Positions 1 to 64,000 of a stretch of 64,000 bases of DNA are shown in pieces. Position 1 is the first letter of the stretch, and the number at the start of each line of letters is the position of its first letter. Position numbers and translations under genes: made by a program. Source of the stretch: Tardiphaga robiniae (lineage in GTDB: Bacteria; Pseudomonadota; Alphaproteobacteria; Rhizobiales; Xanthobacteraceae); assembly GCF_001618955.1 (NCBI RefSeq), contig NZ_LVYV01000023.1, positions 434,001 through 498,000 on the forward strand, in the 5' to 3' direction. The notes beneath the pieces are model-generated. The model was not told the origin of the DNA. It was given only the letters and a program-made list of their open reading frames with translations, and did not search any database.

Positions 1-194
1 GCCAATACCGCGCCGATTAGCGCGTTGAGCCCGGGATTGGCAAAGAAAGCGAGAACGATCTGCTTGTAGAGCACGGTCATGATCAGACCGCAGAGCACCA
101 AAAACACCAGCATTCGGACCAGGAAGATCCGGGGCGATGAGAGCTTGGTCAGTTCGATCTCCATCGCGGAGCGGGAGGAGGAGCCAGGCGCCAT
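1..194 (-). CDS. MotA/TolQ/ExbB-type membrane protein, 5' end only
   Basis: Only the first 64 codons are in the window; the gene runs off the left edge. The start is the ATG complementary to 192-194. A short polar N-terminus leads into a charged stretch (MEIELTKLSSPRIF) and a strongly hydrophobic segment at about residues 26-45, followed by a second hydrophobic stretch. From memory, this N-terminus resembles alphaproteobacterial proteins annotated as MotA/TolQ/ExbB proton-channel family, whose conserved channel domain would lie beyond the edge. The family call therefore rests on the N-terminal pattern alone. The membrane location is well supported; the function is tentative. Confidence 0.5.
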   Translation of the reverse strand, partial: MAPGSSSRSAMEIELTKLSSPRIFLVRMLVFLVLCGLIMTVLYKQIVLAFFANPGLNALIGAVL

Positions 195-575
195 GTGCTG
201 ATCATCTGCATGCGAGGAAAAGGTTCGACGCGCAATATGGCACAGCCCCGCGACAAAAAAAGATCGGATACTGCCGGAATCAGCGATGTCACCGGGAACT
301 TCCAGTTGAAACCCGGTTTGATCTGGCGCGTATTCGTAAAAAACCTTTTTGTTGAGCCGTTTACGGGCTCCTGCATGGCGCTTCTATAGTTGCAAGCGCT
401 GGTGACAATTGCGGTCTCGCTCTCGGTTCTGACGTCACTTGCCTGAGTGGTGCAACAGCGCTCCGGCAACTCCGGTTTGGTCGATACGATCTGGACCTCT
501 CGCTCGGCGTTGTCGGCGCATGCAATGCGCTATGGCCAGTGCCGGGGGGCGTAGCTGAATATCTGGCAATGGCTC

Positions 576-973
576 TTCCCGACGCTGATCGAGATGTTCG
601 AGCACATGATGAACCTCGCGGGTTGATGACATGCGTGCGGTCATGGCTGGCACCGGACGGCCGCTTCTTCATGCACATCTTCACTGGCGGCGTGATGCCC
701 AGCCATCATCTCATTCGGCAATATGCAGACACATTCGCGATGGAGAAGGAGGGCGCTGGAGCGGTACGCATTACGCGCGCACGGCGAATGACCGGCTCGA
801 CAATTTCGATTCTCACCGCGACGAGATCGAACGCATCCTGCGTCCGGTCTATAGATGCAACACCGCATATGGATGCGGCGCTGGTGCTGATTCCTTCTGC
901 GACCGCAGGCTTGTCTGTCTATGCGGATGGAAGCCAATGGGGGCGTGAGCCACTATCGAATGGCCGCCGTTAA
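576..973 (+). pseudogene. Decayed cyclopropane-fatty-acid-synthase-like SAM methyltransferase
   Basis: Fragments of one protein family appear in successive reading frames. FPTLIEMFEHMMNLAG (from 576) ends at stop codons. A second frame gives MTCVRSWLAPDGRFFMHIF followed by GGVMPSHHLIRQYADTF. A third gives WSGTHYARTAND and NFDSHRDEIERILRPVY. The end matches the usual C-terminus (YADGSQWG, then a frame change to SHYRMAAV before the TAA at 971). Family members normally carry about 20 residues between the HIFT and GGVMPSHH motifs; these are missing, so there is an internal deletion as well as several frameshifts. The N-terminal SAM-binding half is not recognisable upstream. The 144-residue open frame at 539-973 is an artefact of this decay. 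Confidence 0.8.
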
Positions 974-1213
974 CTAAACGTGTGCCGGTTCCATCCGATT
1001 CACGTTCGCGTGAGGCTCGAAAGCCTTTGTGAGTTCAATATGATAGGCCGTGTGGCAATGCGCCGCCTCGATATGTATTGCGCCGCAGCACCGCGGTTTT
1101 TATTCTAAGCTATCAAAGAAGTTCGATAAATCCGGCTACGCGCATGAAGACCACAGAGGTCCGGCGTATCCGTTGATGCATATTCGAATGCGCAACTTGG
1201 GATAACAAATTAA
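974..1213. other. Spacer upstream of the RND pump genes
   Basis: 240 bases separate the methyltransferase remnant from the efflux operon. I see no gene and no divergent TetR- or MarR-type regulator, which often accompanies RND pumps. The promoter of the pump operon presumably lies here. The stretch 195-575, left of the pseudogene, likewise holds no gene I can support. Confidence 0.5.
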
Positions 1214-2428
1214 ATGTCGATGTTGAACGCACGCTCTGCAGGCTTCGTGCTTCTGCTGGCGGGACTCGCACCCGTGCTCGCAGGATGCAAAGAACCCAAG
1301 GACGCGGTGGCGTCAGCGCCGCCGCAGGTGAGCGAGCCTGAAGTCAGCATCATTTCCGTCACGCAACAGCGACGTGCGCTGGTTCGCGAATTGCCCGGAC
1401 GTATCGCGCCGACGCGCGTTGCCGATGTGCGGTCGCGTGTGTCGGGCATTATCATCGAACGCGCGTTTCATCAGGGTACCGAGGTGAAGGCGGGTGACAC
1501 GCTGTATCGCATCGATCCGAAGCCGTTCGAGGTGGAATTGCAGTCCGCAAAGGCGTCGCTTCACAAGGCGGAAGCTGCCTATGACCTCGCGTCGATGCAG
1601 GCCAAGCGCGTGTCGGGTCTTGCACTGCAAAAAGCAGTCTCCGAAGCCGAAGCCGAGAAAGCAGTCGGTGCGCAGCGTCAGGCTGAAGCCGAAATTGCAT
1701 CCAAGAAAGCCGACGTCGCGCGTGCGCGCCTCAATCTGGACTATGCAACTATCCGCGCGCCGATCGACGGCATTGTCGGAGCCGCTCTGGTGACCGAAGG
1801 TGCGCTGCTTGCGCAGAACGACAACACGAATCTCGCCACCATTCAGCAGCTCGATCCGATCTATGCCGATTTCACGCAGTCGGTGTCCGAACTGAATAAC
1901 TTGCGCCGCTCTTTCGAGACCGGCGATCTCGAGCGGATCGCGCCTGGCGCGGCCAAGGTGAGACTGATGCTTGACGACGGCACGCTCTATTCGCTGCCGG
2001 GCAAGCTGCTGTTCTCCGAAGCCAAGGTCGACACCTTCACGGGTCAGGTAACGCTGCGCGGCGAATTTCCGAACCCGAAGCGTGAGCTGTTACCGGGCAT
2101 GTATGTCCGTGTGCAGATCGAGCAGGGCATCGACACCGACGCCATTGCCGTTCCGCAGCAGGCAGTGCAGCGTAATGGCGGTGGCGGCGCCGAAGTTTTC
2201 GTCGTCAAGGATGACGGTCATGTTGCGGTCCAGATGGTACGAACGGGTGCCGTGCAGGACGGTCAGTGGTTCGTGACCGAAGGCCTGAAGGGCGGCGAGC
2301 GCGTCGTGGTCGAGGGCTTCCAGAAATTCGCTGCAGGCGACAAGGTCAAGGCGACCGTCTGGACTGATGCGAATGCCACTGCGGGCCTTCCGCCCGAGGG
2401 GCAGAAAACCACTCAAGCGCGTCCCTGA
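1214..2428 (+). CDS. RND efflux periplasmic adaptor (membrane fusion lipoprotein)
   Basis: 404 residues, normal for AcrA/MexA-type adaptors. The N-terminus is a lipoprotein signal with lipobox LAGC, the acylated Cys being residue 25, so the protein should be anchored to the inner membrane from the periplasmic side. The biotinyl-lipoyl half-motifs flank an alpha-helical hairpin (about residues 100-170, rich in Ala, Glu and Lys). The family motif LDYATIRAPIDGIVG follows, then beta-barrel and membrane-proximal domains. It bridges the inner-membrane pump encoded 10 bases downstream to an outer-membrane channel that is not encoded here. A second ATG two codons in is an equally possible start. Substrates cannot be read from the sequence. 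Confidence 0.93.
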   Translation: MSMLNARSAGFVLLLAGLAPVLAGCKEPKDAVASAPPQVSEPEVSIISVTQQRRALVRELPGRIAPTRVADVRSRVSGIIIERAFHQGTEVKAGDTLYRIDPKPFEVELQSAKASLHKAEAAYDLASMQAKRVSGLALQKAVSEAEAEKAVGAQRQAEAEIASKKADVARARLNLDYATIRAPIDGIVGAALVTEGALLAQNDNTNLATIQQLDPIYADFTQSVSELNNLRRSFETGDLERIAPGAAKVRLMLDDGTLYSLPGKLLFSEAKVDTFTGQVTLRGEFPNPKRELLPGMYVRVQIEQGIDTDAIAVPQQAVQRNGGGGAEVFVVKDDGHVAVQMVRTGAVQDGQWFVTEGLKGGERVVVEGFQKFAAGDKVKATVWTDANATAGLPPEGQKTTQARP

Positions 2429-2438
2429 GTAAATCGAC

Positions 2439-5400
2439 ATGGCTAGTTTTTTCATCGACAGGCCGATTTTTGCCTGGGTCGTCGCGCTTTTCATTTGTCT
2501 TTTCGGCGCCATCGCGATTCCGCAGTTGCCGATTGCGCAGTATCCGATCATCGCGCCGCCATCGATTTCGATCTCGACCAGCTATCCCGGTGCGTCTCCG
2601 GAGAATCTCTACAACAGCGTGACGCGGCTGATTGAAGAGGAGCTCAACGGCGCTGCGGGCATCCTGAACTTCGAATCGACCAGCGACTCGCTGGGTGCCG
2701 TCGAAATCATCGCGAACTTCCAGCCCGGCACCGATACCAGTCAGGCGTCAGTCGAAGTGCAGAACCGCCTGAAGCGCGTGGAAGCGCGTCTGCCGCGTGC
2801 CGTGATTCAGCAGGGTATCCTGGTCGAGGAAGCCTCTGCCGCGGTGCTGAACATCATCACGCTGCGCTCCACCGATAACAGCCTGGATGAAGTCGGCCTC
2901 GGCGACTTCATGATCCGCAACATCCTTGGCGAAATTCGTCGTATCCCCGGCGTCGGCCGTGCCTCGCTGTATTCCACCGAGCGCTCGCTGCGTGTCTGGG
3001 TCGATCCCGCCAAGCTGGTTGGCTACAATCTGACCTCCGACGACGTAAACAAGGCCATCACCGCGCAGAACGCCCAGGTCGCCTCCGGCAGCGTCGGCGC
3101 CGAGCCGTCGACAGCGACCACCAAGACGTCGTCACTGGTGCTCGTCAAAGGCCAGCTCTCCACGCCGGAAGAATTCGGCGCCATTGTGCTACGCGCCAAT
3201 TCCGATGGCTCGACCGTGCGGTTGCGCGACGTCGCCCGTATCGAGATCGGCGGCCTCAGCTACCAATTCACCACGCGCCTGAACGGCCAGCCGACGGCCG
3301 GCCTGTCGGTGTTGATGTCCCCGAAGGGCAACGCGCTGGCGACGGCGTCCGCAATTGAAGCCAAGATGAAGGAGCTGTCGAACTTCTTCCCTGCTAACAT
3401 CGCTTACGACATTCCGTACAACGTCACGCCGGTGGTCAAAGCATCGATCATGAAGGTGGTGACGACGCTGATCGAGGCGGTTGTCCTCGTCTTCATCGTG
3501 ATGTTCATCTTCCTGCAGAATTTCCGCTACACGCTGATCCCGACCATCGTCGTGCCCATCGCGCTGCTCGGCACCTGCACGATGCTGTTGTTGGCCGGCT
3601 ATTCGATCAACATGCTGACCATGTTCGGCATGGTGCTGGCCGTCGGCATCCTGGTCGACGATGCCATCGTCGTGGTCGAGAACGTCGAGCGCATCATGAG
3701 CGAGGAGGGGCTTCCGCCGAAGGAAGCCACCAAGAAGGCGATGGGCCAGATCTCCGGCGCCATCATCGGTGTCACACTGGTGATGATCGGCGTGTTCGTG
3801 CCGATGGCGTTCTTCCCCGGCTCAGTGGGCATCATCTATCGCCAGTTCTCTGTCACCATGGTTGCCTCGATCGCGTTCTCCGCGCTGCTGGCGCTGTCGC
3901 TGACGCCGGCGCTTTGCGCAACCTTCCTGAAGCCGATCAAGGAAGGACACGGCCATGCCAAGAAGGGCGTGTTCGGCTGGTTCAATCGCAAGCTCGACGC
4001 CACCCGCGATGGCTATTCAAGGACAGTGGGCTGGTCGATCCAACGCACCGGACGCTTGCTGATCGTCTATGTCGCGCTGCTGGTGGGACTGACCTGGGGC
4101 TTCATGCGGATGCCCGGCGGCTTTCTGCCGATTGACGATCAGGGCTTCATCACCACTGACGTGCAGACGCCGTCGGACTCCTCGTTCGCCCGCACTGAAA
4201 GTGCCATCGAAAAGGTCGAGGAATATCTGAAGAAGCGTTCCGGCATCGAGAGTGTCGTGTTCCTCACCGGCTTCAGCTTCCTCGGGCAGGGCATGAACAC
4301 CGCGCAGGCCTTTATCACCCTGAAGGACTGGGCTGAACGCCCACCCGGCGATTCCGCCGCGGCGCTAGTCAACGATATCAATCGGGAATTGTCGTCGATC
4401 CGCGACGCCAAGATCTCCGCTTTGCAGCCGCCGCCGATCGATAACCTCGGCAACTCTTCAGGCTTCAGCTTCCGCCTCCAGGACCGCGGCCAGAAGGGGT
4501 TCGTCGCGCTTAATGCTGCATCCGACAAGCTGATCGCGGACGCCAATGCCAGCCCGGTGTTGCAGAAGGTGTTCGTCGAAGGTTTGCCACCGGCGCCGTT
4601 GGTCAATCTGATGATCGACCGTGAAAAGGCCGGCGCCTTCGGCGTCACCTTCGAGGACATCAACAGCACGATCTCGACCAATCTCGGCTCGAACTACATC
4701 AACGACTTCCCGAACCGCGGCCGCATGCAGCGCGTCGTGGTGCAGTCCGAGGCCGCCAACCGGATGAACGCGGCCGACATCCTGAACTACAATGTCAAGA
4801 ATAGCCGCGGACAGCTGGTGCCGTTCTCGTCCTTTGCCACGGTGGAATGGGCGAAGGGGCCGACCCAGATCGCCGGCTTCAACTTCTATCCGGCGGTGCG
4901 AATCTCCGGCGAGGCCCGGCCCGGTTTCACCTCGGGCGACGCCATCAAGGAGATGGAGCGTCTGGCTGGCCTGTTGCCGCGCGGTTTCGGCTTCGAGTGG
5001 ACCGGCCAGTCGCTGCAGGAGAAGCTATCGGGCTCGCAGGCGCCGTTCCTGCTCGCGCTGTCGGCGCTAGTGGTGTTCCTGGTGCTCGCAGCGCTTTATG
5101 AGAGCTGGACGATCCCGGTGGCCGTGCTGATGACGGTGCCGCTCGGCATCGTCGGCGCCGTGCTGGCGGCGAATTTGCGCGGCCTGCCGAACGACGTGTA
5201 CTTCACGGTGGGTCTGATTACGATCATCGGTCTTGCGGCCAAGAATGCTATTCTGATTATCGAATTCGCCAAGGACCTGCGCGCGCAAGGCAAGTCGCTG
5301 GTGGATGCCACGATGGAAGCCTGCTTCCTGCGCTTCCGCCCGATTGTGATGACCGGTCTCGCCTTTATCTGCGGTGTGTTGCCGATGGTCGTCGCATCGG

Positions 5401-5594
5401 GCGCCGGCGGTGCCAGCCAGCAGGCGCTTGGGACGTCGGTTACCGGCGGCATGATCGCGGTGGTGATCCTGGCGCTGCTGATGGTGCCAGTGTTCTTCGT
5501 GTCGGTGCAGCGGCTGTTCTCGCCGGACAAGGCGCCGAAGACGGAAGAGACGAAGTCAGGCGAAGAGCCCGCGGTTTCGCCCTCGCATTCTTAA
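2439..5594 (+). CDS. RND multidrug efflux inner-membrane transporter (AcrB/MexB family)
   Basis: 1051 residues, the usual length for the hydrophobe/amphiphile efflux (HAE1) family. The N-terminus FFIDRPIFAWV is typical. The two proton-relay aspartates in TM4 are present as D407 and D408 (GILVDDAIVVVENVER), and the TM10 lysine as K935 (LAAKNAILI). Two large periplasmic loops and twelve predicted membrane segments complete the pattern. It acts as a trimeric proton/drug antiporter with the adaptor encoded just upstream. A polar tail rich in Glu, Lys and Ser ends the protein. A palindromic repeat follows the stop codon. Drug range unknown. Confidence 0.95.
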   Translation: MASFFIDRPIFAWVVALFICLFGAIAIPQLPIAQYPIIAPPSISISTSYPGASPENLYNSVTRLIEEELNGAAGILNFESTSDSLGAVEIIANFQPGTDTSQASVEVQNRLKRVEARLPRAVIQQGILVEEASAAVLNIITLRSTDNSLDEVGLGDFMIRNILGEIRRIPGVGRASLYSTERSLRVWVDPAKLVGYNLTSDDVNKAITAQNAQVASGSVGAEPSTATTKTSSLVLVKGQLSTPEEFGAIVLRANSDGSTVRLRDVARIEIGGLSYQFTTRLNGQPTAGLSVLMSPKGNALATASAIEAKMKELSNFFPANIAYDIPYNVTPVVKASIMKVVTTLIEAVVLVFIVMFIFLQNFRYTLIPTIVVPIALLGTCTMLLLAGYSINMLTMFGMVLAVGILVDDAIVVVENVERIMSEEGLPPKEATKKAMGQISGAIIGVTLVMIGVFVPMAFFPGSVGIIYRQFSVTMVASIAFSALLALSLTPALCATFLKPIKEGHGHAKKGVFGWFNRKLDATRDGYSRTVGWSIQRTGRLLIVYVALLVGLTWGFMRMPGGFLPIDDQGFITTDVQTPSDSSFARTESAIEKVEEYLKKRSGIESVVFLTGFSFLGQGMNTAQAFITLKDWAERPPGDSAAALVNDINRELSSIRDAKISALQPPPIDNLGNSSGFSFRLQDRGQKGFVALNAASDKLIADANASPVLQKVFVEGLPPAPLVNLMIDREKAGAFGVTFEDINSTISTNLGSNYINDFPNRGRMQRVVVQSEAANRMNAADILNYNVKNSRGQLVPFSSFATVEWAKGPTQIAGFNFYPAVRISGEARPGFTSGDAIKEMERLAGLLPRGFGFEWTGQSLQEKLSGSQAPFLLALSALVVFLVLAALYESWTIPVAVLMTVPLGIVGAVLAANLRGLPNDVYFTVGLITIIGLAAKNAILIIEFAKDLRAQGKSLVDATMEACFLRFRPIVMTGLAFICGVLPMVVASGAGGASQQALGTSVTGGMIAVVILALLMVPVFFVSVQRLFSPDKAPKTEETKSGEEPAVSPSHS

Positions 5595-5617
5595 AGAGTC
5601 GAGGGCGACCTACACTC

Positions 5618-5739
5618 GTCATTCCGGGGCGCAGGACAGCGGCGAAGCCGCTGGCAGGCGAACCCGGAATCCCGATGTGTTCAGTCATGTCGAGATTCCG
5701 GGTTCGCGCGCGCAAGGTGCGCCCGCGCCCCGGAATGAC
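5618..5739. repeat. 122-bp nested palindromic intergenic repeat
   Basis: The outer arms GTCATTCCGGGGCGC (5618-5632) and its exact complement (5725-5739) enclose a second perfect pair, CGAACCCGGAATC (5659-5671) and its complement (5694-5706). The unit fills the gap between two convergent genes. Seen: the two perfect arm pairs. From general knowledge, similar elements recur in intergenic regions of Bradyrhizobium-group genomes. Inferred: in RNA it would fold into a long rod and could end transcription from both sides. Confidence 0.85.
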
Positions 5740-5750
5740 AGCGCTGTTGT

Positions 5751-6542
5751 TTACTTCGTCAGCGGCCGCAGGATCTTCGTCAGCGCGCCGTGGACGAATT
5801 CGTTGCCGGCAACGACGTTGCCGGTCGTCAGCACATCACCGCCATTGATATCGCCAACAGTACCGCCGGCTTCCTTGATCAGGATCAGGCCGGCAGCGAT
5901 GTCCCAAGGCTGCAGGTTGCGCTCCCAATAGCCATCGAGGCGACCGGCTGCGACGAAGGCCAGATCGAGCGAGGCCGCGCCGAAGCGGCGCAGGCCGGCA
6001 ACCTTCGGCTGCAACGCGGCCATTTCGTTGCGTGACAATTCGAAGTCGCCGCGGCCGATATGCGGCAGGCCGCAGGCGATCACGCATTCGTTGAGCTGCT
6101 TGCGGCCGGCGACGCGCAGGCGGGTGTCGTTGAGGAACGCGCCCGAGCCCTTCTCTGCCATATAGAGTTCGTCATTGGCCGGATTGTAGATCAGGCCGGC
6201 AATCACCTGACCTTCGCGCGCCAGACCGATCGAGACTGCGAATTGCGGGATGCCGTGCAGGAAGTTGGTGGTGCCATCGAGCGGATCGACGATCCAGGTG
6301 TGGCTCTTGTCGGTGCCGTCGCGGTTGCCACCTTCCTCGCCGAGGAAGCCATAGCCCGGGCGAGCCTTGTTGAGGTCCGTATAGAGCATCTCCTCGGCCC
6401 GCTTGTCGGCGAGGCTGACGAAATTGGCGGGGCCCTTCATCGAGACCTGCAGGTTCTCGATCTCGCCGAGATCGCGTTTCAGGCTGCGGCCGGCGCGGCG
6501 CGCGGCTTTCACCATCACGTTCATAAGGGCTGAATTGATCAT
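5751..6542 (-). CDS. suhB: Inositol monophosphatase family protein (SuhB-like)
   Basis: 263 residues, full length for the family. Metal- and substrate-binding motifs are intact: GEE at about 68-70, WIVDPLDGTTNF at 83-94, and the C-terminal LQPWDIAAG motif. It is expected to hydrolyse myo-inositol-1-phosphate or related sugar phosphates with Mg2+; SuhB homologues also take part in rRNA antitermination in E. coli. The start is the ATG complementary to 6540-6542. The next gene upstream on this strand ends 101 bases away, so it may have its own promoter or be the last gene of the aldolase operon. Confidence 0.92.
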   Translation of the reverse strand: MINSALMNVMVKAARRAGRSLKRDLGEIENLQVSMKGPANFVSLADKRAEEMLYTDLNKARPGYGFLGEEGGNRDGTDKSHTWIVDPLDGTTNFLHGIPQFAVSIGLAREGQVIAGLIYNPANDELYMAEKGSGAFLNDTRLRVAGRKQLNECVIACGLPHIGRGDFELSRNEMAALQPKVAGLRRFGAASLDLAFVAAGRLDGYWERNLQPWDIAAGLILIKEAGGTVGDINGGDVLTTGNVVAGNEFVHGALTKILRPLTK

Positions 6543-6643
6543 GCGTTCGTCTCACGACGACCTGACGGCAGGTCTGATTGGGGTTGCTGAGGCGATGGGT
6601 GCCCTGCGAGCGGCATCTCGTCAAGGCAAGATCGCTACAGGGG

Positions 6644-7714
6644 TCATTTCTGGGTCGTGCCCAGCCACTTCTTGGCGGCTTCCTGGGCCTTGGTCTTTTC
6701 CTCGGGGGTGGCCTGGGCCAGAAGCTCGTCGAGCATCAGGTCCCCCTTTCCGGCGGTTTTGGCGACGATGTGCCATTTCAGACCTTCCAGCCGGTCGTCT
6801 GTATTGGTGCGGAGCGCCAGCACCCGGGCGAGGCGGTTCTGGGCGATCGGGCTGTTCTGTTTGGAGGCCTTACGAAGCAGGGCGATGGCCGCAGCCTCGT
6901 TCTTGGGAGTTCCCGTGCCGTTATAGAGCGCAATGGCATATTCGACCTCGGCGTCGACATTGTCGGCCAGTGACGCCGCCTGGAGCAGGCGGACCGCCTT
7001 GTCGATGCTTTTCTCGACGCCAGTGCCTTCCTTGTAGAACGTCGCCAGCGCGTATTGCGCTTCGGGGTTACCGGCATCGGCGGCGACGCGGAGCAGTTCG
7101 GCCGAGCGCTTAACGTCCTGTGGCAGCGTCTGCCCGTCGAGATAGAGCAGCGCCAGATTGTAGGCGGCCTTGGGATTGCCGAGCTTGGCGGAGGATGCCA
7201 GCAGCTTCACGGCCTCATCGCGTTTGCCGACATTGCCGCGATCCGACAGTCGCAGCATCGCCAGCGCGAACATGGCCTCGCGGTCGCCGCGTTCCGACGC
7301 GCGCTGATACCATTCTGCAGCTTTCGCATAGTCGCGTTTGACCCCCAATGCATTGGCGTAGAGTTCGCCAAGCATGGTCATCGCCTTCGGGTCGTTGTTC
7401 TCCTGCGCGCGCTTGTTGGCGAGGTCGAAAGCGGTCTTGTACTGCCCACGTTGATAGGCGCCATAGACCAGATCGGCATTGGGGTCGGTCGGTGCGGCTT
7501 CTGCAGGTTGCGCGGGTTTTTCAGCAGGCGGCGCAGGAGCTTTCTTCGCTGCTGTCGGCGCTTTCGCCGGTGCCGGCGCCTTTTTTGGCGCTGCCTTGCT
7601 TGCAGCCGGTGGCGGCGTCTGCACGCCCGGCGGCGTCAGGGAAATCTGCGCGGGCGCGCAGGCTGCCCAGGCAACGCAGCCGGCAATCACAGTGAGGGAA
7701 CGCAGAATTTTCAT
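6644..7714 (-). CDS. Exported Sel1-repeat (TPR-like) protein
   Basis: 356 residues. A hydrophobic signal peptide ends near AWAACAPA. A low-complexity linker of Pro, Ala and Lys follows (about residues 30-75), then a solenoid of Sel1-type repeats from about 80 to 300, with recurring patterns such as AYNLALLYLDG, AQYALATFYKEGTG and VEYAIALYNGTG. Such solenoids bind proteins; the linker would let the domain reach across the periplasm. The gene starts 7 bases after the ThiE-fold gene stops, so the two are very likely co-transcribed. No enzymatic motif is present and the partner is unknown. Confidence 0.85.
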   Translation of the reverse strand: MKILRSLTVIAGCVAWAACAPAQISLTPPGVQTPPPAASKAAPKKAPAPAKAPTAAKKAPAPPAEKPAQPAEAAPTDPNADLVYGAYQRGQYKTAFDLANKRAQENNDPKAMTMLGELYANALGVKRDYAKAAEWYQRASERGDREAMFALAMLRLSDRGNVGKRDEAVKLLASSAKLGNPKAAYNLALLYLDGQTLPQDVKRSAELLRVAADAGNPEAQYALATFYKEGTGVEKSIDKAVRLLQAASLADNVDAEVEYAIALYNGTGTPKNEAAAIALLRKASKQNSPIAQNRLARVLALRTNTDDRLEGLKWHIVAKTAGKGDLMLDELLAQATPEEKTKAQEAAKKWLGTTQK

Positions 7715-7721
7715 TCCGGCG

Positions 7722-8405
7722 TTATTCCTGTTCGACTTTGGACTGCCCCGAGACGAGCGCCGCGTATCCCTGCTGGATCGCCTTCTCTGCGTCCATCAAG
7801 GCAGCAGCAGCACCGCGCGCGTCGTTCCAGATGACGTCGCCGACCAGCACGAAGTCGGCGCCAGCGGCTGCGAACTCCTTGGCCTCGTCGAGCGTAGCGG
7901 CGAAGCCCACGCAAGGCGGTTCGAACAATTCGGCCCACCACTGCAGGCGCTCAGCAATCGCATCTGTCGATGGGCGCTGGCCCTTGGTGTCGGGTTCGCC
8001 GAACAACACGTAGTCGGCACCGGCTTCGCCTGCAGCCATCGCGTTATGGCGTGTCGACAGTCCACCGCAGCCTGCAATGCGATCGGGCTTCAGCGAGGGC
8101 AGTGCATCCTGCAAGGGAGCAAGACCGGGCAGATGCGCGCCATCGGCGCCGCCGCGTGCGACGAGCTCGACGTTGCCTTCGACCAGCATGGCGGCGCCGC
8201 TGATCTGGATGACAGGCGCCAGCGTCTTGATACGGGTGATCATGGTGCGCTGGTCGGTCGTCGCCAGTCGCACCAGGACGGCAGCGACATCTGCTTTCTC
8301 AAGAAGAGCAGGCAGGTTCGCGACCAGCGACGACGGATCGTCCACGACAGGCGTCGCGAGATAGAGACGCGGCATCGGCGGCGGCGGGACGGGTTTGGAA
8401 GCCAA
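7722..8405 (-). CDS. Divergent ThiE-fold (thiamine phosphate synthase-like) protein
   Basis: 227 residues with a TIM-barrel pattern like ThiE: GADGAHLPG (about 105-113) and GADYVLFGEPDTKG (about 149-162) match the family GADGVHLGQ and GADYVGFG motifs. However, the Gln-x-Arg-x-Lys diphosphate-binding strand is not recognisable, the usual Asn-Asp is replaced by EGN, and HLGQ has become HLPG. Automatic annotation would call it thiamine phosphate synthase; I would not rely on that reaction. It sits 2 bases after the class I aldolase gene and 7 bases before the Sel1 gene, and no other thiamine genes are near. Confidence 0.75.
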   Translation of the reverse strand: MASKPVPPPPMPRLYLATPVVDDPSSLVANLPALLEKADVAAVLVRLATTDQRTMITRIKTLAPVIQISGAAMLVEGNVELVARGGADGAHLPGLAPLQDALPSLKPDRIAGCGGLSTRHNAMAAGEAGADYVLFGEPDTKGQRPSTDAIAERLQWWAELFEPPCVGFAATLDEAKEFAAAGADFVLVGDVIWNDARGAAAALMDAEKAIQQGYAALVSGQSKVEQE

Positions 8406-8407
8406 GA

Positions 8408-9439
8408 TTATAGCGCCTTCTGTTCTTGATCAGTCGTCCACTCGCCCTTGCTGGCGAGTGAATTCATGTGTGCACGATGGGTGAAGGCCTGCTGACCGGC
8501 GGGCACATTGTTGGCTTTGCCGGACCATGCCTTTTGCGGCGCGGCCTGAAGCGCGCGGCCATAAGAGAACGTGAGCGGCCACGGCAGGCCGCCGATCCTG
8601 TTCACGGCGTCGAGATGCGCGGTTGCATCCTCATCGGATTGGCCGCCGGAGAGGAATGCGATGCCGGGCACCGATGCAGGCACGCAGTTCTTCAGCATGC
8701 GCACGGTCTTCTCGGCCACTTCGGCCACACCAGCCTGCGTCTTCGACTTCTTGCCAGAGACGGCCATGTTCGGCTTCAGGATCATGCCTTCCAGCGCGAC
8801 GCGTTGGACCCGCAATTCCTGGAACGTCTTGTTGAGTACGCGCTGCGTCACCTCAACGCAGCGGTCGATGTCGTGATCGCCGTCCATCAGCACTTCGGGC
8901 TCGACGATCGGAACGATCTGTGCGGCCTGGCATAGCGCGGCATAGCGGGCGAGCGCGTGCGCGTTGACGGAGATTGCGGTCATCGAGGGAATACCGGCAC
9001 CGATATCGATCACGGCCCGCCACTTTGCGAACCGCGCGCCGCGTGCGTAATATTTGGCAAGACGTTCGGCGAGCTTGTCGAGGCCTGCTGTGACCAGCTC
9101 ACCGGGACAGTTCGGCAGTGCCTGCGTACCCTCATCGACCTTGATGCCGGGAATGGCGCCGGCTTCCTCGATCAGCCGCACCAGCGGCGTGCCATCCTTG
9201 GCGTTTTGCCAGATTGTCTCGTCGTAGAGGATCACGCCGGAAATGTAGCTGCTCATCGCCTCGCGCGAGCGGAACAGCATTTCACGATAATCGCGGCGGT
9301 TGTCCTCGGTGGATTCCACGCCGATCGCATCGAAGCGCTTCTTGATCGTGCCGCCGGACTCATCCGCGGCAAGCAAGCCCTTGCCCGGCGCGGTCATGGC
9401 GCGGGCGATTTTGTTGAGTTCGGCGAGATTCATGGGCAT
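8408..9439 (-). CDS. fda: Class I fructose-bisphosphate aldolase
   Basis: 343 residues, the length of metazoan/plant-type class I aldolases also found in some bacteria. The Schiff-base lysine is K222 in MILKPNM. AADESGGTIKKR near the N-terminus and FLSGGQSDEDAT near the C-terminus are family signatures. It interconverts fructose-1,6-bisphosphate with DHAP and glyceraldehyde-3-phosphate without a metal ion. A start at 9439 or two codons later is possible. It heads the operon aldolase, ThiE-fold, Sel1, and lies downstream of the terminator of a second, class II aldolase gene. Confidence 0.95.
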   Translation of the reverse strand: MPMNLAELNKIARAMTAPGKGLLAADESGGTIKKRFDAIGVESTEDNRRDYREMLFRSREAMSSYISGVILYDETIWQNAKDGTPLVRLIEEAGAIPGIKVDEGTQALPNCPGELVTAGLDKLAERLAKYYARGARFAKWRAVIDIGAGIPSMTAISVNAHALARYAALCQAAQIVPIVEPEVLMDGDHDIDRCVEVTQRVLNKTFQELRVQRVALEGMILKPNMAVSGKKSKTQAGVAEVAEKTVRMLKNCVPASVPGIAFLSGGQSDEDATAHLDAVNRIGGLPWPLTFSYGRALQAAPQKAWSGKANNVPAGQQAFTHRAHMNSLASKGEWTTDQEQKAL

Positions 9440-9537
9440 GTCCTGAGCGGGCGAGTCCTGCAGGCCAATCTAGACCGTTCTCGGGCAAAATCCGAGCATC
9501 TGGCCGGCCAATAGGCTCGTCCGCGTCCGATTCCGGC

Positions 9538-9576
9538 AAAAATTCAGCCTGCCATAGGCTGTATGGCAGGCTGAAT
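9538..9576 (-). terminator. Rho-independent terminator of the class II aldolase gene
   Basis: A perfect 15-bp inverted repeat, 9542-9556 against 9562-9576, with a 5-base loop, begins 24 bases after the class II aldolase stop codon. On the minus strand it is followed directly by a run of five T (9538-9542). This is a textbook intrinsic terminator. It implies that the downstream class I aldolase operon uses its own promoter in 9440-9537. Confidence 0.9.
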
Positions 9577-9599
9577 GGCAGTCAATTGGCAGTTTGGGC

Positions 9600-10667
9600 T
9601 CAGGCGATCTTCGCGTTCAGCTCGCCCGATGCGTAACGCTTGGCCATTTCGGCCGTGGTCAGCACCTTTTTGATCTTGCTGGCCTGGCCGGCGGTATTGA
9701 ATTCCTGCAGGCGCTGCTTGCACAACTTCACCATCGCTTCCATCGCCGGCTTCAGATATTTGCGCGGGTCGAATTCGCTGGGGTTCTCACTCAGCACCTT
9801 GCGGATCTGGCCGGTCATGGCCATGCGGTTGTCGGTGTCGATGTTGATCTTGCGGACGCCATGCTTGATGCCGCGCTGGATTTCCGACACCGGGACGCCC
9901 CAGGTCGGCTTCATCTGGCCGCCGAACTTGTTGATGATGTCCTGCAGGTCCTGCGGGACCGAGGACGAGCCGTGCATCACCAGATGGGTGTTCGGCAGCT
10001 TGCGGTGGATTTCCTCGATCACGTTCATCGCGAGGATATCGCCGTCGGGCTTACGGGTGAACTTGTAGGCGCCGTGCGAGGTGCCCATCGCGATTGCCAG
10101 CGCGTCGACCTGCGTCTCCTTGACGAATTTCACAGCCTCGTCGGGATTGGTCAGCAACTGGTCATGGCTGAGCTGGCCTTCGGCGCCATGGCCGTCCTCG
10201 GCTTCGCCCATGCCGCTTTCCAGCGAGCCGAGCACGCCGAGTTCGCCTTCCACCGAGATGCCGCCGAGATGGGCCATGTCAGCCACCGTCTTGGTGACAC
10301 CGACATTGTAGTCCCAGTCCGCCGCCGTCTTGCCGTCAGCCTTCAGCGAGCCGTCCATCATCACCGAGGTGAAGCCGGCCTGGATCGCCGTCATGCAAGT
10401 CTCTGGGCCGTTGCCGTGGTCGAGATGCACGCAGACGGGGATATGCGGATAGATTTCTGTGACGGCGTCCATCATGTGCTTGAGCATGATGTCGTTGGCA
10501 TAGGAGCGCGCACCGCGGGAGGCCTGGATGATTACCGGCGCATCGACACCCGATGCAGCCTCCATGATGGCCAGCGCCTGTTCCATATTGTTGATGTTGA
10601 AGGCCGGTACGCCGTAATCGTGTTCTGCCGCATGATCGAGCAGTTGACGCAACGTAATACGGGCCAT
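9600..10667 (-). CDS. fba: Class II fructose-bisphosphate aldolase (CbbA type)
   Basis: 355 residues, zinc-dependent class II, subtype of the Calvin-cycle CbbA proteins. Visible motifs are [11 protein letters not shown] near the N-terminus, the catalytic and zinc-ligand stretch [10 protein letters not shown] (about 79-88), SVEGELG, the conserved MHGSSSVP with a ligand His, and [10 protein letters not shown] for phosphate binding. It carries out the same overall reaction as the class I enzyme encoded downstream. The gene belongs to a minus-strand block with pgk, gap and tkt, and is followed by a strong intrinsic terminator. Confidence 0.95.
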
Positions 10668-10830
10668 GCGGGAGCTCCTTGTAAAAATGGGACAGGCGCG
10701 AACGCCGCGCCGAGGGACGTATCGCTCTTAGCGCGAGGAGACGGCGAATCCAAGACGCGATCAGTCGCGCATACAGCCAGCGTTAATCACCACCGTGGCC
10801 CGGCGTTCCAACTAATGGAATTCCCGGTAA

Positions 10831-11067
10831 CTAATGTTCCCGAGCTTCGAGTGCCGCGAAGTGCTCTTCCACTTCAGTCACGCGCTCGTCGAAATCGCCA
10901 GCAGTCGCACGCATCATCACGAGCATGCCGGCAGCGTCCCGACGCTGCTTACGGCTTATTTCTTCCAGCCGATCAAGACGCTGTTCAACCGAGCTACGAA
11001 ACGACGAAACATCATCGCGGATCGCGATGAGGATGTCCGTCGTGATGTTGATCGGTTCGTCTGCCAT
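10831..11067 (-). CDS. Small coiled-coil hypothetical protein
   Basis: 78 residues, not recognised by name. It is strongly charged and helical with heptad-like spacing (IRDDVSSFRSSVEQRLDRLEE), no signal peptide and no membrane segment. Short predicted coiled-coil proteins of this kind occur between pgk and fba in related genomes as far as I recall. It lies 62 bases downstream of pgk on the same strand. The ATG start, length and amino-acid use look like a real gene, but I cannot assign a function. Confidence 0.6.
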   Translation of the reverse strand: MADEPINITTDILIAIRDDVSSFRSSVEQRLDRLEEISRKQRRDAAGMLVMMRATAGDFDERVTEVEEHFAALEAREH

Positions 11068-11129
11068 GGCAGGAACATATCATAAACATTGCGACGCCAA
11101 CAATTATTGCGTGCAAAAATTTACAGATG

Positions 11130-12323
11130 CTACTTCTTTAACACTTCCACACCCGGCAGCGGCTTGCCTTCCATCCATTCGAGGAAGGCGCCACCAGCCG
11201 TCGAGATATAGGAGAAGTCATCGGCGACGCCGGCGTGATTGAGCGCAGCCACCGTGTCGCCGCCGCCGGCTACTGAAATCAGTTTCTTCGCCTTGGTGCG
11301 CGCCGCTGCGTGTTTGGCGCCGGCAACCGTGCCGCGGTCGAACGGTGTCATTTCAAATGCGCCGACCGGGCCATTCCAGACCAGCGTGGCGGCATCGTCG
11401 ATCGCCGCATTGATGCGTTCGATCGACTGTGGACCGACGTCGAGGATCATACCCTCATCGGGGATCGCATCGAGGCCGTAGGCGTGAGACGGTGTGTTGG
11501 CGGCGAAGTGGAATGCGACGATGGCGTCCACCGGCAGGATGATGGCGCAGCCGGAGGCTTCGGCCTTGTCGATGATCCGCAGTGCGGTGGCCGCCAGGTC
11601 CTTTTCGCACAGAGACTTGCCGACCTTGACGCCTTGCGCATGCAGGAAGGTATTGGCCATGCCGCCGCCGATCACAAGCGCATCGACCTTGGTGACGAGA
11701 TTTTCGAGCAGGTCGATCTTGGAGGACACCTTGGCGCCGCCGACGATGGCGATCACGGGCTTGGTCGGCGCGTCCAGCGCCTTGCCGAGGGCGTCCAACT
11801 CGGCCTGCATGGTGCGGCCGGCATAAGCGGGCAGCTTGTGGCCGAGACCTTCGGTGGAGGCGTGCGCGCGATGTGCGGCCGAGAAGGCGTCGTTGACCCA
11901 GATGTCGCCGAGCTTCGCGAGTTCGGTGACAAAGGTGGGATCGTTCTTCTCTTCAGCAGGATGGAAACGTGTGTTCTCCAAGCAGAGGATGTCGCCGTCC
12001 TTCATGGCGCCAACGGCCTTGGCCGCGACGTCGCCGACGCAGTCATCGGCAAAGGCGACCGGCTTCTTGATCACATCGGCAAGTGCCGCAGCAACGGGCT
12101 TCAGTGAGTTCTTGTCGTCGCGGCCCTTGGGGCGGCCGAAATGCGCGAGCAGGATGACCTTGCCGCCCTTGTCGGAAATTTCGGTGATGGTTGGCGCGAT
12201 GCGTTCAAGCCGAGTTGCGTCGGTAACCTTGCCACCATCCATGGGCACGTTGAGATCGACGCGCACGAGAACGCGTTTGCCCTTCACATCGACGTCGTCG
12301 AGGGTACGGAAAGAATTGGTCAT
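11130..12323 (-). CDS. pgk: Phosphoglycerate kinase
   Basis: 397 residues from the ATG complementary to 12321-12323; an upstream in-frame TTG would add five residues and is less likely. The N-terminus [23 protein letters not shown] is interrupted nowhere and carries the family signature RVDLNVPM. Substrate-binding HFGRPKG and the nucleotide-site glycine-rich loops [11 protein letters not shown] and [11 protein letters not shown] are present. It interconverts 1,3-bisphosphoglycerate plus ADP with 3-phosphoglycerate plus ATP, in glycolysis or the Calvin cycle. It lies between gap and fba on the same strand. Confidence 0.96.
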
Positions 12324-12439
12324 GATGTTGTGTCCCAAACGCAGGTCAGCGCACAGCGGCGCGCCGCGAAGCGGGGACCGCTATAGTCGTTGGTTCCCGG
12401 ACGCACGCGTGGCGTTGCGCCCGGGATAACGGTCGTGTC

Positions 12440-13450
12440 TTAGAGCAGCTTGCCCATCGCAACGGCGGTATCGGCCATGCGGTTGGAGAAGCCCCACTCG
12501 TTGTCGTACCAGGAGAGTACGCGCACCAGCGTGCCGTTCTGCACCTTGGTCTGGTCGAAGGCGAAGGTCGACGAATGCGGATCGTGATTGAAGTCGATCG
12601 ACACGTTCGGGTGCGAAGTGGTGCCGAGCACGCCCTTCAGCTCGCCGGCCGCAGCCTTCTTGATCGCTTCGTTGATCTCTTCCTTGGTGGTGCTCCTCTT
12701 GGCGATGATCTTGAGATCGACCACGGAGACGTTCGGGGTCGGCACGCGGATCGAAACGCCGTCGAGCTTGCCGGCCAATTCGGGCATCACAAGGCCGATG
12801 GCCTTCGCGGCGCCGGTCGAGGTCGGAATCATCGACATCGCAGCGGCGCGGCCGCGATAGAGATCGCTGTGCAGCGTGTCCAGCGTCGGCTGGTCGCCGG
12901 TGTAAGCATGGATCGTGGTCATGAAGCCGGTTTCGATACCGACGGTCTCGTTCAGCACCTTGGCGACAGGCGCCAGGCAGTTGGTGGTGCACGAACCGTT
13001 GGAAACGACCAGATGCTCCTTGGTCAGGGTCTTGTGGTTGACGCCGTAGACGATCGTGGCATCAGCACCATCGGACGGAGCCGAAACCAGCACGCGCTTG
13101 GCGCCTGCGGTCAGATGCGACGTCGCCTTCGCCTTGGCGCTGAAGATGCCGGTGCATTCGAGCGCGATATCGATGCCGAGATCCTTCCACGGCAGCGTGT
13201 TCGGATCGCGCACCGCAGTGACCTTGATCTTGTTGCCGTTGCCGAGCTGGATGCTGTCGCCGTCCACAGTGACTTCACCGGGGAAGCGGCCATGCACGGA
13301 GTCGAAGCGCAGCAGATGGGCGTTGGTTTCAACCGGGCCCAGATCGTTGATGGCGACGACTTCGATGTCGGTGCGCTTGGACTCGTAGATCGCCCGCAGG
13401 ACGTTGCGGCCGATGCGGCCAAAACCGTTGATCGAAACCCGGACTGCCAT
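12440..13450 (-). CDS. gap: Glyceraldehyde-3-phosphate dehydrogenase, type I
   Basis: 336 residues, full length. The NAD(P)-binding start [16 protein letters not shown], the catalytic cysteine C154 in [12 protein letters not shown], and the C-terminal [13 protein letters not shown] motif are all intact. It oxidises glyceraldehyde-3-phosphate to 1,3-bisphosphoglycerate. A good ribosome-binding site (GGGAG) precedes the ATG. It lies 128 bases downstream of tkt and 116 bases upstream of pgk on the same strand. Confidence 0.97.
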
Positions 13451-13533
13451 TCAACTTCTCCCTTTTATTAGGCTCAAACCTCGCGTGAGGGCCTTCATAT
13501 AGTGTCGTGTGACGGGCGTTTCATGCCCTGAAT

Positions 13534-13571
13534 GGAACGCTGGTGCAATGTGTCAAATTTACCAGCGTTCC
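13534..13571. repeat. Inverted repeat between tkt and gap
   Basis: A perfect 11-bp pair, GGAACGCTGGT (13534-13544) and its complement (13561-13571), with a 16-base loop, begins 8 bases after the tkt stop codon. No T-run follows on the minus strand. It may be a weak terminator or processing hairpin after tkt, or an operator for gap. The minus-strand loop holds a TTGACA, but I see no matching -10 box at the right distance. Confidence 0.6.
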
Positions 13572-13578
13572 GATAGAG

Positions 13579-15564
13579 TTAAGCCGCGTTGTGCTTGCTG
13601 GTTGCAGCCTCGACCACGGCTTCGGCGGTGATGCCGAACAGCTTGTAAAGCTCCTTCGCCGGCGCGCTCGAGCCGAAGCCCTTCATGCCGATGAAGGTGC
13701 CGTCGTGTCCGATCACGGCATCCCAGCCGAACCGGACCGCGGCTTCGACGGCGATCTTGATCGGCGCGTCGCCAATGATTGCCTTCTGGCGCTCTTCAGG
13801 CTGCTCTAGCAGCAGTTCGAGCGAGGGGACCGATACGACCCGCGTCGCGATGCCCTTGTCGGCCAGTTGCTTCTGCGCTGCGACGGCGATCTCGACTTCC
13901 GAACCCGAGGCGAAGATCGACACGGCGGCTTTGCCCTTGGCCGCGATCAACTCATAGCCGCCAGCGGCGCAGAGATTGTCGTCGTGATGGGTGGTGCGCA
14001 CCGGCGTCAGATTCTGGCGCGACAGGGCCAGCATGGTTGGGCCGTTGGTCTTCTCCATGGCGAGCTGCCAGCATTCGGCGGTCTCGACTGTATCCGCGGG
14101 GCGGAACACGCGCATGTTCGGCATCGCGCGCATCGCCGCCAGATGCTCCACAGGCTGGTGGGTCGGGCCGTCTTCGCCGAGGCCGATCGAGTCATGGGTC
14201 ATGATGTAGATGACCGGGATCTGCGCCAGCGCCGAGATGCGCATCGCCGGGCGTGCATAGTCGGTGAAGCACATGAAGGTCGCGCCCGCCGGGATGAATC
14301 CGCCATGCAGCGCGATGCCGTTCATGGCGGCGGCCATGCCCATTTCGCGGATGCCGTAGTGAATGTAGCGGCCCTTGAAGTCGCCGGGCTTCACCTCAAT
14401 GGCACTCTTGGTGCGGGTGTTGTTCGACGGCGTCAGGTCGGCGGAGCCGATCACCATCTCCGGTACGACCTGCACCAGCGCTTCCAGTGCGAGTTCGCTC
14501 GCCTTGCGGGTCGCGACGGTCTGCGGTTCGTCGACCAGCTTCTTCTTGAGTTGACGGATCGCATCTTCCATGGCGGCCGGCCGAACGTGATCGTTACGGC
14601 GAGTGAATTCGGCGCGTTTGTCGTCCGGCAGCGCCTCGAAACGCTTGGTCCAGTCAGCATGCGCCGATGCGCCCTGTTTGCCGACATTGCGCCATGCGGT
14701 CAGCACGTCATCCGGCACTTCGAACGGGCCGTAATCCCATCCCAGCGCCTTCTTGGCGCCAGCGAGTTCTTCCGCGCCAAGCGGTTCGCCATGCGCCTTC
14801 GAGGTGCCGGCCTTCTTCGGCGCGCCGAAGCCGATAGTGGTCTTGCAGGCGATCATCGATGGACGGTCGGAGGCTTGCGCACGCTTGATGGATGCAGCGA
14901 TGGCACTCTGATCGTGGCCATCGACATGCTCGGAATTCCAGCCATGGGCCTTGAAGCGCGCAACCTGGTCGACACTATCGGCGAGCGTCAACGGACCGTC
15001 GATCGAAATGCCGTTGTCGTCATAGAGGAAGATCAGCTTCGAGAGCTTGAGATGACCGGCAAGTGCCATCGCTTCATGGCTGACGCCTTCCATGAGGTCG
15101 CCATCGGAGCACAGCACGTAAGTGTAGTGATCGACCACGTCGCCATATTCGGCGGCCAGCATGCGCTCGGCGAGCGCGAAGCCGACCGACGTGGCGATGC
15201 CCTGTCCGAGCGGACCGGTGGTGGTCTCGACGCCTGAGGTATGGAAATTCTCAGGGTGCCCGGGGGTCTTCGAATGCAGCTGGCGGAAGTTCTTCAGCTG
15301 GTCGAGCGTCATCTCCTTGTTGCCCGTCAGATAGAGCAGGGCATAGAGCAACATCGAGCCGTGGCCGGCCGAGAGGATGAAGCGATCGCGATCGGGCCAC
15401 TTCGGATCGGCTGCATCGAATTTGAGGAACTGCGTGAACAGCACGGTGGCGACGTCGGCGGCGCCCATCGGCAGCCCAGGGTGACCGGATTTGGCCTTTT
15501 CCACGCCATCCATGGCGAGGGCACGAATCGCGTTGGCCATTTTCGAGTGATCAACCTGCGCCAT
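13579..15564 (-). CDS. tkt: Transketolase
   Basis: 661 residues. The thiamine-diphosphate motif runs from CSDGDLMEG to DDNGISIDG (about residues 153-190). The N-terminal signature [21 protein letters not shown], split over the first 30 residues, and the second-domain [13 protein letters not shown] with catalytic His are present. It moves two-carbon units in the pentose phosphate and Calvin pathways. It is the first gene of the minus-strand tkt-gap-pgk-fba block, facing away from the DUF4164-zapA genes. Confidence 0.96.
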
Positions 15565-15873
15565 GTCGTTTTCCGTCTAAATTGAAGGGATTGGAATATT
15601 TTGCGTCCGCGAGAGGGGCGGTCTGCAGCGAGATGTTGGGATCGCTTAGGAGAAACTGGTGGATAGCATCTGGGTTCCTGGGAGTCCAAGGTCTCCCGGA
15701 CAGTTCTGGTCTGTGGATATCTACCGGCGGTTTTTGTCGGCTTTGCGGTGCATAGCTTTTAAGCGGCGTTGCGTCCGGCTCGCTTGCAACCTAAGTTTCA
15801 GGGCCTAAAGGCTTGCGGAGCCGTGGTTTTTGAGCTCCGGTCGCATCACACCCAAGGTCCCGCGTAACCCAGT
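15565..15873. other. Divergent promoter region between tkt and the zapA operon
   Basis: 309 bases separate the divergent tkt and DUF4164 starts. No open frame has a convincing start or composition. Promoters for both directions must lie here. I see no strong palindrome or riboswitch-like fold. Confidence 0.5.
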
Positions 15874-16203
15874 ATGATCGAACGCCCCGCCCATCTCACA
15901 GCCTCCGATCCCGCCAATGGCGGTGCGGCCGAGATCGACGCTGCCACGCGGCGGTTGATGGCGGCGCTGGATGCTCTGGAAAGTGCGGTCGAGCGCCGCC
16001 GTGAGGCGGACCGTGACGAGGATGAGCTGGCCACCCGCATTCAGGCGCTTGGCGCCGACCGATCCCGGCTGGCGGATGAGCTCGATGGCACGCTGGTGAA
16101 ATCGCGCCGGCTGGAGCGTGCCAACCGCGACATCGCCGACAAGCTCGACACCGCCATCGGCACCATCCGCGCAGTGCTGGCCGCGGATAATGCGCATGAG
16201 TAA
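15874..16203 (+). CDS. DUF4164 coiled-coil protein
   Basis: 109 residues of continuous charged helix, with heptads such as ALDALESAVERRREADRDE. DUF4164 proteins are small alphaproteobacterial coiled-coil proteins typically encoded directly before zapA, as here (gap of 6 bases). No catalytic motif or membrane segment is seen. The context suggests a role linked to cell division or to ZapA, but that is inference. Confidence 0.82.
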   Translation: MIERPAHLTASDPANGGAAEIDAATRRLMAALDALESAVERRREADRDEDELATRIQALGADRSRLADELDGTLVKSRRLERANRDIADKLDTAIGTIRAVLAADNAHE

Positions 16204-16209
16204 AGCGAG

Positions 16210-16593
16210 ATGAGCCACGTCAACGTTACGATCAATGGCCGGCAATATCGCATGGCCTGCGAGGAGGGGCAGGAGACCCGCCTGCTGCGGCTGGCGGAAA
16301 GTCTTGAATCCCGCGTCGAAAACCTGCGTGGCAAATTCGGTGAGATCGGCGATGCGCGGCTGACGGTGATGGCGGCGCTGACCATTGCCGACGAACTGGT
16401 CGATGCCAATCAGCAGATCCGTGCCCTGCAGGAAGAACTCGCCGCATTGCGCGATGTGCGCGTTGTCGCCGCGGATCGCGCACGGGCAACGCAGACGGCG
16501 GTTGCCGCGGCCCTGAATGCTGCGGCCGAGCGGATCGAGAAGACCACCCAGGTGCTCAACCGCACCATCGGCGGCGGCGTTGCTATTGGATAA
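16210..16593 (+). CDS. zapA: Cell division protein ZapA
   Basis: 127 residues. The N-terminal globular half has the family pattern VNVTINGRQYRMACEEGQE, then LRLAESLESRVENLRG and a long C-terminal coiled coil. ZapA bundles FtsZ filaments at the Z-ring. It is co-transcribed with the DUF4164 gene and followed by a 6S RNA candidate and ygfA, the arrangement commonly seen around ssrS in proteobacteria. Confidence 0.92.
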   Translation: MSHVNVTINGRQYRMACEEGQETRLLRLAESLESRVENLRGKFGEIGDARLTVMAALTIADELVDANQQIRALQEELAALRDVRVVAADRARATQTAVAAALNAAAERIEKTTQVLNRTIGGGVAIG

Positions 16594-16659
16594 CGCAGGC
16601 TTTGATGCCAAGCGGGCACTGGCGCATCCGTCTCATAACCCCTACATTGCTCAGGCGAG

Positions 16660-16820
16660 GCTGCGTCGCGCGTCAGGAGCCATATATCCCCGGGGCCTTA
16701 TCGATCCTTCAGGGAACTGTCCCTGACCAGGTCCGTGGACCTGGTCACATGGTGCCCACCTACTTTCGTAGGTGCTCCGGGATCGAGTGCTTCAACGGCC
16801 ATCGTGGCTTCGCACTTTTA
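16660..16820 (+). ncRNA. ssrS: 6S RNA candidate
   Basis: The gene-free gap between zapA and ygfA is the classic position of 6S RNA. The sequence folds as a rod: GAGCCAT (16677-16683) pairs with GTGGCTT (16804-16810, with G-U pairs), and TCGATCC (16701-16707) with GGATCGA (16780-16786). Inside are three hairpins: CAGGGA/TCCCTG (16710-16725), ACCAGGTCC/GGACCTGGT (16726-16745) and CACCTAC/GTAGGTG (16757-16774). 6S RNA binds the sigma-70 RNA polymerase holoenzyme in stationary phase. The ends are approximate. The call rests on synteny and fold, not on a covariance-model search. Confidence 0.72.
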
Positions 16821-16950
16821 CTTACTTTCTTGCTTGATGGCTGCGGCCCTTTGCGTGGCGTTTGCCGCGCATTTTAACCTCGCTGGCCAAAGATGATCGC
16901 GAAGACGGTCCTGCGCTTCCGTAGGCTCTGCGGACAGCATATCGTGCGGC

Positions 16951-17538
16951 ATGTCCGACACGCCGCCCACTCCGACAAAGATTGAGCTCCGCATCGCCGC
17001 GTTGGCACGCCGCACGGCGCTGAGCGAGGCTGAACGGTCGGCAGCCGCACAAGCCATCGCCGCACGTGGGCTGCCTTTCCCTGTCAGGGCCGATAGCATC
17101 GTCGCCGGCTATTCTCCTATTCGCAGCGAAATCGATCCGATCCCGTTGATGCAGCATCTTGCCGTACAGGGGGCGCGACTGGCACTCCCGGTGATCATCG
17201 CTCGTGATGAACCCCTGATGTTCCGGATCTGGAGCCCGAGCGATGCGCTGGTGCGCGGCTCGCTTGGCATTCCGGAACCAGCACCGGAAGCGCCGCCACT
17301 GATCCCCGATATCCTGCTGGTACCACTCGCGACATTCGACCGCGCCGGCCACCGCATTGGCTATGGCGCGGGGCATTACGACCGCACCTTCGCGCAACTG
17401 CACGCCATCAAGCCATTTATCTCCGTTGGTTTGGCCTTCGATACCCAGGAAATCGAGGCCATTCCCATGCAACCGCACGACGTGGCGCTGGATTATGTGT
17501 TAACCGAGACCCGGACGATCGATTTTCGGAGCATCTGA
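16951..17538 (+). CDS. ygfA: 5-formyltetrahydrofolate cyclo-ligase
   Basis: 195 residues. The family signature is intact in the second half: DILLVPLATFDRAGHRIG followed by YGAGHYDRTF, the phosphate/ATP loop. The N-terminus ELRIAALARRTALSE is also typical. It converts 5-formyl-THF to 5,10-methenyl-THF using ATP. It lies downstream of the 6S RNA candidate and one base before the next gene. Confidence 0.93.
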   Translation: MSDTPPTPTKIELRIAALARRTALSEAERSAAAQAIAARGLPFPVRADSIVAGYSPIRSEIDPIPLMQHLAVQGARLALPVIIARDEPLMFRIWSPSDALVRGSLGIPEPAPEAPPLIPDILLVPLATFDRAGHRIGYGAGHYDRTFAQLHAIKPFISVGLAFDTQEIEAIPMQPHDVALDYVLTETRTIDFRSI

Positions 17539-17539
17539 C

Positions 17540-18364
17540 TTGCGTATTCTCTTCATCGGCGACGTGGTCGGCAAAACCGGCCGCGTGGTGATCCTCGAAA
17601 AACTGCCGGGCCTGATCCGCGACTGGAAGCTCGATCTTGTCATCATCAATGGCGAGAACGCCGCCGGCGGCTTCGGTATCACCGAGACGATCTACAATGA
17701 TCTTGTCGACGCCGGCGCCGATGCGGTGACGATCGGCAATCACGCCTGGAATCAGAAAGAGGCGCTGGTGTTCATCGAACGCGCGCCGCGTCTGATCCGT
17801 CCGTTGAATTTCCCGCGCCACACGCCGGGCCGCGGCGCCGCGCTGATCGACGCCAAGAACGGTGCGCGTGCGCTGGTGATAAATGCCATGGGCCGCGTCT
17901 TCATGGAGCCGCTCAACGATCCGTTCAGCGCTGTCGGCAAGGAGATCGATGCCTGTCCGCTGGTGGAAGCCGCGGACGCCATCGTGGTGGATTTCCACGG
18001 CGAAGCCTCGAGCGAAAAGCAGGGCATGGGTTACTTCTGCGATGGCCGCGTGAGCCTCGTCGTCGGCACGCATACGCATGTGCCGACCGCCGATCATCAA
18101 ATCCTGTCCGGTGGCACAGCTTACATGACCGATGCCGGCATGACCGGCGACTATGATTCCGTGATTGGCATGCAGAAGGAAGAGCCTGTCAGGCGCTTCA
18201 CGACCGGCATTCCGTCCGGTCGTTTCGAACCTGCCTTCGGCCCGGCGACCTTGTCGGGCGTTGCGGTTGAAACCGATGACAAAACCGGCCTTGCCTCGCG
18301 CATCGCGCCGGTGCGGCTCGGTGGCCGACTGTCGCAGGCCGTGCCCGAGTTCTGGCTGAACTAG
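17540..18364 (+). CDS. YmdB-like metallophosphoesterase (TIGR00282 family)
   Basis: 274 residues from a TTG start preceded by GGAG; the first residues RILFIGDVVGKTGR match the family exactly where expected, so the TTG is convincing. Metal-binding motifs are GDVVG, INGENAAGG, TIGNHAWNQ, DFHGEASSEK and GTHTHVPTAD. Relatives hydrolyse 2',3'-cyclic nucleotides and influence RNA turnover and biofilm formation in Bacillus. The gene follows ygfA by one base, so translation is probably coupled. It converges on the cytochrome gene. Confidence 0.9.
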   Translation: MRILFIGDVVGKTGRVVILEKLPGLIRDWKLDLVIINGENAAGGFGITETIYNDLVDAGADAVTIGNHAWNQKEALVFIERAPRLIRPLNFPRHTPGRGAALIDAKNGARALVINAMGRVFMEPLNDPFSAVGKEIDACPLVEAADAIVVDFHGEASSEKQGMGYFCDGRVSLVVGTHTHVPTADHQILSGGTAYMTDAGMTGDYDSVIGMQKEEPVRRFTTGIPSGRFEPAFGPATLSGVAVETDDKTGLASRIAPVRLGGRLSQAVPEFWLN

Positions 18365-18371
18365 TTCAGCC
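18354..18371. terminator. Palindrome across two convergent stop codons
   Basis: GGCTGAACTAGTTCAGCC is a perfect 18-base palindrome covering the stop codon of the phosphoesterase gene (18362-18364) and touching the stop of the convergent cytochrome gene. As RNA it could form a 7-bp stem with a 4-base loop in either direction. There is no T-run, so termination by it would be weak. Confidence 0.45.
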
Positions 18372-19717
18372 TACTGCTCTGTCTGCTTGCGCAAATCTGC
18401 GACGTCGCTTGCCGTGATCTGCGATCCCTTGCTGCCGAAGCGTGCGGTCACGTAATTCGCGACAGCCGCGATCTCCGTATCTGAATGGCTTTTGCCGAAA
18501 GCTGGCATCGAGAGCGCGCCTTGCGGCGTATGCCGCTTGGTGCCGGAGATCACGATCTGCGCCACGTTCGTCGCGCCAGGATCGTTAACGGCCCACGCGC
18601 CGGTCAGCGTGGCCATGGGCGAGAGTGCGCTCTCGCCTGTCCAGCCATGGCAGCTCACGCAGGCGCCCTGAAAGACCGTCTTGCCAAGCGCGTTCGCTGT
18701 CATGCCGTCCCTGTGCGAGGGCGGTGCGGGTGGCGCGAGTTTCGCGGGCAGATCAGGCGAGGGCATCGCCGGCACTGTGCGCAGGAATGCGACCATCGCC
18801 TTGATATCCGTCGGCGCCATCTTGCTGAAACTGTGGTCCACCGCTTCGCCCATCGGCCCCGAAGCGGTGCCGTGACCTTTGGCATGTCCGATCGACAGAT
18901 AGGAAACGACATCGTCGTCGCTCCAGCCGCCAAGGCCTGTCGTCTTGTCCGAGGTGATATTGAAGGCCCGCCATCCGGCGGTCAGGGCGCCAGCGAACTT
19001 CTTGCGGTTGTCGAGCGCAAAGCCGAGATTGCGCGGCGTGTGGCATTCGCCGCAATGCGCCAACGCCTCGACGAGATAGGCGCCCCTGTTCCATTCCGGG
19101 CTTTGTGACGTGTCGGGTTCGAAGCGCGTATCAGGATTGAACAATGCCGACCAGAACGTCATTGCCCAGCGTTGGTTGAATGGAAAGGCCAGCGTATTCT
19201 CAGGCGGTGCGGCGCGCACCGGTGCGAGGCTGAACAGATAGGCCTTGACCGCGAGCGTGTCCGCATCGGTCATGTAGGTGTAGGACGTATAGGGCATCGC
19301 CGGATAGAGCCGGGCGCCGTCGTGGCGCTTGCCGCTTCGAACGGCGTCGAGAAACTGCTGATCGGTGTAGTTGCCAATGCCTGTCTCTTTGTCCGGCGTG
19401 ATGTTGGTCGAGTAAAGTGTGCCGAACGGCAGTTTGAACGCGAAGCCGCCGGCATATTCTTTTCCGCCGGGTGCAGTGTGGCAGACCATGCAATCCGCCG
19501 CACGCGCGAGATATTCACCGCGCTCGATCGGGCTGGCGTTGGTCATGTTGGCGGGAACGCCGGTGGGATTGGGGCCCTTGTAGTCGGCCAGCGCCACCTT
19601 CGGGCCGCCCGAGAAGGCCATCGGTCCGGGGCCGCGCACATAGAGCGTAGCGCCGGCGGCACCGACAACACCGATAAGGATGACGCTGCCGAGAATGCGA
19701 CGTGCGGCGGGCGTCAT
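18371..19717 (-). CDS. Membrane-anchored triheme cytochrome c, electron acceptor of the Mo hydroxylase
   Basis: 448 residues from the ATG complementary to 19715-19717, which overlaps the stop of the upstream gene by four bases (ATGA). An N-terminal hydrophobic segment (ILGSVILIGVVGAAGATLYV) anchors it. Three CxxCH heme sites are present: CMVCH, CGECH and CVSCH, the pattern of alcohol- or aldehyde-dehydrogenase cytochrome subunits. It should take electrons from the molybdenum enzyme in the periplasm and pass them to the respiratory chain. A longer upstream frame exists but would lie inside the neighbouring gene. Confidence 0.93.
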   Translation of the reverse strand: MTPAARRILGSVILIGVVGAAGATLYVRGPGPMAFSGGPKVALADYKGPNPTGVPANMTNASPIERGEYLARAADCMVCHTAPGGKEYAGGFAFKLPFGTLYSTNITPDKETGIGNYTDQQFLDAVRSGKRHDGARLYPAMPYTSYTYMTDADTLAVKAYLFSLAPVRAAPPENTLAFPFNQRWAMTFWSALFNPDTRFEPDTSQSPEWNRGAYLVEALAHCGECHTPRNLGFALDNRKKFAGALTAGWRAFNITSDKTTGLGGWSDDDVVSYLSIGHAKGHGTASGPMGEAVDHSFSKMAPTDIKAMVAFLRTVPAMPSPDLPAKLAPPAPPSHRDGMTANALGKTVFQGACVSCHGWTGESALSPMATLTGAWAVNDPGATNVAQIVISGTKRHTPQGALSMPAFGKSHSDTEIAAVANYVTARFGSKGSQITASDVADLRKQTEQ

Positions 19718-21918
19718 GACTTCTTCCTTTCGGCTATCGCATCGCGGTCGATCGGCATCCTCCGCAGCGCAACGCCAGTCGCGGCATAAATCGCATTGCG
19801 TAGTGCCGGCGGTCCGCCGATCACGCCGCACTCGCCGATACCGCCGGGCGCCTCGCCGCTCTTGATGAGGTGGACATTGATTTTCGGCATCTGGTCGATC
19901 CGAAGCATGCGGTAGTCGTGGAAATTGGACTGCTGCACGCGTCCCTTTTCGATGGTGATGTCGCCATAGAGCGCGGCGGTGAGGCCGAATACGATGCCGC
20001 CTTCGATCTGCGCCATGATGGTGTCAGGATTGACGGCGATGCCGGTGTCGACCGCCACGTTGACCTGACGCAGACGAATTTCTCCCTGCGAATCGATCTC
20101 CGCTTCGACCACAGTCGCGATCGACGTATCGAAGGTGGGCTGGATGCTCACGCCGCGTCCGACGCGCGCTGGCAGCGGCTGACCCCAGTTGGCCTTCTCT
20201 GCCGCGAGATTGAGGGCCGCCAGCATCCGCGGCGCCTTGCCGAGCAATTCACGCCGGAACACGACGGGATCCTTGCCGGCCTTGCGAGCGAGCTCATCCA
20301 TGAAGCTCTCGATCGCGAACACGTTGTTGTTCGGGCCGACGCCGCGCCAGAAGCCGGTCGGCACCGCCGGCGGTTCGACACGGACATATTCACACTGGAA
20401 ATGCGGGAAGTCGTAGGGCTGGTCCGCAGCACTATCGATGGCGTCGATGTCGATGCCCTTCTGGAACGCAGGCGGCAGCCAGCGCGCGATCACGGCCGAG
20501 CCTGCGATCTTGTACTTGAAGCCGACCACTTTGCCGTTGGACAGTGTCGCCGAAATATTGTCGCGATAGACGGGGCGATAAATGTCGTGCTGGATGTCCT
20601 CTTCGCGGGTCCACACCACCTTGACCGGTCCATTGACCTGTTTGGCGATGCGCACCGCCGCCACGACCATGTCGGGCTCAAGCCTGCGGCCGAAGCCGCC
20701 GCCAATCATGTGCTGATTTACTGTGACCTTGTCGATCGGCAGGCCAGCGGCCTTGGCAGCCTCGGATTGCACCCGCGACATGATCTGCGTGCCCGTCCAG
20801 ACCTCGCAGGAATCCCCCTTGAAGTGCACCGTGCAATTCAAGGGCTCCATGGTCGCGTGCGCAAGGAACGGCATCTCGTAGGACGCGTCGATCCGTTCGC
20901 CGGTGGCGAGACCCTTGGCGATGTCGCCGACCGATTTGGCGATCACGCCGTCCGTCTCGCTGGCCGCGCGCAAATGCGCCCAGATGTCCTTCGAACTGAT
21001 CTTGGCGTTGGGACCTTCATCCCAAGTGATATCGAGCGCTTCGAGCCCGGACCTGGCGGCCCACATGTGATCGCCGACCACGGCCACGAGGTCGTCGAGC
21101 ACGACGATCTGCCGCACGCCCGGAATTTTCTTCGCCGCGCGGTCATCGACCTTGGCGAGTTTGCCGCCGAACACCGGGCATTGTGCCAGCGTCGCGAATG
21201 TCATGCCCGGCACCATCGCGTCGATACCGTAGATCGTCTTGCCGTTGACCTTGTCCGGTGTATCGAAGCGCTTCAGCGGCTTGCCGATCACCGAGAAGTC
21301 TTTCGGGTCCTTGAGCGCGACGTCCTTCGGCGGCGTGAGTTTGCCGGCGGCGTCGCACAACTCGCCATAGGACAGTTTGCGCCCGCTGGCCGCATGCATC
21401 ACTTGCCCGTTCGACGCCGTGCAGTTCGCAGGTTCGACCTGCCACTGTTCAGCTGCGGCTTGCACCAGCATCGCACGCGCGGTTGCACCGGCATTGCGCA
21501 GCGGTTTCCAGAATGCGCGCACCGAAGTCGATCCGCCGGTCGCCTGGATGATGAAAATTGGATTTCCGTAGAGTTTGTCGCTGGGCGGCGCATGTTGCAG
21601 CGTGATCTGCGCATAGTCCGCGTCGAGCTCTTCGGCGAGGATCATGGCGATGGCGGTGTAGATGCCTTGCCCCATCTCGACTTGCGGCATCACCAGTGTC
21701 GTCTTGCCGGTAGTGTCGATGCGGATGAAGGCGTTGGGGGCGAATTTGCCCTCCGTCGTATCGGGAGGCTGTGTCGGCTCATTGGCCGCGCGTACCGGAA
21801 GCTGGAAGGCGAACATAAAGCCGCCCACAAAGGCGCCAGCGAGCAGATTGCGCCGTGACAGGCCAGAAGGCTTGTTTGCAGGACTGGCCGCAACAAGCAT
21901 GTTGTCTGCAAGTTTCAT
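19714..21918 (-). CDS. Molybdopterin-binding large subunit, xanthine oxidase family (IorB-like)
   Basis: 734 residues. The N-terminus carries a twin-arginine-type signal (SRRNLLAGAFVGG), consistent with export of the folded cofactor-loaded enzyme. Family motifs are GQGIYTAIAMILAEELDAD, the split aldehyde oxidase/xanthine dehydrogenase domains, the active-site region HMIGGGFGRRLEPD, and GIGECGVIGGPPA near the end, with the catalytic Glu region just before it. Such enzymes oxidise aldehydes or N-heterocycles such as isoquinoline with water as oxygen donor. It has no FAD subunit; electrons leave through the 2Fe-2S subunit to the cytochrome. The substrate is unknown. Confidence 0.93.
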   Translation of the reverse strand: MKLADNMLVAASPANKPSGLSRRNLLAGAFVGGFMFAFQLPVRAANEPTQPPDTTEGKFAPNAFIRIDTTGKTTLVMPQVEMGQGIYTAIAMILAEELDADYAQITLQHAPPSDKLYGNPIFIIQATGGSTSVRAFWKPLRNAGATARAMLVQAAAEQWQVEPANCTASNGQVMHAASGRKLSYGELCDAAGKLTPPKDVALKDPKDFSVIGKPLKRFDTPDKVNGKTIYGIDAMVPGMTFATLAQCPVFGGKLAKVDDRAAKKIPGVRQIVVLDDLVAVVGDHMWAARSGLEALDITWDEGPNAKISSKDIWAHLRAASETDGVIAKSVGDIAKGLATGERIDASYEMPFLAHATMEPLNCTVHFKGDSCEVWTGTQIMSRVQSEAAKAAGLPIDKVTVNQHMIGGGFGRRLEPDMVVAAVRIAKQVNGPVKVVWTREEDIQHDIYRPVYRDNISATLSNGKVVGFKYKIAGSAVIARWLPPAFQKGIDIDAIDSAADQPYDFPHFQCEYVRVEPPAVPTGFWRGVGPNNNVFAIESFMDELARKAGKDPVVFRRELLGKAPRMLAALNLAAEKANWGQPLPARVGRGVSIQPTFDTSIATVVEAEIDSQGEIRLRQVNVAVDTGIAVNPDTIMAQIEGGIVFGLTAALYGDITIEKGRVQQSNFHDYRMLRIDQMPKINVHLIKSGEAPGGIGECGVIGGPPALRNAIYAATGVALRRMPIDRDAIAERKKS

Positions 21919-21927
21919 GGCCGACTC

Positions 21928-22392
21928 CTAGGTTTGCCGTTCGGAGGCAGCATGTTTGATGGCTTCACGCACCCGGACATAGGTGCCGCAGCGACAGATA
22001 TTTCCGGCCATGGCGGCATCGATGTCAGAATCGTCGGGGGTCGGCGTAGAAGCGAGGAGCGCCGCCGCCGACATGATCTGCCCGGACTGGCAGTAACCGC
22101 ATTGAATGACTTCGAGATCGAGCCAGGCTTTCTGCACCTTGGCGCCAACCGGTGTGGTGCCGACGCCTTCGATCGTTGTGATGGCGCGCCCGCTCACCGC
22201 ACTAACCGGCAGCAGACAGGAGCGCACGGCCTTGCCGTCGACATGCACGGTGCATGCCCCGCATAGCGCGACGCCGCAGCCGAATTTCGTACCGGTCATG
22301 CCGAGAATGTCGCGCAGCACCCAGAGCAGAGGCATGTCGTCTGGTGCGTCGAAGGACTTCTGCTCGCCGTTGATAGTAAGATTTGTCGCCAT
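21928..22392 (-). CDS. 2Fe-2S small subunit of the Mo hydroxylase (IorA-like)
   Basis: 154 residues. The plant-ferredoxin-type cluster is bound by C39, C44, C47 and C59 ([13 protein letters not shown]); the second cluster, near the molybdenum, by C98, C101, C133 and C135 (QCGYCQSGQ and [10 protein letters not shown]). It passes electrons from the Mo site to the cytochrome. The gene has a clear ribosome-binding site (GGAGG) and is the first of the operon, 9 bases upstream of the large-subunit gene. It has no signal of its own, so it is presumably exported by hitchhiking on the Tat signal of the large subunit. Confidence 0.94.
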
Positions 22393-22657
22393 GGAGCCTC
22401 CAATCGACCGGCAGCCAATTCAACAGGGGTGTCCAATAACGTCCCGTCGGAAGACCGATTGGAATTAGTATAATCTTACAGCCGTCATTTCAACAGAAGG
22501 AAATATCCCAACTGCGTGATGCAAGTGCGCGCAATTGTTGCGATGAGCAACTATCAATTCAATTGCCGGCAATAGCGCAACTATCACGGGCTCCCAATAG
22601 TGCGTACATACGTTTTACTCAAAACTGAGATGCTTTGTTCAAGCACCGCGTCGTCAG
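22393..22657. other. Promoter region of the Mo hydroxylase operon
   Basis: About 265 AT-richer bases between the operon start and the hairpin after the PPK2 gene. No gene is seen. Several scattered copies of short GCAA/TTGC stretches occur, but no clean operator. The promoter for the minus-strand operon should lie near 22440-22500. Confidence 0.4.
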
Positions 22658-22694
22658 GGCGGCAGGCAGCGCACAAAGTGCGCTGCCTGCCGCC
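22658..22694 (-). terminator. Hairpin after the PPK2 gene
   Basis: A perfect 17-bp stem, 22658-22674 against 22678-22694, with an AAA loop, starts 7 bases after the PPK2 stop codon. It is very GC-rich. There is no T-run on the minus strand, so it may act as a 3'-end stabiliser or a factor-assisted terminator. Confidence 0.7.
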
Positions 22695-22701
22695 GATGTC
22701 C

Positions 22702-23628
22702 TCAATATTTCTCCGGCACATACATCTCGGCTGGCACCGGGGTACGATGATAGTCGGGATTGCGCACGCGTGCCGGTAGGACCACGGGCGGATGCTCGAC
22801 CTCTTGATAGGGGATCTGCTCCAGCAGATGCGCGATGCAGTTCAGGCGCGCCTTCTTCTTGTCGACGGCCTGCACCACATGCCACGGGGCTTCCGGAATA
22901 TGCGTATGCTCGAGCATCGCTTCCTTTGCCTTGGTGTATTGCTCCCAGCGGGTGCGCGCCTCGACATCCATCGGGCTGAGCTTCCACTGCTTGAGCGGAT
23001 CGGCGATGCGCATCGAGAAGCGCAGGTGCTGCGCTTCATCGGTGATCGAGAACCAGTATTTGACCAGGATGATGCCCGAGCGCACCAGCATGCGTTCGAA
23101 TTCCGGCACCGAGCGGAAGAATTCCTCCACGTCATTGTCGGTGCAGAAACCCATCACGCGCTCGACGCCGGCGCGGTTGTACCAGCTTCGATCGAACAGC
23201 ACGATCTCGCCGCCGGCGGGGAGGTGCGAGACGTAACGCTGGAAGTACCACTGGGTGCGCTCGCGCTCGTTCGGTGCGGGGAGTGCGGCAACGCGGCAGA
23301 CGCGCGGATTGAGCCGCTGGGTGATGCGCTTGATGACGCCGCCCTTGCCGGCGGAATCGCGGCCTTCGAAGATCACAACGACCTTGAGCTTGTTGTGCTG
23401 GACCCAGCTCTGCAGCTTCACCAGTTCGCGCTGCAGGCGGAACAGCTCCTTGAAATAGTGGCGCCGCTCGATGGTCTCCGCGGGGCTGTGGCCGGACATT
23501 TCGTTTGTCAGGGCGTCGAGACGATCGTCGTCGATCTCGAGCTCGAGTTCTTCATCGAAGCTGTCCAGCATTTCTGCGCGAATGCGGTCGTGGATTGCTC
23601 GAGCGTCGTCGAGGGAATGTTCGGTCAT
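22702..23628 (-). CDS. ppk2: Polyphosphate kinase 2 (PPK2)
   Basis: 308 residues from the ATG complementary to 23626-23628, which has GGAG upstream; 16 further in-frame residues upstream are unlikely to be translated. Walker A is FEGRDSAGKGGVIKR (K95), the lid and Walker B stretch is LFDRSWYNRAGVER (D146), and WHVVQAVDKKKARLN follows. This is the single-domain PPK2 form that transfers phosphate between polyphosphate and nucleoside mono- or diphosphates. It is a lone gene with a strong hairpin directly after it. Confidence 0.93.
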   Translation of the reverse strand: MTEHSLDDARAIHDRIRAEMLDSFDEELELEIDDDRLDALTNEMSGHSPAETIERRHYFKELFRLQRELVKLQSWVQHNKLKVVVIFEGRDSAGKGGVIKRITQRLNPRVCRVAALPAPNERERTQWYFQRYVSHLPAGGEIVLFDRSWYNRAGVERVMGFCTDNDVEEFFRSVPEFERMLVRSGIILVKYWFSITDEAQHLRFSMRIADPLKQWKLSPMDVEARTRWEQYTKAKEAMLEHTHIPEAPWHVVQAVDKKKARLNCIAHLLEQIPYQEVEHPPVVLPARVRNPDYHRTPVPAEMYVPEKY

Positions 23629-23863
23629 GGCAGCTCCGCTGGTATCGAATGGGTCCACGGTTATGGACCAATGCAAATGTCAGCGGTGTGACACTGCCCC
23701 CCAACTTCGCGGCGGGGGAATGGCCCCAATGGGCCTCGCCACCGCTGTGTCCATGCAGGACGGGGTACCGCAAGCCGAATTCAACTACGCGTGATTGGCG
23801 CTACCTTGAGGGCCAGGCGTGCGCATCTGAGGTCGCGGGGCTCATTGACGAAGGAAAAATGTG

Positions 23864-24130
23864 ATGAATAAATTCATTCTGTTGGGCGTCGCTTTACTGA
23901 TCGCCGGCACTGCGAACTGGACCGCACAGGCCAAAGACGGGCATAGCACTGCCAGCAAGCATCGACGGATCATGTCCTCCCACGCGCGGTATGAGGGAAG
24001 CGCCCCCGTAATGGTCTATCGCGGATTTGGTGCCGGCCCCGGTTCATATAGATACAGCGCGCCATATGGATATGGCGGCGGTTCATACGGCGGATCTGAC
24101 GATGCAGAAGGCCGAACAAGCGGCGGCTAG
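23864..24130 (+). CDS. Small secreted Gly/Tyr-rich protein
   Basis: 88 residues from an ATG with AAGGAAA about 8 bases upstream; a GTG one codon earlier is possible. A signal peptide (KFILLGVALLIAGTANWTAQA) is followed by a His/Arg-containing stretch and a Gly-Tyr-Ser-rich tail (PYGYGGGSYGG). I do not recognise a family. Its composition suggests a small periplasmic or surface protein. It is flanked by genes on the opposite strand. Confidence 0.6.
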   Translation: MNKFILLGVALLIAGTANWTAQAKDGHSTASKHRRIMSSHARYEGSAPVMVYRGFGAGPGSYRYSAPYGYGGGSYGGSDDAEGRTSGG

Positions 24131-24179
24131 GAGGGGTCTTGGCAGTTTTGGCTGTTACCCACTCACAGACGGAATATGC

Positions 24180-24210
24180 GGCGCTGCACCAGCTCTCAGG
24201 TAGCAGCGCC
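24180..24210. terminator. Hairpin between convergent genes
   Basis: GGCGCTGC (24180-24187) and GCAGCGCC (24203-24210) form a perfect 8-bp stem with a 15-base loop. It lies between the small secreted-protein gene and the convergent chemoreceptor gene. It could end transcription from either side. No T-run is present. Confidence 0.4.
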
Positions 24211-24225
24211 GTGTGCAAACCCAAA

Positions 24226-25977
24226 TCATAATTTGTACGCCGTGCGGAACCCGCCCCAATGACGTCCCTGTATGCGCACGGGCACGTCGATCTCGCGCAT
24301 CATCACGGTCTGGCCGTTGCCCATGTCGCGGGCATAGCTCTGAATCAGGTAGGAACGGGTGTTGCGACCGGCGGCCAATCCAGCCGGATCGTTGAAGATG
24401 CGGCGGTTGCGGCAGTTGGCCGTGTTCCAGGCGACATCGCCCGGGCGCTGCGGCTTCGAATAGATGCTATTGTGCACCGGCAGATAGCCGTTGCGGTCGA
24501 TCATGGCGCAGAACGCCATGCGGCTGTCCTTGGCGAGAAATGCATCCTGGAATTCGGGCAGTGCGCGGTCGGCCCAGCCGAGAATCTTTGTCCGGTACTG
24601 TACCGGATTGGAGCCGGGGATCTCGACGTAGTTGTCGTCGAACATGTCGTCGATGCTGATAGCGCCGGATGCAATACCGTCGGCAAAGATCTTGTTGAGC
24701 ACGGCGCCGGCGTCAATGGCGCGGGTGACGAATTCGGTGTTCTCGTCATGGATCGCCCAAAGCCGGTCTTCGATCCGGCTGATGAGAGCCCCGTCGGGCG
24801 CGACGAACAGTGCCTGTGCGCCGGCGGGAGAATGTTCGGCAATGCGCAGGCGGCAGGGGCCGACCTCGCTGAGTTCAGCAGCAACGATGTCGTGCAACGG
24901 AAGCCGGTTCGCGTCCGGCCCCCCGATGAGAATGCCATCCATCGAGATTTCATAGACCGGCGCGCTGATCTGGCGGCCGCGGGCCTGAAGATCGACGTTG
25001 AGGTGACATGGCAGCTTTTCGCGTCGTCGCTCGTCTTCGCGCTCGCTCTGTTTGAGCAGTACCGCGCAACGCGACTTCAGCCGCGAGGCAAACATCGTCA
25101 CGGCCTGGCCAGCCTGCGCGACATGCTCGCCATGGGCAGCCGCTTCCTTTGCAGCGCTATCGATTTCCGCGGCGCTGTCGCCGACCGAGACGATGAACTG
25201 CGAGGCGGTGGCAGCGTTATGCGACATCTCGCTGGTCGTTGCGTTCTGCTCGGCAACTGCGCCATTCACATTGGCAAACACCGGGCGGATCGCGTCGATG
25301 GCGATGGAGATGCGATGCACCGCATCGACCGAACTCGCTGCGTCGCGCTGCAGTGTGTCGATCTTCTTCCTGATCTCTTCGGTCGCGCTCTGCGTCTGCA
25401 CCGCCAGCGCCTTGACCTCGGTGGCGACGACCGAGAAGCCGCGGCCTGCGGCGCCTGCGCGTGCCGCCTCGATGGTCGCGTTCAGCGCCAGCATCGTTGT
25501 CTGCCGGGCGATCTGCGCGATCAACTCCAGCACATTGCTGATCGCGGCCGAGGAATCGCGCAGCCGGTCCACATTGGCGCTGGCCTCATGCGCGGCGGCG
25601 CCGGCCTCGTCCGCAAGCCGGCTGGCATCGCGCACCTGGGCGCCGATGCCTTCGGCCGAATGAGTGAATTTATCGGCGGCCTGCGCAAAGGTTGTGGCAG
25701 TGGATTGCGCGGCGCTGCTGCGGTCGGCCAGCACATCGGTGCGGGCGCGGATGGCGGAGAGGGTGGTGGCGGTCGATTCGGCGCCGCCGGCGACAGACGT
25801 CGCGGCACGCTCGAGCTGGCGGATAAGCGCGCCCAGCTCGAGTTCCAGCAACTCCAGAATGTCGCGGGCGGAATCGTTGTCGGAAGCCGCGGGGGCCTCG
25901 ATTGGCGCCGCTTTGTCGGGCGCAAGTACCGGCACAACCAGATCGGGCTGCTTCCTGCGGAACAGTCCAAATGCCAT
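24226..25977 (-). CDS. Soluble methyl-accepting chemotaxis protein with PilZ-like middle domain
   Basis: 583 residues from the ATG complementary to 25975-25977; no membrane segment or signal peptide is seen. The chemoreceptor signalling domain is at the N-terminal side (about 40-310) and contains the hairpin region IARQTTMLALNATIEAARAG and GRGFSVVATEVKALA. A short basic segment then leads to a PilZ-like stretch (about 325-400, with VYEISMDGILIGG). The C-terminal 180 residues resemble the Cache-like tail of alphaproteobacterial receptors, ending HWGGFRTAYKL. It should signal to a CheA kinase from the cytoplasm. The order is reversed compared with classical receptors. Confidence 0.87.
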   Translation of the reverse strand: MAFGLFRRKQPDLVVPVLAPDKAAPIEAPAASDNDSARDILELLELELGALIRQLERAATSVAGGAESTATTLSAIRARTDVLADRSSAAQSTATTFAQAADKFTHSAEGIGAQVRDASRLADEAGAAAHEASANVDRLRDSSAAISNVLELIAQIARQTTMLALNATIEAARAGAAGRGFSVVATEVKALAVQTQSATEEIRKKIDTLQRDAASSVDAVHRISIAIDAIRPVFANVNGAVAEQNATTSEMSHNAATASQFIVSVGDSAAEIDSAAKEAAAHGEHVAQAGQAVTMFASRLKSRCAVLLKQSEREDERRREKLPCHLNVDLQARGRQISAPVYEISMDGILIGGPDANRLPLHDIVAAELSEVGPCRLRIAEHSPAGAQALFVAPDGALISRIEDRLWAIHDENTEFVTRAIDAGAVLNKIFADGIASGAISIDDMFDDNYVEIPGSNPVQYRTKILGWADRALPEFQDAFLAKDSRMAFCAMIDRNGYLPVHNSIYSKPQRPGDVAWNTANCRNRRIFNDPAGLAAGRNTRSYLIQSYARDMGNGQTVMMREIDVPVRIQGRHWGGFRTAYKL

Positions 25978-26165
25978 ATTCAAATCTCGCGGATTACAAT
26001 CTATGCGGGTATCCTTGCACCTGAGTGTGAAGTGAGGGTTAAGGATCGCAGTGGCGGCGATTTTGGCCTGCGAGATTTCGACGCATACTTTTGATTTTGC
26101 TGGGCTCTCGGCCTATAACCCCGCGCCGCAGCCCTTAAGACCCCAGACGATTCAAGAGAGACCGC

Positions 26166-26912
26166 ATGGCCGGACATTCCCAATTCAAGAACATCATGCA
26201 CCGCAAGGGCCGGCAGGATGCCCAGAAGTCCAAGCTGTTCAGCAAGCTGGCGCGCGAAATCACCGTCGCTGCCAAGATGGGGACGCCCGACCCGTCGATG
26301 AATGCCCGGCTGCGCTCCGCCGTGATCGCCGCCCGGCAGGAGAACATGCCGCGTGACAACATCGAGCGCGCCATCAAGAAGGCGATCGGTAGCGACGGCG
26401 AGAACTACGATGAAATCCGCTACGAGGGCTACGGCCCCGGCGGCGTCGCCGTCATCGTCGAGGCGCTGACCGACAACCGCAATCGCGCCGCCTCCGACAT
26501 CCGTTCTTACTTCACCAAATCCGGCGGCAATTTGGGCGAAACCGGCTCAGTTTCCTTCATGTTCGACCATGTCGGCGTGATCGAATATGACGCCGACAAG
26601 GCCTCTGCCGACGACATGCTGGAAGCTGCCATCGAGGCCGGTGCGGATGATGTGGTGTCGGGCGAGGGCGGCCACGAGGTCTACGCGTCGCAGGAGACGT
26701 TCCGCGAGGTTGCCAAGGGACTGGAAGGCAAGTTCGGCGAAGCCCGCAAGGCCGCGGTGATCTGGAAGCCGCAGAACACGCTCTCGGTCGATGACGAGAC
26801 CGGCGAGAAGCTGATCAAGCTGATGGACCTGTTGAACGAGCATGACGACGTGCAGAACGTCTATGCCAATTTCGAAGTGTCCGATGCGCTGATGGCCAAG
26901 ATGGGCGGCTGA
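26166..26912 (+). CDS. yebC: YebC/PmpR family protein
   Basis: 248 residues, full length. The N-terminus [18 protein letters not shown] and the motif [19 protein letters not shown] are diagnostic. YebC proteins are DNA-binding regulators, and some members relieve ribosome stalling. The gene is commonly found just upstream of ruvC, as here, 85 bases away. Confidence 0.95.
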
Positions 26913-26997
26913 ACAGGGGCTCAGCTTCCCTCTCTTTCCTTTGGGACGGCTCCGCGTTTCTATTTCGTTCCCTGCCGTCCGGCGTTATCCCTGTGGG

Positions 26998-27525
26998 ATG
27001 ACACATCCTCCGATTCGCCCTCCTGTCCGTATCATCGGCATCGATCCGGGCCTGCGCCGCACCGGCTGGGGCGTGATCGAGATCGACGGCAACCGGCTGA
27101 CCTATATCGGCTGCGGTTCGGTGGAACCGCCGGACAATCTGCCGCTGGCGAGCCGGCTGCTCGGCATTCATGAAGGGCTCGCCAAGGTGCTCGGCGACTT
27201 CCAGCCGGCCGAAGCTGCGGTCGAACAGACCTTCGTCAACAAGGACGGCGTTGCCACGCTGAAGCTCGGCCAGGCGCGCGGTATCGCCATGATGACGCCG
27301 GCGATGTTTGGCATTGCCGTCGCCGAATACGCGCCCAATCAGGTGAAGAAGACCGTGGTCGGCGCGGGCCACGCCGACAAGAACCAGATCCAGGTGATGC
27401 TGAAGATCCTGCTGCCGAAGGCTGAGCCGAAATCCGCCGATGCGGCCGACGCGCTGGCCATCGCCATCACCCATGCGCATCACCGTCAGAGCACGGCACT
27501 GCGCCTCAAGGTCGTCGGCGCGTGA
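26998..27525 (+). CDS. ruvC: Holliday junction endodeoxyribonuclease RuvC
   Basis: 175 residues from the ATG at 26998; an upstream in-frame TTG at 26941 would add 19 residues unlike the family. The active-site acidic residues lie in [25 protein letters not shown] and the C-terminal [15 protein letters not shown]. It resolves Holliday junctions delivered by RuvAB. Its stop codon overlaps the ruvA start by four bases (GTGA). Confidence 0.96.
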
Positions 27526-28139
27526 TCGGCAAGCTCAAAGGCCTGATCGACAGCTATGGCGAGGACTATGTGATCCTCGACGTACAGGGCGTGGGCTATC
27601 AGGTGCATTGTTCCGCTCGCACGCTGCAGGCACTGCCGCAGGCGGGTGAAGCTGCGGTGCTCGCCATCGAAACATATGTCCGCGAAGACCATATCAAGCT
27701 GTTCGGATTCCGCAGCGATATGGAGCGCGAATGGTTTCGCCTGCTGCAGACTGTGCAGGGCGTTGGTGCCAAGGTCGCGCTCGCCGTGCTTAGCACGCTG
27801 CCGCCGGCCGACCTCGCCAATGCCATCGCGCTGCGCGACAAGACGGCCGTGGCGCGCACGCCGGGCGTCGGTCCTAAAGTGGCCGAGCGCATCGTCAGCG
27901 AATTGAAGGACAAGGCGCCGGCCTTTGCGTCCGTTGATCCGGTGGTCGCGCAACTCGCCGGCGCGATGGACGATAACCGCGCACCAGGCGCCGTCAGGGA
28001 TGCGATCTCCGCGCTGGTCAATCTCGGTTATGGCCAGCCGCAGGCGGCGGCCGCCGTCGCAGCCGCGTCGCGCAGCGCAGGTGAAAGTGCGGAAACGGCG
28101 CAACTCATCAAGCTCGGGCTGAAGGAACTGGCGAAGTGA
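27522..28139 (+). CDS. ruvA: Holliday junction DNA helicase subunit RuvA
   Basis: 205 residues from a GTG start overlapping the ruvC stop. The family pattern [14 protein letters not shown], the helix-hairpin-helix motifs ([18 protein letters not shown] and [19 protein letters not shown]) and the C-terminal RuvB-contact domain ([14 protein letters not shown]) are present. It binds the four-way junction as a tetramer. Its stop overlaps the start of the membrane-protein gene that follows. Confidence 0.95.
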
Positions 28140-28636
28140 GCCTTGCCAGAATCGCCCGTGTGATCGGCATTGTCGCGATCTTCGGTATTGTCGGTTCGCT
28201 ATCCGTGGCTGCACTTGTGTCGTTGCTTGTGGTCGGTCTGGGTGCGTCGATCCTGCAATTGATCTTCTCTGTGGCCGATCTCGATGGTTTCAGATCGCTT
28301 GTCTCGATTGCACTGTGGCTGCTGGCATTCGTTGCGGCATTGGCGGCGCTGCTGCCGTCGCTCGGTGCCGGCGTCGTCTTTGCGCTGTCGGCCGTCTATG
28401 CCGGGCAAAACGCGATCTGGATGGCGTGGCTCGCCGCGGCCGTCGGCATTGCCGGCTTCATCGGGTTTGGGATGTTCGTTCAGCCCTCGGAATCCTCAGC
28501 AGTGATTTTGCCCGGCGTTCGATCGCTCACGCAGGCGCTGTCACTGTCCGCATTGCTCGCGGGCATTGCCGTGATCCCAGCCAGCCTGTGCTGGTGGTTC
28601 GCGCGGCCGTTGCACCGTGGTAACGTCGCATCATGA
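28136..28636 (+). CDS. Small integral membrane protein encoded between ruvA and ruvB
   Basis: 166 residues from a GTG start, with about four hydrophobic segments (near residues 5-35, 55-80, 85-112 and 130-158). No catalytic motif and no family I can name. The gene overlaps ruvA by four bases upstream (GTGA) and ruvB by four bases downstream (ATGA), so it is translationally locked into the recombination operon. A function in branch migration is not implied; it may be a chance passenger conserved in this bacterial group. Confidence 0.8.
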
Positions 28637-29682
28637 ATACGCCACCCGATCGCATGGTTACACCTGAGCGCCGCTCTGACGATGTCGGCGACACCACGCT
28701 GCGCCCGCAGTCGCTGTCCGATTTCGTCGGCCAGGCACAGGCGCGCGCCAATCTGCAAATCTTTATCGATGCCGCCCGCAAGCGCGGCGAGGCGCTGGAT
28801 CACACATTGTTTGTGGGGCCGCCCGGCCTCGGCAAGACCACGCTGGCGCAGATCGTGGCGCGTGAACTCGGTGTCGGCTTTCGCGCGACATCGGGGCCGG
28901 TGATCGCCAAGGCCGGCGATCTCGCCGCACTGCTCACCAATCTCGAAGAGCGCGATGTGCTGTTCATCGACGAGATCCACCGTCTCAGCCCTGCAGTAGA
29001 GGAAGTGCTCTATCCGGCGATGGAGGATTTCCAGCTTGATCTCATCATCGGCGAAGGCCCTGCGGCACGCTCGGTGAAAATCGAATTGTCGAAATTCACG
29101 CTGGTCGGCGCGACCACCCGTGCGGGCCTGCTCACCAATCCGCTGCGCGATCGTTTCGGCATTCCGCTGCGGCTGAATTTCTACACGGTCGACGAGCTCG
29201 AAAAGATCGTCACCCGCGGCGCCCGCGTGCTGGACATCGGCATGACCCCTGAAGGCTCTAACGAGATTGCGCGCCGCGCCCGCGGCACGCCGCGCATCGC
29301 CGGGCGTCTCTTGCGGCGTGTGCGCGACTTCGCCTCCGCTGCGGATGCATCGGCCGTCGACCGCAAGATCGCCGACCACGCGCTGTCCGCACTGGAAGTT
29401 GACAGTGCGGGTCTCGATGCGATGGATCGCCGTTATCTCACCACCATCGCCATGAACTATGCTGGTGGCCCGGTCGGTGTCGAAACCATGGCCGCCGCGC
29501 TGTCCGAGCCGCGTGATGCCATTGAGGACATCATCGAACCTTATCTGATCCAGTGCGGCTATCTGCAGCGCACGCCGCGCGGGCGCTTGCTGACGTCGCA
29601 TGCATTCAAGCATCTCGGTCTGAGCGAGCCGAAGCGCGACGCGAGCCAGATCGGGCTATTCGGATCGAGCGAGGAGGAGTAG
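28633..29682 (+). CDS. ruvB: Holliday junction DNA helicase motor RuvB
   Basis: 349 residues. Walker [13 protein letters not shown], Walker B DEIHRL, sensor 1 GATTRAG, and the C-terminal winged-helix domain ([18 protein letters not shown]) are intact. The hexameric motor drives branch migration with RuvA. Its start overlaps the stop of the membrane-protein gene, and the NUDIX gene begins 4 bases downstream. Confidence 0.97.
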
Positions 29683-29686
29683 CGCG

Positions 29687-30097
29687 ATGAGCGAAAAGAT
29701 TATCGGCGTGGTAGCCGCGCTGATCCGTGACGATAGCGGGCGCATGCTGGTGGTGCGAAAGCGTGGCACCGAGGCCTTCATGCAGCCGGGTGGCAAGCGC
29801 GATGTCGGCGAGGACGATCTGGCCGCGCTGGAGCGCGAGATCAGCGAAGAGTTGGGATGCCGAATGGTGCCGGGCTCGGCGCAGGCGCTCGGCCAGTTCA
29901 ACAGCGTTGCCGCGAATGAGCCGGGATGGCGGGTGCAGGCCAGTGTTTATGCGGTGAAGGTGGATGGAGCGATCGCGCCCCAGGCCGAGATCGCCGAAGC
30001 GATTTGGATCAATCCAACTGCGCCTGAGGCTATTGTCCTGGCTCCATTGACGCGTGATCATGTGCTGCCACTCGCAGCTCACGGCTTTTCGTTATGA
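29687..30097 (+). CDS. NUDIX hydrolase
   Basis: 136 residues. The NUDIX box is complete: G-x5-E-x7-REISEELG, seen as GKRDVGEDD then LAALEREISEELG (about 43-65). It probably hydrolyses a nucleoside diphosphate derivative with Mg2+; the substrate is not evident. It is tightly linked to ruvB (4-base gap), and its stop codon overlaps the ATG of the truncated ybgC (ATGA). Confidence 0.9.
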   Translation: MSEKIIGVVAALIRDDSGRMLVVRKRGTEAFMQPGGKRDVGEDDLAALEREISEELGCRMVPGSAQALGQFNSVAANEPGWRVQASVYAVKVDGAIAPQAEIAEAIWINPTAPEAIVLAPLTRDHVLPLAAHGFSL

Positions 30098-30201
30098 CGG
30101 GTTCTACGACCTTCCATCTCGACGGCGCCATCGCCGACGGCCTGCATCGCATGCAGGTGCGGGTTTATTACGAGGACGCCGATTTGGCGGGAAGCTTGTA
30201 A
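30094..30201 (+). pseudogene. ybgC: Truncated ybgC (acyl-CoA thioesterase) 5' fragment
   Basis: The first 33 residues read MTGSTTFHLDGAIADGLHRM then QVRVYYEDADLAG, the N-terminus of YbgC-type thioesterases (family pattern VRVYYEDTDFSGIVYHANYL). After Gly33 the match stops abruptly and the frame ends SL-stop. The ATG overlaps the NUDIX stop codon, as expected of a once-functional operon member. The catalytic Asp region is reached, but the rest of the hotdog fold is gone. A complete, clearly different ybgC stands 4.7 kb downstream. Confidence 0.85.
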
Positions 30202-30315
30202 TTGCCTTTCGGGGACAGACTTTAACGCGCCCGATTCTAAAGACCGGACTATTGCAAATCTTTCGCTTGGCTTCGGTAATCCTCAGATAGCAGGCTTGCC
30301 CAATATTGGCGGCCG

Positions 30316-31533
30316 CTAGGCCTGAACCGTCGATGCGGCGATCTCGTTCAGTACTTCGGTCAATCGGTCTACGGCCCAATCCACCTGTGACTCGTCGATA
30401 ATCAAGGGGGGCGCAAAGCGTATCGTGTTCCGGTGAGTATCTTTGGTCAGCACTCCCGCCTGAAGCAAGCGGCTGATCACCGTACCGGCACTAACCATGT
30501 TGCGGTGTAACTCGACCCCCGCAAACAAACCGCGACCGCGCACCTCGCGGATGATCGGATTTTTGATCGCAGAGAGCCGATCGAGGAGATGCGCGCCGAC
30601 GGTCGCGGCACGTTCAATCAATCGCTCGTCGATCAGTGTGTCGAGGGCGGCTAATCCAACCGCTGATGCAATCGGGTTGCCTCCGAACGTGCTGCCGTGG
30701 TCACCGGGAGTGAAAACCTGCATGACCTCGCGACGGGCGAGGAAAAGCGAAACCGGCAACATCCCGCCACCGAGCGCCTTGCCGAGCATCAGACCGTCGG
30801 GTGTTACCCCTTCATGCTGACACGCGAGCAGACGTCCGGTGCGTCCCAGACCGCTCTGGATCTCGTCGCACAGCAGCAGCACGTTGTTCGCCTTGCAAAT
30901 GCGTGCGGCCTCAGCGAGATATCCAGGGGGCGGCACGTTGATCCCGCCTTCGCCTTGAATTGGTTCGACCAGAAAGGCTGCGGTGTCAGGGGTAACGGCC
31001 GCGGCGAGTGCCGACGCATCGCCGAACGGCACGCGCGTGAAGCCGGGCGGGAACGGCCCGAAGCCGTCGCGATATTGGGTTTGCGAAGAAAAGCCAATGA
31101 TCGAGATGGTACGGCCGTGGAAATTTCCCTCCGCGGTAATGATTTCGGCCCGGTCAGTCGGCACACCCTTGACCTTGTAGGCCCATTTACGTGCCGCCTT
31201 GAGCGCCGTCTCGACGGCTTCCGCGCCGCTGTTCATCGGCAACGCGGCGTCCATGCCGGTAAGTGCACAAGCCTTCACGAGAAAAGGCCCCAACTGATCA
31301 CTGAAATAAGCGCGCGAGATCGTATCCAGGCGCTGTGCCTGTTCTGTCAGCGCCTTGACGAGGCGCGGATGGCAATGGCCGAAGCTTGCCGCCGAATATG
31401 CGCCCATCATGTCGATGTAGCGTCTGCCAGCCTCGTCCCACACGTAGACTCCAGCCCCGCGGACGATCGTGACCGGCAATGGTGCATAGTTTCCTGCACC
31501 AAAACGGGATTCAAGACCGGCGAAATCAGTCAT
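30316..31533 (-). CDS. rocD: Ornithine aminotransferase (ornithine--oxo-acid transaminase)
   Basis: 405 residues from the ATG complementary to 31531-31533. Class III aminotransferase motifs: PMNSGAEAVETALKAARKW for cofactor binding, FHGRTISIIGFS, LLCDEIQSGLGRTG with the PLP-binding Asp, and the Schiff-base lysine in LMLGKALGGGMLPVS. The sequence is closest in pattern to ornithine delta-aminotransferases, giving glutamate semialdehyde. It sits alone on the minus strand inside a segment that interrupts the ruvB-NUDIX-ybgC order, and is divergent from the UPF0182 gene. Confidence 0.9.
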   Translation of the reverse strand: MTDFAGLESRFGAGNYAPLPVTIVRGAGVYVWDEAGRRYIDMMGAYSAASFGHCHPRLVKALTEQAQRLDTISRAYFSDQLGPFLVKACALTGMDAALPMNSGAEAVETALKAARKWAYKVKGVPTDRAEIITAEGNFHGRTISIIGFSSQTQYRDGFGPFPPGFTRVPFGDASALAAAVTPDTAAFLVEPIQGEGGINVPPPGYLAEAARICKANNVLLLCDEIQSGLGRTGRLLACQHEGVTPDGLMLGKALGGGMLPVSLFLARREVMQVFTPGDHGSTFGGNPIASAVGLAALDTLIDERLIERAATVGAHLLDRLSAIKNPIIREVRGRGLFAGVELHRNMVSAGTVISRLLQAGVLTKDTHRNTIRFAPPLIIDESQVDWAVDRLTEVLNEIAASTVQA

Positions 31534-31762
31534 GACAAGCGCTCCTGCCGCGTTCCTCCCCCGCGCCGGCTCGGCATGCCAGCCCGACCGTTGGTGAGGG
31601 CGCACAACCACAACTGCATCGTGAGATCACCGCTCATGGCGCGCGCTCTCCCGATTGGGCGCGCGTAAGGCGATGCGCGCCTCAGTTCTGATGTAGGAAG
31701 GCCGACGCAAAAAAAACAGGTGCGAGGGCTCACGACAGGCACCGCCACCTTTTTCGTTCTGC

Positions 31763-31768
31763 TATAAT
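31763..31768 (+). promoter_or_regulatory. Perfect -10 box just before the UPF0182 start codon
   Basis: TATAAT lies 6 bases upstream of the ATG at 31775, with no Shine-Dalgarno sequence in between. If used, transcription would begin at or next to the A of the ATG, giving a leaderless mRNA. A clear -35 box is not visible at the usual distance, so the promoter is unproven. Confidence 0.4.
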
Positions 31769-31774
31769 TCGTTC

Positions 31775-34558
31775 ATGACGATCGGGATTACCGGGCCCGA
31801 ACGGAAGACGCCAGGGCGAAGCGCCGTGGTCGGGGTGATTGTGACTGCCATCTTCTCCGGAATTTGCCTGATCCTTCTCGGGATTGTCGGCGAGTTCCTG
31901 GTCGACTGGATGTGGTTCTCCGCGGTCGGCTATTCGCAGGTTTTTTGGACATCGATCGGCGCCAAAGCCGCAGTCTTTTCCGTCGTCTTTGCGGCAACTG
32001 CCGTCATCGTGTGGGCGAACGCCCGGCTGGCACTTTTTCTTGCCCGACGGCGGCGAGGCCGGCTTCCCGTCGGCTTCGACTGGAAACTCGCGGCCACTGC
32101 AGTGCCGCCCGATCCATTCGAATTCATACGCGATCGGTTGCCATGGCGCCTCGCCATCGCTGGCGGCGCCGGACTCCTCGCTCTGCTTGTCGCATGGGGG
32201 GAGGTCGGCAACTGGAACATCATTCTGCAGTTCCTCTATCAGGTGCCATATGGCGCGAACGATCCGCTGTATGACAAGGATATTGGATTCTATCTGTTTT
32301 CTCTGCCCGCCTATATCGCCATCAGGAATTGGGCAGTGCTAACGCTGTTCATGAGCGCGCTTTTCGCCGCAGTGATCTATTGGATGCATGGTCAGATCGA
32401 ATACCAGGTCCAGCGGTGGTCGATATCACCAACAGTGGTTGCTCACGGCTCGGCGCTGCTCGGCTTGCTCTTTGCGGTGAAGGCATGGTCCTACGGGCTC
32501 GACCGCTATTTGCTGCTCTACGGAGACAATGGCGTAGTGGTTGGCGCGAGCTACACCGATGTCCACGTGCAACTGCCCGTTCTCCGGTTGCTGATCGGGC
32601 TTTCGATCGTCGCGGCATGCGCTGCGTGGACGAACCTGTGGGCGCGCACCTACCGCCTCCCCACAGCCGCGATGTTGCTCGTCTTCGGCGGCGCTTTCCT
32701 GCTGTCCGGCGTGATCCCGACATTGTTTCAGCGCTTCTACGTGAAACCGAACGAACTGGAACTGGAGCGGCCCTACATCGAACGCAGCATCCGCCTGACC
32801 AGGGAAGCCTATAATCTCGACCGGATCGCCGCCAAGCCCTTTCCTGCCGAACAGGACCTTACCTTCGGGACACTCGAGGCCAACAAGGCGACCATCGAGA
32901 ACATCAGATTGTGGGACGGGCAGCCGCTGGCGGATACCTACGCCCAGCTGCAGGAGATACGCACCTATTACAAATTAAGCGACCTGGATGTCGACCGCTA
33001 CTGGCTTCGCGGCACCTACCAGAGCGTGATGCTGTCGGCACGCGAGCTCAGATCCTCACTGCTGCCGCCGAACGCCCAGACGTGGGTCAACCTCCACCTG
33101 CTGTTCACCCACGGCAATGGAGCGGTGATGAGCCCGGTAATGCACAAGAGCGCTGAAGGGCTCCCACTGCTTTACCTGCGGGATATTCCTCCCGTTGCGG
33201 ATGGCGGCCCCGAAATCCGCGAACCGCGCATTTATTATGGACAAGAGGAGAGCAACTACGTTTTCGTCAGGACTACCACGCCGGAATTCGACTATCCGAA
33301 GGGGAGTGAAAACGTATACGCGGCCTACGACGGTGCCGGTGGCATACCGCTGACGGGGATGGTGCGGAAAATCATCTTCGCTCACCACTTCAACGATATG
33401 AACCTGCTGCTCTCCAGCTATATCACCGACGACAGCCGGATTATGATCCGGCGCAATATCGGGGAACGGCTACGCATGATCGCCCCATTCCTCAGTCTCG
33501 ACCACGATCCCTATCTGGTCGTTAGCGAGGGGCGGATGTTCTGGATCCAGGACGCCTATACAACCAGCGACTATTTTCCCTCAGCTCAGCCTGCGCCCGG
33601 CCGCAATCTGAACTACATCCGTAATTCCGTGAAGGCCGTCGTCGATGCCTATAACGGCAGTGTCGACTTTTATCTGATGGACCAGGCGGACCCGATCGTG
33701 GCCACCTACCAGCGAATCTTTCCGGGGCTATTCAAGCCGCTTGCGGCAATGCCGTCCGATCTGCAAAAGCACATTCGCTATCCCGAGGACCTCTTCCTGA
33801 TTCAGGCGCAGCTTTACCAGACCTATCACATGGCATCTGCCGACGTTTTCTATAACCGAGAGGATCTTTGGCAGTTTCCGCGCCAGCCGGCCGGCGACGG
33901 CGTCGCGCCGATGGTCCCTTACTACATCGTGATGCGGCTGCCCGGAGAAACCCAGGCCGAATTCTTTATCATGATCCCCATGGTGCCAAGCCGACGCGAC
34001 AACATGATCGCGTGGCTGGCAGCGCGCTGCGACGCTCCCGACTATGGAAAATTGATCGTCTACGAATTTCCCAAGGAGAAGCTCGTCTACGGACCGTTCC
34101 AGATCGAGGCGCGCATTCATCAGAACACGGAGATCTCCCAGCAAATATCGTTGTGGAACCAGATGGGTTCACGGGTGATCCGCGGAAACCTGCTGGTGAT
34201 CCCGATCGAGAATTCGATCCTGTACGTGTCGCCGCTGTACCTGCGCGCAGTCCACGGACACTTGCCGGAGCTCAAGCGCGTGATCGCCGCCTACGGCGAG
34301 CATGTCGTCATGAAAGAGACGCTTGCCGAGGCCTTGTCCGCGCTTTTCATCGAAACTAACGCGTCGCCGGCATCGCTGAGTGCTGCAACGGAAATGTCAC
34401 GTGCGAACCCTGCGGAAAACAGGGCGCAGGAGGCGCTTGATCGCTATAACGAGGCAGTGAAGCTGTTGAGGTCTGGGGATTGGGCAGGCTTCGGCCTGCA
34501 GATCGACGCGATGCGCGGTCTTTTGGAGAAAATGAGCCGGGAATCAGCCGGACACTGA
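31775..34558 (+). CDS. UPF0182 (COG1615) large membrane protein
   Basis: 927 residues. About seven membrane segments occupy the first 330 residues, starting with VVGVIVTAIFSGICLILLGIVG over residues 18-40. A large soluble part follows with family stretches such as YVKPNELELERPYIERSI, TYYKLSDLDVDRYW, NPVFTHGNGAV-like LFTHGNGAVMSP and YNGSVDFYLMDQADPI. The function of UPF0182 is unknown. The C-terminal tail (ALDRYNEAVKLLRSGDWAGFG) resembles that of other members. It is an unusual neighbour for ruv or phn genes and belongs to the inserted segment. Confidence 0.9.
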   Translation: MTIGITGPERKTPGRSAVVGVIVTAIFSGICLILLGIVGEFLVDWMWFSAVGYSQVFWTSIGAKAAVFSVVFAATAVIVWANARLALFLARRRRGRLPVGFDWKLAATAVPPDPFEFIRDRLPWRLAIAGGAGLLALLVAWGEVGNWNIILQFLYQVPYGANDPLYDKDIGFYLFSLPAYIAIRNWAVLTLFMSALFAAVIYWMHGQIEYQVQRWSISPTVVAHGSALLGLLFAVKAWSYGLDRYLLLYGDNGVVVGASYTDVHVQLPVLRLLIGLSIVAACAAWTNLWARTYRLPTAAMLLVFGGAFLLSGVIPTLFQRFYVKPNELELERPYIERSIRLTREAYNLDRIAAKPFPAEQDLTFGTLEANKATIENIRLWDGQPLADTYAQLQEIRTYYKLSDLDVDRYWLRGTYQSVMLSARELRSSLLPPNAQTWVNLHLLFTHGNGAVMSPVMHKSAEGLPLLYLRDIPPVADGGPEIREPRIYYGQEESNYVFVRTTTPEFDYPKGSENVYAAYDGAGGIPLTGMVRKIIFAHHFNDMNLLLSSYITDDSRIMIRRNIGERLRMIAPFLSLDHDPYLVVSEGRMFWIQDAYTTSDYFPSAQPAPGRNLNYIRNSVKAVVDAYNGSVDFYLMDQADPIVATYQRIFPGLFKPLAAMPSDLQKHIRYPEDLFLIQAQLYQTYHMASADVFYNREDLWQFPRQPAGDGVAPMVPYYIVMRLPGETQAEFFIMIPMVPSRRDNMIAWLAARCDAPDYGKLIVYEFPKEKLVYGPFQIEARIHQNTEISQQISLWNQMGSRVIRGNLLVIPIENSILYVSPLYLRAVHGHLPELKRVIAAYGEHVVMKETLAEALSALFIETNASPASLSAATEMSRANPAENRAQEALDRYNEAVKLLRSGDWAGFGLQIDAMRGLLEKMSRESAGH

Positions 34559-34889
34559 CCAACGCTGGCTAATTGTCATTCGACAAAGAGAAATTCTCTC
34601 GTGATCTCAAATGCCCAAAAAGCTGAGAAATATCAGAATGGCTTTTGAACGCATTGGGAATCCGAAGACTTCCAAGCTGAATACTATAAACTCCGAAGAT
34701 TGCTTCGCGGTTCAAGCCGCTGTCTGGAAAAGCAATTTGAGATGGTGGATGGTTGCGCGTCCCCGCAACCAAGATTCCAGGTGCATCCCAAGCAAGGTTC
34801 AAGCCCAAAGCGATTGGTGCTTGCTGGGGAAGGTGCCTCTGTGCAAGACGGTTACTCTCTGAAGTGTGATTGATAAGAGGAATCTCCCT
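34559..34889. other. AT-richer spacer before the complete ybgC
   Basis: 331 bases that are visibly richer in A and T than the flanking genes. An 83-codon plus-strand frame (34611-34862) and a 139-codon minus-strand frame (34569-34988) overlap here, but neither resembles a family I know and neither has a convincing ribosome-binding site. I treat the stretch as non-coding or as remnant DNA from the segment junction. Confidence 0.4.
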
Positions 34890-35336
34890 GTGACAGCCTC
34901 TCTTGATGGCGAAATTCGCGACGGTCGTCATCATATGCGGGTTCGCGTCTATTTCGAAGATACTGACTCCGGCCAGATTGTTTATCACGCGAATTTTCTG
35001 CGCTTCATGGAACGCGGCAGAACGAACTATTTGCGTTTACTCGGAACAAGTCAGCAAGAGCTGCTGAAAGAAGCGCGAGAAGATGCGCCCGGCTTTGCCT
35101 TCGTTGTTCGTTCGATGAAAATTGATTTTCTAAAACCTGCAGTCCTGGACGATCTGCTTGACGTCATCACGGTTCCACAAGAGGTGAGGGGCGCCTCGAT
35201 CATGCTAAGTCAGGAAGTGCGCCGCGGCGATGAGTTGCTGCTTGAGGCCAAGGTCAAGGTGGCCTTCGTGTCCGGCGGCCGCGCCAAGCCGATTCCGAAG
35301 GCACTGCGGATCGCCATGAAGGCCGATCAGATTTAG
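34890..35336 (+). CDS. ybgC: YbgC-type acyl-CoA thioesterase, complete copy
   Basis: 148 residues from a GTG start preceded by GAGG (34877-34880). Hotdog-fold thioesterase with the active-site stretch VRVYFEDTDSGQIVYHANFL and the motif RFMERGRTNYLR. It hydrolyses acyl-CoA; in E. coli ybgC is the first gene of the tol-pal operon. Here the next gene is not tolQ. It differs strongly at the DNA level from the truncated 5' fragment at 30094-30201 and is more AT-rich, so it is a diverged copy rather than the displaced 3' half. Confidence 0.9.
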   Translation: MTASLDGEIRDGRHHMRVRVYFEDTDSGQIVYHANFLRFMERGRTNYLRLLGTSQQELLKEAREDAPGFAFVVRSMKIDFLKPAVLDDLLDVITVPQEVRGASIMLSQEVRRGDELLLEAKVKVAFVSGGRAKPIPKALRIAMKADQI

Positions 35337-35417
35337 CGATCGCCCCATAGGTGAAATGGCATCGACTCCGCATGCGGCAAGGCTACAATCCCGGCATATC
35401 GCAAAGCCGAGGGTCCC

Positions 35418-35885
35418 ATGTCGCGTCCACCGTTCCCGCCCTTCACCCGAGAAACTGCCGCCCAGAAGGCCCGCATGGCCGAAGATGGCTGGAATTCGCG
35501 CGATCCGGTGAAAGTATCGCTCGCCTATACCGAGGACAGCGTCTGGCGTAATCGCGGCGAGTTCTTTCAGGGGCGCCCGGCAATCGTCGAATTCCTCACC
35601 CGCAAATGGGCGAAGGAGCACGAATATCGGCTGATCAAGGATCTGTGGGCGTTCGACGGCAATCACATTGCCGTGCGCTTTCAATATGAATGGCACGATG
35701 ACGCCGGCAACTGGCATCGCTCCTATGGCAACGAGCAGTGGGAATTTGATGAGGCCGGCCTGATGCGACGCCGCGAGGCCAGCATCAATGACATTGCGAT
35801 TGCCGAAAAGGACCGCCGCTTCCTGTGGCCGGCGCCGGGGCCGCGTCCAGCGGATGTACCGGGTCTCGGCACCGATCCGTTCTAA
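35418..35885 (+). CDS. DUF1348 (NTF2-like) protein
   Basis: 155 residues. DUF1348 members carry an NTF2/SnoaL-like fold with patterns such as [21 protein letters not shown]-type openings (about 25-45), the [19 protein letters not shown] stretch and [19 protein letters not shown]. Function unknown; no metal or catalytic motif is firmly assignable. It precedes the convergent phnF gene by 45 bases, in which a short motif (AGGATC plus about nine bases) is repeated three times. Confidence 0.85.
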
Positions 35886-35930
35886 TCCCATCTGAGAGGA
35901 TCACGTCCGACAGGATCTCATCCGGCAGGA

Positions 35931-36698
35931 TCAGAGAGAACCGCTATCGACCACGAACTCCACGCGCTCGGCGACGAAGCGCGAATGCGTAGCGCTCAGT
36001 GGCGTGCCGTCGGCATCCACATCGATGGAATCGACAATCAAGATCGGACGCCCGAGTGCAACGCCAAGCCTTGTCGCATCGGTCGCGTCGATGATCCCCG
36101 CAGTGACCTTGGTCGAAGCGCGGCGATAGTCCTTGATGCCGTAATGCGCCAGCGCCTTGGTCATCGAGCGCACACGCTCATAGACCTTGCCGAAATCGGG
36201 AAAGCGTTCGGCCGACAGCCAGTTGGTGCCGACACAGATCGGCGTCTTGTCAGCGAGGCGCAGCGCCTCGATGCGGATCAGCGGAGCGCCGGCTTTGAGG
36301 CCAAGCTGCCTGGCGAGATCGCGTGTTGCCACATCATCCCAGGCTCCGATCAATTGCGCCTGTGGCTCGCGGCCGCCGGCACCGGCAATTTCCGAGAAGC
36401 GCGTGCGTGACCGCAGAGGATATGCCAGCTTTGGCGATTCCACATAGGTGCCGCTGCCGCGCTCGGCGCGCACCAGGCCGCGTTCGGCCAGGGTTGCGAG
36501 GGCGCGGCGCACGGTGTGGCGATTGACGCGGTAGATGTCAGCCAGTTCGGTCTCGCCGGGCAGCTTTTCGCCAGCGCCATAGCGACCATCGGCAATGCCG
36601 CGCTCGATGCCGTCGGCGACGTGCCGCCACAATGCAACGCCTGTTGGCTTGTCCTGAATGGTCACAAAATCGGTCCCGGAATGATGTCGACCACGCAT
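35931..36698 (-). CDS. phnF: PhnF-type GntR regulator of phosphonate metabolism
   Basis: 255 residues, or 244 if the GTG complementary to 36663-36665 is used; the similarity to the family begins there (TIQDKPTGVALWRHVADGIE). The winged helix has the GntR/HutC pattern GEKLPGETELADIYRVNRHT and VRRALATLAERGLVRAE. The C-terminal UTRA domain (about 95-250) binds the effector. Divergent from phnG, it presumably represses the operon until phosphonate or phosphate starvation signals arrive. A palindromic operator candidate lies between. Confidence 0.93.
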   Translation of the reverse strand: MRGRHHSGTDFVTIQDKPTGVALWRHVADGIERGIADGRYGAGEKLPGETELADIYRVNRHTVRRALATLAERGLVRAERGSGTYVESPKLAYPLRSRTRFSEIAGAGGREPQAQLIGAWDDVATRDLARQLGLKAGAPLIRIEALRLADKTPICVGTNWLSAERFPDFGKVYERVRSMTKALAHYGIKDYRRASTKVTAGIIDATDATRLGVALGRPILIVDSIDVDADGTPLSATHSRFVAERVEFVVDSGSL

Positions 36699-36748
36699 TA
36701 GCGAAAAATCGTGCCGCTGTCACGAAACGGTCATTGCCTCCGCCTATA

Positions 36749-36774
36749 AAGTTGTCTAGTAAATCATACAACTT
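36749..36774. promoter_or_regulatory. Operator candidate for PhnF
   Basis: AAGTTGT (36749-36755) and ACAACTT (36768-36774) form a perfect inverted repeat with a 12-base spacer, 17 bases before the phnG start and 50 bases from phnF. The spacing suits a dimeric GntR/HutC regulator. Direct evidence is only the symmetry and position. I did not see a copy elsewhere in the window. Confidence 0.55.
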
Positions 36775-36790
36775 GTTGAGCGACGGTGAC

Positions 36791-37252
36791 ATGACTTCAT
36801 CCTCCCTGAACCACCAGCAGGCCCGGCGCCGTGAGGCGATGGGGGTGCTTGGGCACTCCGCCACGGCGGATATCGCCGGATATCTCGATGCTGTGGCTGT
36901 TCCCGCCCATGAACATCTGCGTCAGCCGGAAAACGGCCTGGTGATGTTGCGCGGCCGGATCGGCGGCGATGGCGCGCCATTCAATCTGGGCGAAGCGACC
37001 GTGTCGCGTGCCGCTGTACGGTTGGCATCAGGCGAGGTTGGCTTCGGCTACACGCTGGGCCGGGATGGTGCGAAGGCGCACCTGATCGCGCTCTGCGATG
37101 CACTCATCCAGACCAGTGAATTTTCAGATGCTGTCGAGACCAAGGTGCTCACGCCGCTGCGCGCGCGCGTCGTCGCCGATAGCAAGCGCAAGGCCGCAGA
37201 GACCGCGGCAACCAAAGTCGATTTCTACACGCTCGTGCGCGGGGAGGGCTGA
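36791..37252 (+). CDS. phnG: C-P lyase complex subunit PhnG
   Basis: 153 residues from the ATG at 36791; an upstream in-frame extension would run through the operator region. Family patterns: RREAMGVLGHS near the N-terminus, RPPENGLVML-like RQPENGLVMLRGRIG, FNLGEATVSRAAVRL and the C-terminal KVDFYTLVRGEG. PhnG with PhnH, PhnI and PhnJ forms the carbon-phosphorus lyase core that activates alkylphosphonates. It is the first gene of the operon; phnH follows after two bases. Confidence 0.95.
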   Translation: MTSSSLNHQQARRREAMGVLGHSATADIAGYLDAVAVPAHEHLRQPENGLVMLRGRIGGDGAPFNLGEATVSRAAVRLASGEVGFGYTLGRDGAKAHLIALCDALIQTSEFSDAVETKVLTPLRARVVADSKRKAAETAATKVDFYTLVRGEG

Positions 37253-37254
37253 TC

Positions 37255-37863
37255 ATGACGACAGTTGCGGAAATGCCGGCCGGTTTCGCGGACAAGGTGC
37301 TTGCAGCGCAATCGACCTTCCGTTCGGTGATGGATGCGATGGCGCGTCCGGGTACCGTGCAGCGCATTCAGGCTGTTTCGGGCGTTCCCGCGCCAATGAT
37401 GCGCGGCGCGGCGGCCATCGCGCTGACGCTGTTCGATCAGGACACGCCGGTCTGGCTCGATAGCAAGTTGGCGGCGACGATGGATGTTGCCAAGTGGATC
37501 AAGTTTCATACCAGCGCGCCTGTGATTGCCGATCCGGCGGTATGTACCTTTGCCGTAGTGGCAGATCCCGCCGCGCTACCGTCCTTCGAGCACTTTGCAT
37601 TCGGCTCCGGCGAATATCCGGATCGCTCCACCACGATCATTCTGCAGGTGGCGAGCCTGACTGAAGGCCCTGCCTATGAGCTGCGCGGTCCAGGCATCGA
37701 CGGCGCCACCATCCTGCGTGCGGCGATTGGCGTGCCGGATCTGCTGGATCGCCTCGCGCTGAATGCCTCGCTGTTTCCCCGAGGCATCGATCTCGTGCTG
37801 GTGTCCGGCGAATCCATCGTCGCGCTGCCGCGCACCACGCGTCTTGTCGCGAAGGAGGGCTGA
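37255..37863 (+). CDS. phnH: C-P lyase complex subunit PhnH
   Basis: 202 residues. The N-terminus AGFADKVLAAQSTFRSVMDA and MARPGTVQRI is diagnostic, as is the C-terminal FPRGIDLVLVSGESIVALPR. PhnH belongs to the PLP-transferase-like fold but lacks the cofactor lysine, and forms part of the PhnGHIJ core. Two bases separate it from phnG and from phnI. Confidence 0.95.
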   Translation: MTTVAEMPAGFADKVLAAQSTFRSVMDAMARPGTVQRIQAVSGVPAPMMRGAAAIALTLFDQDTPVWLDSKLAATMDVAKWIKFHTSAPVIADPAVCTFAVVADPAALPSFEHFAFGSGEYPDRSTTIILQVASLTEGPAYELRGPGIDGATILRAAIGVPDLLDRLALNASLFPRGIDLVLVSGESIVALPRTTRLVAKEG

Positions 37864-37865
37864 GC

Positions 37866-38972
37866 ATGTATGTCGCCGTCAAGGGTGGCGAACGCGCCAT
37901 CGAGAATGCGCATCGTCTGCTGGCTCATGAGCGCCGAGGTGATCGCGATGTGCCGGAAGTGTCGCTGGCGCAGATTTCCAATCAGCTCGGCCTAGCGGTC
38001 GATCGCGTAATGACCGAAGGCTCGCTCTATGATCGCGAGCTCGCTGCGCTGGCCATCAAGCAGGCGCGCGGCGACATGATCGAGGCGATCTTCCTGCTGC
38101 GCGCCTTTCGCGCGACGTTGCCGCGGTTCGGATCGAGTGAGCCCATTGATACGTCGCAAATGCAAGTGCGGCGTCGCGTGTCCTCGACCTTCAAGGATAT
38201 GCCAGGCGGCCAGGTGCTCGGCCCGACCTTCGACTACACGCATCGTCTTCTTGATCCCGAGCTGACCGGCGAATCCTCGCCCGAGCAGCCGGCCATGACC
38301 GACGCAGAGCCGGGCGTGATGCCGCGCGTGACTGATATCCTCGGCCGCGACGGCCTGATTGAAACGTCGCCCATCGAAGATCCCGAAAAGCCGGTCGGCG
38401 ATCTCACCCGCGATGCGCTGAGCTTCCCGGCAGACCGCGATCTGCGCCTTCAGAATCTTGCGCGGGCCGATGAAGGGTTTCTTCTGTCGCTCGGCTATTC
38501 CTCGCAGCGCGGCTATGGCCGCAACCATCCTTTCGCCGGCGAAATCCGTCTTGGCGAGGTCGAGGTCGAATTCATGGCCGAGGATGTCGGTTTCGCGGTG
38601 CCGCTGGGGTCGATCACGCTGACCGAGTGTCAGATGGTCAACCAGTTCAAGGGCAGCGATACGGAAGCGCCGTGCTTCACCCGCGGATATGGCCTCGCTT
38701 TCGGTCAGTCTGAGCGCAAAGTAATGTCGATGGCGCTGGTCGATCGCACGCTGCGTGCACGCGAGCTTGGCGAGGACATCAAGGCGCCGGCGCAGGACGA
38801 GGAATTCGTCATGTCGCATTCCGACAATGTGCAGGCGACCGGCTTCGTCGAGCATCTGAAGCTGCCGCATTATGTCGACTTCCAGTCCGAACTCGGCCTG
38901 CTCCGCAAGCTGCGCAAGGAATTCGCCGACGCCAACGAGACGCCAGTTGCTCTTCAGGAGGCCGCGGAATGA
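37866..38972 (+). CDS. phnI: C-P lyase complex subunit PhnI
   Basis: 368 residues, the usual length. MYVAVKGGERAIENAHRLL at the N-terminus, LAQISNQLGLAVDRVMTEGS, and LSLGYSSQRGYGRNHPFAGE in the centre are family signatures. PhnI acts as a nucleosidase that, with PhnG, H and L, makes ribose-1-phosphonate 5-triphosphate from ATP and phosphonate. Its stop overlaps the phnJ start (ATGA). Confidence 0.96.
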   Translation: MYVAVKGGERAIENAHRLLAHERRGDRDVPEVSLAQISNQLGLAVDRVMTEGSLYDRELAALAIKQARGDMIEAIFLLRAFRATLPRFGSSEPIDTSQMQVRRRVSSTFKDMPGGQVLGPTFDYTHRLLDPELTGESSPEQPAMTDAEPGVMPRVTDILGRDGLIETSPIEDPEKPVGDLTRDALSFPADRDLRLQNLARADEGFLLSLGYSSQRGYGRNHPFAGEIRLGEVEVEFMAEDVGFAVPLGSITLTECQMVNQFKGSDTEAPCFTRGYGLAFGQSERKVMSMALVDRTLRARELGEDIKAPAQDEEFVMSHSDNVQATGFVEHLKLPHYVDFQSELGLLRKLRKEFADANETPVALQEAAE

Positions 38973-39853
38973 ACGCGCCGACATATAACTTCGCTTATCT
39001 GGACGAGCAGACCAAGCGGATGATCCGCCGCGCCATTCTCAAGGCGATCGCGATCCCCGGCTATCAGGTGCCGTTCGCCAGCCGGGAAATGCCGATGCCC
39101 TACGGCTGGGGCACCGGCGGCGTGCAGGTGACGGCGGCGATCCTCGGACCCATCGACAAGCTCAAGGTGATCGACCAGGGCTCCGACGACACCACCAACG
39201 CGATCTCGATCCGCAAGTTCTTCGAGAAGACCGCAGGCGTGGCCGTGACCACGAGCACGGGTGATGCGACGGTCATTCAGACCCGGCATCGCATTCCCGA
39301 AGCGACGCTGCAGGCGCATCAGGTGCTGGTCTATCAGGTGCCGATCCCGGAGCCGCTGCGCTTCCTCGAGCCACGCGAGACAGAGACGCGGCGTATGCAT
39401 GCGCTCGCCGAATACGGCTTGATGCATGTAAAGCTCTATGAGGACATCGCGCGCTTCGGCCATATCGCCACGTCCTATGCCTATCCGGTGAAGGTCAATG
39501 CGCGTTACGTGATGGACCCGTCGCCGACGCCGAAATTCGACAATCCGAAGATGGACAACTGCGCGGCGCTGCAGCTATTTGGCGCCGGCCGCGAGAAGCG
39601 CATCTATGCGATCCCGCCCTACACATCGGTGGTGTCGCTGGATTTCGAGGACCATCCGTTCGAGCCCTACAAGCACAAGGCCTGCTGCGCGCTGTGCAAC
39701 GCCGAGGATAGCTATCTCGACGAAATCGTAACCGACAACAAGGGCAGCCGGATGTTCGTCTGCTCCGACACCGATTATTGCGAAACGCGGCAATCACAGG
39801 GACACCGCGGCAGCGAGAATGCTGCGCCCTATGCGGAGAGCGCAAATGCTTGA
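38969..39853 (+). CDS. phnJ: Alpha-D-ribose 1-methylphosphonate 5-phosphate C-P lyase PhnJ
   Basis: 294 residues. The four cysteines of the 4Fe-4S/radical site are present as C240, C243, C265 and C271 (ACCALCNAEDSYLDE and FVCSDTDYCETRQ), one residue offset from E. coli C241, C244, C266 and C272. This radical-SAM enzyme cleaves the carbon-phosphorus bond to release an alkane such as methane. All catalytic cysteines are intact, so the pathway should work. phnK begins inside its last codons. Confidence 0.97.
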   Translation: MNAPTYNFAYLDEQTKRMIRRAILKAIAIPGYQVPFASREMPMPYGWGTGGVQVTAAILGPIDKLKVIDQGSDDTTNAISIRKFFEKTAGVAVTTSTGDATVIQTRHRIPEATLQAHQVLVYQVPIPEPLRFLEPRETETRRMHALAEYGLMHVKLYEDIARFGHIATSYAYPVKVNARYVMDPSPTPKFDNPKMDNCAALQLFGAGREKRIYAIPPYTSVVSLDFEDHPFEPYKHKACCALCNAEDSYLDEIVTDNKGSRMFVCSDTDYCETRQSQGHRGSENAAPYAESANA

Positions 39854-40670
39854 TGTGACAGCGAATTCAGGTCACCGCGCCGCGCCCGTGCCTGCCAGCG
39901 ACGAGCCGTTGCTTGTTGCGGCAAACCTGGGGAAATCTTATGGCCGTCTTGCGGCATGCCGCGACGTGTCGTTCGAACTCTATTCCGGCGAAGTTCTGGC
40001 CATCGTCGGCGAGTCCGGCTCCGGCAAATCGACGCTGCTGCAGATTCTCTCAGGCCAATTGGCGTCGACCACTGGCAGCGTCGCCTACCGGATGCGCGAT
40101 GGCGTAACGCGCGATCTCGCCACCATGGGCGAGGCTGAGCGGCGCTTCCTGTTCCGCACTGACTGGGGCTTCGTGCATCAGGACCCGGCGATGGGGCTGC
40201 GCATGGCGGTTTCCGCCGGCGCCAATGTCGGTGAGCGACTGATGGCCGTTGGCCATAACCATTATGGCAAGATCCGCGACACTGCGTCGTCCTGGCTCGA
40301 GCGCGTCGAGATTTCGCCCGAGCGTATCGACGATGCGCCGCGGACCTATTCCGGCGGTATGCGGCAGCGGCTGCAGATCGCGCGCAATCTCGTCACCGAA
40401 CCGCGTCTCGTGTTCATGGACGAACCGACCGGCGGTCTCGACGTATCGGTGCAGGCGCGTTTGCTGGACATGATGCGCACGCTGGTCTCGGAGCTTGGTC
40501 TGTCGGCCATCGTCGTGACCCATGATCTCGCGGTGGCGCGGTTGCTGTCACATCGCGTGATGGTTATGCAGGGCGGACGCGTGATCGAAACTGGTCTCAC
40601 GGATCAGGTGCTCGACGATCCCAGAGAGCCCTATACGCAACTGCTTGTTTCCTCGATTTTGCCGGCGTGA
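39846..40670 (+). CDS. phnK: PhnK, ABC-type ATPase of the C-P lyase
   Basis: 274 residues from the ATG at 39846, which overlaps the phnJ end by 8 bases. Walker A GESGSGKSTLLQ, signature YSGGMRQRLQ, and Walker B RLVFMDEPTGGLD are complete. PhnK associates with the PhnJ side of the core complex rather than with a membrane permease. phnL starts 7 bases downstream. Confidence 0.95.
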   Translation: MLDVTANSGHRAAPVPASDEPLLVAANLGKSYGRLAACRDVSFELYSGEVLAIVGESGSGKSTLLQILSGQLASTTGSVAYRMRDGVTRDLATMGEAERRFLFRTDWGFVHQDPAMGLRMAVSAGANVGERLMAVGHNHYGKIRDTASSWLERVEISPERIDDAPRTYSGGMRQRLQIARNLVTEPRLVFMDEPTGGLDVSVQARLLDMMRTLVSELGLSAIVVTHDLAVARLLSHRVMVMQGGRVIETGLTDQVLDDPREPYTQLLVSSILPA

Positions 40671-40677
40671 GGGCAAC

Positions 40678-41379
40678 ATGATTCCGATGATCGATATCCG
40701 CAACGCCGAAAAGACCTTCGTGATGCATCTGCAGGACGGCATTCGCCTGCCTGTTGTGCGCAATGTCTCCTTTCACGTTGCGCCGGGCGAATGCGTGGTG
40801 CTGTCCGGCCCCTCGGGGGCGGGCAAGTCGTCGATCCTGAAGATGATCTTCGGCAATTATCGTTGCGACGGCGGCACCATCGGAGTGCGCCACAACGGTG
40901 ATGTCATCGATATCGCCACCGCCGAGCCGCGCGAGATTCTGGGTGTGCGCCGCGACACCATCGGCTATGTCAGCCAGTTCCTGCGCGCAGTGCCGCGTGT
41001 GGCCGCGATCGATGTCGTGGCCGAGCCGCTGCTCGTTGCTGCCGTAACGCGCGAGGAGGCGCGTGCGCGTGCGGGGGCGTTGCTTAAACGTCTCAACATT
41101 CCCGAGCGGCTGTGGAAGCTGCCGCCATCGACCTTCTCCGGCGGCGAGCAGCAACGCGTGAATATCGCCCGTGGCTTTATCTCCGATCTGCCGATCCTGT
41201 TGCTGGACGAACCGACTGCATCGCTTGATGCAGCCAACCGCGCCGTGGTGGTCGAGCTGGTTGCAGAGAAAAAACGTGCGGGTGTTGCCATGGTCGCCAT
41301 TGTGCATGACGACGAAGTGCGGCACTTGATCGCCGACCGGCTGGTGGACGTCGCATCCTTCGCCGCTGCTGCTGCCTGA
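40678..41379 (+). CDS. phnL: PhnL, ABC-type ATPase of the C-P lyase
   Basis: 233 residues from the ATG at 40678. Walker A GPSGAGKSSILKM, signature FSGGEQQRVNIARG, and Walker B PILLLDEPTASLD are intact. The protein resembles LolD-like ATPases but belongs to the phosphonate operon. PhnL is needed in the first step, formation of the ribose-phosphonate nucleotide intermediate. phnM follows after 11 bases. Confidence 0.95.
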   Translation: MIPMIDIRNAEKTFVMHLQDGIRLPVVRNVSFHVAPGECVVLSGPSGAGKSSILKMIFGNYRCDGGTIGVRHNGDVIDIATAEPREILGVRRDTIGYVSQFLRAVPRVAAIDVVAEPLLVAAVTREEARARAGALLKRLNIPERLWKLPPSTFSGGEQQRVNIARGFISDLPILLLDEPTASLDAANRAVVVELVAEKKRAGVAMVAIVHDDEVRHLIADRLVDVASFAAAAA

Positions 41380-41390
41380 GAAAGAGAACC

Positions 41391-42545
41391 ATGATCGCAT
41401 CATCGACCGAAACCGTCATCGGCAACGCCAGGATCGTTCTTGCCGACCGCGTCATCGACAAGGGCTGGATCGCCTTTGTTGACGGTCGCATTGCCGAATT
41501 CGGTGAGGGAGATGCGCCGCGCGGCAGCGACGACATGCGCGGCGATCTGATCATGCCCGGCCTGGTCGAATTGCACACCGACCATCTCGAAGCGCATTTC
41601 ATGCCGCGGCCGAAGGTGTTCTGGGATCCCATCCCCGCGGTCGTCTCCTATGACGGCCAGCTTGCTACCTCCGGCATCACCACAGTGCTGGACTCGGTAC
41701 GGGTCGGCTGCGAGGACTCAAGCCAGGGGATCGACAGCTATGCCGGCCTGCTGGTGGATTCCATTGCCTCTGCCGGCGAAGCCAGTCTCCTGCGGGTCGA
41801 TCACTTCCTGCATCTGCGCTGCGAGATTCCGATGCCGACCGTGGTCGAGGAAGCGAAGGCGCTCTTGGAGAAGCCGAACGTCCGGCTGATGTCGCTGATG
41901 GACCACACGCCAGGCCAGCGCCAGTTCCGCGACGAGGAGAAGCTACGCACTTACTATCGCGGCAAGGGTGGCAAGAGCGATGCCGAGCTCGATGTGATGT
42001 TCGCGCAACGCCTGGCCTGTCAGCAGCAATATGCGGCCGGCAATATGCGCGCGATCGTGGCGCTGGCCCATGGGCGAAACATTCCGCTGGCGAGCCATGA
42101 CGACACCACGGAAGACAACGTGACCGAAGCCGTTGGAGACAAGGTCTCGGTGGCCGAATTCCCGACCACGCTGGAAGCGGCCCAAGGCCTGCACAAGGCC
42201 GGCATCGGCATCCTGATGGGCGCGCCGAATGTCGTCCGCAACGGATCGCATTCCGGCAATATCGCGGCGATCGATCTCGCCCGCGAAGGCATGCTGGATA
42301 TCCTGTCGTCGGACTATGTGCCGTCGAGCCTTCTGATGGGCGCGTTGCAGCTCTCGAGCAAGGTGCCATCCATCGATCTGGCGAGCGCGATCCGCACGGT
42401 GACCAAGCGGCCCGCGGAAGCCGTCGGGCTCACGGACCGCGGCGAGATCGCGGTCGGCAAGCGCGCCGATGTGATCCGCGTACATGTGGCGCATGAGGTA
42501 CCGGTGGTGCGCAATGTCTGGCGCGAAGGACATCGGGTGGCATGA
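41391..42545 (+). CDS. phnM: Alpha-D-ribose 1-methylphosphonate 5-triphosphate diphosphatase PhnM
   Basis: 384 residues. Amidohydrolase-fold metal sites: LVELHTDHLEAHF (HxH-type motif), the central MDHTPGQRQF, and ASHDDTTEDNV and LSSDYVPSSL near the end. It removes pyrophosphate from the triphosphate intermediate to give the PhnJ substrate. Its stop overlaps the phnN start by four bases. Confidence 0.95.
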   Translation: MIASSTETVIGNARIVLADRVIDKGWIAFVDGRIAEFGEGDAPRGSDDMRGDLIMPGLVELHTDHLEAHFMPRPKVFWDPIPAVVSYDGQLATSGITTVLDSVRVGCEDSSQGIDSYAGLLVDSIASAGEASLLRVDHFLHLRCEIPMPTVVEEAKALLEKPNVRLMSLMDHTPGQRQFRDEEKLRTYYRGKGGKSDAELDVMFAQRLACQQQYAAGNMRAIVALAHGRNIPLASHDDTTEDNVTEAVGDKVSVAEFPTTLEAAQGLHKAGIGILMGAPNVVRNGSHSGNIAAIDLAREGMLDILSSDYVPSSLLMGALQLSSKVPSIDLASAIRTVTKRPAEAVGLTDRGEIAVGKRADVIRVHVAHEVPVVRNVWREGHRVA

Positions 42546-43120
42546 CCGACACCGCGGCGATATCCGAAGCGCAGGCAGGCCGGATCGGCCCCGGCCGGTT
42601 GGTGCTGGTGGTCGGCCCGTCGGGTGCCGGCAAGGATACGCTGATCGGTCTGGCGCAGGCCGCCTGCGCGGATGACAACAAGGTGGTGTTCGCGCGCCGC
42701 GTGGTGACGCGCGCGGCATCAGAATTCGAGAACAACGAACAGGTCACGCCGGAGGCTTTCTGGCGGGCACAGGCGCGCGGCGACTTCGCCATCGACTGGG
42801 AGGCGCATGGCCTCTGCTATGCGCTGCCGCGCTCCATCGACGATGAACTCCGCGCCGGCCGCAGCGTCGTCGCCAATATTTCGCGGACGGTGATCCCGGC
42901 GTTGCGCGCCGCCTATGACAATGTTGTCGTGGTGTCGATCACGGCGCCATCAGAGGTTCTGGCGGCACGGCTGGCGGCACGTGGCCGCTCTAGCGATGGA
43001 CCGATCGGCGACCGGCTGCGCCGCAGCGTCGATGGCGCGAGGCCCGACGTGACGATCAATAATGTCGGTGCGGCGGAAGAGCACGCCGGCGATCTGATCC
43101 GGATCATCAGAGGCCAATAG
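42542..43120 (+). CDS. phnN: Ribose 1,5-bisphosphate phosphokinase PhnN
   Basis: 192 residues with a guanylate-kinase-like fold. Walker A is VVGPSGAGKDTLIGL and the substrate loop includes FARRVVTRAASEFENNEQ. It phosphorylates ribose 1,5-bisphosphate to PRPP, salvaging the sugar left by C-P lyase. The hydrolase PhnP, which makes its substrate, is not encoded in this window. Confidence 0.93.
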   Translation: MTDTAAISEAQAGRIGPGRLVLVVGPSGAGKDTLIGLAQAACADDNKVVFARRVVTRAASEFENNEQVTPEAFWRAQARGDFAIDWEAHGLCYALPRSIDDELRAGRSVVANISRTVIPALRAAYDNVVVVSITAPSEVLAARLAARGRSSDGPIGDRLRRSVDGARPDVTINNVGAAEEHAGDLIRIIRGQ

Positions 43121-43142
43121 TCAGGCGAACGGGAGAGCGATT

Positions 43143-43763
43143 ATGTCAGTCATAGGAACGATCGAACAGCTCGAACAGATCTACGGTCGTTTCGATGACA
43201 TTGGCGAAGCCTCCACCGCCAAGGTCGCGGACTGCGTGACGGCGCAATATCGCCGGCTGATCGAAGTGTCGCCTTTCGCGGCGCTGGCGACCACCGGCCC
43301 AGAGGGGCTGGATTGCTCGCCGCGCGGCGACCTGCCGGGCTTCGTCCGCATCCATGATGAGAAGACCCTGATGATGCCCGACCGTCGCGGCAACAACCGC
43401 GTCGACAGCCTGCGCAACATCGTGCGTGATCCGCGGATCGCGCTGCTGTTCCTGATCCCGGGCTCGGGCACGACGCTGCGCATCAACGGAGAGGCGCATC
43501 TGTCGGCGGATCCCGCATTGCTTGAATCCTTTGCGGTGACAGAGAAGGCTCCCCGCACGGTTATCGTGATGACGGTCGGGGAGATCTATTTCCAATGCGC
43601 CCGCGCCATCGTGCGGTCCGATCTCTGGAACCCTGATAAACGCGTCGATCCGAAGACCCTGCCGACGCCCGGCGAGATCCTGGCGGAGATGAGCGAGCGC
43701 CGGGTCGGCGGTCCGGAATACGATCGGCAATGGCCGGAAAGGGCGCGCCAGACCATGTGGTGA
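43143..43763 (+). CDS. Pyridoxamine 5'-phosphate oxidase-family FMN-binding protein
   Basis: 206 residues. The split-barrel flavoprotein pattern SPFAALATTGPEGLDCSPRG, DRRGNNRVDSLRNI and VRDPRIALLFLIPG matches the MSMEG_1061-type PPOX subfamily. A C-terminal region after about residue 140 contains one Cys (YFQCARAIVRSDLW). Substrate unknown. It follows phnN by 22 bases with its own ribosome-binding site and may be the last gene of the phn operon, though it has no known role in phosphonate breakdown. Confidence 0.85.
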   Translation: MSVIGTIEQLEQIYGRFDDIGEASTAKVADCVTAQYRRLIEVSPFAALATTGPEGLDCSPRGDLPGFVRIHDEKTLMMPDRRGNNRVDSLRNIVRDPRIALLFLIPGSGTTLRINGEAHLSADPALLESFAVTEKAPRTVIVMTVGEIYFQCARAIVRSDLWNPDKRVDPKTLPTPGEILAEMSERRVGGPEYDRQWPERARQTMW

Positions 43764-44015
43764 CGGGGCGAATCTGGGGGTGATTTTTGCAGTGCGTTTC
43801 TGTCGCCTGCCGCGACTCCGTAGGCCCCTTGTTTCAAGTATTTTGCGCTTGCGAGGGTCCTGAAACCCTGCCGTACAAGTCGAATCGGGGTTTGATGGTC
43901 AAAAAACATCATTTTTCCCGGCAAAATCTGTGAAAATTTCATTGAGAACGGGTTTTTTCCCGTAATTCCTCATAGTGTCTGTCTCACCGAATCACGGCAA
44001 ACCAAAAGGTGCAAA
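43764..44015. other. Promoter region of the HU gene
   Basis: 252 bases, AT-rich towards the right end. A small hairpin (ACGGG, T6, CCCGT) lies near 43948-43963, and an AAGGTG ribosome-binding site precedes the HU start. No gene is seen. HU genes are usually strongly expressed, so a strong promoter is expected here, but I cannot assign the boxes with confidence. Confidence 0.45.
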
Positions 44016-44315
44016 ATGGCAGACCAAATGACGAAGTCGCAGCTCATCGAGAAAATCGCTGAGACCACTGAGCTCTCGAAGAAGGACGTCAAGGGCGTTA
44101 TCGAGACCATGGCGACCCTCGGCTATAAAGAGCTGAAGAAGAGCGGCGTGTTCCTCGTTCCCGGCTTCGCCAAGTTCGTCGTCATAAAGAAGCCCGCCAC
44201 CAAGGCACGCAAGGGCACCAACCCCTTCACCGGCGAAGCCATGACCTTCAAGGCCAAGCCGGCCCGCAAGATCGTGCGCGCCCGCCCGGTCAAGGCTGCG
44301 AAGGACGCGGTCTAA
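44016..44315 (+). CDS. hup: HU-family DNA-binding protein
   Basis: 99 residues. N-terminal helices (MTKSQLIEKIAETTELSKKDVKG-type, residues 5-28) and the beta-arm region with GTNPFTGEAMTF-type sequence and a basic tail (KPARKIVRARPVKAAKDA) fit the family. The arm sequence VVIKKPATKARKGTNP is close to Bradyrhizobium-type HU. It binds DNA with little sequence preference and compacts the nucleoid. A perfect intrinsic terminator follows. Confidence 0.93.
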   Translation: MADQMTKSQLIEKIAETTELSKKDVKGVIETMATLGYKELKKSGVFLVPGFAKFVVIKKPATKARKGTNPFTGEAMTFKAKPARKIVRARPVKAAKDAV

Positions 44316-44368
44316 GCGGACCCTCGGCGCGGTCGCCCATGAGGTGACCGCAGCCGACTTGAATTGAG

Positions 44369-44410
44369 AACGGCGCGGCATTCCCTTGGGATGCCGCGCC
44401 GTTTTCGTTT
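44369..44410 (+). terminator. Rho-independent terminator of the HU gene
   Basis: AACGGCGCGGCAT (44369-44381) and its exact complement (44391-44403) form a 13-bp stem with a 9-base loop, followed by TTTTCGTTT. It lies 54 bases after the HU stop codon on the plus strand. Confidence 0.9.
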
Positions 44411-44422
44411 GGGGGAGTGCCT

Positions 44423-44575
44423 GACCTCTCCCCGCTTGCGGGGAGAGGTCGACTGCAACGCGCGAAGCGCGTGGAAGTCGGGTGAGGGGCTCTCCATTCG
44501 CCTGCGCCTGCGGAGGCTCCCCCTCATCCGTCGTCGCTTCGCGACGCCACCTTCTCCCCGCAGGCGGGGAGAAGG
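44423..44575. repeat. Dispersed palindromic repeat with two hairpins
   Basis: The element opens with the perfect hairpin GACCTCTCCCCG / CGGGGAGAGGTC (44423-44450) and closes with CCTTCTCCCCGC / GCGGGGAGAAGG (44550-44575). Between them GGTGAGGGG and CCCCTCATCC can pair, so the whole unit folds as a nested rod. From general knowledge, near-identical elements are scattered in intergenic regions of Bradyrhizobium-group genomes. It lies between the HU terminator and the convergent isomerase pseudogene. Confidence 0.85.
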
Positions 44576-44589
44576 CAGTCAGCGCGGCT

Positions 44590-44935
44590 CTACTCGTTCA
44601 GCCGCTTCTTGTAGGCGACGGGGTCCATGTCCCGGATATCGACGCTGAGGCTCTTGGTCTGCGGCAGCAGTTCGGCCATCGCTGCTCGCAGGGCTTCGCT
44701 GACAACAACCTTCTGCTCGGGCGTGCGGCCTTCGCATCGATACGGTGACATGGCAGAAGCCGTCGCGTTCCCTGGCAAGCAGATAGTCCACATAGGCCAT
44801 CGTGCGGACCTTGATGTCCCCCGCCTGCATCACGCCGGTGGCGGCTGCTGCATCATGCAGGGCCTGCATCAGGCTGGTGGCGTCGAACAGGCTGCCATGG
44901 CCCTCGGTGGAGTGTTCGATGACGAGATGCGGCAT
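44590..44935 (-). pseudogene. Frameshifted 5-carboxymethyl-2-hydroxymuconate isomerase (tautomerase family)
   Basis: The N-terminal frame reads MPHLVIEHSTEGHG on to YLLARERDGFCHVTVSM, with the catalytic Pro directly after Met as in the tautomerase superfamily. The C-terminal half continues in another frame as EGRTPEQKVVVSEALRAAM and ends DMDPVAYKKRLNE. The switch is at about 44734 and is explained by one extra base (or two missing). Joined, the two halves give a protein of about 115 residues, the normal length for CHMI. Both halves are otherwise undamaged, so the change is recent or a sequencing error. It is the last gene of the reductase-IclR arm, 16 bases after the regulator gene. Confidence 0.82.
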
Positions 44936-44951
44936 GGGCTGTCCAGTTGGA

Positions 44952-45737
44952 TTAAAGAAGCAGCGGCTTTACCGAGTCGGCGGCATCGCGCAGCAGCGGC
45001 AGGAAGCGGTCGATCATTTCCCCGGTCGAGACCCGGTCGACATGGGCGCCCATATTGATGGCGGCGACGATCGCGCCATCGTAGCGCCGCACGGGCACCG
45101 AGATCGAGCGGAAGCCCGGCTCGGCCTCGCGGTCGACCAGCGAATAGCCTTTCTCGCGGTCGGTGATGATAGTCGCCTTCAGCAATTCCTTGTCGACAAC
45201 CGTGAAGGGCGTCATTGCCACGAGATCCATCGCATCCAGCGTCGCGGTGAGGTCGTCGTTGGAAAATTTCCCGAGCATGGCGCGGCCGACCGACGAACAG
45301 AACGCCGGTAGCCGGTAGCCGAGATCGATGCCGGCGGAGAATACGCGTGCCGGGCTGGCGCGGGCGACGAAGATCACCTCATGGCCCTCGAGCACCGCGA
45401 GCGAGGAAATCTCCTGCGCATCGCTGGAGATGCTGTCGAGCACCGGCTGCAGGATGGTGACGACCTGATTGGACGTCATATAGGAGCCGGCCAGCGCGAG
45501 GACGCGCGGCGAGAGCGCGAACAGCTTGCCGTCGCTGGTCACATAGCCCTTGCGTTCCAGCGTGAACAGGATGCGTCGGGCGGTGGCACGCGGCAGGTCG
45601 GCGGCCTTGGCGACGTCGCTCAGCGTCATCGGGCGCGAATGCGCGCCGAACAGTTCGAGCACCCGCAAGCCGCGATCGAGGCTCTCGATGAAGTCGGTAT
45701 TGCCGCGTTCGTCGTCGGGGCGCTTGATTTTGGGCAT
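44952..45737 (-). CDS. IclR-family transcriptional regulator
   Basis: 261 residues. The N-terminal winged helix (about 15-75) includes SLDRGLRVLELFGA and LSDVAKAADLPRATARRILF; the C-terminal effector domain has the IclR pattern GYRLPAFCSSVGRAMLG and RSISVPVRRYDGAIVAAINMG. The sequence is of the PcaR/PobR type that controls aromatic catabolism. It lies between the reductase and the isomerase pseudogene with 16-base gaps on both sides. It is the obvious candidate to bind the paired TGTTC-N7-GAACA sites 1.3 kb upstream. Confidence 0.92.
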   Translation of the reverse strand: MPKIKRPDDERGNTDFIESLDRGLRVLELFGAHSRPMTLSDVAKAADLPRATARRILFTLERKGYVTSDGKLFALSPRVLALAGSYMTSNQVVTILQPVLDSISSDAQEISSLAVLEGHEVIFVARASPARVFSAGIDLGYRLPAFCSSVGRAMLGKFSNDDLTATLDAMDLVAMTPFTVVDKELLKATIITDREKGYSLVDREAEPGFRSISVPVRRYDGAIVAAINMGAHVDRVSTGEMIDRFLPLLRDAADSVKPLLL

Positions 45738-45753
45738 GAGCCGCTGGTCCGAC

Positions 45754-46974
45754 CTATTTGCCTGCTTCGAATTTTTTCAGATCGAATGACAGATCGGCGG
45801 CCTGTTCTGGTGTCGGCGACAACGACGCGGTGATCAGGCGACGTGCGATCATCTGGTCGCCCGGCCGGTTGATACTGTCGACGGCGGTGAGCTTGCCGTC
45901 GCGATAATAAAACACCGAGAACTTGCCATCATCCATCGAACCGCGGATCACCGCGCTGTCGGTTGGCGCAGAGAGGCCGACGATCTGCAGCTTGGCGTCA
46001 TATTGATCCGACCAGAAACGCGGCACCGCGTCATAGGCTTCCGGCCTGCCGGCGATCATCGCGCCCACAGCCTTGCCCTGATCGGTGGCGTTCTGCACGG
46101 CTTCCAGCCTGACGCGGCGGCCGGCGAAGCCGTTGTGGTGATTGCTGACGTCGCCGGCGGCATAGATGTTCGGCGCGCTGGTCAGGCCATGTTCGTCGAC
46201 ATCGATGCCATTGGTGCAGGTGATATCCGCCTGCGCGGCCAACTCGTCATTGGCGATGCCGCCAATGCCGGCGACGATCAGGTCGGCGCGCACCCGCAGG
46301 CCGCTGGAGCAGACGACCTCATGCACGGCGCTGTTGCCTTCGATGGCAACGACGGATTCGTTGAAGCGGATGTCGAGACCATGGGAGCGATGGCTATCCA
46401 GAAGGAATTGCGAGATCAGCGGCGATACCGCGCGCTCCAACAGGCGCGACTGCGCCTCGATCAGCGTCACCTTCTTGCCGGCCTTGGCAGCAGTCGATGC
46501 TACTTCGAGGCCGATGAAGCCGCCGCCGACGATGACGACATCGTTGGCTGCTTCGAGCCGGGGCTTGAGATGCAGCGCGTCATCGAGTGTGCGCAGATAG
46601 ACGATGCCGTCGCGCTCATGGCCGGGCACGCTGAGCCGTCGCGCCCGTGAGCCGGTGGCGATGACAAGCTGATCGAAGGGCAGGCTGTCGCCGCCGTCCA
46701 GTGCGATCCGGCCAGCCGCGTGATCGAGCCCGATGGCGCGATGGCCCAGCACCAGTTCGATGCCCTGGGTCTTGAAATAGTCCTCGCCGCGGAGGAAAAG
46801 GCTGTTGTGCACGACGTCGCCAGACAGAAATGCTTTGGACAGTGGCGGTCGCTGATAGGGCAGATGGATTTCGTCGGCGACGATGCGGATCGGCGCCTGA
46901 TAGCCTTTCTCACGCGCACTGATGCCTGCCTGCACGCCGGCATAGGACGCGCCCACGATCACCAGACCCGTCAT
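45754..46974 (-). CDS. FAD-dependent ferredoxin reductase (rhodocoxin/BphA4 type)
   Basis: 406 residues from the ATG complementary to 46972-46974, with GGAGG upstream. The first dinucleotide motif is GLVIVGASYAGVQAG, the second NDVVIVGGGFIGLEVAS, and the FAD ribityl motif is NIYAAGDV. The PYQRPPLSK stretch is typical of oxygenase-coupled NADH:ferredoxin reductases. It should feed electrons to the Rieske oxygenase encoded on the opposite arm, through a 2Fe-2S ferredoxin that is not encoded here. Confidence 0.92.
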   Translation of the reverse strand: MTGLVIVGASYAGVQAGISAREKGYQAPIRIVADEIHLPYQRPPLSKAFLSGDVVHNSLFLRGEDYFKTQGIELVLGHRAIGLDHAAGRIALDGGDSLPFDQLVIATGSRARRLSVPGHERDGIVYLRTLDDALHLKPRLEAANDVVIVGGGFIGLEVASTAAKAGKKVTLIEAQSRLLERAVSPLISQFLLDSHRSHGLDIRFNESVVAIEGNSAVHEVVCSSGLRVRADLIVAGIGGIANDELAAQADITCTNGIDVDEHGLTSAPNIYAAGDVSNHHNGFAGRRVRLEAVQNATDQGKAVGAMIAGRPEAYDAVPRFWSDQYDAKLQIVGLSAPTDSAVIRGSMDDGKFSVFYYRDGKLTAVDSINRPGDQMIARRLITASLSPTPEQAADLSFDLKKFEAGK

Positions 46975-47008
46975 GCTTGTCCTCCGAACGTCGTTTCCAC
47001 GCGAGATT

Positions 47009-47025
47009 TGTTCATTGAGGGAACA
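47009..47025. promoter_or_regulatory. Operator candidate, copy 1 (TGTTC-N7-GAACA)
   Basis: TGTTC (47009-47013) and GAACA (47021-47025) form a perfect inverted repeat with a 7-base spacer, 35 bases upstream of the reductase start. The same motif recurs at 47157-47173. Adjacent GAAC-N4-GTTC (47021-47032) shares the right half. IclR dimers bind short palindromes of this size, so this may repress or activate the minus-strand arm. Confidence 0.6.
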
Positions 47026-47153
47026 TACGTTCGGAATAATTGATGGGCAAGCGGAAGGCCAAATGCCCACCATTGCCGACGTTACGAGCATCGGCGCTTC
47101 AAAATTGGGCTTGCACACGATTTAGTTTGGATCCAATCTATCAATATTCGAAC

Positions 47154-47176
47154 TAATGTTCGCTTATTGAACATTA
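47154..47176. promoter_or_regulatory. Operator candidate, copy 2 (TGTTC-N7-GAACA)
   Basis: TAATGTTC (47154-47161) and GAACATTA (47169-47176) form a perfect 8-bp inverted repeat with a 7-base spacer. The core TGTTC-N7-GAACA is identical to copy 1, 148 bases away. It ends 15 bases before the amidohydrolase start, overlapping where a ribosome-binding site or transcription start would be, which suggests repression of the plus-strand arm. Confidence 0.62.
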
Positions 47177-47191
47177 TTGGGGGCAGTTCTG

Positions 47192-48883
47192 ATGAAGTTC
47201 ACGTCCTTGTGGATTGCCGGAATACTCGTCGCTGCGGCGCTGCCGGCAGCCGCGCAGCAACGCAACGTCAACGATCCCGATCTCGTGCTGGTGGGCGGAA
47301 AAGTCCTGACCATGGACAGCGGCTCGACCGTGGCCGAGGCGGTAGCGGTTCGCGACGGCAAGATTCTCGCGGTCGGCAGCACCGCCTCCGTCAGACCGCT
47401 CGCCGGCGCGCAGACGCGGGTCATTGATCTCGCCGGCAAGACTGTCGTTCCCGGGCTTATCGATACCCATGCCCATTTCGGCGCGGCCGGCCTGGGCGCC
47501 TATGTCGTCAACCTCAGCCCGGCCAAGAACGTGGCTGAGGCCTTGCAGTTGCTGAAGGCCTTCGTTGCGAAGAAGCAGGCCGGCGAGTGGATCACCACCG
47601 GTGGCTGGCATCCGCCATCGCAACTCGCGGAGAAGCGCTACCTGACCCGGCAGGAAATCGACAGCGTGACGCCGAACAACCCGGTATATCTGCGCACGGT
47701 CGGGCATTTCGCCATGGCCAACAGCCTTGCCTTGCAGAAGGCCGGAATCGACAAGACGACGCCCGATCCGTCGGGCGGATCGTTCGAGCGCGATGCTGCG
47801 GGCGAACTGACCGGCGTGCTGGTCGAGACCGCGATCCCGCTGGTCGAAAATCGCGTGCCACCGTTCACCGAGGCCGAGCAGATCAACCAGTACAAGGTCG
47901 CCGAGGCCGCGCTGAACAGCTTTGGCATCACCAGCGTGGTCGAAGGCGCCACCAGCGCGCGCGACACGCGCACGCTGCAGAAGATCGCGCTGTCGAAGGA
48001 AGCGACCTTGCGCGTCGGACTGATGTACCGCCCCGAGCCGCCGGCCGAACTTTCCGCATGGGAAGCGATTATGAACGGCAGCGGCGCGACGTCAGGTTTC
48101 GGCGACGACTGGCTGAAGTTCGGCGGCATCAAGATCTTCTACGACGGCGGCATGACGTTGAAGACGGCGATGATGCGCGATGTCTATCCGGACTCGCATG
48201 ACGATTATCACGGCATCGCCCAGCAGACGCCGGAGCGGTTGAAGCAACTGGTGTCGATCTGCAACAAGTATGACTGGCGCGTTGGCGTTCATGTCGTCGG
48301 CGACCTCGGCGTCGATCAGGTGCTGGACGCCTTCGAGGCCGCGGACAAGGAAAAGTCGATCAAGGATCGCCGCTTTATTCTGATCCATGCCAGCCTGATC
48401 AGGCCGGAGCAGATGGAGCGCGCGCACCGTCTCGGCGTGAGGGTCGATTTCCAGAACGTGTTCATGTGGGACAAGGCCGCGACCGTGGAACGCTTTCTCG
48501 GCAAAGCGGTGGCGGACCGCGCCGTTCCGACCAAATCGTTGATCGACAAGATGGGCCTAGACAATCTCGGCGCCGGCACCGACTTCCCGGTCAATCCGAT
48601 CAACCCGTTCCTCAACATGTACATCATGGTGACGCGGAAAGACCCGAATGGCCACGTCTACGGCGCGGCCGAAGCGATCGGCCGAGAGCAGGCGCTGAGG
48701 CTCTATACAAGCGCCGCATCCCGATACATGTTCGACGAAGCGCGGAAGGGCACGCTGGAGGCCGGCAAGCTGGCGGACCTCGTCGTTCTTTCCGCCGACT
48801 TCATGAGCGTTCCTGAAGACCAGATCAAGAATATCACGGCCGATATGACATTGGTTGGCGGTAAAGTCGTATTTCAACGTTGA
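47192..48883 (+). CDS. Exported amidohydrolase (YtcJ-like)
   Basis: 563 residues from the ATG at 47192. An N-terminal signal peptide (SLWIAGILVAAALPAAAQQ) predicts a periplasmic enzyme. The amidohydrolase barrel has VVPGLIDTHAHF (HxH metal site, about residues 85-96), the central FYDGGMTLKTAMM, the VHVVGDLGVDQVLDAF His, and LGAGTDFPVNPIN with the metal-site Asp. YtcJ-like members cleave amide or related C-N bonds. It is the first gene of the plus-strand arm, directly after the second operator candidate. The substrate is unknown. Confidence 0.9.
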   Translation: MKFTSLWIAGILVAAALPAAAQQRNVNDPDLVLVGGKVLTMDSGSTVAEAVAVRDGKILAVGSTASVRPLAGAQTRVIDLAGKTVVPGLIDTHAHFGAAGLGAYVVNLSPAKNVAEALQLLKAFVAKKQAGEWITTGGWHPPSQLAEKRYLTRQEIDSVTPNNPVYLRTVGHFAMANSLALQKAGIDKTTPDPSGGSFERDAAGELTGVLVETAIPLVENRVPPFTEAEQINQYKVAEAALNSFGITSVVEGATSARDTRTLQKIALSKEATLRVGLMYRPEPPAELSAWEAIMNGSGATSGFGDDWLKFGGIKIFYDGGMTLKTAMMRDVYPDSHDDYHGIAQQTPERLKQLVSICNKYDWRVGVHVVGDLGVDQVLDAFEAADKEKSIKDRRFILIHASLIRPEQMERAHRLGVRVDFQNVFMWDKAATVERFLGKAVADRAVPTKSLIDKMGLDNLGAGTDFPVNPINPFLNMYIMVTRKDPNGHVYGAAEAIGREQALRLYTSAASRYMFDEARKGTLEAGKLADLVVLSADFMSVPEDQIKNITADMTLVGGKVVFQR

Positions 48884-48920
48884 GCCGTACCACCGGTCGA
48901 GTTCGAAGAGGAATCTTCCC

Positions 48921-50288
48921 ATGATGAGCCAAGAGCAGAACGACCTGATCACCCGTATCGGGCCCAAGGCGCCCGCGGGCAAGCTGATGCGCCAATACTG
49001 GCAGCCGGCGGCGCTGGTCGATGAGCTCGAAGGGGATCGTCCGATCCGTCCGGTCAAATTGCTCGGCGAAGATTTTGTCCTGTTCCGCGACGAGCAGGGC
49101 CGTTATGGCCTGCTGGATCGCGACTGTCCGCATCGCGGTGCTGATCTGGCCTTCGGTCGCCTTGAAGGCGGCGGCGTGCGCTGCGCGTTTCACGGCTGGC
49201 TGTTCGACGTCGAGGGCAAGTGCCTGGAGACACCGGCCGAGCCGAAGACCTCGAAGCTTTGCGCCGGCATCAAGCAGCGCGCTTATCCGGTGGTCGAGAA
49301 GGGCGGCATTCTCTGGGCTTATCTTGGCGAGGGCGAGCCGCCGGCATTCCCGGAGATCGACTGTTTCGCCGCACCCGGTCAGTACACCTTCGCCTTCAAG
49401 GGGCTGTTTGAATGTAACTGGCTGCAGGCGCTGGAGGTCGGTATCGATCCCGCCCATGCCTCGTTCCTGCATCGCTTCTTTGAGGACGAAGACGTCAAGG
49501 CGTCCTACGGCAAGCAGTTCCGCGGCGCATCCGCTGGCACCGAGCTGCCGATGACCAAGATCCTGCGCGAGTATGATCGCCCGATCATCAATGTCGAATC
49601 GACCGAATACGGTCTGCGTCTGATTGCGTTGCGCGAGCTCGACGACGAGCGCACCCATGTCCGCGTCACCAACCAGCTATTCCCGCACGGCTTCGTCATT
49701 CCCATGAGCACGGAAATGACGATCACCCAGTGGCACGTGCCGGTCGATGACGAGAACTGCTATTGGTATGCGATCTTCACCAGCTACACGACACCGGTCG
49801 ACAAGAAGAAGATGACCGACCAGCGGCTCGAACTCTACGAGCTGCCGAACTACACCTCGCGCAAGAACAAGACCAACGACTACGGCTTCAATCCGCACGA
49901 GCAGAAGCACGAGACCTATACCGGCATGGGCGCCGACATCAACGTCCACGACCAGTGGGCGGTGGAATCCATGGGCAAGATCCAGGATCGTACCCGTGAG
50001 CATCTTGGCTCCAGCGACAAGGCGATCATCGCCTATCGCAAGCTGCTGCGTGCGGAGATCGAGAAGGTTGCCGGCGGCCAGAGGCCGATGATGTCTCTCG
50101 ATGCGGACACCGCGCGCAGCATTCAGGGCCCGGGCACCATGGACGGCATCGGGCCGACCAAGGGCTGGGAAACCTATTGGATGGAAGTCGACGTCGCCCG
50201 CCGTCGTGGTGCGCCATGGATGGCGGCGGCTCCGGCCGACCAGACCGAGCCGGGGTCCAATGTCATCCACCTGCCGGCGGCAGAGTGA
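48921..50288 (+). CDS. Rieske non-heme iron oxygenase, alpha-only (phthalate-dioxygenase-like)
   Basis: 455 residues; start at 48921 or 48924 (Met-Met) with GAGGAA upstream. The Rieske 2Fe-2S site is C69-P-H71 and C88-A-F-H91. The mononuclear iron motif is LEVGIDPAHASFLHRFF, with H179 and H184. The large alpha size without a beta-subunit gene fits the phthalate dioxygenase/vanillate demethylase group, which does ring hydroxylation or O- or N-dealkylation. It sits 37 bases after the amidohydrolase and 31 bases before the glutamine-synthetase-like gene. A reductase is encoded on the other arm. Confidence 0.93.
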   Translation: MMSQEQNDLITRIGPKAPAGKLMRQYWQPAALVDELEGDRPIRPVKLLGEDFVLFRDEQGRYGLLDRDCPHRGADLAFGRLEGGGVRCAFHGWLFDVEGKCLETPAEPKTSKLCAGIKQRAYPVVEKGGILWAYLGEGEPPAFPEIDCFAAPGQYTFAFKGLFECNWLQALEVGIDPAHASFLHRFFEDEDVKASYGKQFRGASAGTELPMTKILREYDRPIINVESTEYGLRLIALRELDDERTHVRVTNQLFPHGFVIPMSTEMTITQWHVPVDDENCYWYAIFTSYTTPVDKKKMTDQRLELYELPNYTSRKNKTNDYGFNPHEQKHETYTGMGADINVHDQWAVESMGKIQDRTREHLGSSDKAIIAYRKLLRAEIEKVAGGQRPMMSLDADTARSIQGPGTMDGIGPTKGWETYWMEVDVARRRGAPWMAAAPADQTEPGSNVIHLPAAE

Positions 50289-50319
50289 AGATCGATCAGA
50301 ACAGCCGCGGGAGAGTGCG

Positions 50320-51756
50320 TTGAGTTTCGTTGAACGTCACGGTTTGTGGTCCGCGGAGCAGAAAGAAGCAGCCGTCCGGCTGCGCAGCATGGTCGAAGAG
50401 CACAAGCTCGAAGTGGTCCGGCTGTCGTTTCCGGATCAGCACGGCATCCTGCGCGGCAAGACGCTGATCGCCAGCGAGGCGTTGCGCTGTCTCGAAAGCG
50501 GCTGCTCGATCACCACGACGATGTTCGCCAAGGACACGTCGCACAAGACGGTGTTTCCGGTGTTCACCGCCGGCGGCGGCTTCGGCATTCCCGAGATGCA
50601 GGGCGCGGCCGACGTCTTGATGATCCCGGATCCGACGACGTTCCGTGTGTTGCCATGGGCGCCGGAGACAGGCTGGGTTCTGTGCGACGTGCATTTCGCC
50701 GACGGACGTCCGGTGCCGTTCGCGACGCGCAACCTCTACAAGAAGGTGCTCGGCGATCTCGGCGCGCGTGGCTACGATTTCGTTGCCGGTCTTGAAGTCG
50801 AATTTCATATTTTCAACGTCGAGAACAACCGCATGAAGCCGGAGGATGCCGGCCAGCCCGGCACGCCGCCGGATGTCAGCCTGCTCTCGCACGGCTACAA
50901 CTATCTCACCGAGCAGCGCTACGACCAGATGGAGCCGGTGCTGGAAATCATCCGGCGCGACGTGCTGGCGCTCGGTCTACCGCTGCGGTCGGTCGAAGTC
51001 GAATACGGCCCGAGCCAATGCGAATTCACTTTCGCGCCGACCATCGGCCTCACGCCCGCCGACAGCATGGTGCTGTTTCGCAGCGCCGTGAAGCAGATCG
51101 CGCATCGCCACGGCTATCACGCGACCTTCATGTGCCGGCCGAAGATTCCGAATGTCGTGTCATCGGGCTGGCATCTGCACCAGTCGATCGTATCGCGTAC
51201 GACCGGCGCGAACGCGTTCATGCCGACCGAGGGCACGCAGCCGCTGTCATCGTTCGGGCAGGGCTATCTCGCGGGGCTTCTTACGCATGCGCGCGCGGCG
51301 ACCGTATTCACGACGCCGACTATCAACGGCTACAAGCGTTATCGCTCCTATTCTCTGGCGCCGGACCGTGCGATCTGGGGCCGCGATAATCGTGGCGCGA
51401 TGTTGCGCGTGCTCGGCGGTGCTGGCGATTCCGCGACGCGTATCGAAAATCGCGTCGGCGAGCCCGCCGCCAATCCCTATCTCTATATGTCGTCGCAGAT
51501 CCTCTCGGGTCTCGACGGCGTTGATCGCAAGCTCGATCCAGGGCCATCAGCCGATACGCCTTACGAGACCAATGCCGATCTGCTGCCGAAGTCGCTGCGT
51601 GAGGCGACCTTTGCGCTCAAGGAAGATCCGTTCTTCCGCGAGAAGATGGGCGCGATGATGGTCGACTATTATACGCACATCAAGAATGCTGAGATCGATC
51701 GCTTCCAGGCGGAAGTCTCCGACTGGGAGCAGCGCGAATATTTCGAGATGTTCTGA
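50320..51756 (+). CDS. Glutamine synthetase-like ligase (gamma-glutamyl-amine type)
   Basis: 478 residues from a TTG start preceded by GGGAGAG; the in-frame extension upstream lies inside the Rieske gene. Metal and substrate residues of the GS fold are present: GLEVEFHIF (E159, E161), VEVEYGPSQCEF, the active-site SGWHLHQS, and the ATP/glutamate stretch from NGYKRYRSYSLAP to WGRDNRGAMLRV, then RIENRVGEPAANPYLY. Such non-nitrogen-assimilation members join glutamate to an amine, as in PuuA or aniline-degradation TdnQ. No adenylylation-site loop of the main GlnA is obvious. The context points to glutamylation of the catabolic substrate. Confidence 0.9.
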   Translation: MSFVERHGLWSAEQKEAAVRLRSMVEEHKLEVVRLSFPDQHGILRGKTLIASEALRCLESGCSITTTMFAKDTSHKTVFPVFTAGGGFGIPEMQGAADVLMIPDPTTFRVLPWAPETGWVLCDVHFADGRPVPFATRNLYKKVLGDLGARGYDFVAGLEVEFHIFNVENNRMKPEDAGQPGTPPDVSLLSHGYNYLTEQRYDQMEPVLEIIRRDVLALGLPLRSVEVEYGPSQCEFTFAPTIGLTPADSMVLFRSAVKQIAHRHGYHATFMCRPKIPNVVSSGWHLHQSIVSRTTGANAFMPTEGTQPLSSFGQGYLAGLLTHARAATVFTTPTINGYKRYRSYSLAPDRAIWGRDNRGAMLRVLGGAGDSATRIENRVGEPAANPYLYMSSQILSGLDGVDRKLDPGPSADTPYETNADLLPKSLREATFALKEDPFFREKMGAMMVDYYTHIKNAEIDRFQAEVSDWEQREYFEMF

Positions 51757-51866
51757 CGCTGCAATCTGTCGCGTCTTGTTGAAATCAAACGCGCCCCAGT
51801 TCGGCACGTTTATTGAATACAGGTTTGCCGAATAGCTTTCCAACTTTTGTAACGGGGACTACTGCA

Positions 51867-53042
51867 ATGAATAAAGGCGCTCAATCGATCCTGGCTCTGG
51901 CCATTCTCGGCCTGATGACCGGTACTGCATCCGCCGACGTCATCAAGGTTGGTGTCATCGGCACGTTTTCGGGGCCGTATGCGCTGTTCGGCAAGAACTT
52001 CAAGATGGGCATCGATGCCTGGGTTGCGCAGAATGGCAACAAAGTAGGCAATCACACGGTCGAGTTTGTTTACAAGGACGAAGAAGGCCCGAACCCCGCG
52101 AAGTCGAAGGCGCTGGCGCAGGAGCTGCTGGTCAAGGACAAGGTGCAGTATCTCGCCGGCATCTATTTCACGCCGAACGCGCTGGCGGTTGCGCCGCTGC
52201 TCGAAGAATCCAAGACGCCGCTGATCGTGATGAATGCGGCGACCTCGGCCATCGTTGAGAAGAGCCCCTATATCGTCCGCACCTCCTTCACCATGTGGCA
52301 GAACACGGTGCCCGCGGCAAAGGTCGCGTTCAAGAATGGCGCCAAGAAAGTTGCAATTGCGGTCAGCGATTACGGTCCGGGCATCGATGCCGAAGCGGCG
52401 TTCAAGAAGACCTTTGAAGGCGAGGGCGGCGCCGTTGTTGAGGCAGTCCGCATTCCGCTCGCCACCACCGACTTCAGCCCGATCATGCAGCGTATCAAGG
52501 ACTCCGGCGCTGACACGATTTTCACCTTCCTGCCATCGGGTCCGCCGACCCTTGGTTTCGTGAAGGCCTATCTCGACAACGGTCTCAAGGCCGGCGGCGT
52601 CAAGCTGATGTCGACGGGCGACGTGGTGACCGAGCCGGATCTGCCGAATATCGGCGATCCCGGCATCGGCATCCTGTCGACCTATCACTATTCGGTGTCG
52701 CATGACTCGAAGGAAAATGCCGCGTTCCTCGCGGAGCTCAAGAAGGGCGGCGCCAGCCTGGACGAGGTCACCATGACCTCGGTCGCGGCTTATGACGGTG
52801 CACGCCTGATCTACAAGATGATCGAGGCCACCGACGGCAAGCGCGATCCGGCCAAGGCGGTAGACGCGGTGAAGGACATGAAGTGGATCTCGCCGCGTGG
52901 TCCGGTATCGATCGATCCCGCCACCCGCCACATCCGTCAGAACGTCTATGTGCGCAGCGTGGCGAAGGTGGACGGCAAGCTGATCAACAAGGAAGAGCAG
53001 ACCTTTGCCGATCAGCCCGATTGGGCGCTCAGCACGAAGTAG
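51867..53042 (+). CDS. ABC transporter substrate-binding protein (LivK-like)
   Basis: 391 residues from the ATG at 51867. A signal peptide (AQSILALAILGLMTGTASA) is followed by a type I periplasmic-binding fold starting IKVGVIGTFSGPYALFGKNF. This is the branched-chain amino acid/aromatic acid family. In oxygenase gene clusters, such proteins usually bind an aromatic acid or amide rather than leucine. Its permease and ATPase genes follow after one intervening amidohydrolase gene. An intrinsic terminator lies directly after the stop, which would make it more abundant than the membrane parts. Confidence 0.93.
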   Translation: MNKGAQSILALAILGLMTGTASADVIKVGVIGTFSGPYALFGKNFKMGIDAWVAQNGNKVGNHTVEFVYKDEEGPNPAKSKALAQELLVKDKVQYLAGIYFTPNALAVAPLLEESKTPLIVMNAATSAIVEKSPYIVRTSFTMWQNTVPAAKVAFKNGAKKVAIAVSDYGPGIDAEAAFKKTFEGEGGAVVEAVRIPLATTDFSPIMQRIKDSGADTIFTFLPSGPPTLGFVKAYLDNGLKAGGVKLMSTGDVVTEPDLPNIGDPGIGILSTYHYSVSHDSKENAAFLAELKKGGASLDEVTMTSVAAYDGARLIYKMIEATDGKRDPAKAVDAVKDMKWISPRGPVSIDPATRHIRQNVYVRSVAKVDGKLINKEEQTFADQPDWALSTK

Positions 53043-53050
53043 GCAATGCC

Positions 53051-53084
53051 GGGGATTCCGCCTCGTTGCGGAATCCCCCTCTTT
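53051..53084 (+). terminator. Attenuating terminator after the binding-protein gene
   Basis: GGGGATTCCGC (53051-53061) and GCGGAATCCCC (53068-53078) form a perfect 11-bp stem with a 6-base loop, followed by CTCTTT. It starts 9 bases after the binding-protein stop codon. Partial readthrough would explain how the downstream amidohydrolase and liv genes are expressed at a lower level. Confidence 0.8.
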
Positions 53085-53121
53085 CTGCGACATCGTCGCG
53101 CGAGATGAGATTTCCTTCGAC

Positions 53122-54759
53122 ATGACCAGCCGCGCGCGCTCGCTTCGATTGACCAACGCCCGCATCTATCGTTCTGCCTGGGATGAAACCCCCGCGGACA
53201 GCATCGTCGTCAGCGATGGCAAGGTGGTCTGGATTGGTGCAGCAGATGTTGCGCCATCCGCCGACGAGACGATCGATCTCGCGGGCGCCACCGTCATTCC
53301 CGGCCTCACCGACGCGCATATTCATCTGTTCGCTATCGCCCATGCGCGACTGCAGGTGCCGGTCACGCCGCGCGATGCGCCCACGATATCCGATGTGCTT
53401 GATTTGCTGGTTGCGCGTGCGCGCGCCATTCCATGTGATAAATGGGTCTACGGCGCGGGCCTCGATGAGAACGGACTGGCGGAGCATCGGCTGCCGACAC
53501 GGGCCGAGATCGACGTCGTCATTCCCGATCATCCGGTGCTGATCCGCCGCTTCTGCGGTCATGTCGCCGTCGTCAACAGTGCCGCGCTGCGACTGCTGGA
53601 CATCGACGATGCCACTGCCGATCCGGAAGGTGGCACGTTCGGGCGCTCCGAGGATGGCCGACTGGACGGCAGTGCCAAAGAAAGCGCAGCCGAACTGATA
53701 TTCCGTGCGGCGCCGCCGATGGATCGCAATGAGCTCACCACGGCTCTGCGCGCGACAATTGCCGACAGCGCCAGGTTCGGTCTTATTGCTGCTGTAGAAG
53801 CTGCGGTCGGATTCACCGTCGGCTTCGATGATGAATTCGCGATCTGGAACGAGATCCGCGCGAATGGCGATGTGCTGCCAATGCGGCTCGGCTTCATGAA
53901 CCAGCTCGACCCGGCTGAAGCGGCGGCGCGTGGGTTGGCGCCGACGCAAAACGTCGACTGGCAGTCGATGACGCTGAAATATTTCGCTGATGGCATCGTC
54001 GGCGCGCGAACTTCGGCGGTGAGCGAGGATTTCTTCGATACGCCGTCCCGCGGCATGTTCATGCGCGATGAAACCGAACTGCAGCGCGTGATCGCCGACG
54101 CGCATGCGGACGGCTGGCAGGTCGCCGTTCATTGTACCGGCGATCGCGGTATCGACTGCATCATCGAAGCCTATGAGAAGGCGCAGGCAGCGTATCCCCG
54201 CGCCGATGCCCGGCATCGCATCGAACATTACTTCGTGCCGCCCGCCGGTGGACTGGCACGGATGAAGGCATTGGGCGCGCTCGTCGTCACCCAGCCAAGT
54301 TTCCTCACCCGGATGCGGCGCTCGATTGCCGGCGCTTTCGGTCCGCGCGCCGATCGTTGCTATCCCGGCCGCTCGGTGATCGACGCGGGTGTCACTTACA
54401 TCGCCAGCTCTGATGCGCCGACCGGGTCGTGGTCTCCGTGGGATGGCATTGCCGATGCGGTGAGCCGCGCCTCGGACAGCGGCGGTGCGCCGATCGGGCA
54501 GGGTGAAGCCATCAGCGTCCGCGAAGCCATTCACAGCTATACGGTCGGTGGCGCCATCGCGATGAAGCAGGAAGACTGGCGCGGCACGCTGATGCCGGGC
54601 ATGGCGGCCGATCTGATCGCCCTTGATCGCGATCCGTTCGCCGCCGAGTGCTTCCCTTTGAAGGAGACGCAGGTGTTGCTCACCATGGTGCGTGGCGCCG
54701 TCGTCCATGACGCCATGCCGCAGTTTCCGGAATGGCGCTCGGCCGCTGCTTCGGCATAG
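53122..54759 (+). CDS. Cytoplasmic amidohydrolase (YtcJ-like)
   Basis: 545 residues from the ATG at 53122; no signal peptide. Metal-site motifs: VIPGLTDAHIHLF (HxH), MTLKYFADGIVGARTSA, VAVHCTGDRGIDCIIEAY and ASSDAPTGSWSPWDG near the end. It is of the same family as the exported amidohydrolase of this cluster but clearly different in sequence. It would act inside the cell, on the transported compound or on a glutamylated or oxidised intermediate. Eight bases separate it from livH. Confidence 0.9.
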   Translation: MTSRARSLRLTNARIYRSAWDETPADSIVVSDGKVVWIGAADVAPSADETIDLAGATVIPGLTDAHIHLFAIAHARLQVPVTPRDAPTISDVLDLLVARARAIPCDKWVYGAGLDENGLAEHRLPTRAEIDVVIPDHPVLIRRFCGHVAVVNSAALRLLDIDDATADPEGGTFGRSEDGRLDGSAKESAAELIFRAAPPMDRNELTTALRATIADSARFGLIAAVEAAVGFTVGFDDEFAIWNEIRANGDVLPMRLGFMNQLDPAEAAARGLAPTQNVDWQSMTLKYFADGIVGARTSAVSEDFFDTPSRGMFMRDETELQRVIADAHADGWQVAVHCTGDRGIDCIIEAYEKAQAAYPRADARHRIEHYFVPPAGGLARMKALGALVVTQPSFLTRMRRSIAGAFGPRADRCYPGRSVIDAGVTYIASSDAPTGSWSPWDGIADAVSRASDSGGAPIGQGEAISVREAIHSYTVGGAIAMKQEDWRGTLMPGMAADLIALDRDPFAAECFPLKETQVLLTMVRGAVVHDAMPQFPEWRSAAASA

Positions 54760-54767
54760 GATCAATC

Positions 54768-55637
54768 ATGCGCACCATCTTCAGCATCATGACCGACGCC
54801 GTTGCCTACGGGATGGTGCTGTTCATCATTTCTATCGGCCTGTCCATCATGATGGGGCTGATGCGCGTGGTGAACCTCGCACATGGCGCTTTCGCCATGA
54901 TTGGCGGCTATCTGGCCTCCTATGCGATCCGCGACCTGCATGTGCATTACAGCGTCGCGATCCTGATGGCAGTGATCGGTACCATCATCGTTTCGATCCC
55001 GTTCGAGATTCTGCTGTATCGCCGGATCTACCGGAAGTCCGATCCGCTGATTCAGGTGCTGATGACCATTGGCATCACGTTCTTCATCATCGGCATCGTC
55101 AATTTCATCTTCGGCCCGTCGCTGAAATCGATTCCGTTGCCACAGACACTCAGTGGTCCGCTCGATATCGGTTTCCGCATGCTGCCGACTCATCGCATCT
55201 TTGTCATCGCCTGCGGCGTGGTTACGGCGCTGGCGCTGTGGCTTCTGATCGAGAAGACGGAGTTCGGAATCAAGCTACGCGCCTCGGTCGATCATAGTGG
55301 TATGGCGGACGCCTTGGGCATCCGCACCGAAATCATCTACGCAGTGACCTTCGCGCTGGCGATCGGGCTCGGCGCATTCGGTGGCGTGGTCGGCGCGGAG
55401 ATCCTGCCGATCGAACCGTTCTATGCACTGCGCTATATGGTGACGTTCCTCGTCGTGGTCTCCGTCGGGGGGGCGGGTTCGATCCTTGGTGCGCTGTCGG
55501 CGTCGCTCTTGCTCGGCCTCGCCGACACCACCGGCAAATATCTCGCGCCGGAGTTCGGCGACTTCTTCTTCTATCTGTCGGTGATCGTCATCGTGTTCCT
55601 GTTTCCGCATGGCCTGTTCGGCAGGTCGCACGCATGA
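54768..55637 (+). CDS. livH: Branched-chain-type ABC permease LivH
   Basis: 289 residues from the ATG at 54768 (AGGA upstream). About eight membrane segments; the family motif MGLMRVVNLAHGAFAMIGGY is near the N-terminus and VVVSVGGAGSILGAL near the C-terminus. It forms the transmembrane channel with LivM. Its stop overlaps the livM start (ATGA). Confidence 0.94.
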   Translation: MRTIFSIMTDAVAYGMVLFIISIGLSIMMGLMRVVNLAHGAFAMIGGYLASYAIRDLHVHYSVAILMAVIGTIIVSIPFEILLYRRIYRKSDPLIQVLMTIGITFFIIGIVNFIFGPSLKSIPLPQTLSGPLDIGFRMLPTHRIFVIACGVVTALALWLLIEKTEFGIKLRASVDHSGMADALGIRTEIIYAVTFALAIGLGAFGGVVGAEILPIEPFYALRYMVTFLVVVSVGGAGSILGALSASLLLGLADTTGKYLAPEFGDFFFYLSVIVIVFLFPHGLFGRSHA

Positions 55638-56635
55638 GCGAGATCGTCGTGACCCACGTTCCGCACAAGCGCAGCATTCCCTTCGGTCAGGAGGCGGTAG
55701 GTGCGCTGAGTATCATCGCGCTTGGTGCCATCGGCTACTTTCTGTATCCGGACGATCTGGCGTTCCTGACGCGGCTGATCGGCATCGCATTCCTGGTGCT
55801 GTCGCTCGATTTGGTCACCGGTTATTGCGGCGTCGCTACCCTCGGCCATGCCGCGCAATTCGGCGTCGGCGCCTATGCCGCCGGCATTGCTTGCGTGCGC
55901 GGCATTACAGATCCCGTCGCGTTGCTGGCGGTCGGCGTGTTTGCGGGCACGATCATGGGGCTGATCTCCGGCGCGCTGATCACGCGGTTTCGCGGGCTGC
56001 CGCAGCTGGTGCTGTCGATTGCCGTGGGGCAATTGGTCGCCGCACTTGCCAACAAGCTGTCGTGGCTGACCGGCGGCAGCGACGGCCTGTCCGGTATCAC
56101 ACCGGGCAAGGTGTTCGGCATCTTCAATTTCGACATGTACAGCCGCACGGCATTTTTGTTCTCGCTGGGCGTGCTGGTCATTGTCTTCGTGCTGCTGCAG
56201 CGTTTCGTGCGCTCGCCATTCGGCCTCATGTGCCGCGGCATCAAGGATGACGATCTGCGCGCCAGGATGATCGGTGTCTCGATCTATCCGCGCCTTGTCG
56301 TGATGTATGGCGTCGCTGGTGCCGTTGCCGGGATCGGTGGAGCGCTGACGGCGATCAGCACCGGCGTCGTCGGTCTCGACAGCGTCAGCTTCGAACGATC
56401 AGCCGAAGTTCTGGTGATGCTGGTGCTTGGCGGTGCAGGGCATCTGTGGGGCGCTCTGGCCGGCACGGTGATCTTCATGATCTTCGAGCATATCGTGGCC
56501 GCCGCCAATCCGTTCCACTGGATGACGCTGGTCGGCCTGCTGCTGATCCTGATTGTGGTGTTCGCGCCGCGCGGGCTGATCGAACCAGTGCTGTCGCTGG
56601 CCTCCCGCTTCAAGCGCAAGGGAGAGGCGGCATGA
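55634..56635 (+). CDS. livM: Branched-chain-type ABC permease LivM
   Basis: 333 residues with about nine membrane segments. LSLDLVTGYCGVATLGHAAQ is the LivM pattern, and GLMCRGIKDDDLRARMIG marks the ATPase-coupling loop. It pairs with LivH. Its stop overlaps the livG start (ATGA). Confidence 0.94.
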   Translation: MSEIVVTHVPHKRSIPFGQEAVGALSIIALGAIGYFLYPDDLAFLTRLIGIAFLVLSLDLVTGYCGVATLGHAAQFGVGAYAAGIACVRGITDPVALLAVGVFAGTIMGLISGALITRFRGLPQLVLSIAVGQLVAALANKLSWLTGGSDGLSGITPGKVFGIFNFDMYSRTAFLFSLGVLVIVFVLLQRFVRSPFGLMCRGIKDDDLRARMIGVSIYPRLVVMYGVAGAVAGIGGALTAISTGVVGLDSVSFERSAEVLVMLVLGGAGHLWGALAGTVIFMIFEHIVAAANPFHWMTLVGLLLILIVVFAPRGLIEPVLSLASRFKRKGEAA

Positions 56636-57396
56636 CCAATCTCCTCGAAGCCCGCGGCGTGTCGTGCTCGTTCGGCGGGCTGCATGTGACGCGCGACGTC
56701 AATTTCAAATTGACTGCCGGCGACCGCGTCGCGCTGATCGGCCCGAACGGCGCTGGCAAGACCACGCTGGTCAATCTGATCACCGGCGACATCGCGCCGA
56801 GCGAAGGCCAGTTCTTCATGGGCGGTGACGAGATCACGGGTCTCAGCATTCCCGATCGCGTGCGTCGCGGCCTGGTGCGCACGTTCCAGACCACGCGGCT
56901 GTTTGCCAATCTCACCGTCGCCGACAATGTCGCGCTGGCGATCATGCAGCGCAAGCGCATCACGCGGCGTTTTTTCTCGTCATCGACGGAGCTGCCGGAA
57001 GTCCGTGCGGAGTGGAGTGAGATCCTTAGCCATCTTGGCCTCGCCAAGCTCGCCTATCGCAAGGTGGTCGAGCTCGCCTACGGCCAGCAGCGCCTGATCG
57101 AGCTTGCCATCGGCCTCGCGCTGCATCCGAAGGTGCTCCTGCTCGACGAGCCCGCCGCCGGCGTGCCGCATGACGAGGCGCCCAAAATCCTTGAGGCGAT
57201 CAATCGGCTGCCATCGGATATCGCCGTGTTGATGATCGAGCACGACATGGATCTGGTGTTCAAGTTTGCCAGGCGCGTACTGGTGCTGGCGGCCGGACGG
57301 TTGATCTTCGAGGGATCGCCCGATGAGGTCACCGCCGATCACGAAGTGCGCCGCGCGTATTTGGGGAGCTATGCCGATGCCCGCCGCGCCACTTGA
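56632..57396 (+). CDS. livG: Branched-chain-type ABC ATPase LivG
   Basis: 254 residues from the ATG at 56632. Walker A GPNGAGKTTLVNL, Walker B KVLLLDEPAAGVPHDE. The signature motif is altered: LAYGQQRLIELAIGL instead of LSGGQQ, which is seen in many LivG-type ATPases. It powers transport with LivF. The end overlaps the livF start by 20 bases. Confidence 0.94.
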   Translation: MTNLLEARGVSCSFGGLHVTRDVNFKLTAGDRVALIGPNGAGKTTLVNLITGDIAPSEGQFFMGGDEITGLSIPDRVRRGLVRTFQTTRLFANLTVADNVALAIMQRKRITRRFFSSSTELPEVRAEWSEILSHLGLAKLAYRKVVELAYGQQRLIELAIGLALHPKVLLLDEPAAGVPHDEAPKILEAINRLPSDIAVLMIEHDMDLVFKFARRVLVLAAGRLIFEGSPDEVTADHEVRRAYLGSYADARRAT

Positions 57397-58090
57397 TATC
57401 CAGAACCTGAGCGCGGGCTACGGCCCAACGCGGATCATCGAGGGCATTTCGTTCTCGGTGAAAGCAGGTGATCGTCTCGCCGTGCTCGGCCGTAACGGTA
57501 TGGGCAAGACCACGCTGCTGGCGACGCTGATGGGCCTGACGACGCGCCATGCCGGCGAGATCAGGATCGCTGACCAGGATGTCACGGCCAGGCGCACCTC
57601 GGCGCGCGCCGATCTCGGTATCGGCTATGTGCCGCAGACCCGCGACATTTTCGCCTCGCTGACGGTGGAGGAGAATCTGCGTACCGGGCTGAAGGGGCGG
57701 CCGGCGTCGGCGCTCGATGAAGCCTATGCGATGTTCCCGCGGCTACGCGAACGCCGCGGCAATTACGGCAAGCAGCTGTCAGGCGGTGAGCAGCAGATGC
57801 TGTCGATGGCCCGAACACTGCTGGGCAAGCCCTCGATCCTGTTGCTCGATGAGCCGCTGGAAGGTCTGGCGCCCGTCATATGCGACGAGCTGATGGCATT
57901 GCTGGCGAAGCTGGCCGCCACCAGTGAAGTCACCATCATTCTGGTCGAGCAGCAGATCGAGCGCGCACTGGATTTCGCGAGCAGCGTCATGGTGATGGAG
58001 CGGGGCCGTACCAGCTGGACTGGCACGCCGGATGTGCTGATCGCCGACCGCGCGCTGGTCGATCGGCTGGTCGGTGTCGGCATTCACTAG
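57377..58090 (+). CDS. livF: Branched-chain-type ABC ATPase LivF
   Basis: 237 residues from the ATG at 57377, chosen for its spacing to GGGGAG; an ATG two codons earlier is possible. Walker A GRNGMGKTTLLATL, signature LSGGEQQMLSMARTL, and Walker B SILLLDEPLEGLAP. It is the last gene of the catabolic plus-strand arm. Confidence 0.93.
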   Translation: MPAAPLDIQNLSAGYGPTRIIEGISFSVKAGDRLAVLGRNGMGKTTLLATLMGLTTRHAGEIRIADQDVTARRTSARADLGIGYVPQTRDIFASLTVEENLRTGLKGRPASALDEAYAMFPRLRERRGNYGKQLSGGEQQMLSMARTLLGKPSILLLDEPLEGLAPVICDELMALLAKLAATSEVTIILVEQQIERALDFASSVMVMERGRTSWTGTPDVLIADRALVDRLVGVGIH

Positions 58091-58119
58091 ATTCCGGAAT
58101 TGGCGCGCCGGCTGGCGCG

Positions 58120-58293
58120 TCAGGCCCGAAAGATCGTGATCCCCAATACCAGCAGCACGATGCAGATCGCCAGGAAGATATAGAAAAGCACGCGTGCGAC
58201 ATCCGCCGTGGCAGCGGAAATGCCGGTGAAGCCGAACAGGCCGGCGGCGACGGAAATCAGAAAGAAGATCAGCGCCCATTTCAGAAGGCTCAT
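58120..58293 (-). CDS. DUF1328 small membrane protein
   Basis: 57 residues from the ATG complementary to 58291-58293, with GGAG upstream. Two membrane segments ([19 protein letters not shown] and [19 protein letters not shown]) separated by a short TGISAATAD turn are typical of the DUF1328/YtjA family. Function unknown; such peptides are often stress-induced. It converges with livF. Confidence 0.88.
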
Positions 58294-58633
58294 CGGGGAA
58301 CTCCGGTTGCAGCGGTTCCGGAACGCCCCGCTGCGAGATTTGGTTCCGGCTCGCAACCAAAGCAGCTCGCTAATGCGGCACCGGTCCGGGGGAATGCGTA
58401 ACAGCCTACTAATTAGGCAGCGCAAAGGTATTGGTTAGCATTTTAAACCCGCCCTTAACCAAAACATCCCTAATGAATGGATAGTAGGCCTGCTCCCCGC
58501 AGTGGATTTGTGGTTCGGGGGACGAAGGGTTCAGTATGCGTGTCGCGGTCGGTCATGGGTGGTTGCGCTGGGTGAGCACCGTTACGGCGCAGGGATGTGC
58601 GGTGCCGGCGCCCCGTAGTAAAGTCTGACGCGC
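58294..58633. other. Promoter region of the exopolysaccharide genes
   Basis: 340 bases with no convincing gene. TTGGTTA (58431-58437) and TAACCAA (58456-58462) form a perfect 7-bp inverted repeat with an 18-base AT-rich spacer and may be an operator. The rest of the stretch up to the co-polymerase start is GC-rich. Confidence 0.4.
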
Positions 58634-60931
58634 ATGTTCACCAAACGCGCCATCGTTACGAATACGGAAGCCGCCGATGGCACTGCGGGCGAGAGCCCGC
58701 TGCTCAGGGTTTGGCGCAATCGCAGCCTGTTCGGCGCTGTGTTTCTTGGCGTGATGATCCTGACGGTCATTGCGCTGGTCGTGCTGCCCGTGCGCTATCT
58801 CGCCACAGGTTCGGTGATCGTCGCCGAACAAGAGCCCAGCAATAGCAACGCCTCGGCCGCCTGGGCGCAGAAGATCGGTGACCCCGCCGACGTCGAAAGC
58901 CAGCTCTTGATCGCGCGCTCGCCGCGGGTGATGCGGCTCGCCATGCAGCAGCCGGGCGTCACAGAAGCCGCCATTGAAGAGTGTCAGAGCAGGAGCAGTA
59001 GCTCGACCTGCGAAAAGATGCGGACCGATACGGCGGCGCTGATCGACTATGTGTCGGGAAATTTTGCGATCGGTGCTGTCGGACGTTCGCGCGTCATCAA
59101 TATTTCCTACACCTCGTCGATCCCCGAAGTCGCGCAGAAGATGGCGAATTCGTTGACCAACGCGTTTCTCGACGAGCAGCGGACATCGGGTGCCAGCAGC
59201 CGCGAGGTCGCCGCGTCCTATCTCTGGAAGGAAGCCAAGCAGCTGGATGCAGAGTTGCGCGATGCCGATGCCAAGATCCAGGCATTTCGTCGCAACAAGG
59301 GCCTGATGCGCGGATCGCTGGCGCCGATCAGCTCGGAGCGGCTGAGCAGCATCAGCCAGCAGCTGTCGACCGCCGAGACCGCGCGTGCCGATGCGCTCGC
59401 CCGCTTGCAGGAGATCAAGGCCAATCAGGCGCGCGCTGTCGATTCCCCTTCAGTGCTGTCGAACCGCTCGATCGCCGATCTCAAGCAGCAGCTCACGGTC
59501 GTCACCGCGCAGCTCGCCAGCCAGGCCAATGTACTCGGGCCACGGCACCCGTCGCTGCGTGCGCTGGAGCAGGAGCAGTCCGCGATCAAGGAGCGCATGG
59601 CCACGGAAGTGGCGAGCATTGCAGCGAGCGCGCAGAAGGCGTTCGACGCCAATGATTCCCTCGTGAACGCGCTCAGAAAGCAGATGGATGCCGTGAAGGC
59701 TGAAGTAGGCTCGGCGACATCGGACGAGGCCTCGATCGAGAGCATGGTGCGCAGCACCGAGATCAAGCGCCAGCAATATGCCGATCTCTACAAGCGCGCC
59801 AGCGAACTTGAAACCGAGCGGCGCGTGCTGATTGGCAATACACGGCTGGTCAGCCTTGCCGAACTGCCGACCAAGCCGTTTTTTCCGAAGAAAATTCCGT
59901 TCCTGGCCGCTGGCGGCACGCTCGGCCTGCTGCTCGCATTCGTCGCAGCCTTCTTCGGCGACCGGGTCAATCTTGCGGGTCTGTCCCGGCTGCGGACTGC
60001 AACTATTCGCCCGGTGCGCGCAGCCGCGCCTGCCGCCGAAGCTGCACCAGTCGCAGTCGCTGCACCAGTCGCTCCGGCGCCCGTCCAGACGACTGCACCC
60101 GTGGCGCCGCGTTCTGGACCGCCGCCGACGGCATTGTCATCGGAGTTGGCCGTCGTCACCGGCGCCCCCATTCTGGCACGATTGCCGACCGTCAAGCGCG
60201 ATCCATCGGAATCGCCGATCGGTGCGATCCTCACGGCGCAGTCCGGCGCCTCGCTGGCGCGTGCGCTGCCGCTCGCGCTGCAGGATCGGCACTATCAGGA
60301 TGCGCTCCGCGATCTGGCGACGGGCCTGCTCGCGTCGAACGACGCCAGGACACGCCGCAAGATTCTGGTCGCGTCGCCGACGACGGCCGAGGGCAAAACG
60401 TTTCTGACCCTGACTCTGGCGCAATATCTCGCAACGGCTGGCCGCAGCGTGCTGGTGATCGAATGCGATTTCGGCGCGCCGAAGTTCGAGACCGCGCTCG
60501 GATTGCGCAGTAACCTCGGCCTGCAGGGGATCTTGCGCGGAGACATCACGGCGCGCGAAGCGGTGGTCCGCACCGCGACTCCTAATCTCGACGTCATTCC
60601 TGCCGGGCCGTTCTCGGCATCCGCCGAATTGCTGATGCGCAAACCGCTCGGTGATCTCCTGCTCTGGAGCCAGATCTACGACGTTGTCCTGATCGACGCG
60701 CCATCGCCGGGCATCCAGACCGATCTGGGCGTGCTGGCCAGGCAGGTCGATGGCGTGCTGCTCTGTATGCGTTCCGGCCGCTCGTCGATCGGGCAGGCAG
60801 TGGCCACATCCAGCGCGATCCGTGTCGCTGGCGGCAGCGTCTTCGGCATTGCCGTCACCATGATGCCGGATGCCAATACGCCGCGCGGCACAGACCGGGT
60901 TTCGAATGATGCCTATGCCGGAGCGACGTGA
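58634..60931 (+). CDS. Exopolysaccharide co-polymerase with BY-kinase-like domain (Wzc/ExoP-like)
   Basis: 765 residues. N-terminal Wzz-type region with one membrane segment near 37-58, a long coiled-coil periplasmic part (about 180-370) and a second segment at about 418-440. A Pro/Ala-rich linker (about 460-500) leads to a P-loop domain: Walker A SPTTAEGKTF (K588), Walker A' SVLVIECDFG and Walker B VVLIDAPSPG. It controls chain length and export of a surface polysaccharide. The usual tyrosine-rich C-terminal cluster is absent; only one Tyr is near the end. The start of the glycosyltransferase gene overlaps its stop codon. Confidence 0.9.
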   Translation: MFTKRAIVTNTEAADGTAGESPLLRVWRNRSLFGAVFLGVMILTVIALVVLPVRYLATGSVIVAEQEPSNSNASAAWAQKIGDPADVESQLLIARSPRVMRLAMQQPGVTEAAIEECQSRSSSSTCEKMRTDTAALIDYVSGNFAIGAVGRSRVINISYTSSIPEVAQKMANSLTNAFLDEQRTSGASSREVAASYLWKEAKQLDAELRDADAKIQAFRRNKGLMRGSLAPISSERLSSISQQLSTAETARADALARLQEIKANQARAVDSPSVLSNRSIADLKQQLTVVTAQLASQANVLGPRHPSLRALEQEQSAIKERMATEVASIAASAQKAFDANDSLVNALRKQMDAVKAEVGSATSDEASIESMVRSTEIKRQQYADLYKRASELETERRVLIGNTRLVSLAELPTKPFFPKKIPFLAAGGTLGLLLAFVAAFFGDRVNLAGLSRLRTATIRPVRAAAPAAEAAPVAVAAPVAPAPVQTTAPVAPRSGPPPTALSSELAVVTGAPILARLPTVKRDPSESPIGAILTAQSGASLARALPLALQDRHYQDALRDLATGLLASNDARTRRKILVASPTTAEGKTFLTLTLAQYLATAGRSVLVIECDFGAPKFETALGLRSNLGLQGILRGDITAREAVVRTATPNLDVIPAGPFSASAELLMRKPLGDLLLWSQIYDVVLIDAPSPGIQTDLGVLARQVDGVLLCMRSGRSSIGQAVATSSAIRVAGGSVFGIAVTMMPDANTPRGTDRVSNDAYAGAT

Positions 60932-62085
60932 TGCCCGCTCCGCGCGTTCTGTTCGTCTGCCATACGGGCTCGATCTCCGGCGCTGAGCTCGTTCTGATCG
61001 ATCTCGTTCAGCCATGGGTGGGCGAGTCGGCCTTCCTGTTCGAGGATGGTCCGCTGCAGCAGGCGCTCACAGCCAAGGGCCTGAAGGTGCGCGTGTCGCG
61101 CTGGGGCGAGGGGCTCACGGATGTCAGGCGCGACAGCTCGATCCTGAAAGCCTTTCCGCTGATTGGTCGGCTCGGGGCCATCATTGCCGAATTGACGCGC
61201 GAGGCGCGCCGTCATGACGTCATCTATGCGAATTCGCAGAAGGCCTTTGTGTTATCGGCCGTGGCCGCCACGCTGGCGCGGCGTCCGCTGATCTGGCACC
61301 TGCACGATATCATCAGCAGTGAGCATTTCGGAGCTACACAGCGCCGCGTGCAAGTGGCGCTGGCGAATTATTGCACGGCGAAGGTGGTCGTTCCTTCGCA
61401 AGCCGCTGCAGATGCCTTCATTGCCCAAGGCGGCCGCAAGGAGCTGGTCGCGATCGTGCCCAACGGCCTTGATGTGCCGCCGGACGTAAGCACGCCGCTC
61501 GAGATCAGGCGCGAGTTGAAATTGCCCGAAGGACCGCTCGTCGGAGTCTTCAGCCGCCTCGCGGCCTGGAAGGGGCAGCATATCGTGTTGCAGGCTCTCG
61601 CAAAGACGCCGGGCGTCAGCTGTATTATTGCAGGAGCTGCGCTGTTTGGCGAAGAGCCTTATGCCGAGAAGCTCAACCGGATGGTGGCGGATCTCGGTCT
61701 TGGCGATCGCGTGCATTTCCTCGGCCAGCGCGGCGACGTGCCGAGGCTGATGCGCGCCGTCGATGCGATGATCCATCCCTCGATCGATCCCGAGCCCTTC
61801 GGTCGCACGCTGGTCGAAGCCATGCTCGCCGATGTGCCTGTGATTGCGACGGATGCCGGTGCGGCGTCCGATATTCTCGAGGCCGGCAAGGCGGGGACGC
61901 TGGTGCCGCCCGGAGATGCCGATGCGCTGGCCGCCGCTATTACCAAGGTCATGTTAAGGCCGCCTGAACTGGCGGGCCAGTTGCAATATGCCGAAGCGCG
62001 GGCGCGCTCGCATTACAGCGTCGATCAGATGCTGCAGACGGTCTCGGGCCTGATCGGGCGAGCGGCTGCCGGAGCTCCCGTGTGA
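60931..62085 (+). CDS. GT4-family glycosyltransferase
   Basis: 384 residues from the ATG at 60931, overlapping the upstream stop by one base. GT-B fold: VLFVCHTGSISGAELVLIDL at the N-terminus, IVPNGLDVPP, GVFSRLAAWKGQHIVLQAL, and the donor-binding EPFGRTLVEAMLADVPVIAT with the E-x7-E motif. It probably adds a sugar to a growing lipid-linked repeat unit of the exopolysaccharide. Donor and acceptor are unknown. Confidence 0.92.
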   Translation: MPAPRVLFVCHTGSISGAELVLIDLVQPWVGESAFLFEDGPLQQALTAKGLKVRVSRWGEGLTDVRRDSSILKAFPLIGRLGAIIAELTREARRHDVIYANSQKAFVLSAVAATLARRPLIWHLHDIISSEHFGATQRRVQVALANYCTAKVVVPSQAAADAFIAQGGRKELVAIVPNGLDVPPDVSTPLEIRRELKLPEGPLVGVFSRLAAWKGQHIVLQALAKTPGVSCIIAGAALFGEEPYAEKLNRMVADLGLGDRVHFLGQRGDVPRLMRAVDAMIHPSIDPEPFGRTLVEAMLADVPVIATDAGAASDILEAGKAGTLVPPGDADALAAAITKVMLRPPELAGQLQYAEARARSHYSVDQMLQTVSGLIGRAAAGAPV

Positions 62086-62155
62086 CCGCGTATCGCTGCT
62101 CAATTCTTGGTTTGAAAGCCTGGACGGTCCCTGATCGGACCGCAGCGGTGCGCTT

Positions 62156-63655
62156 ATGAGCGGCGCCCGGCATTCGACGCGCAAGTTTACGGCGATTCTC
62201 ATCAGCGGTGCGCTGACCAGCAAGCTGCTGGGCTTCGGCCGCGAGATATTGATGGCGCAAGTGCTTGGCGCTTCGCTGGTCGCCGACGGCTTTCGTGGTG
62301 CAATCACGGCGGTGATGCTGCCGCTGGCCTTCCTGCAGAACGAAACTGTTCCCGCCGTGATGATCCCGATGCATCGGGATGCATTGAAGGACGGCAACGG
62401 ACCTCAACGCCTTGGCGCCATGACGGTGGCGATCACCGGCATCGCCGTGATCCTGATGGTAGGGCTGCAGGCGCTCGGCGAGCGGGCCGTGGATGCGCTG
62501 GTCGGTGGCTTTTCGGCGGAGGGGCGTAGCCTCACTCTCGACTTCATTCGAATCATGGCGCTGGGCATGCCGGCTTCGGCGATGATCAATGTGCTGGCCG
62601 CGGGGGAAATCGCGCTCGGTCGGACGCGCCTGACGAATATCCGCGCCAGCATCCTGAACATCGCCGTGCTCATGGGCATCGCACTGGTCGCTGTGTCCGG
62701 CAACTTCCATACGCTGGCCTGGTCGTTCTCGATTGCCTTCAACGCGCTCGGCGCCTGGGGCCTCTACACGATGTGGCGCGAGGGGGTGCTCAGCTTCAAG
62801 GGCCTGTCGCTGTCATCGGTGCTGGCGTCAGGCCGCGAATTCTTCCGTCGGCTGCGACCGCTGCTCGCGCTACCGGTCGCCGAACAGGCCAATGTCTGGA
62901 TCGAACGCCTGCTGGCATCGCGGGTCGGGACCGGTGCGGTGGCCTCGCTGGATTATGCGCGGACATTGACCGAAAGCGCGTTGCTGCTGATCAGTCAGCC
63001 GGTCGGGCTGGCGGTGTTGTCCAGCCACCCGCCGAAGGATGTCGGCGCGCAGATCGAAGCGATTGCGCGACCTATTCTCGCACTGGCGGTGCCGGCGTCG
63101 GTCTTTCTCGCGATGTTCGCGCCGGAGATCGTGCGGCTGGTTTTTCTGCGCGGCGCCTTCAACGAGCAGGCGCTATTCCTGACCAGTCAGGCCTTGCGTG
63201 GCATTGCACTTGGCCTATGGGCCGCGACGCTTGGCTGGATCCTGATCCGCATTCTCAATGGCGCAGGCCGGAACTTTGCGGCCGCTGCCATCATCGTCAG
63301 TGCCTATCTGGTTAATATCGTAGTTAACCTTCTCACCTCATACCTGCCCACGGCGCATGAATGGGGCACCTTGTTGCTTGGACTGGGTGAAGCCGCCCGT
63401 GGTATCGTTCTCCTGGCTGGCGTCATGATCGTCCTGGGGTCCCGGCGCAAGCTGCTCTACCTGATGTTTCTCGCGTGTTTCCCGGCAGCGCTGATGGCAC
63501 TCCTCAGCTGGCAAATTCATGAGGTTCTGACGGGTCCGTGGCAGCGGCTTTTCGCCGGTGGCTTTGCCTATCTGGTCTGCCTTGCGCTGTCTGTCGCGAT
63601 GCTGATGCCGGGCGTTTACATTGCGGCATTTGCGCGCGTCCGGGGTCGCTTGTGA
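62156..63655 (+). CDS. MurJ/MviN-family lipid-linked oligosaccharide flippase
   Basis: 499 residues with about 13-14 membrane segments. The MurJ/MviN pattern is visible: TSKLLGFGREILMAQVLGAS and FRGAITAVMLPLAF early on, AEQANVWIERLLAS and LDYARTLTESALLLISQP in the middle, VRLVFLRGAFNEQALFLT later. MurJ proper flips lipid II; relatives in exopolysaccharide clusters are thought to flip other lipid-linked sugars. The position between a glycosyltransferase and a deacetylase gene suggests the latter. It begins 70 bases after the GT4 gene. Confidence 0.85.
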   Translation: MSGARHSTRKFTAILISGALTSKLLGFGREILMAQVLGASLVADGFRGAITAVMLPLAFLQNETVPAVMIPMHRDALKDGNGPQRLGAMTVAITGIAVILMVGLQALGERAVDALVGGFSAEGRSLTLDFIRIMALGMPASAMINVLAAGEIALGRTRLTNIRASILNIAVLMGIALVAVSGNFHTLAWSFSIAFNALGAWGLYTMWREGVLSFKGLSLSSVLASGREFFRRLRPLLALPVAEQANVWIERLLASRVGTGAVASLDYARTLTESALLLISQPVGLAVLSSHPPKDVGAQIEAIARPILALAVPASVFLAMFAPEIVRLVFLRGAFNEQALFLTSQALRGIALGLWAATLGWILIRILNGAGRNFAAAAIIVSAYLVNIVVNLLTSYLPTAHEWGTLLLGLGEAARGIVLLAGVMIVLGSRRKLLYLMFLACFPAALMALLSWQIHEVLTGPWQRLFAGGFAYLVCLALSVAMLMPGVYIAAFARVRGRL

Positions 63656-63709
63656 TTTTGATATGCATTTTTGTATTAGAGAGTGCCTTGATCGTCTGAG
63701 GACTTTTCG

Positions 63710-64000
63710 ATGAAGCACCTGTTATCCAGCGCCGCCCGACGCATGGCGTCGTCCGAAGCGCTGGTCCGCCCGATCAGCATGGCTGCCGATATGTTCATGG
63801 GCACGCGTGGCTGCCTGATGACCTTTCATCGCGGCGCTTCAGCCAGGACCTGGGAAAAGCTGCCCAACCGCGACTTCTATCTCGATACGAATTTTCTCGA
63901 TCAGTTCCTGTCGCATCTGAAGCAACGCGGCTGGGATGTCGTGACGATGGAAGAAGCGATCCAGCGCTCGAAGGCTGGAAAGTCCAACGATCGCTTCGTC
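63710..64000 (+). CDS. Polysaccharide deacetylase (NodB-like), 5' part
   Basis: The first 97 codons are in the window; the gene runs off the right edge. The start is the ATG at 63710. The N-terminal sequence has the family opening GCLMTFHRGAS, then FYLDTNFLDQFLSHLKQRGW and DVVTMEEAI. The catalytic D-D motif would lie just beyond the edge. It probably N- or O-deacetylates the exopolysaccharide made by the genes upstream. Confidence 0.78.
   Translation, partial: MKHLLSSAARRMASSEALVRPISMAADMFMGTRGCLMTFHRGASARTWEKLPNRDFYLDTNFLDQFLSHLKQRGWDVVTMEEAIQRSKAGKSNDRFV

Follow-up and report, generated by a model that had tools for sequence, protein, structure and literature searches.

Paired three-box sites between the divergent arms of a catabolic gene cluster in Tardiphaga robiniae as candidate operators of the linked IclR-family protein

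Two exact copies of a short palindrome lie between the divergent arms of a gene cluster in Tardiphaga robiniae, which raises the question of which protein uses them and how it controls the genes on either side. We addressed this question in a stretch of 64,000 nucleotides, hereafter the window, whose positions are used throughout. The genes of the two arms are the following.

44952 to 45737, minus strand: IclR-family regulator of the PcaR/PcaU/PobR subfamily (TIGR02431, 303 bits; Pfam HTH_IclR and IclR_C), second gene of the left arm.
45754 to 46974, minus strand: ferredoxin--NAD(+) reductase-like FAD protein (Pyr_redox_2 and Reductase_C), first gene of the left arm.
47192 to 48883, plus strand: Amidohydro_3-family protein opening the right arm; by eye, its N-terminus looks like a signal peptide.
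48921 to 50288, plus strand: Rieske oxygenase with a LigXa-type C-terminal domain (domains scanned from the longer ORF start at 48855; ATG 48921 checked).
50101 to 51756, plus strand: glutamine-synthetase-like ligase; the family matches begin at about residue 94, so the ORF start at 50101 is probably too far upstream.
51867 to 53042, plus strand: periplasmic binding protein of a branched-chain/urea-type ABC transporter (the scan began at 51813, where the longer ORF starts; ATG 51867 checked).
53122 to 54759, plus strand: second Amidohydro_3-family protein (the scan began at 53116, two codons ahead of the checked ATG 53122).

The divergent genes are separated by 217 bp, between the ATG of the reductase-like gene (46974, minus strand) and that of the amidohydrolase gene (47192, plus strand), and a purine-rich stretch precedes each of them. 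The longest reductase ORF would start at GTG 47118, which would place the left site (O1, below) inside the gene; this start was rejected for ATG 46974, since the family match begins at residue 5 and GGAGGA stands ahead of the ATG. The best NCBIfam match of the reductase-like protein was an AndAa-type reductase (324 bits, under the equivalog cut-off of 650). By eye, the start of the amidohydrolase (47192-47260) resembles a signal peptide, so this enzyme may act outside the cytoplasm. Also by eye, transporter-like ORFs come after the second amidohydrolase; past them lie look-alikes of a polysaccharide chain-length protein, a glycosyltransferase and a MurJ-like flippase (58634-63655). Beyond the IclR gene, the ORF translations look like a phosphonate C-P lyase cluster (37866-43120).

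The preliminary description of this DNA had reported two exact palindromic copies 148 bases apart, one ahead of each divergent gene, with 8-bp arms at the amidohydrolase-side copy. All of this was confirmed. TGTTC-N7-GAACA occurs without mismatch at 47009-47025 and 47157-47173, and the second copy extends to TAATGTTC-N7-GAACATTA at 47154-47176. The same description had taken the 17-base palindrome as the unit. The core is real, but at each site it forms only two of the three boxes of a 23-bp unit, GAAC-N4-GTTC-N7-GAAC, whose third box had been missed. This unit is exact at both sites, and its boxes alternate in direction. Both sites are directional and have the same orientation relative to their own gene.

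47010 to 47032, minus strand: putative operator O1, GAAC-N4-GTTC-N7-GAAC, read toward the ferredoxin-reductase-like gene; it includes the core at 47009-47025, and similar sites occur in related loci.
47150 to 47172, plus strand: putative operator O2, GAAC-N4-GTTC-N7-GAAC, read toward the amidohydrolase gene; it includes the core at 47157-47173 and the 8-bp arms at 47154-47176, and similar sites occur in related loci.

Aligned toward their own genes, O1 and O2 share the letters CGAAC-N2-ATGTTC-N1-CT-N1-A-N1-TGAACA. O1 ends 35 bases ahead of the start codon on the left, and O2 ends 19 bases ahead of that on the right.

This architecture corresponds to a published class of IclR-family sites. The passages of PMC8222616 used here describe group 1 sites, with a TGT-11-ACA subgroup, group 2 sites, and three-box sites that combine both (32 orthologous groups); they report three-box sites for PcaU, PobR and HmgR. 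O1 and O2 fit this class in that their boxes alternate, with one pair of the group 1 type and the other at the group 2 spacing (GAAC-N4-GTTC). Indeed, TGT-N11-ACA with the inner TC...GA was found exactly at both sites, as was a third, alternating box at the group 2 spacing. The same passages place most site centres 20 to 80 nt before the gene start, a range that includes the core centres of O1 and O2, at 27 and 43 nt ahead of the start codons. They further describe tandem sites 18 to 22 nt apart, which the pairs of exact cores 19 nt apart on the left side of three related loci (L039, L084 and L140) resemble. The main text of PMC8222616 gave no match for Bradyrhizobium or Rhizobiales.

We then asked how rare these sites are. 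The genome was scanned in full (6,360,215 bases, 6.36 Mb, on 56 contigs) with the backward pattern as control. The bare core GTTC-N7-GAAC occurred 65 times compared to 46 for the control, which by itself would favour chance palindromes. In contrast, the 17-mer TGTTC-N7-GAACA was found at only four places (one for the control), two of them the O1 and O2 sites, and the exact three-box unit at two places, which are O1 and O2. Thus, little can be concluded from the core by itself but much from the three-box pair, and the many random copies that would have spoken against the preliminary description were seen neither for the 17-mer nor for the three-box unit. Within the window, the three-box pattern with at most one mismatch gave two matches where 0.12 were expected, and none of 100 shuffles contained two. 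With one mismatch allowed genome-wide, 21 matches (19 beyond O1 and O2) stood against 14 for the control, and a wider regulon in the genome was therefore not retained. Among 18 genomes of the genus, six have an exact three-box match; it lies at the same locus in three (the window's own, G155 and G230) and only away from the locus in the others (G088, G206 and G244).

The conservation of the sites was followed across loci encoding the neighbouring Rieske protein. The set comprised the best 80 of 591 relatives plus 20 longer stretches, less four duplicates (L145, L147, L148 and L150), giving 96 loci; L001-L034 and the relatives beyond the best 80 lie outside it, 19 of the L001-L034 genomes being represented by longer stretches numbered L136-L154 and the window's own genome by L155. 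In the comparisons of these loci, the queries for the binding protein and the second amidohydrolase began one codon after and two codons ahead of their ATG, respectively, which leaves the site counts unaffected. A divergent arrangement of an IclR or reductase gene and a Rieske or amidohydrolase gene is found in 86 of the 96, and all 86 have an IclR gene. GTTC-N7-GAAC is exact in every one of these 86 divergent gaps, a count that overstates independence, since the loci are best matches to one Rieske protein, sample one branch and fall into 19 gap clusters, one of which holds 44. Any other spacing from 0 to 14 occurs in at most 2 of the 86. Copies of the core number 103 in the 19.1 kb of gaps, compared to 7 in the remaining 1,028 kb of the loci. 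The three-box unit with at most one mismatch is present in 46 of the 86 gaps (0 or 1 per shuffle in 20 shuffles), and elsewhere box 1 is degenerate. GAAC-N4-GTTC is exact in 31 of the 86 gaps, as against all 86 for the two-box core, and other box-1 spacings with the same core reach up to 15 of 86.

The gap was also compared in 200-base bins with the loci L136 and L139, which belong to close relatives in the genus. The IclR, reductase and Rieske genes of the window are 86 to 98% identical to theirs, whereas the two gap bins are 53 to 62% and the amidohydrolase bins 74 to 86% identical. Since the gap and the amidohydrolase gene (46960-48900) are more diverged than the flanking genes, the comparison suggests that this segment may have been replaced by recombination, as a local allele replacement. 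Both loci nevertheless carry a site on each side, the left core with one mismatch. A chance origin of the palindromes, which the frequency of the bare core might have favoured, is exceedingly improbable and was rejected: the spacing is fixed in all 86 gaps, the gaps are enriched in the core, the window shuffles never gave two sites, the site is kept where the gap has strongly diverged, and a third box and a paired orientation would have to be explained as well.

Exact three-box sites were also observed outside the main gap. One lies in L040 (8942-8964), 54 bp before a second amidohydrolase homologue (51%), and another in L045 (834-856), some 150 bp ahead of a further amidohydrolase-like match (30%). 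The three-box site seems to travel with amidohydrolase-type enzymes in these two loci.

The preliminary description had further proposed that one regulator, the IclR protein of the island, serves both arms. The protein encoded at 44952-45737 passes TIGR02431 (PcaR/PcaU/PobR; 303 bits, cut-off 284.75) and scores above the gathering thresholds of PF09339 (HTH) and PF01614 (C-terminal effector domain). Its best solved-structure match by sequence is the Pca-regulon regulator 8eju. The subfamily match, the fit of the sites to the published IclR-family motif and the co-occurrence of motif and regulator across loci support the proposal. From knowledge of the family we infer that the linked IclR protein binds both sites, and we consider it highly probable that O1 and O2 are its operators, each at one of the two divergent promoters. 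Its gene is the second of the left arm and adjoins the reductase-like gene (16 bp behind it), so iclR is probably autoregulated through O1.

The closest described system is that of PcaU from Acinetobacter baylyi, with which the linked protein shares its subfamily by model name (TIGR02431). In the passages of PMC8222616 on PcaU, the operator motif is given as TTTGTTCGATWATCGMACAMA, with the same GTTC-N7-GMAC spacing as the core found here, and an extra external half-site is required for binding. That half-site is described there as a direct repeat, whereas the extra box of O1 and O2 stands at N4 as in the three-box class. Here, moreover, two complete operators serve two divergent arms, the geometry favours repression, and the neighbouring genes are not pca genes. 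Indeed, the six neighbouring proteins scanned are a reductase, amidohydrolases, a Rieske oxygenase, a ligase and a binding protein, with no pca or pob enzymes among them; the linked IclR protein is therefore probably not a PcaU orthologue.

The sites might instead serve chiefly another IclR-type protein encoded in the genome. The subfamily model finds ten matches genome-wide at E <=0.001, of which the linked protein alone scores above the cut-off. The second-best (251 bits, on contig C1) is preceded by a GTTC-N7-GAAC core, about 106 bp from the matched region, so that cross-talk with this paralogue is possible. We nonetheless regard another main user as very unlikely: the third box was not seen upstream of the contig C1 paralogue, and the motif follows the linked IclR gene across loci.

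This last point was examined in the ten of the 96 loci that have no qualifying divergent IclR or reductase gene. In eight of them, the 700 bp ahead of the Rieske gene contain no exact core. As for the two that bear a core, L071 retains a piece of an IclR gene, and in L101 an IclR (41%) lies farther away. Among the eight, L069 shows an IclR match of 35% at another place, together with two cores at one mismatch. The other seven show neither an IclR match at E <=1e-20 in the stretch examined nor an exact core. Loci that have the IclR gene and loci that lack it thus differ in the core, which is good evidence that regulator and operator form a pair. In six of the seven (L089, L093, L094, L097, L099 and L109), an ORF with a similar HTH-like start was noticed by eye upstream of the Rieske gene; the one tested, that of L093, proved to be a benzoate-catabolism regulator of the PRK08154 type (443 bits against a cut-off of 204). 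In these six loci, a putative benzoate-type regulator and, again by eye, a CoA-ligase-like ORF adjoin the Rieske gene in place of IclR, a combination that hints at a link to benzoyl-CoA metabolism.

Whether the presence of two sites is general was investigated with a weight matrix (score above 8; some left sites, in L037, L038 and L153, are weak at 8 to 10). A second, separate site was found in 27 of the 86 loci, a low count since the pair picking missed L084, which has three exact cores. The second site mostly accompanies the reductase arm: it is present in 23 of 25 reductase-divergent loci compared to 4 of 61 IclR-divergent loci, and under the stricter definition, which asks for two exact cores separated by over 60 bp, in 11 of 25 compared to 3 of 61. 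Many IclR-divergent gaps are only about 95 to 125 bp long, which leaves little room for a second site. A matrix fitted to all sites gave a second site in 28 of 78 testable gaps, with 0 or 1 per shuffle in 20 shuffles.

Two separate sites in 27 loci, and the ability of IclR-family proteins to form tetramers, as described in the literature, would allow a DNA loop between two IclR dimers, which the preliminary description had thought possible. The measured site pairs do not support it. Across the 27 loci, the centres of the two sites lie 129 to 172 bp apart, and the helical phase is not significant (R 0.40, p ~0.17; 15 distinct values, a small sample). We thus consider that such a loop is unlikely to join the two sites, and the idea was not retained.

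The mode of control depends on where the operators lie relative to the promoters. A sigma-70 consensus scan returned 0 sites, neither of the following promoters reaching its threshold; they were therefore read by eye and from a recurring CTTGC element.

47022 to 47050, minus strand: predicted promoter of the reductase-IclR arm, with TTGCCC (47050-47045), a 17-nt spacer and TATGTT (47027-47022); its -10 overlaps box 2 of O1.
47111 to 47139, plus strand: predicted promoter of the amidohydrolase arm, with TTGCAC, a 17-nt spacer and CAATCT, just upstream of O2.

In 81 of the 86 loci, the right site is preceded by CTTGC at a distance of at most 50 bp, compared to 3.3 expected from shuffles; 64 occurrences begin 30 to 31 bp and 16 begin 39 to 41 bp ahead of box 1. 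On the left, CTTG stands 10 to 25 nt ahead of box 1 in 21 of 27 sites and is lacking in 6. If these elements are taken as the -35, the left operator covers the spacer and the -10, and the right operator comes directly after the -10. The transcripts may begin at about 47015 (minus strand) and 47146 (plus strand).

Operators over the -10 or start region usually repress, and the usual place for an activator is the -35 or further upstream. As the sites overlap the predicted promoter or start regions, this geometry makes it the more probable reading that IclR represses both arms and that an inducer relieves this repression. Without inducer, IclR dimers, or a tetramer over the alternating boxes, would cover the -10 or start region, and IclR on O1 and O2 would block both promoters, the regulator's own included. 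The left arm under O1 would comprise the reductase and IclR genes, and the right arm under O2 those of the amidohydrolase, the Rieske oxygenase, the ligase and the transporter. A pathway substrate or intermediate would free IclR and thereby turn both arms on. Such control would resemble that by PheR, described in the passages of PMC13273656 used here as the IclR-family repressor of phenanthrene genes in Sphingobium; its footprint spans +23 to -21 and covers the start site of an operon for aromatic catabolism. The PheR motif has a GCAACG core (PMC13273656), unlike O1 and O2.

The main rival keeps the same protein and sites but makes IclR an activator or dual regulator in the manner of PcaU and PobR, repressing its own arm and activating the catabolic arm when the inducer is bound. 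The PcaR/PcaU/PobR subfamily membership speaks for it (a paper cited by PMC8222616 calls PcaU an activator in its title), as do the 57 of 61 IclR-divergent gaps with a single detected site for two genes, which suit a dual role. In the window, by contrast, there is a separate site for each gene, both oriented alike and ending 35 (left) or 19 (right) bases before the start codon, and these sites overlap or follow the predicted -10. Activation of the catabolic arm is thus possible but doubtful, and repression of both arms remains the favoured reading.

What the cluster degrades can be guessed at from its enzyme types, which would suit an aromatic amide or amine. Pathways that glutamylate aromatic amines, such as that for 1-naphthylamine in Pseudomonas JS3066, reportedly have a Rieske oxygenase as a partner. 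In JS3066 the amine is reportedly glutamylated by a glutamine-synthetase-like enzyme (PMC11335346); the right arm likewise encodes a glutamine-synthetase-like ligase. Unlike that pathway, the present cluster has a LigXa-type oxygenase, two amidohydrolases and an ABC transporter. A literature search of limited depth found no description of this cluster or pathway.

Taken together, these features allow a tentative joint reading, in which the paired operators would flag the genes of an undescribed pathway for aromatic amides or amines as one local regulon. The exported amidohydrolase would free the compound, the ABC transporter import it, the glutamine-synthetase-like ligase glutamylate it and the LigXa-type Rieske oxygenase attack it. 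IclR would read an intermediate, the alternating box pairs (N4 or N7) being two dimer registers that switch states, and in the loci with a benzoate-type regulator control would have been handed to a different switch.

The two sites are most likely bound by the IclR protein encoded beside them, a conserved but ordinary form of control over catabolic genes in soil bacteria. Rieske relatives at E <=1e-60 occur in 169 of 296 genomes drawn from the family, so that the gene is common there; for the catabolic cluster around it, the sites described here supply an operator defined precisely enough to be tested, along with a candidate regulator. The operator could also serve as a handle for finding the inducer, and hence the substrate.
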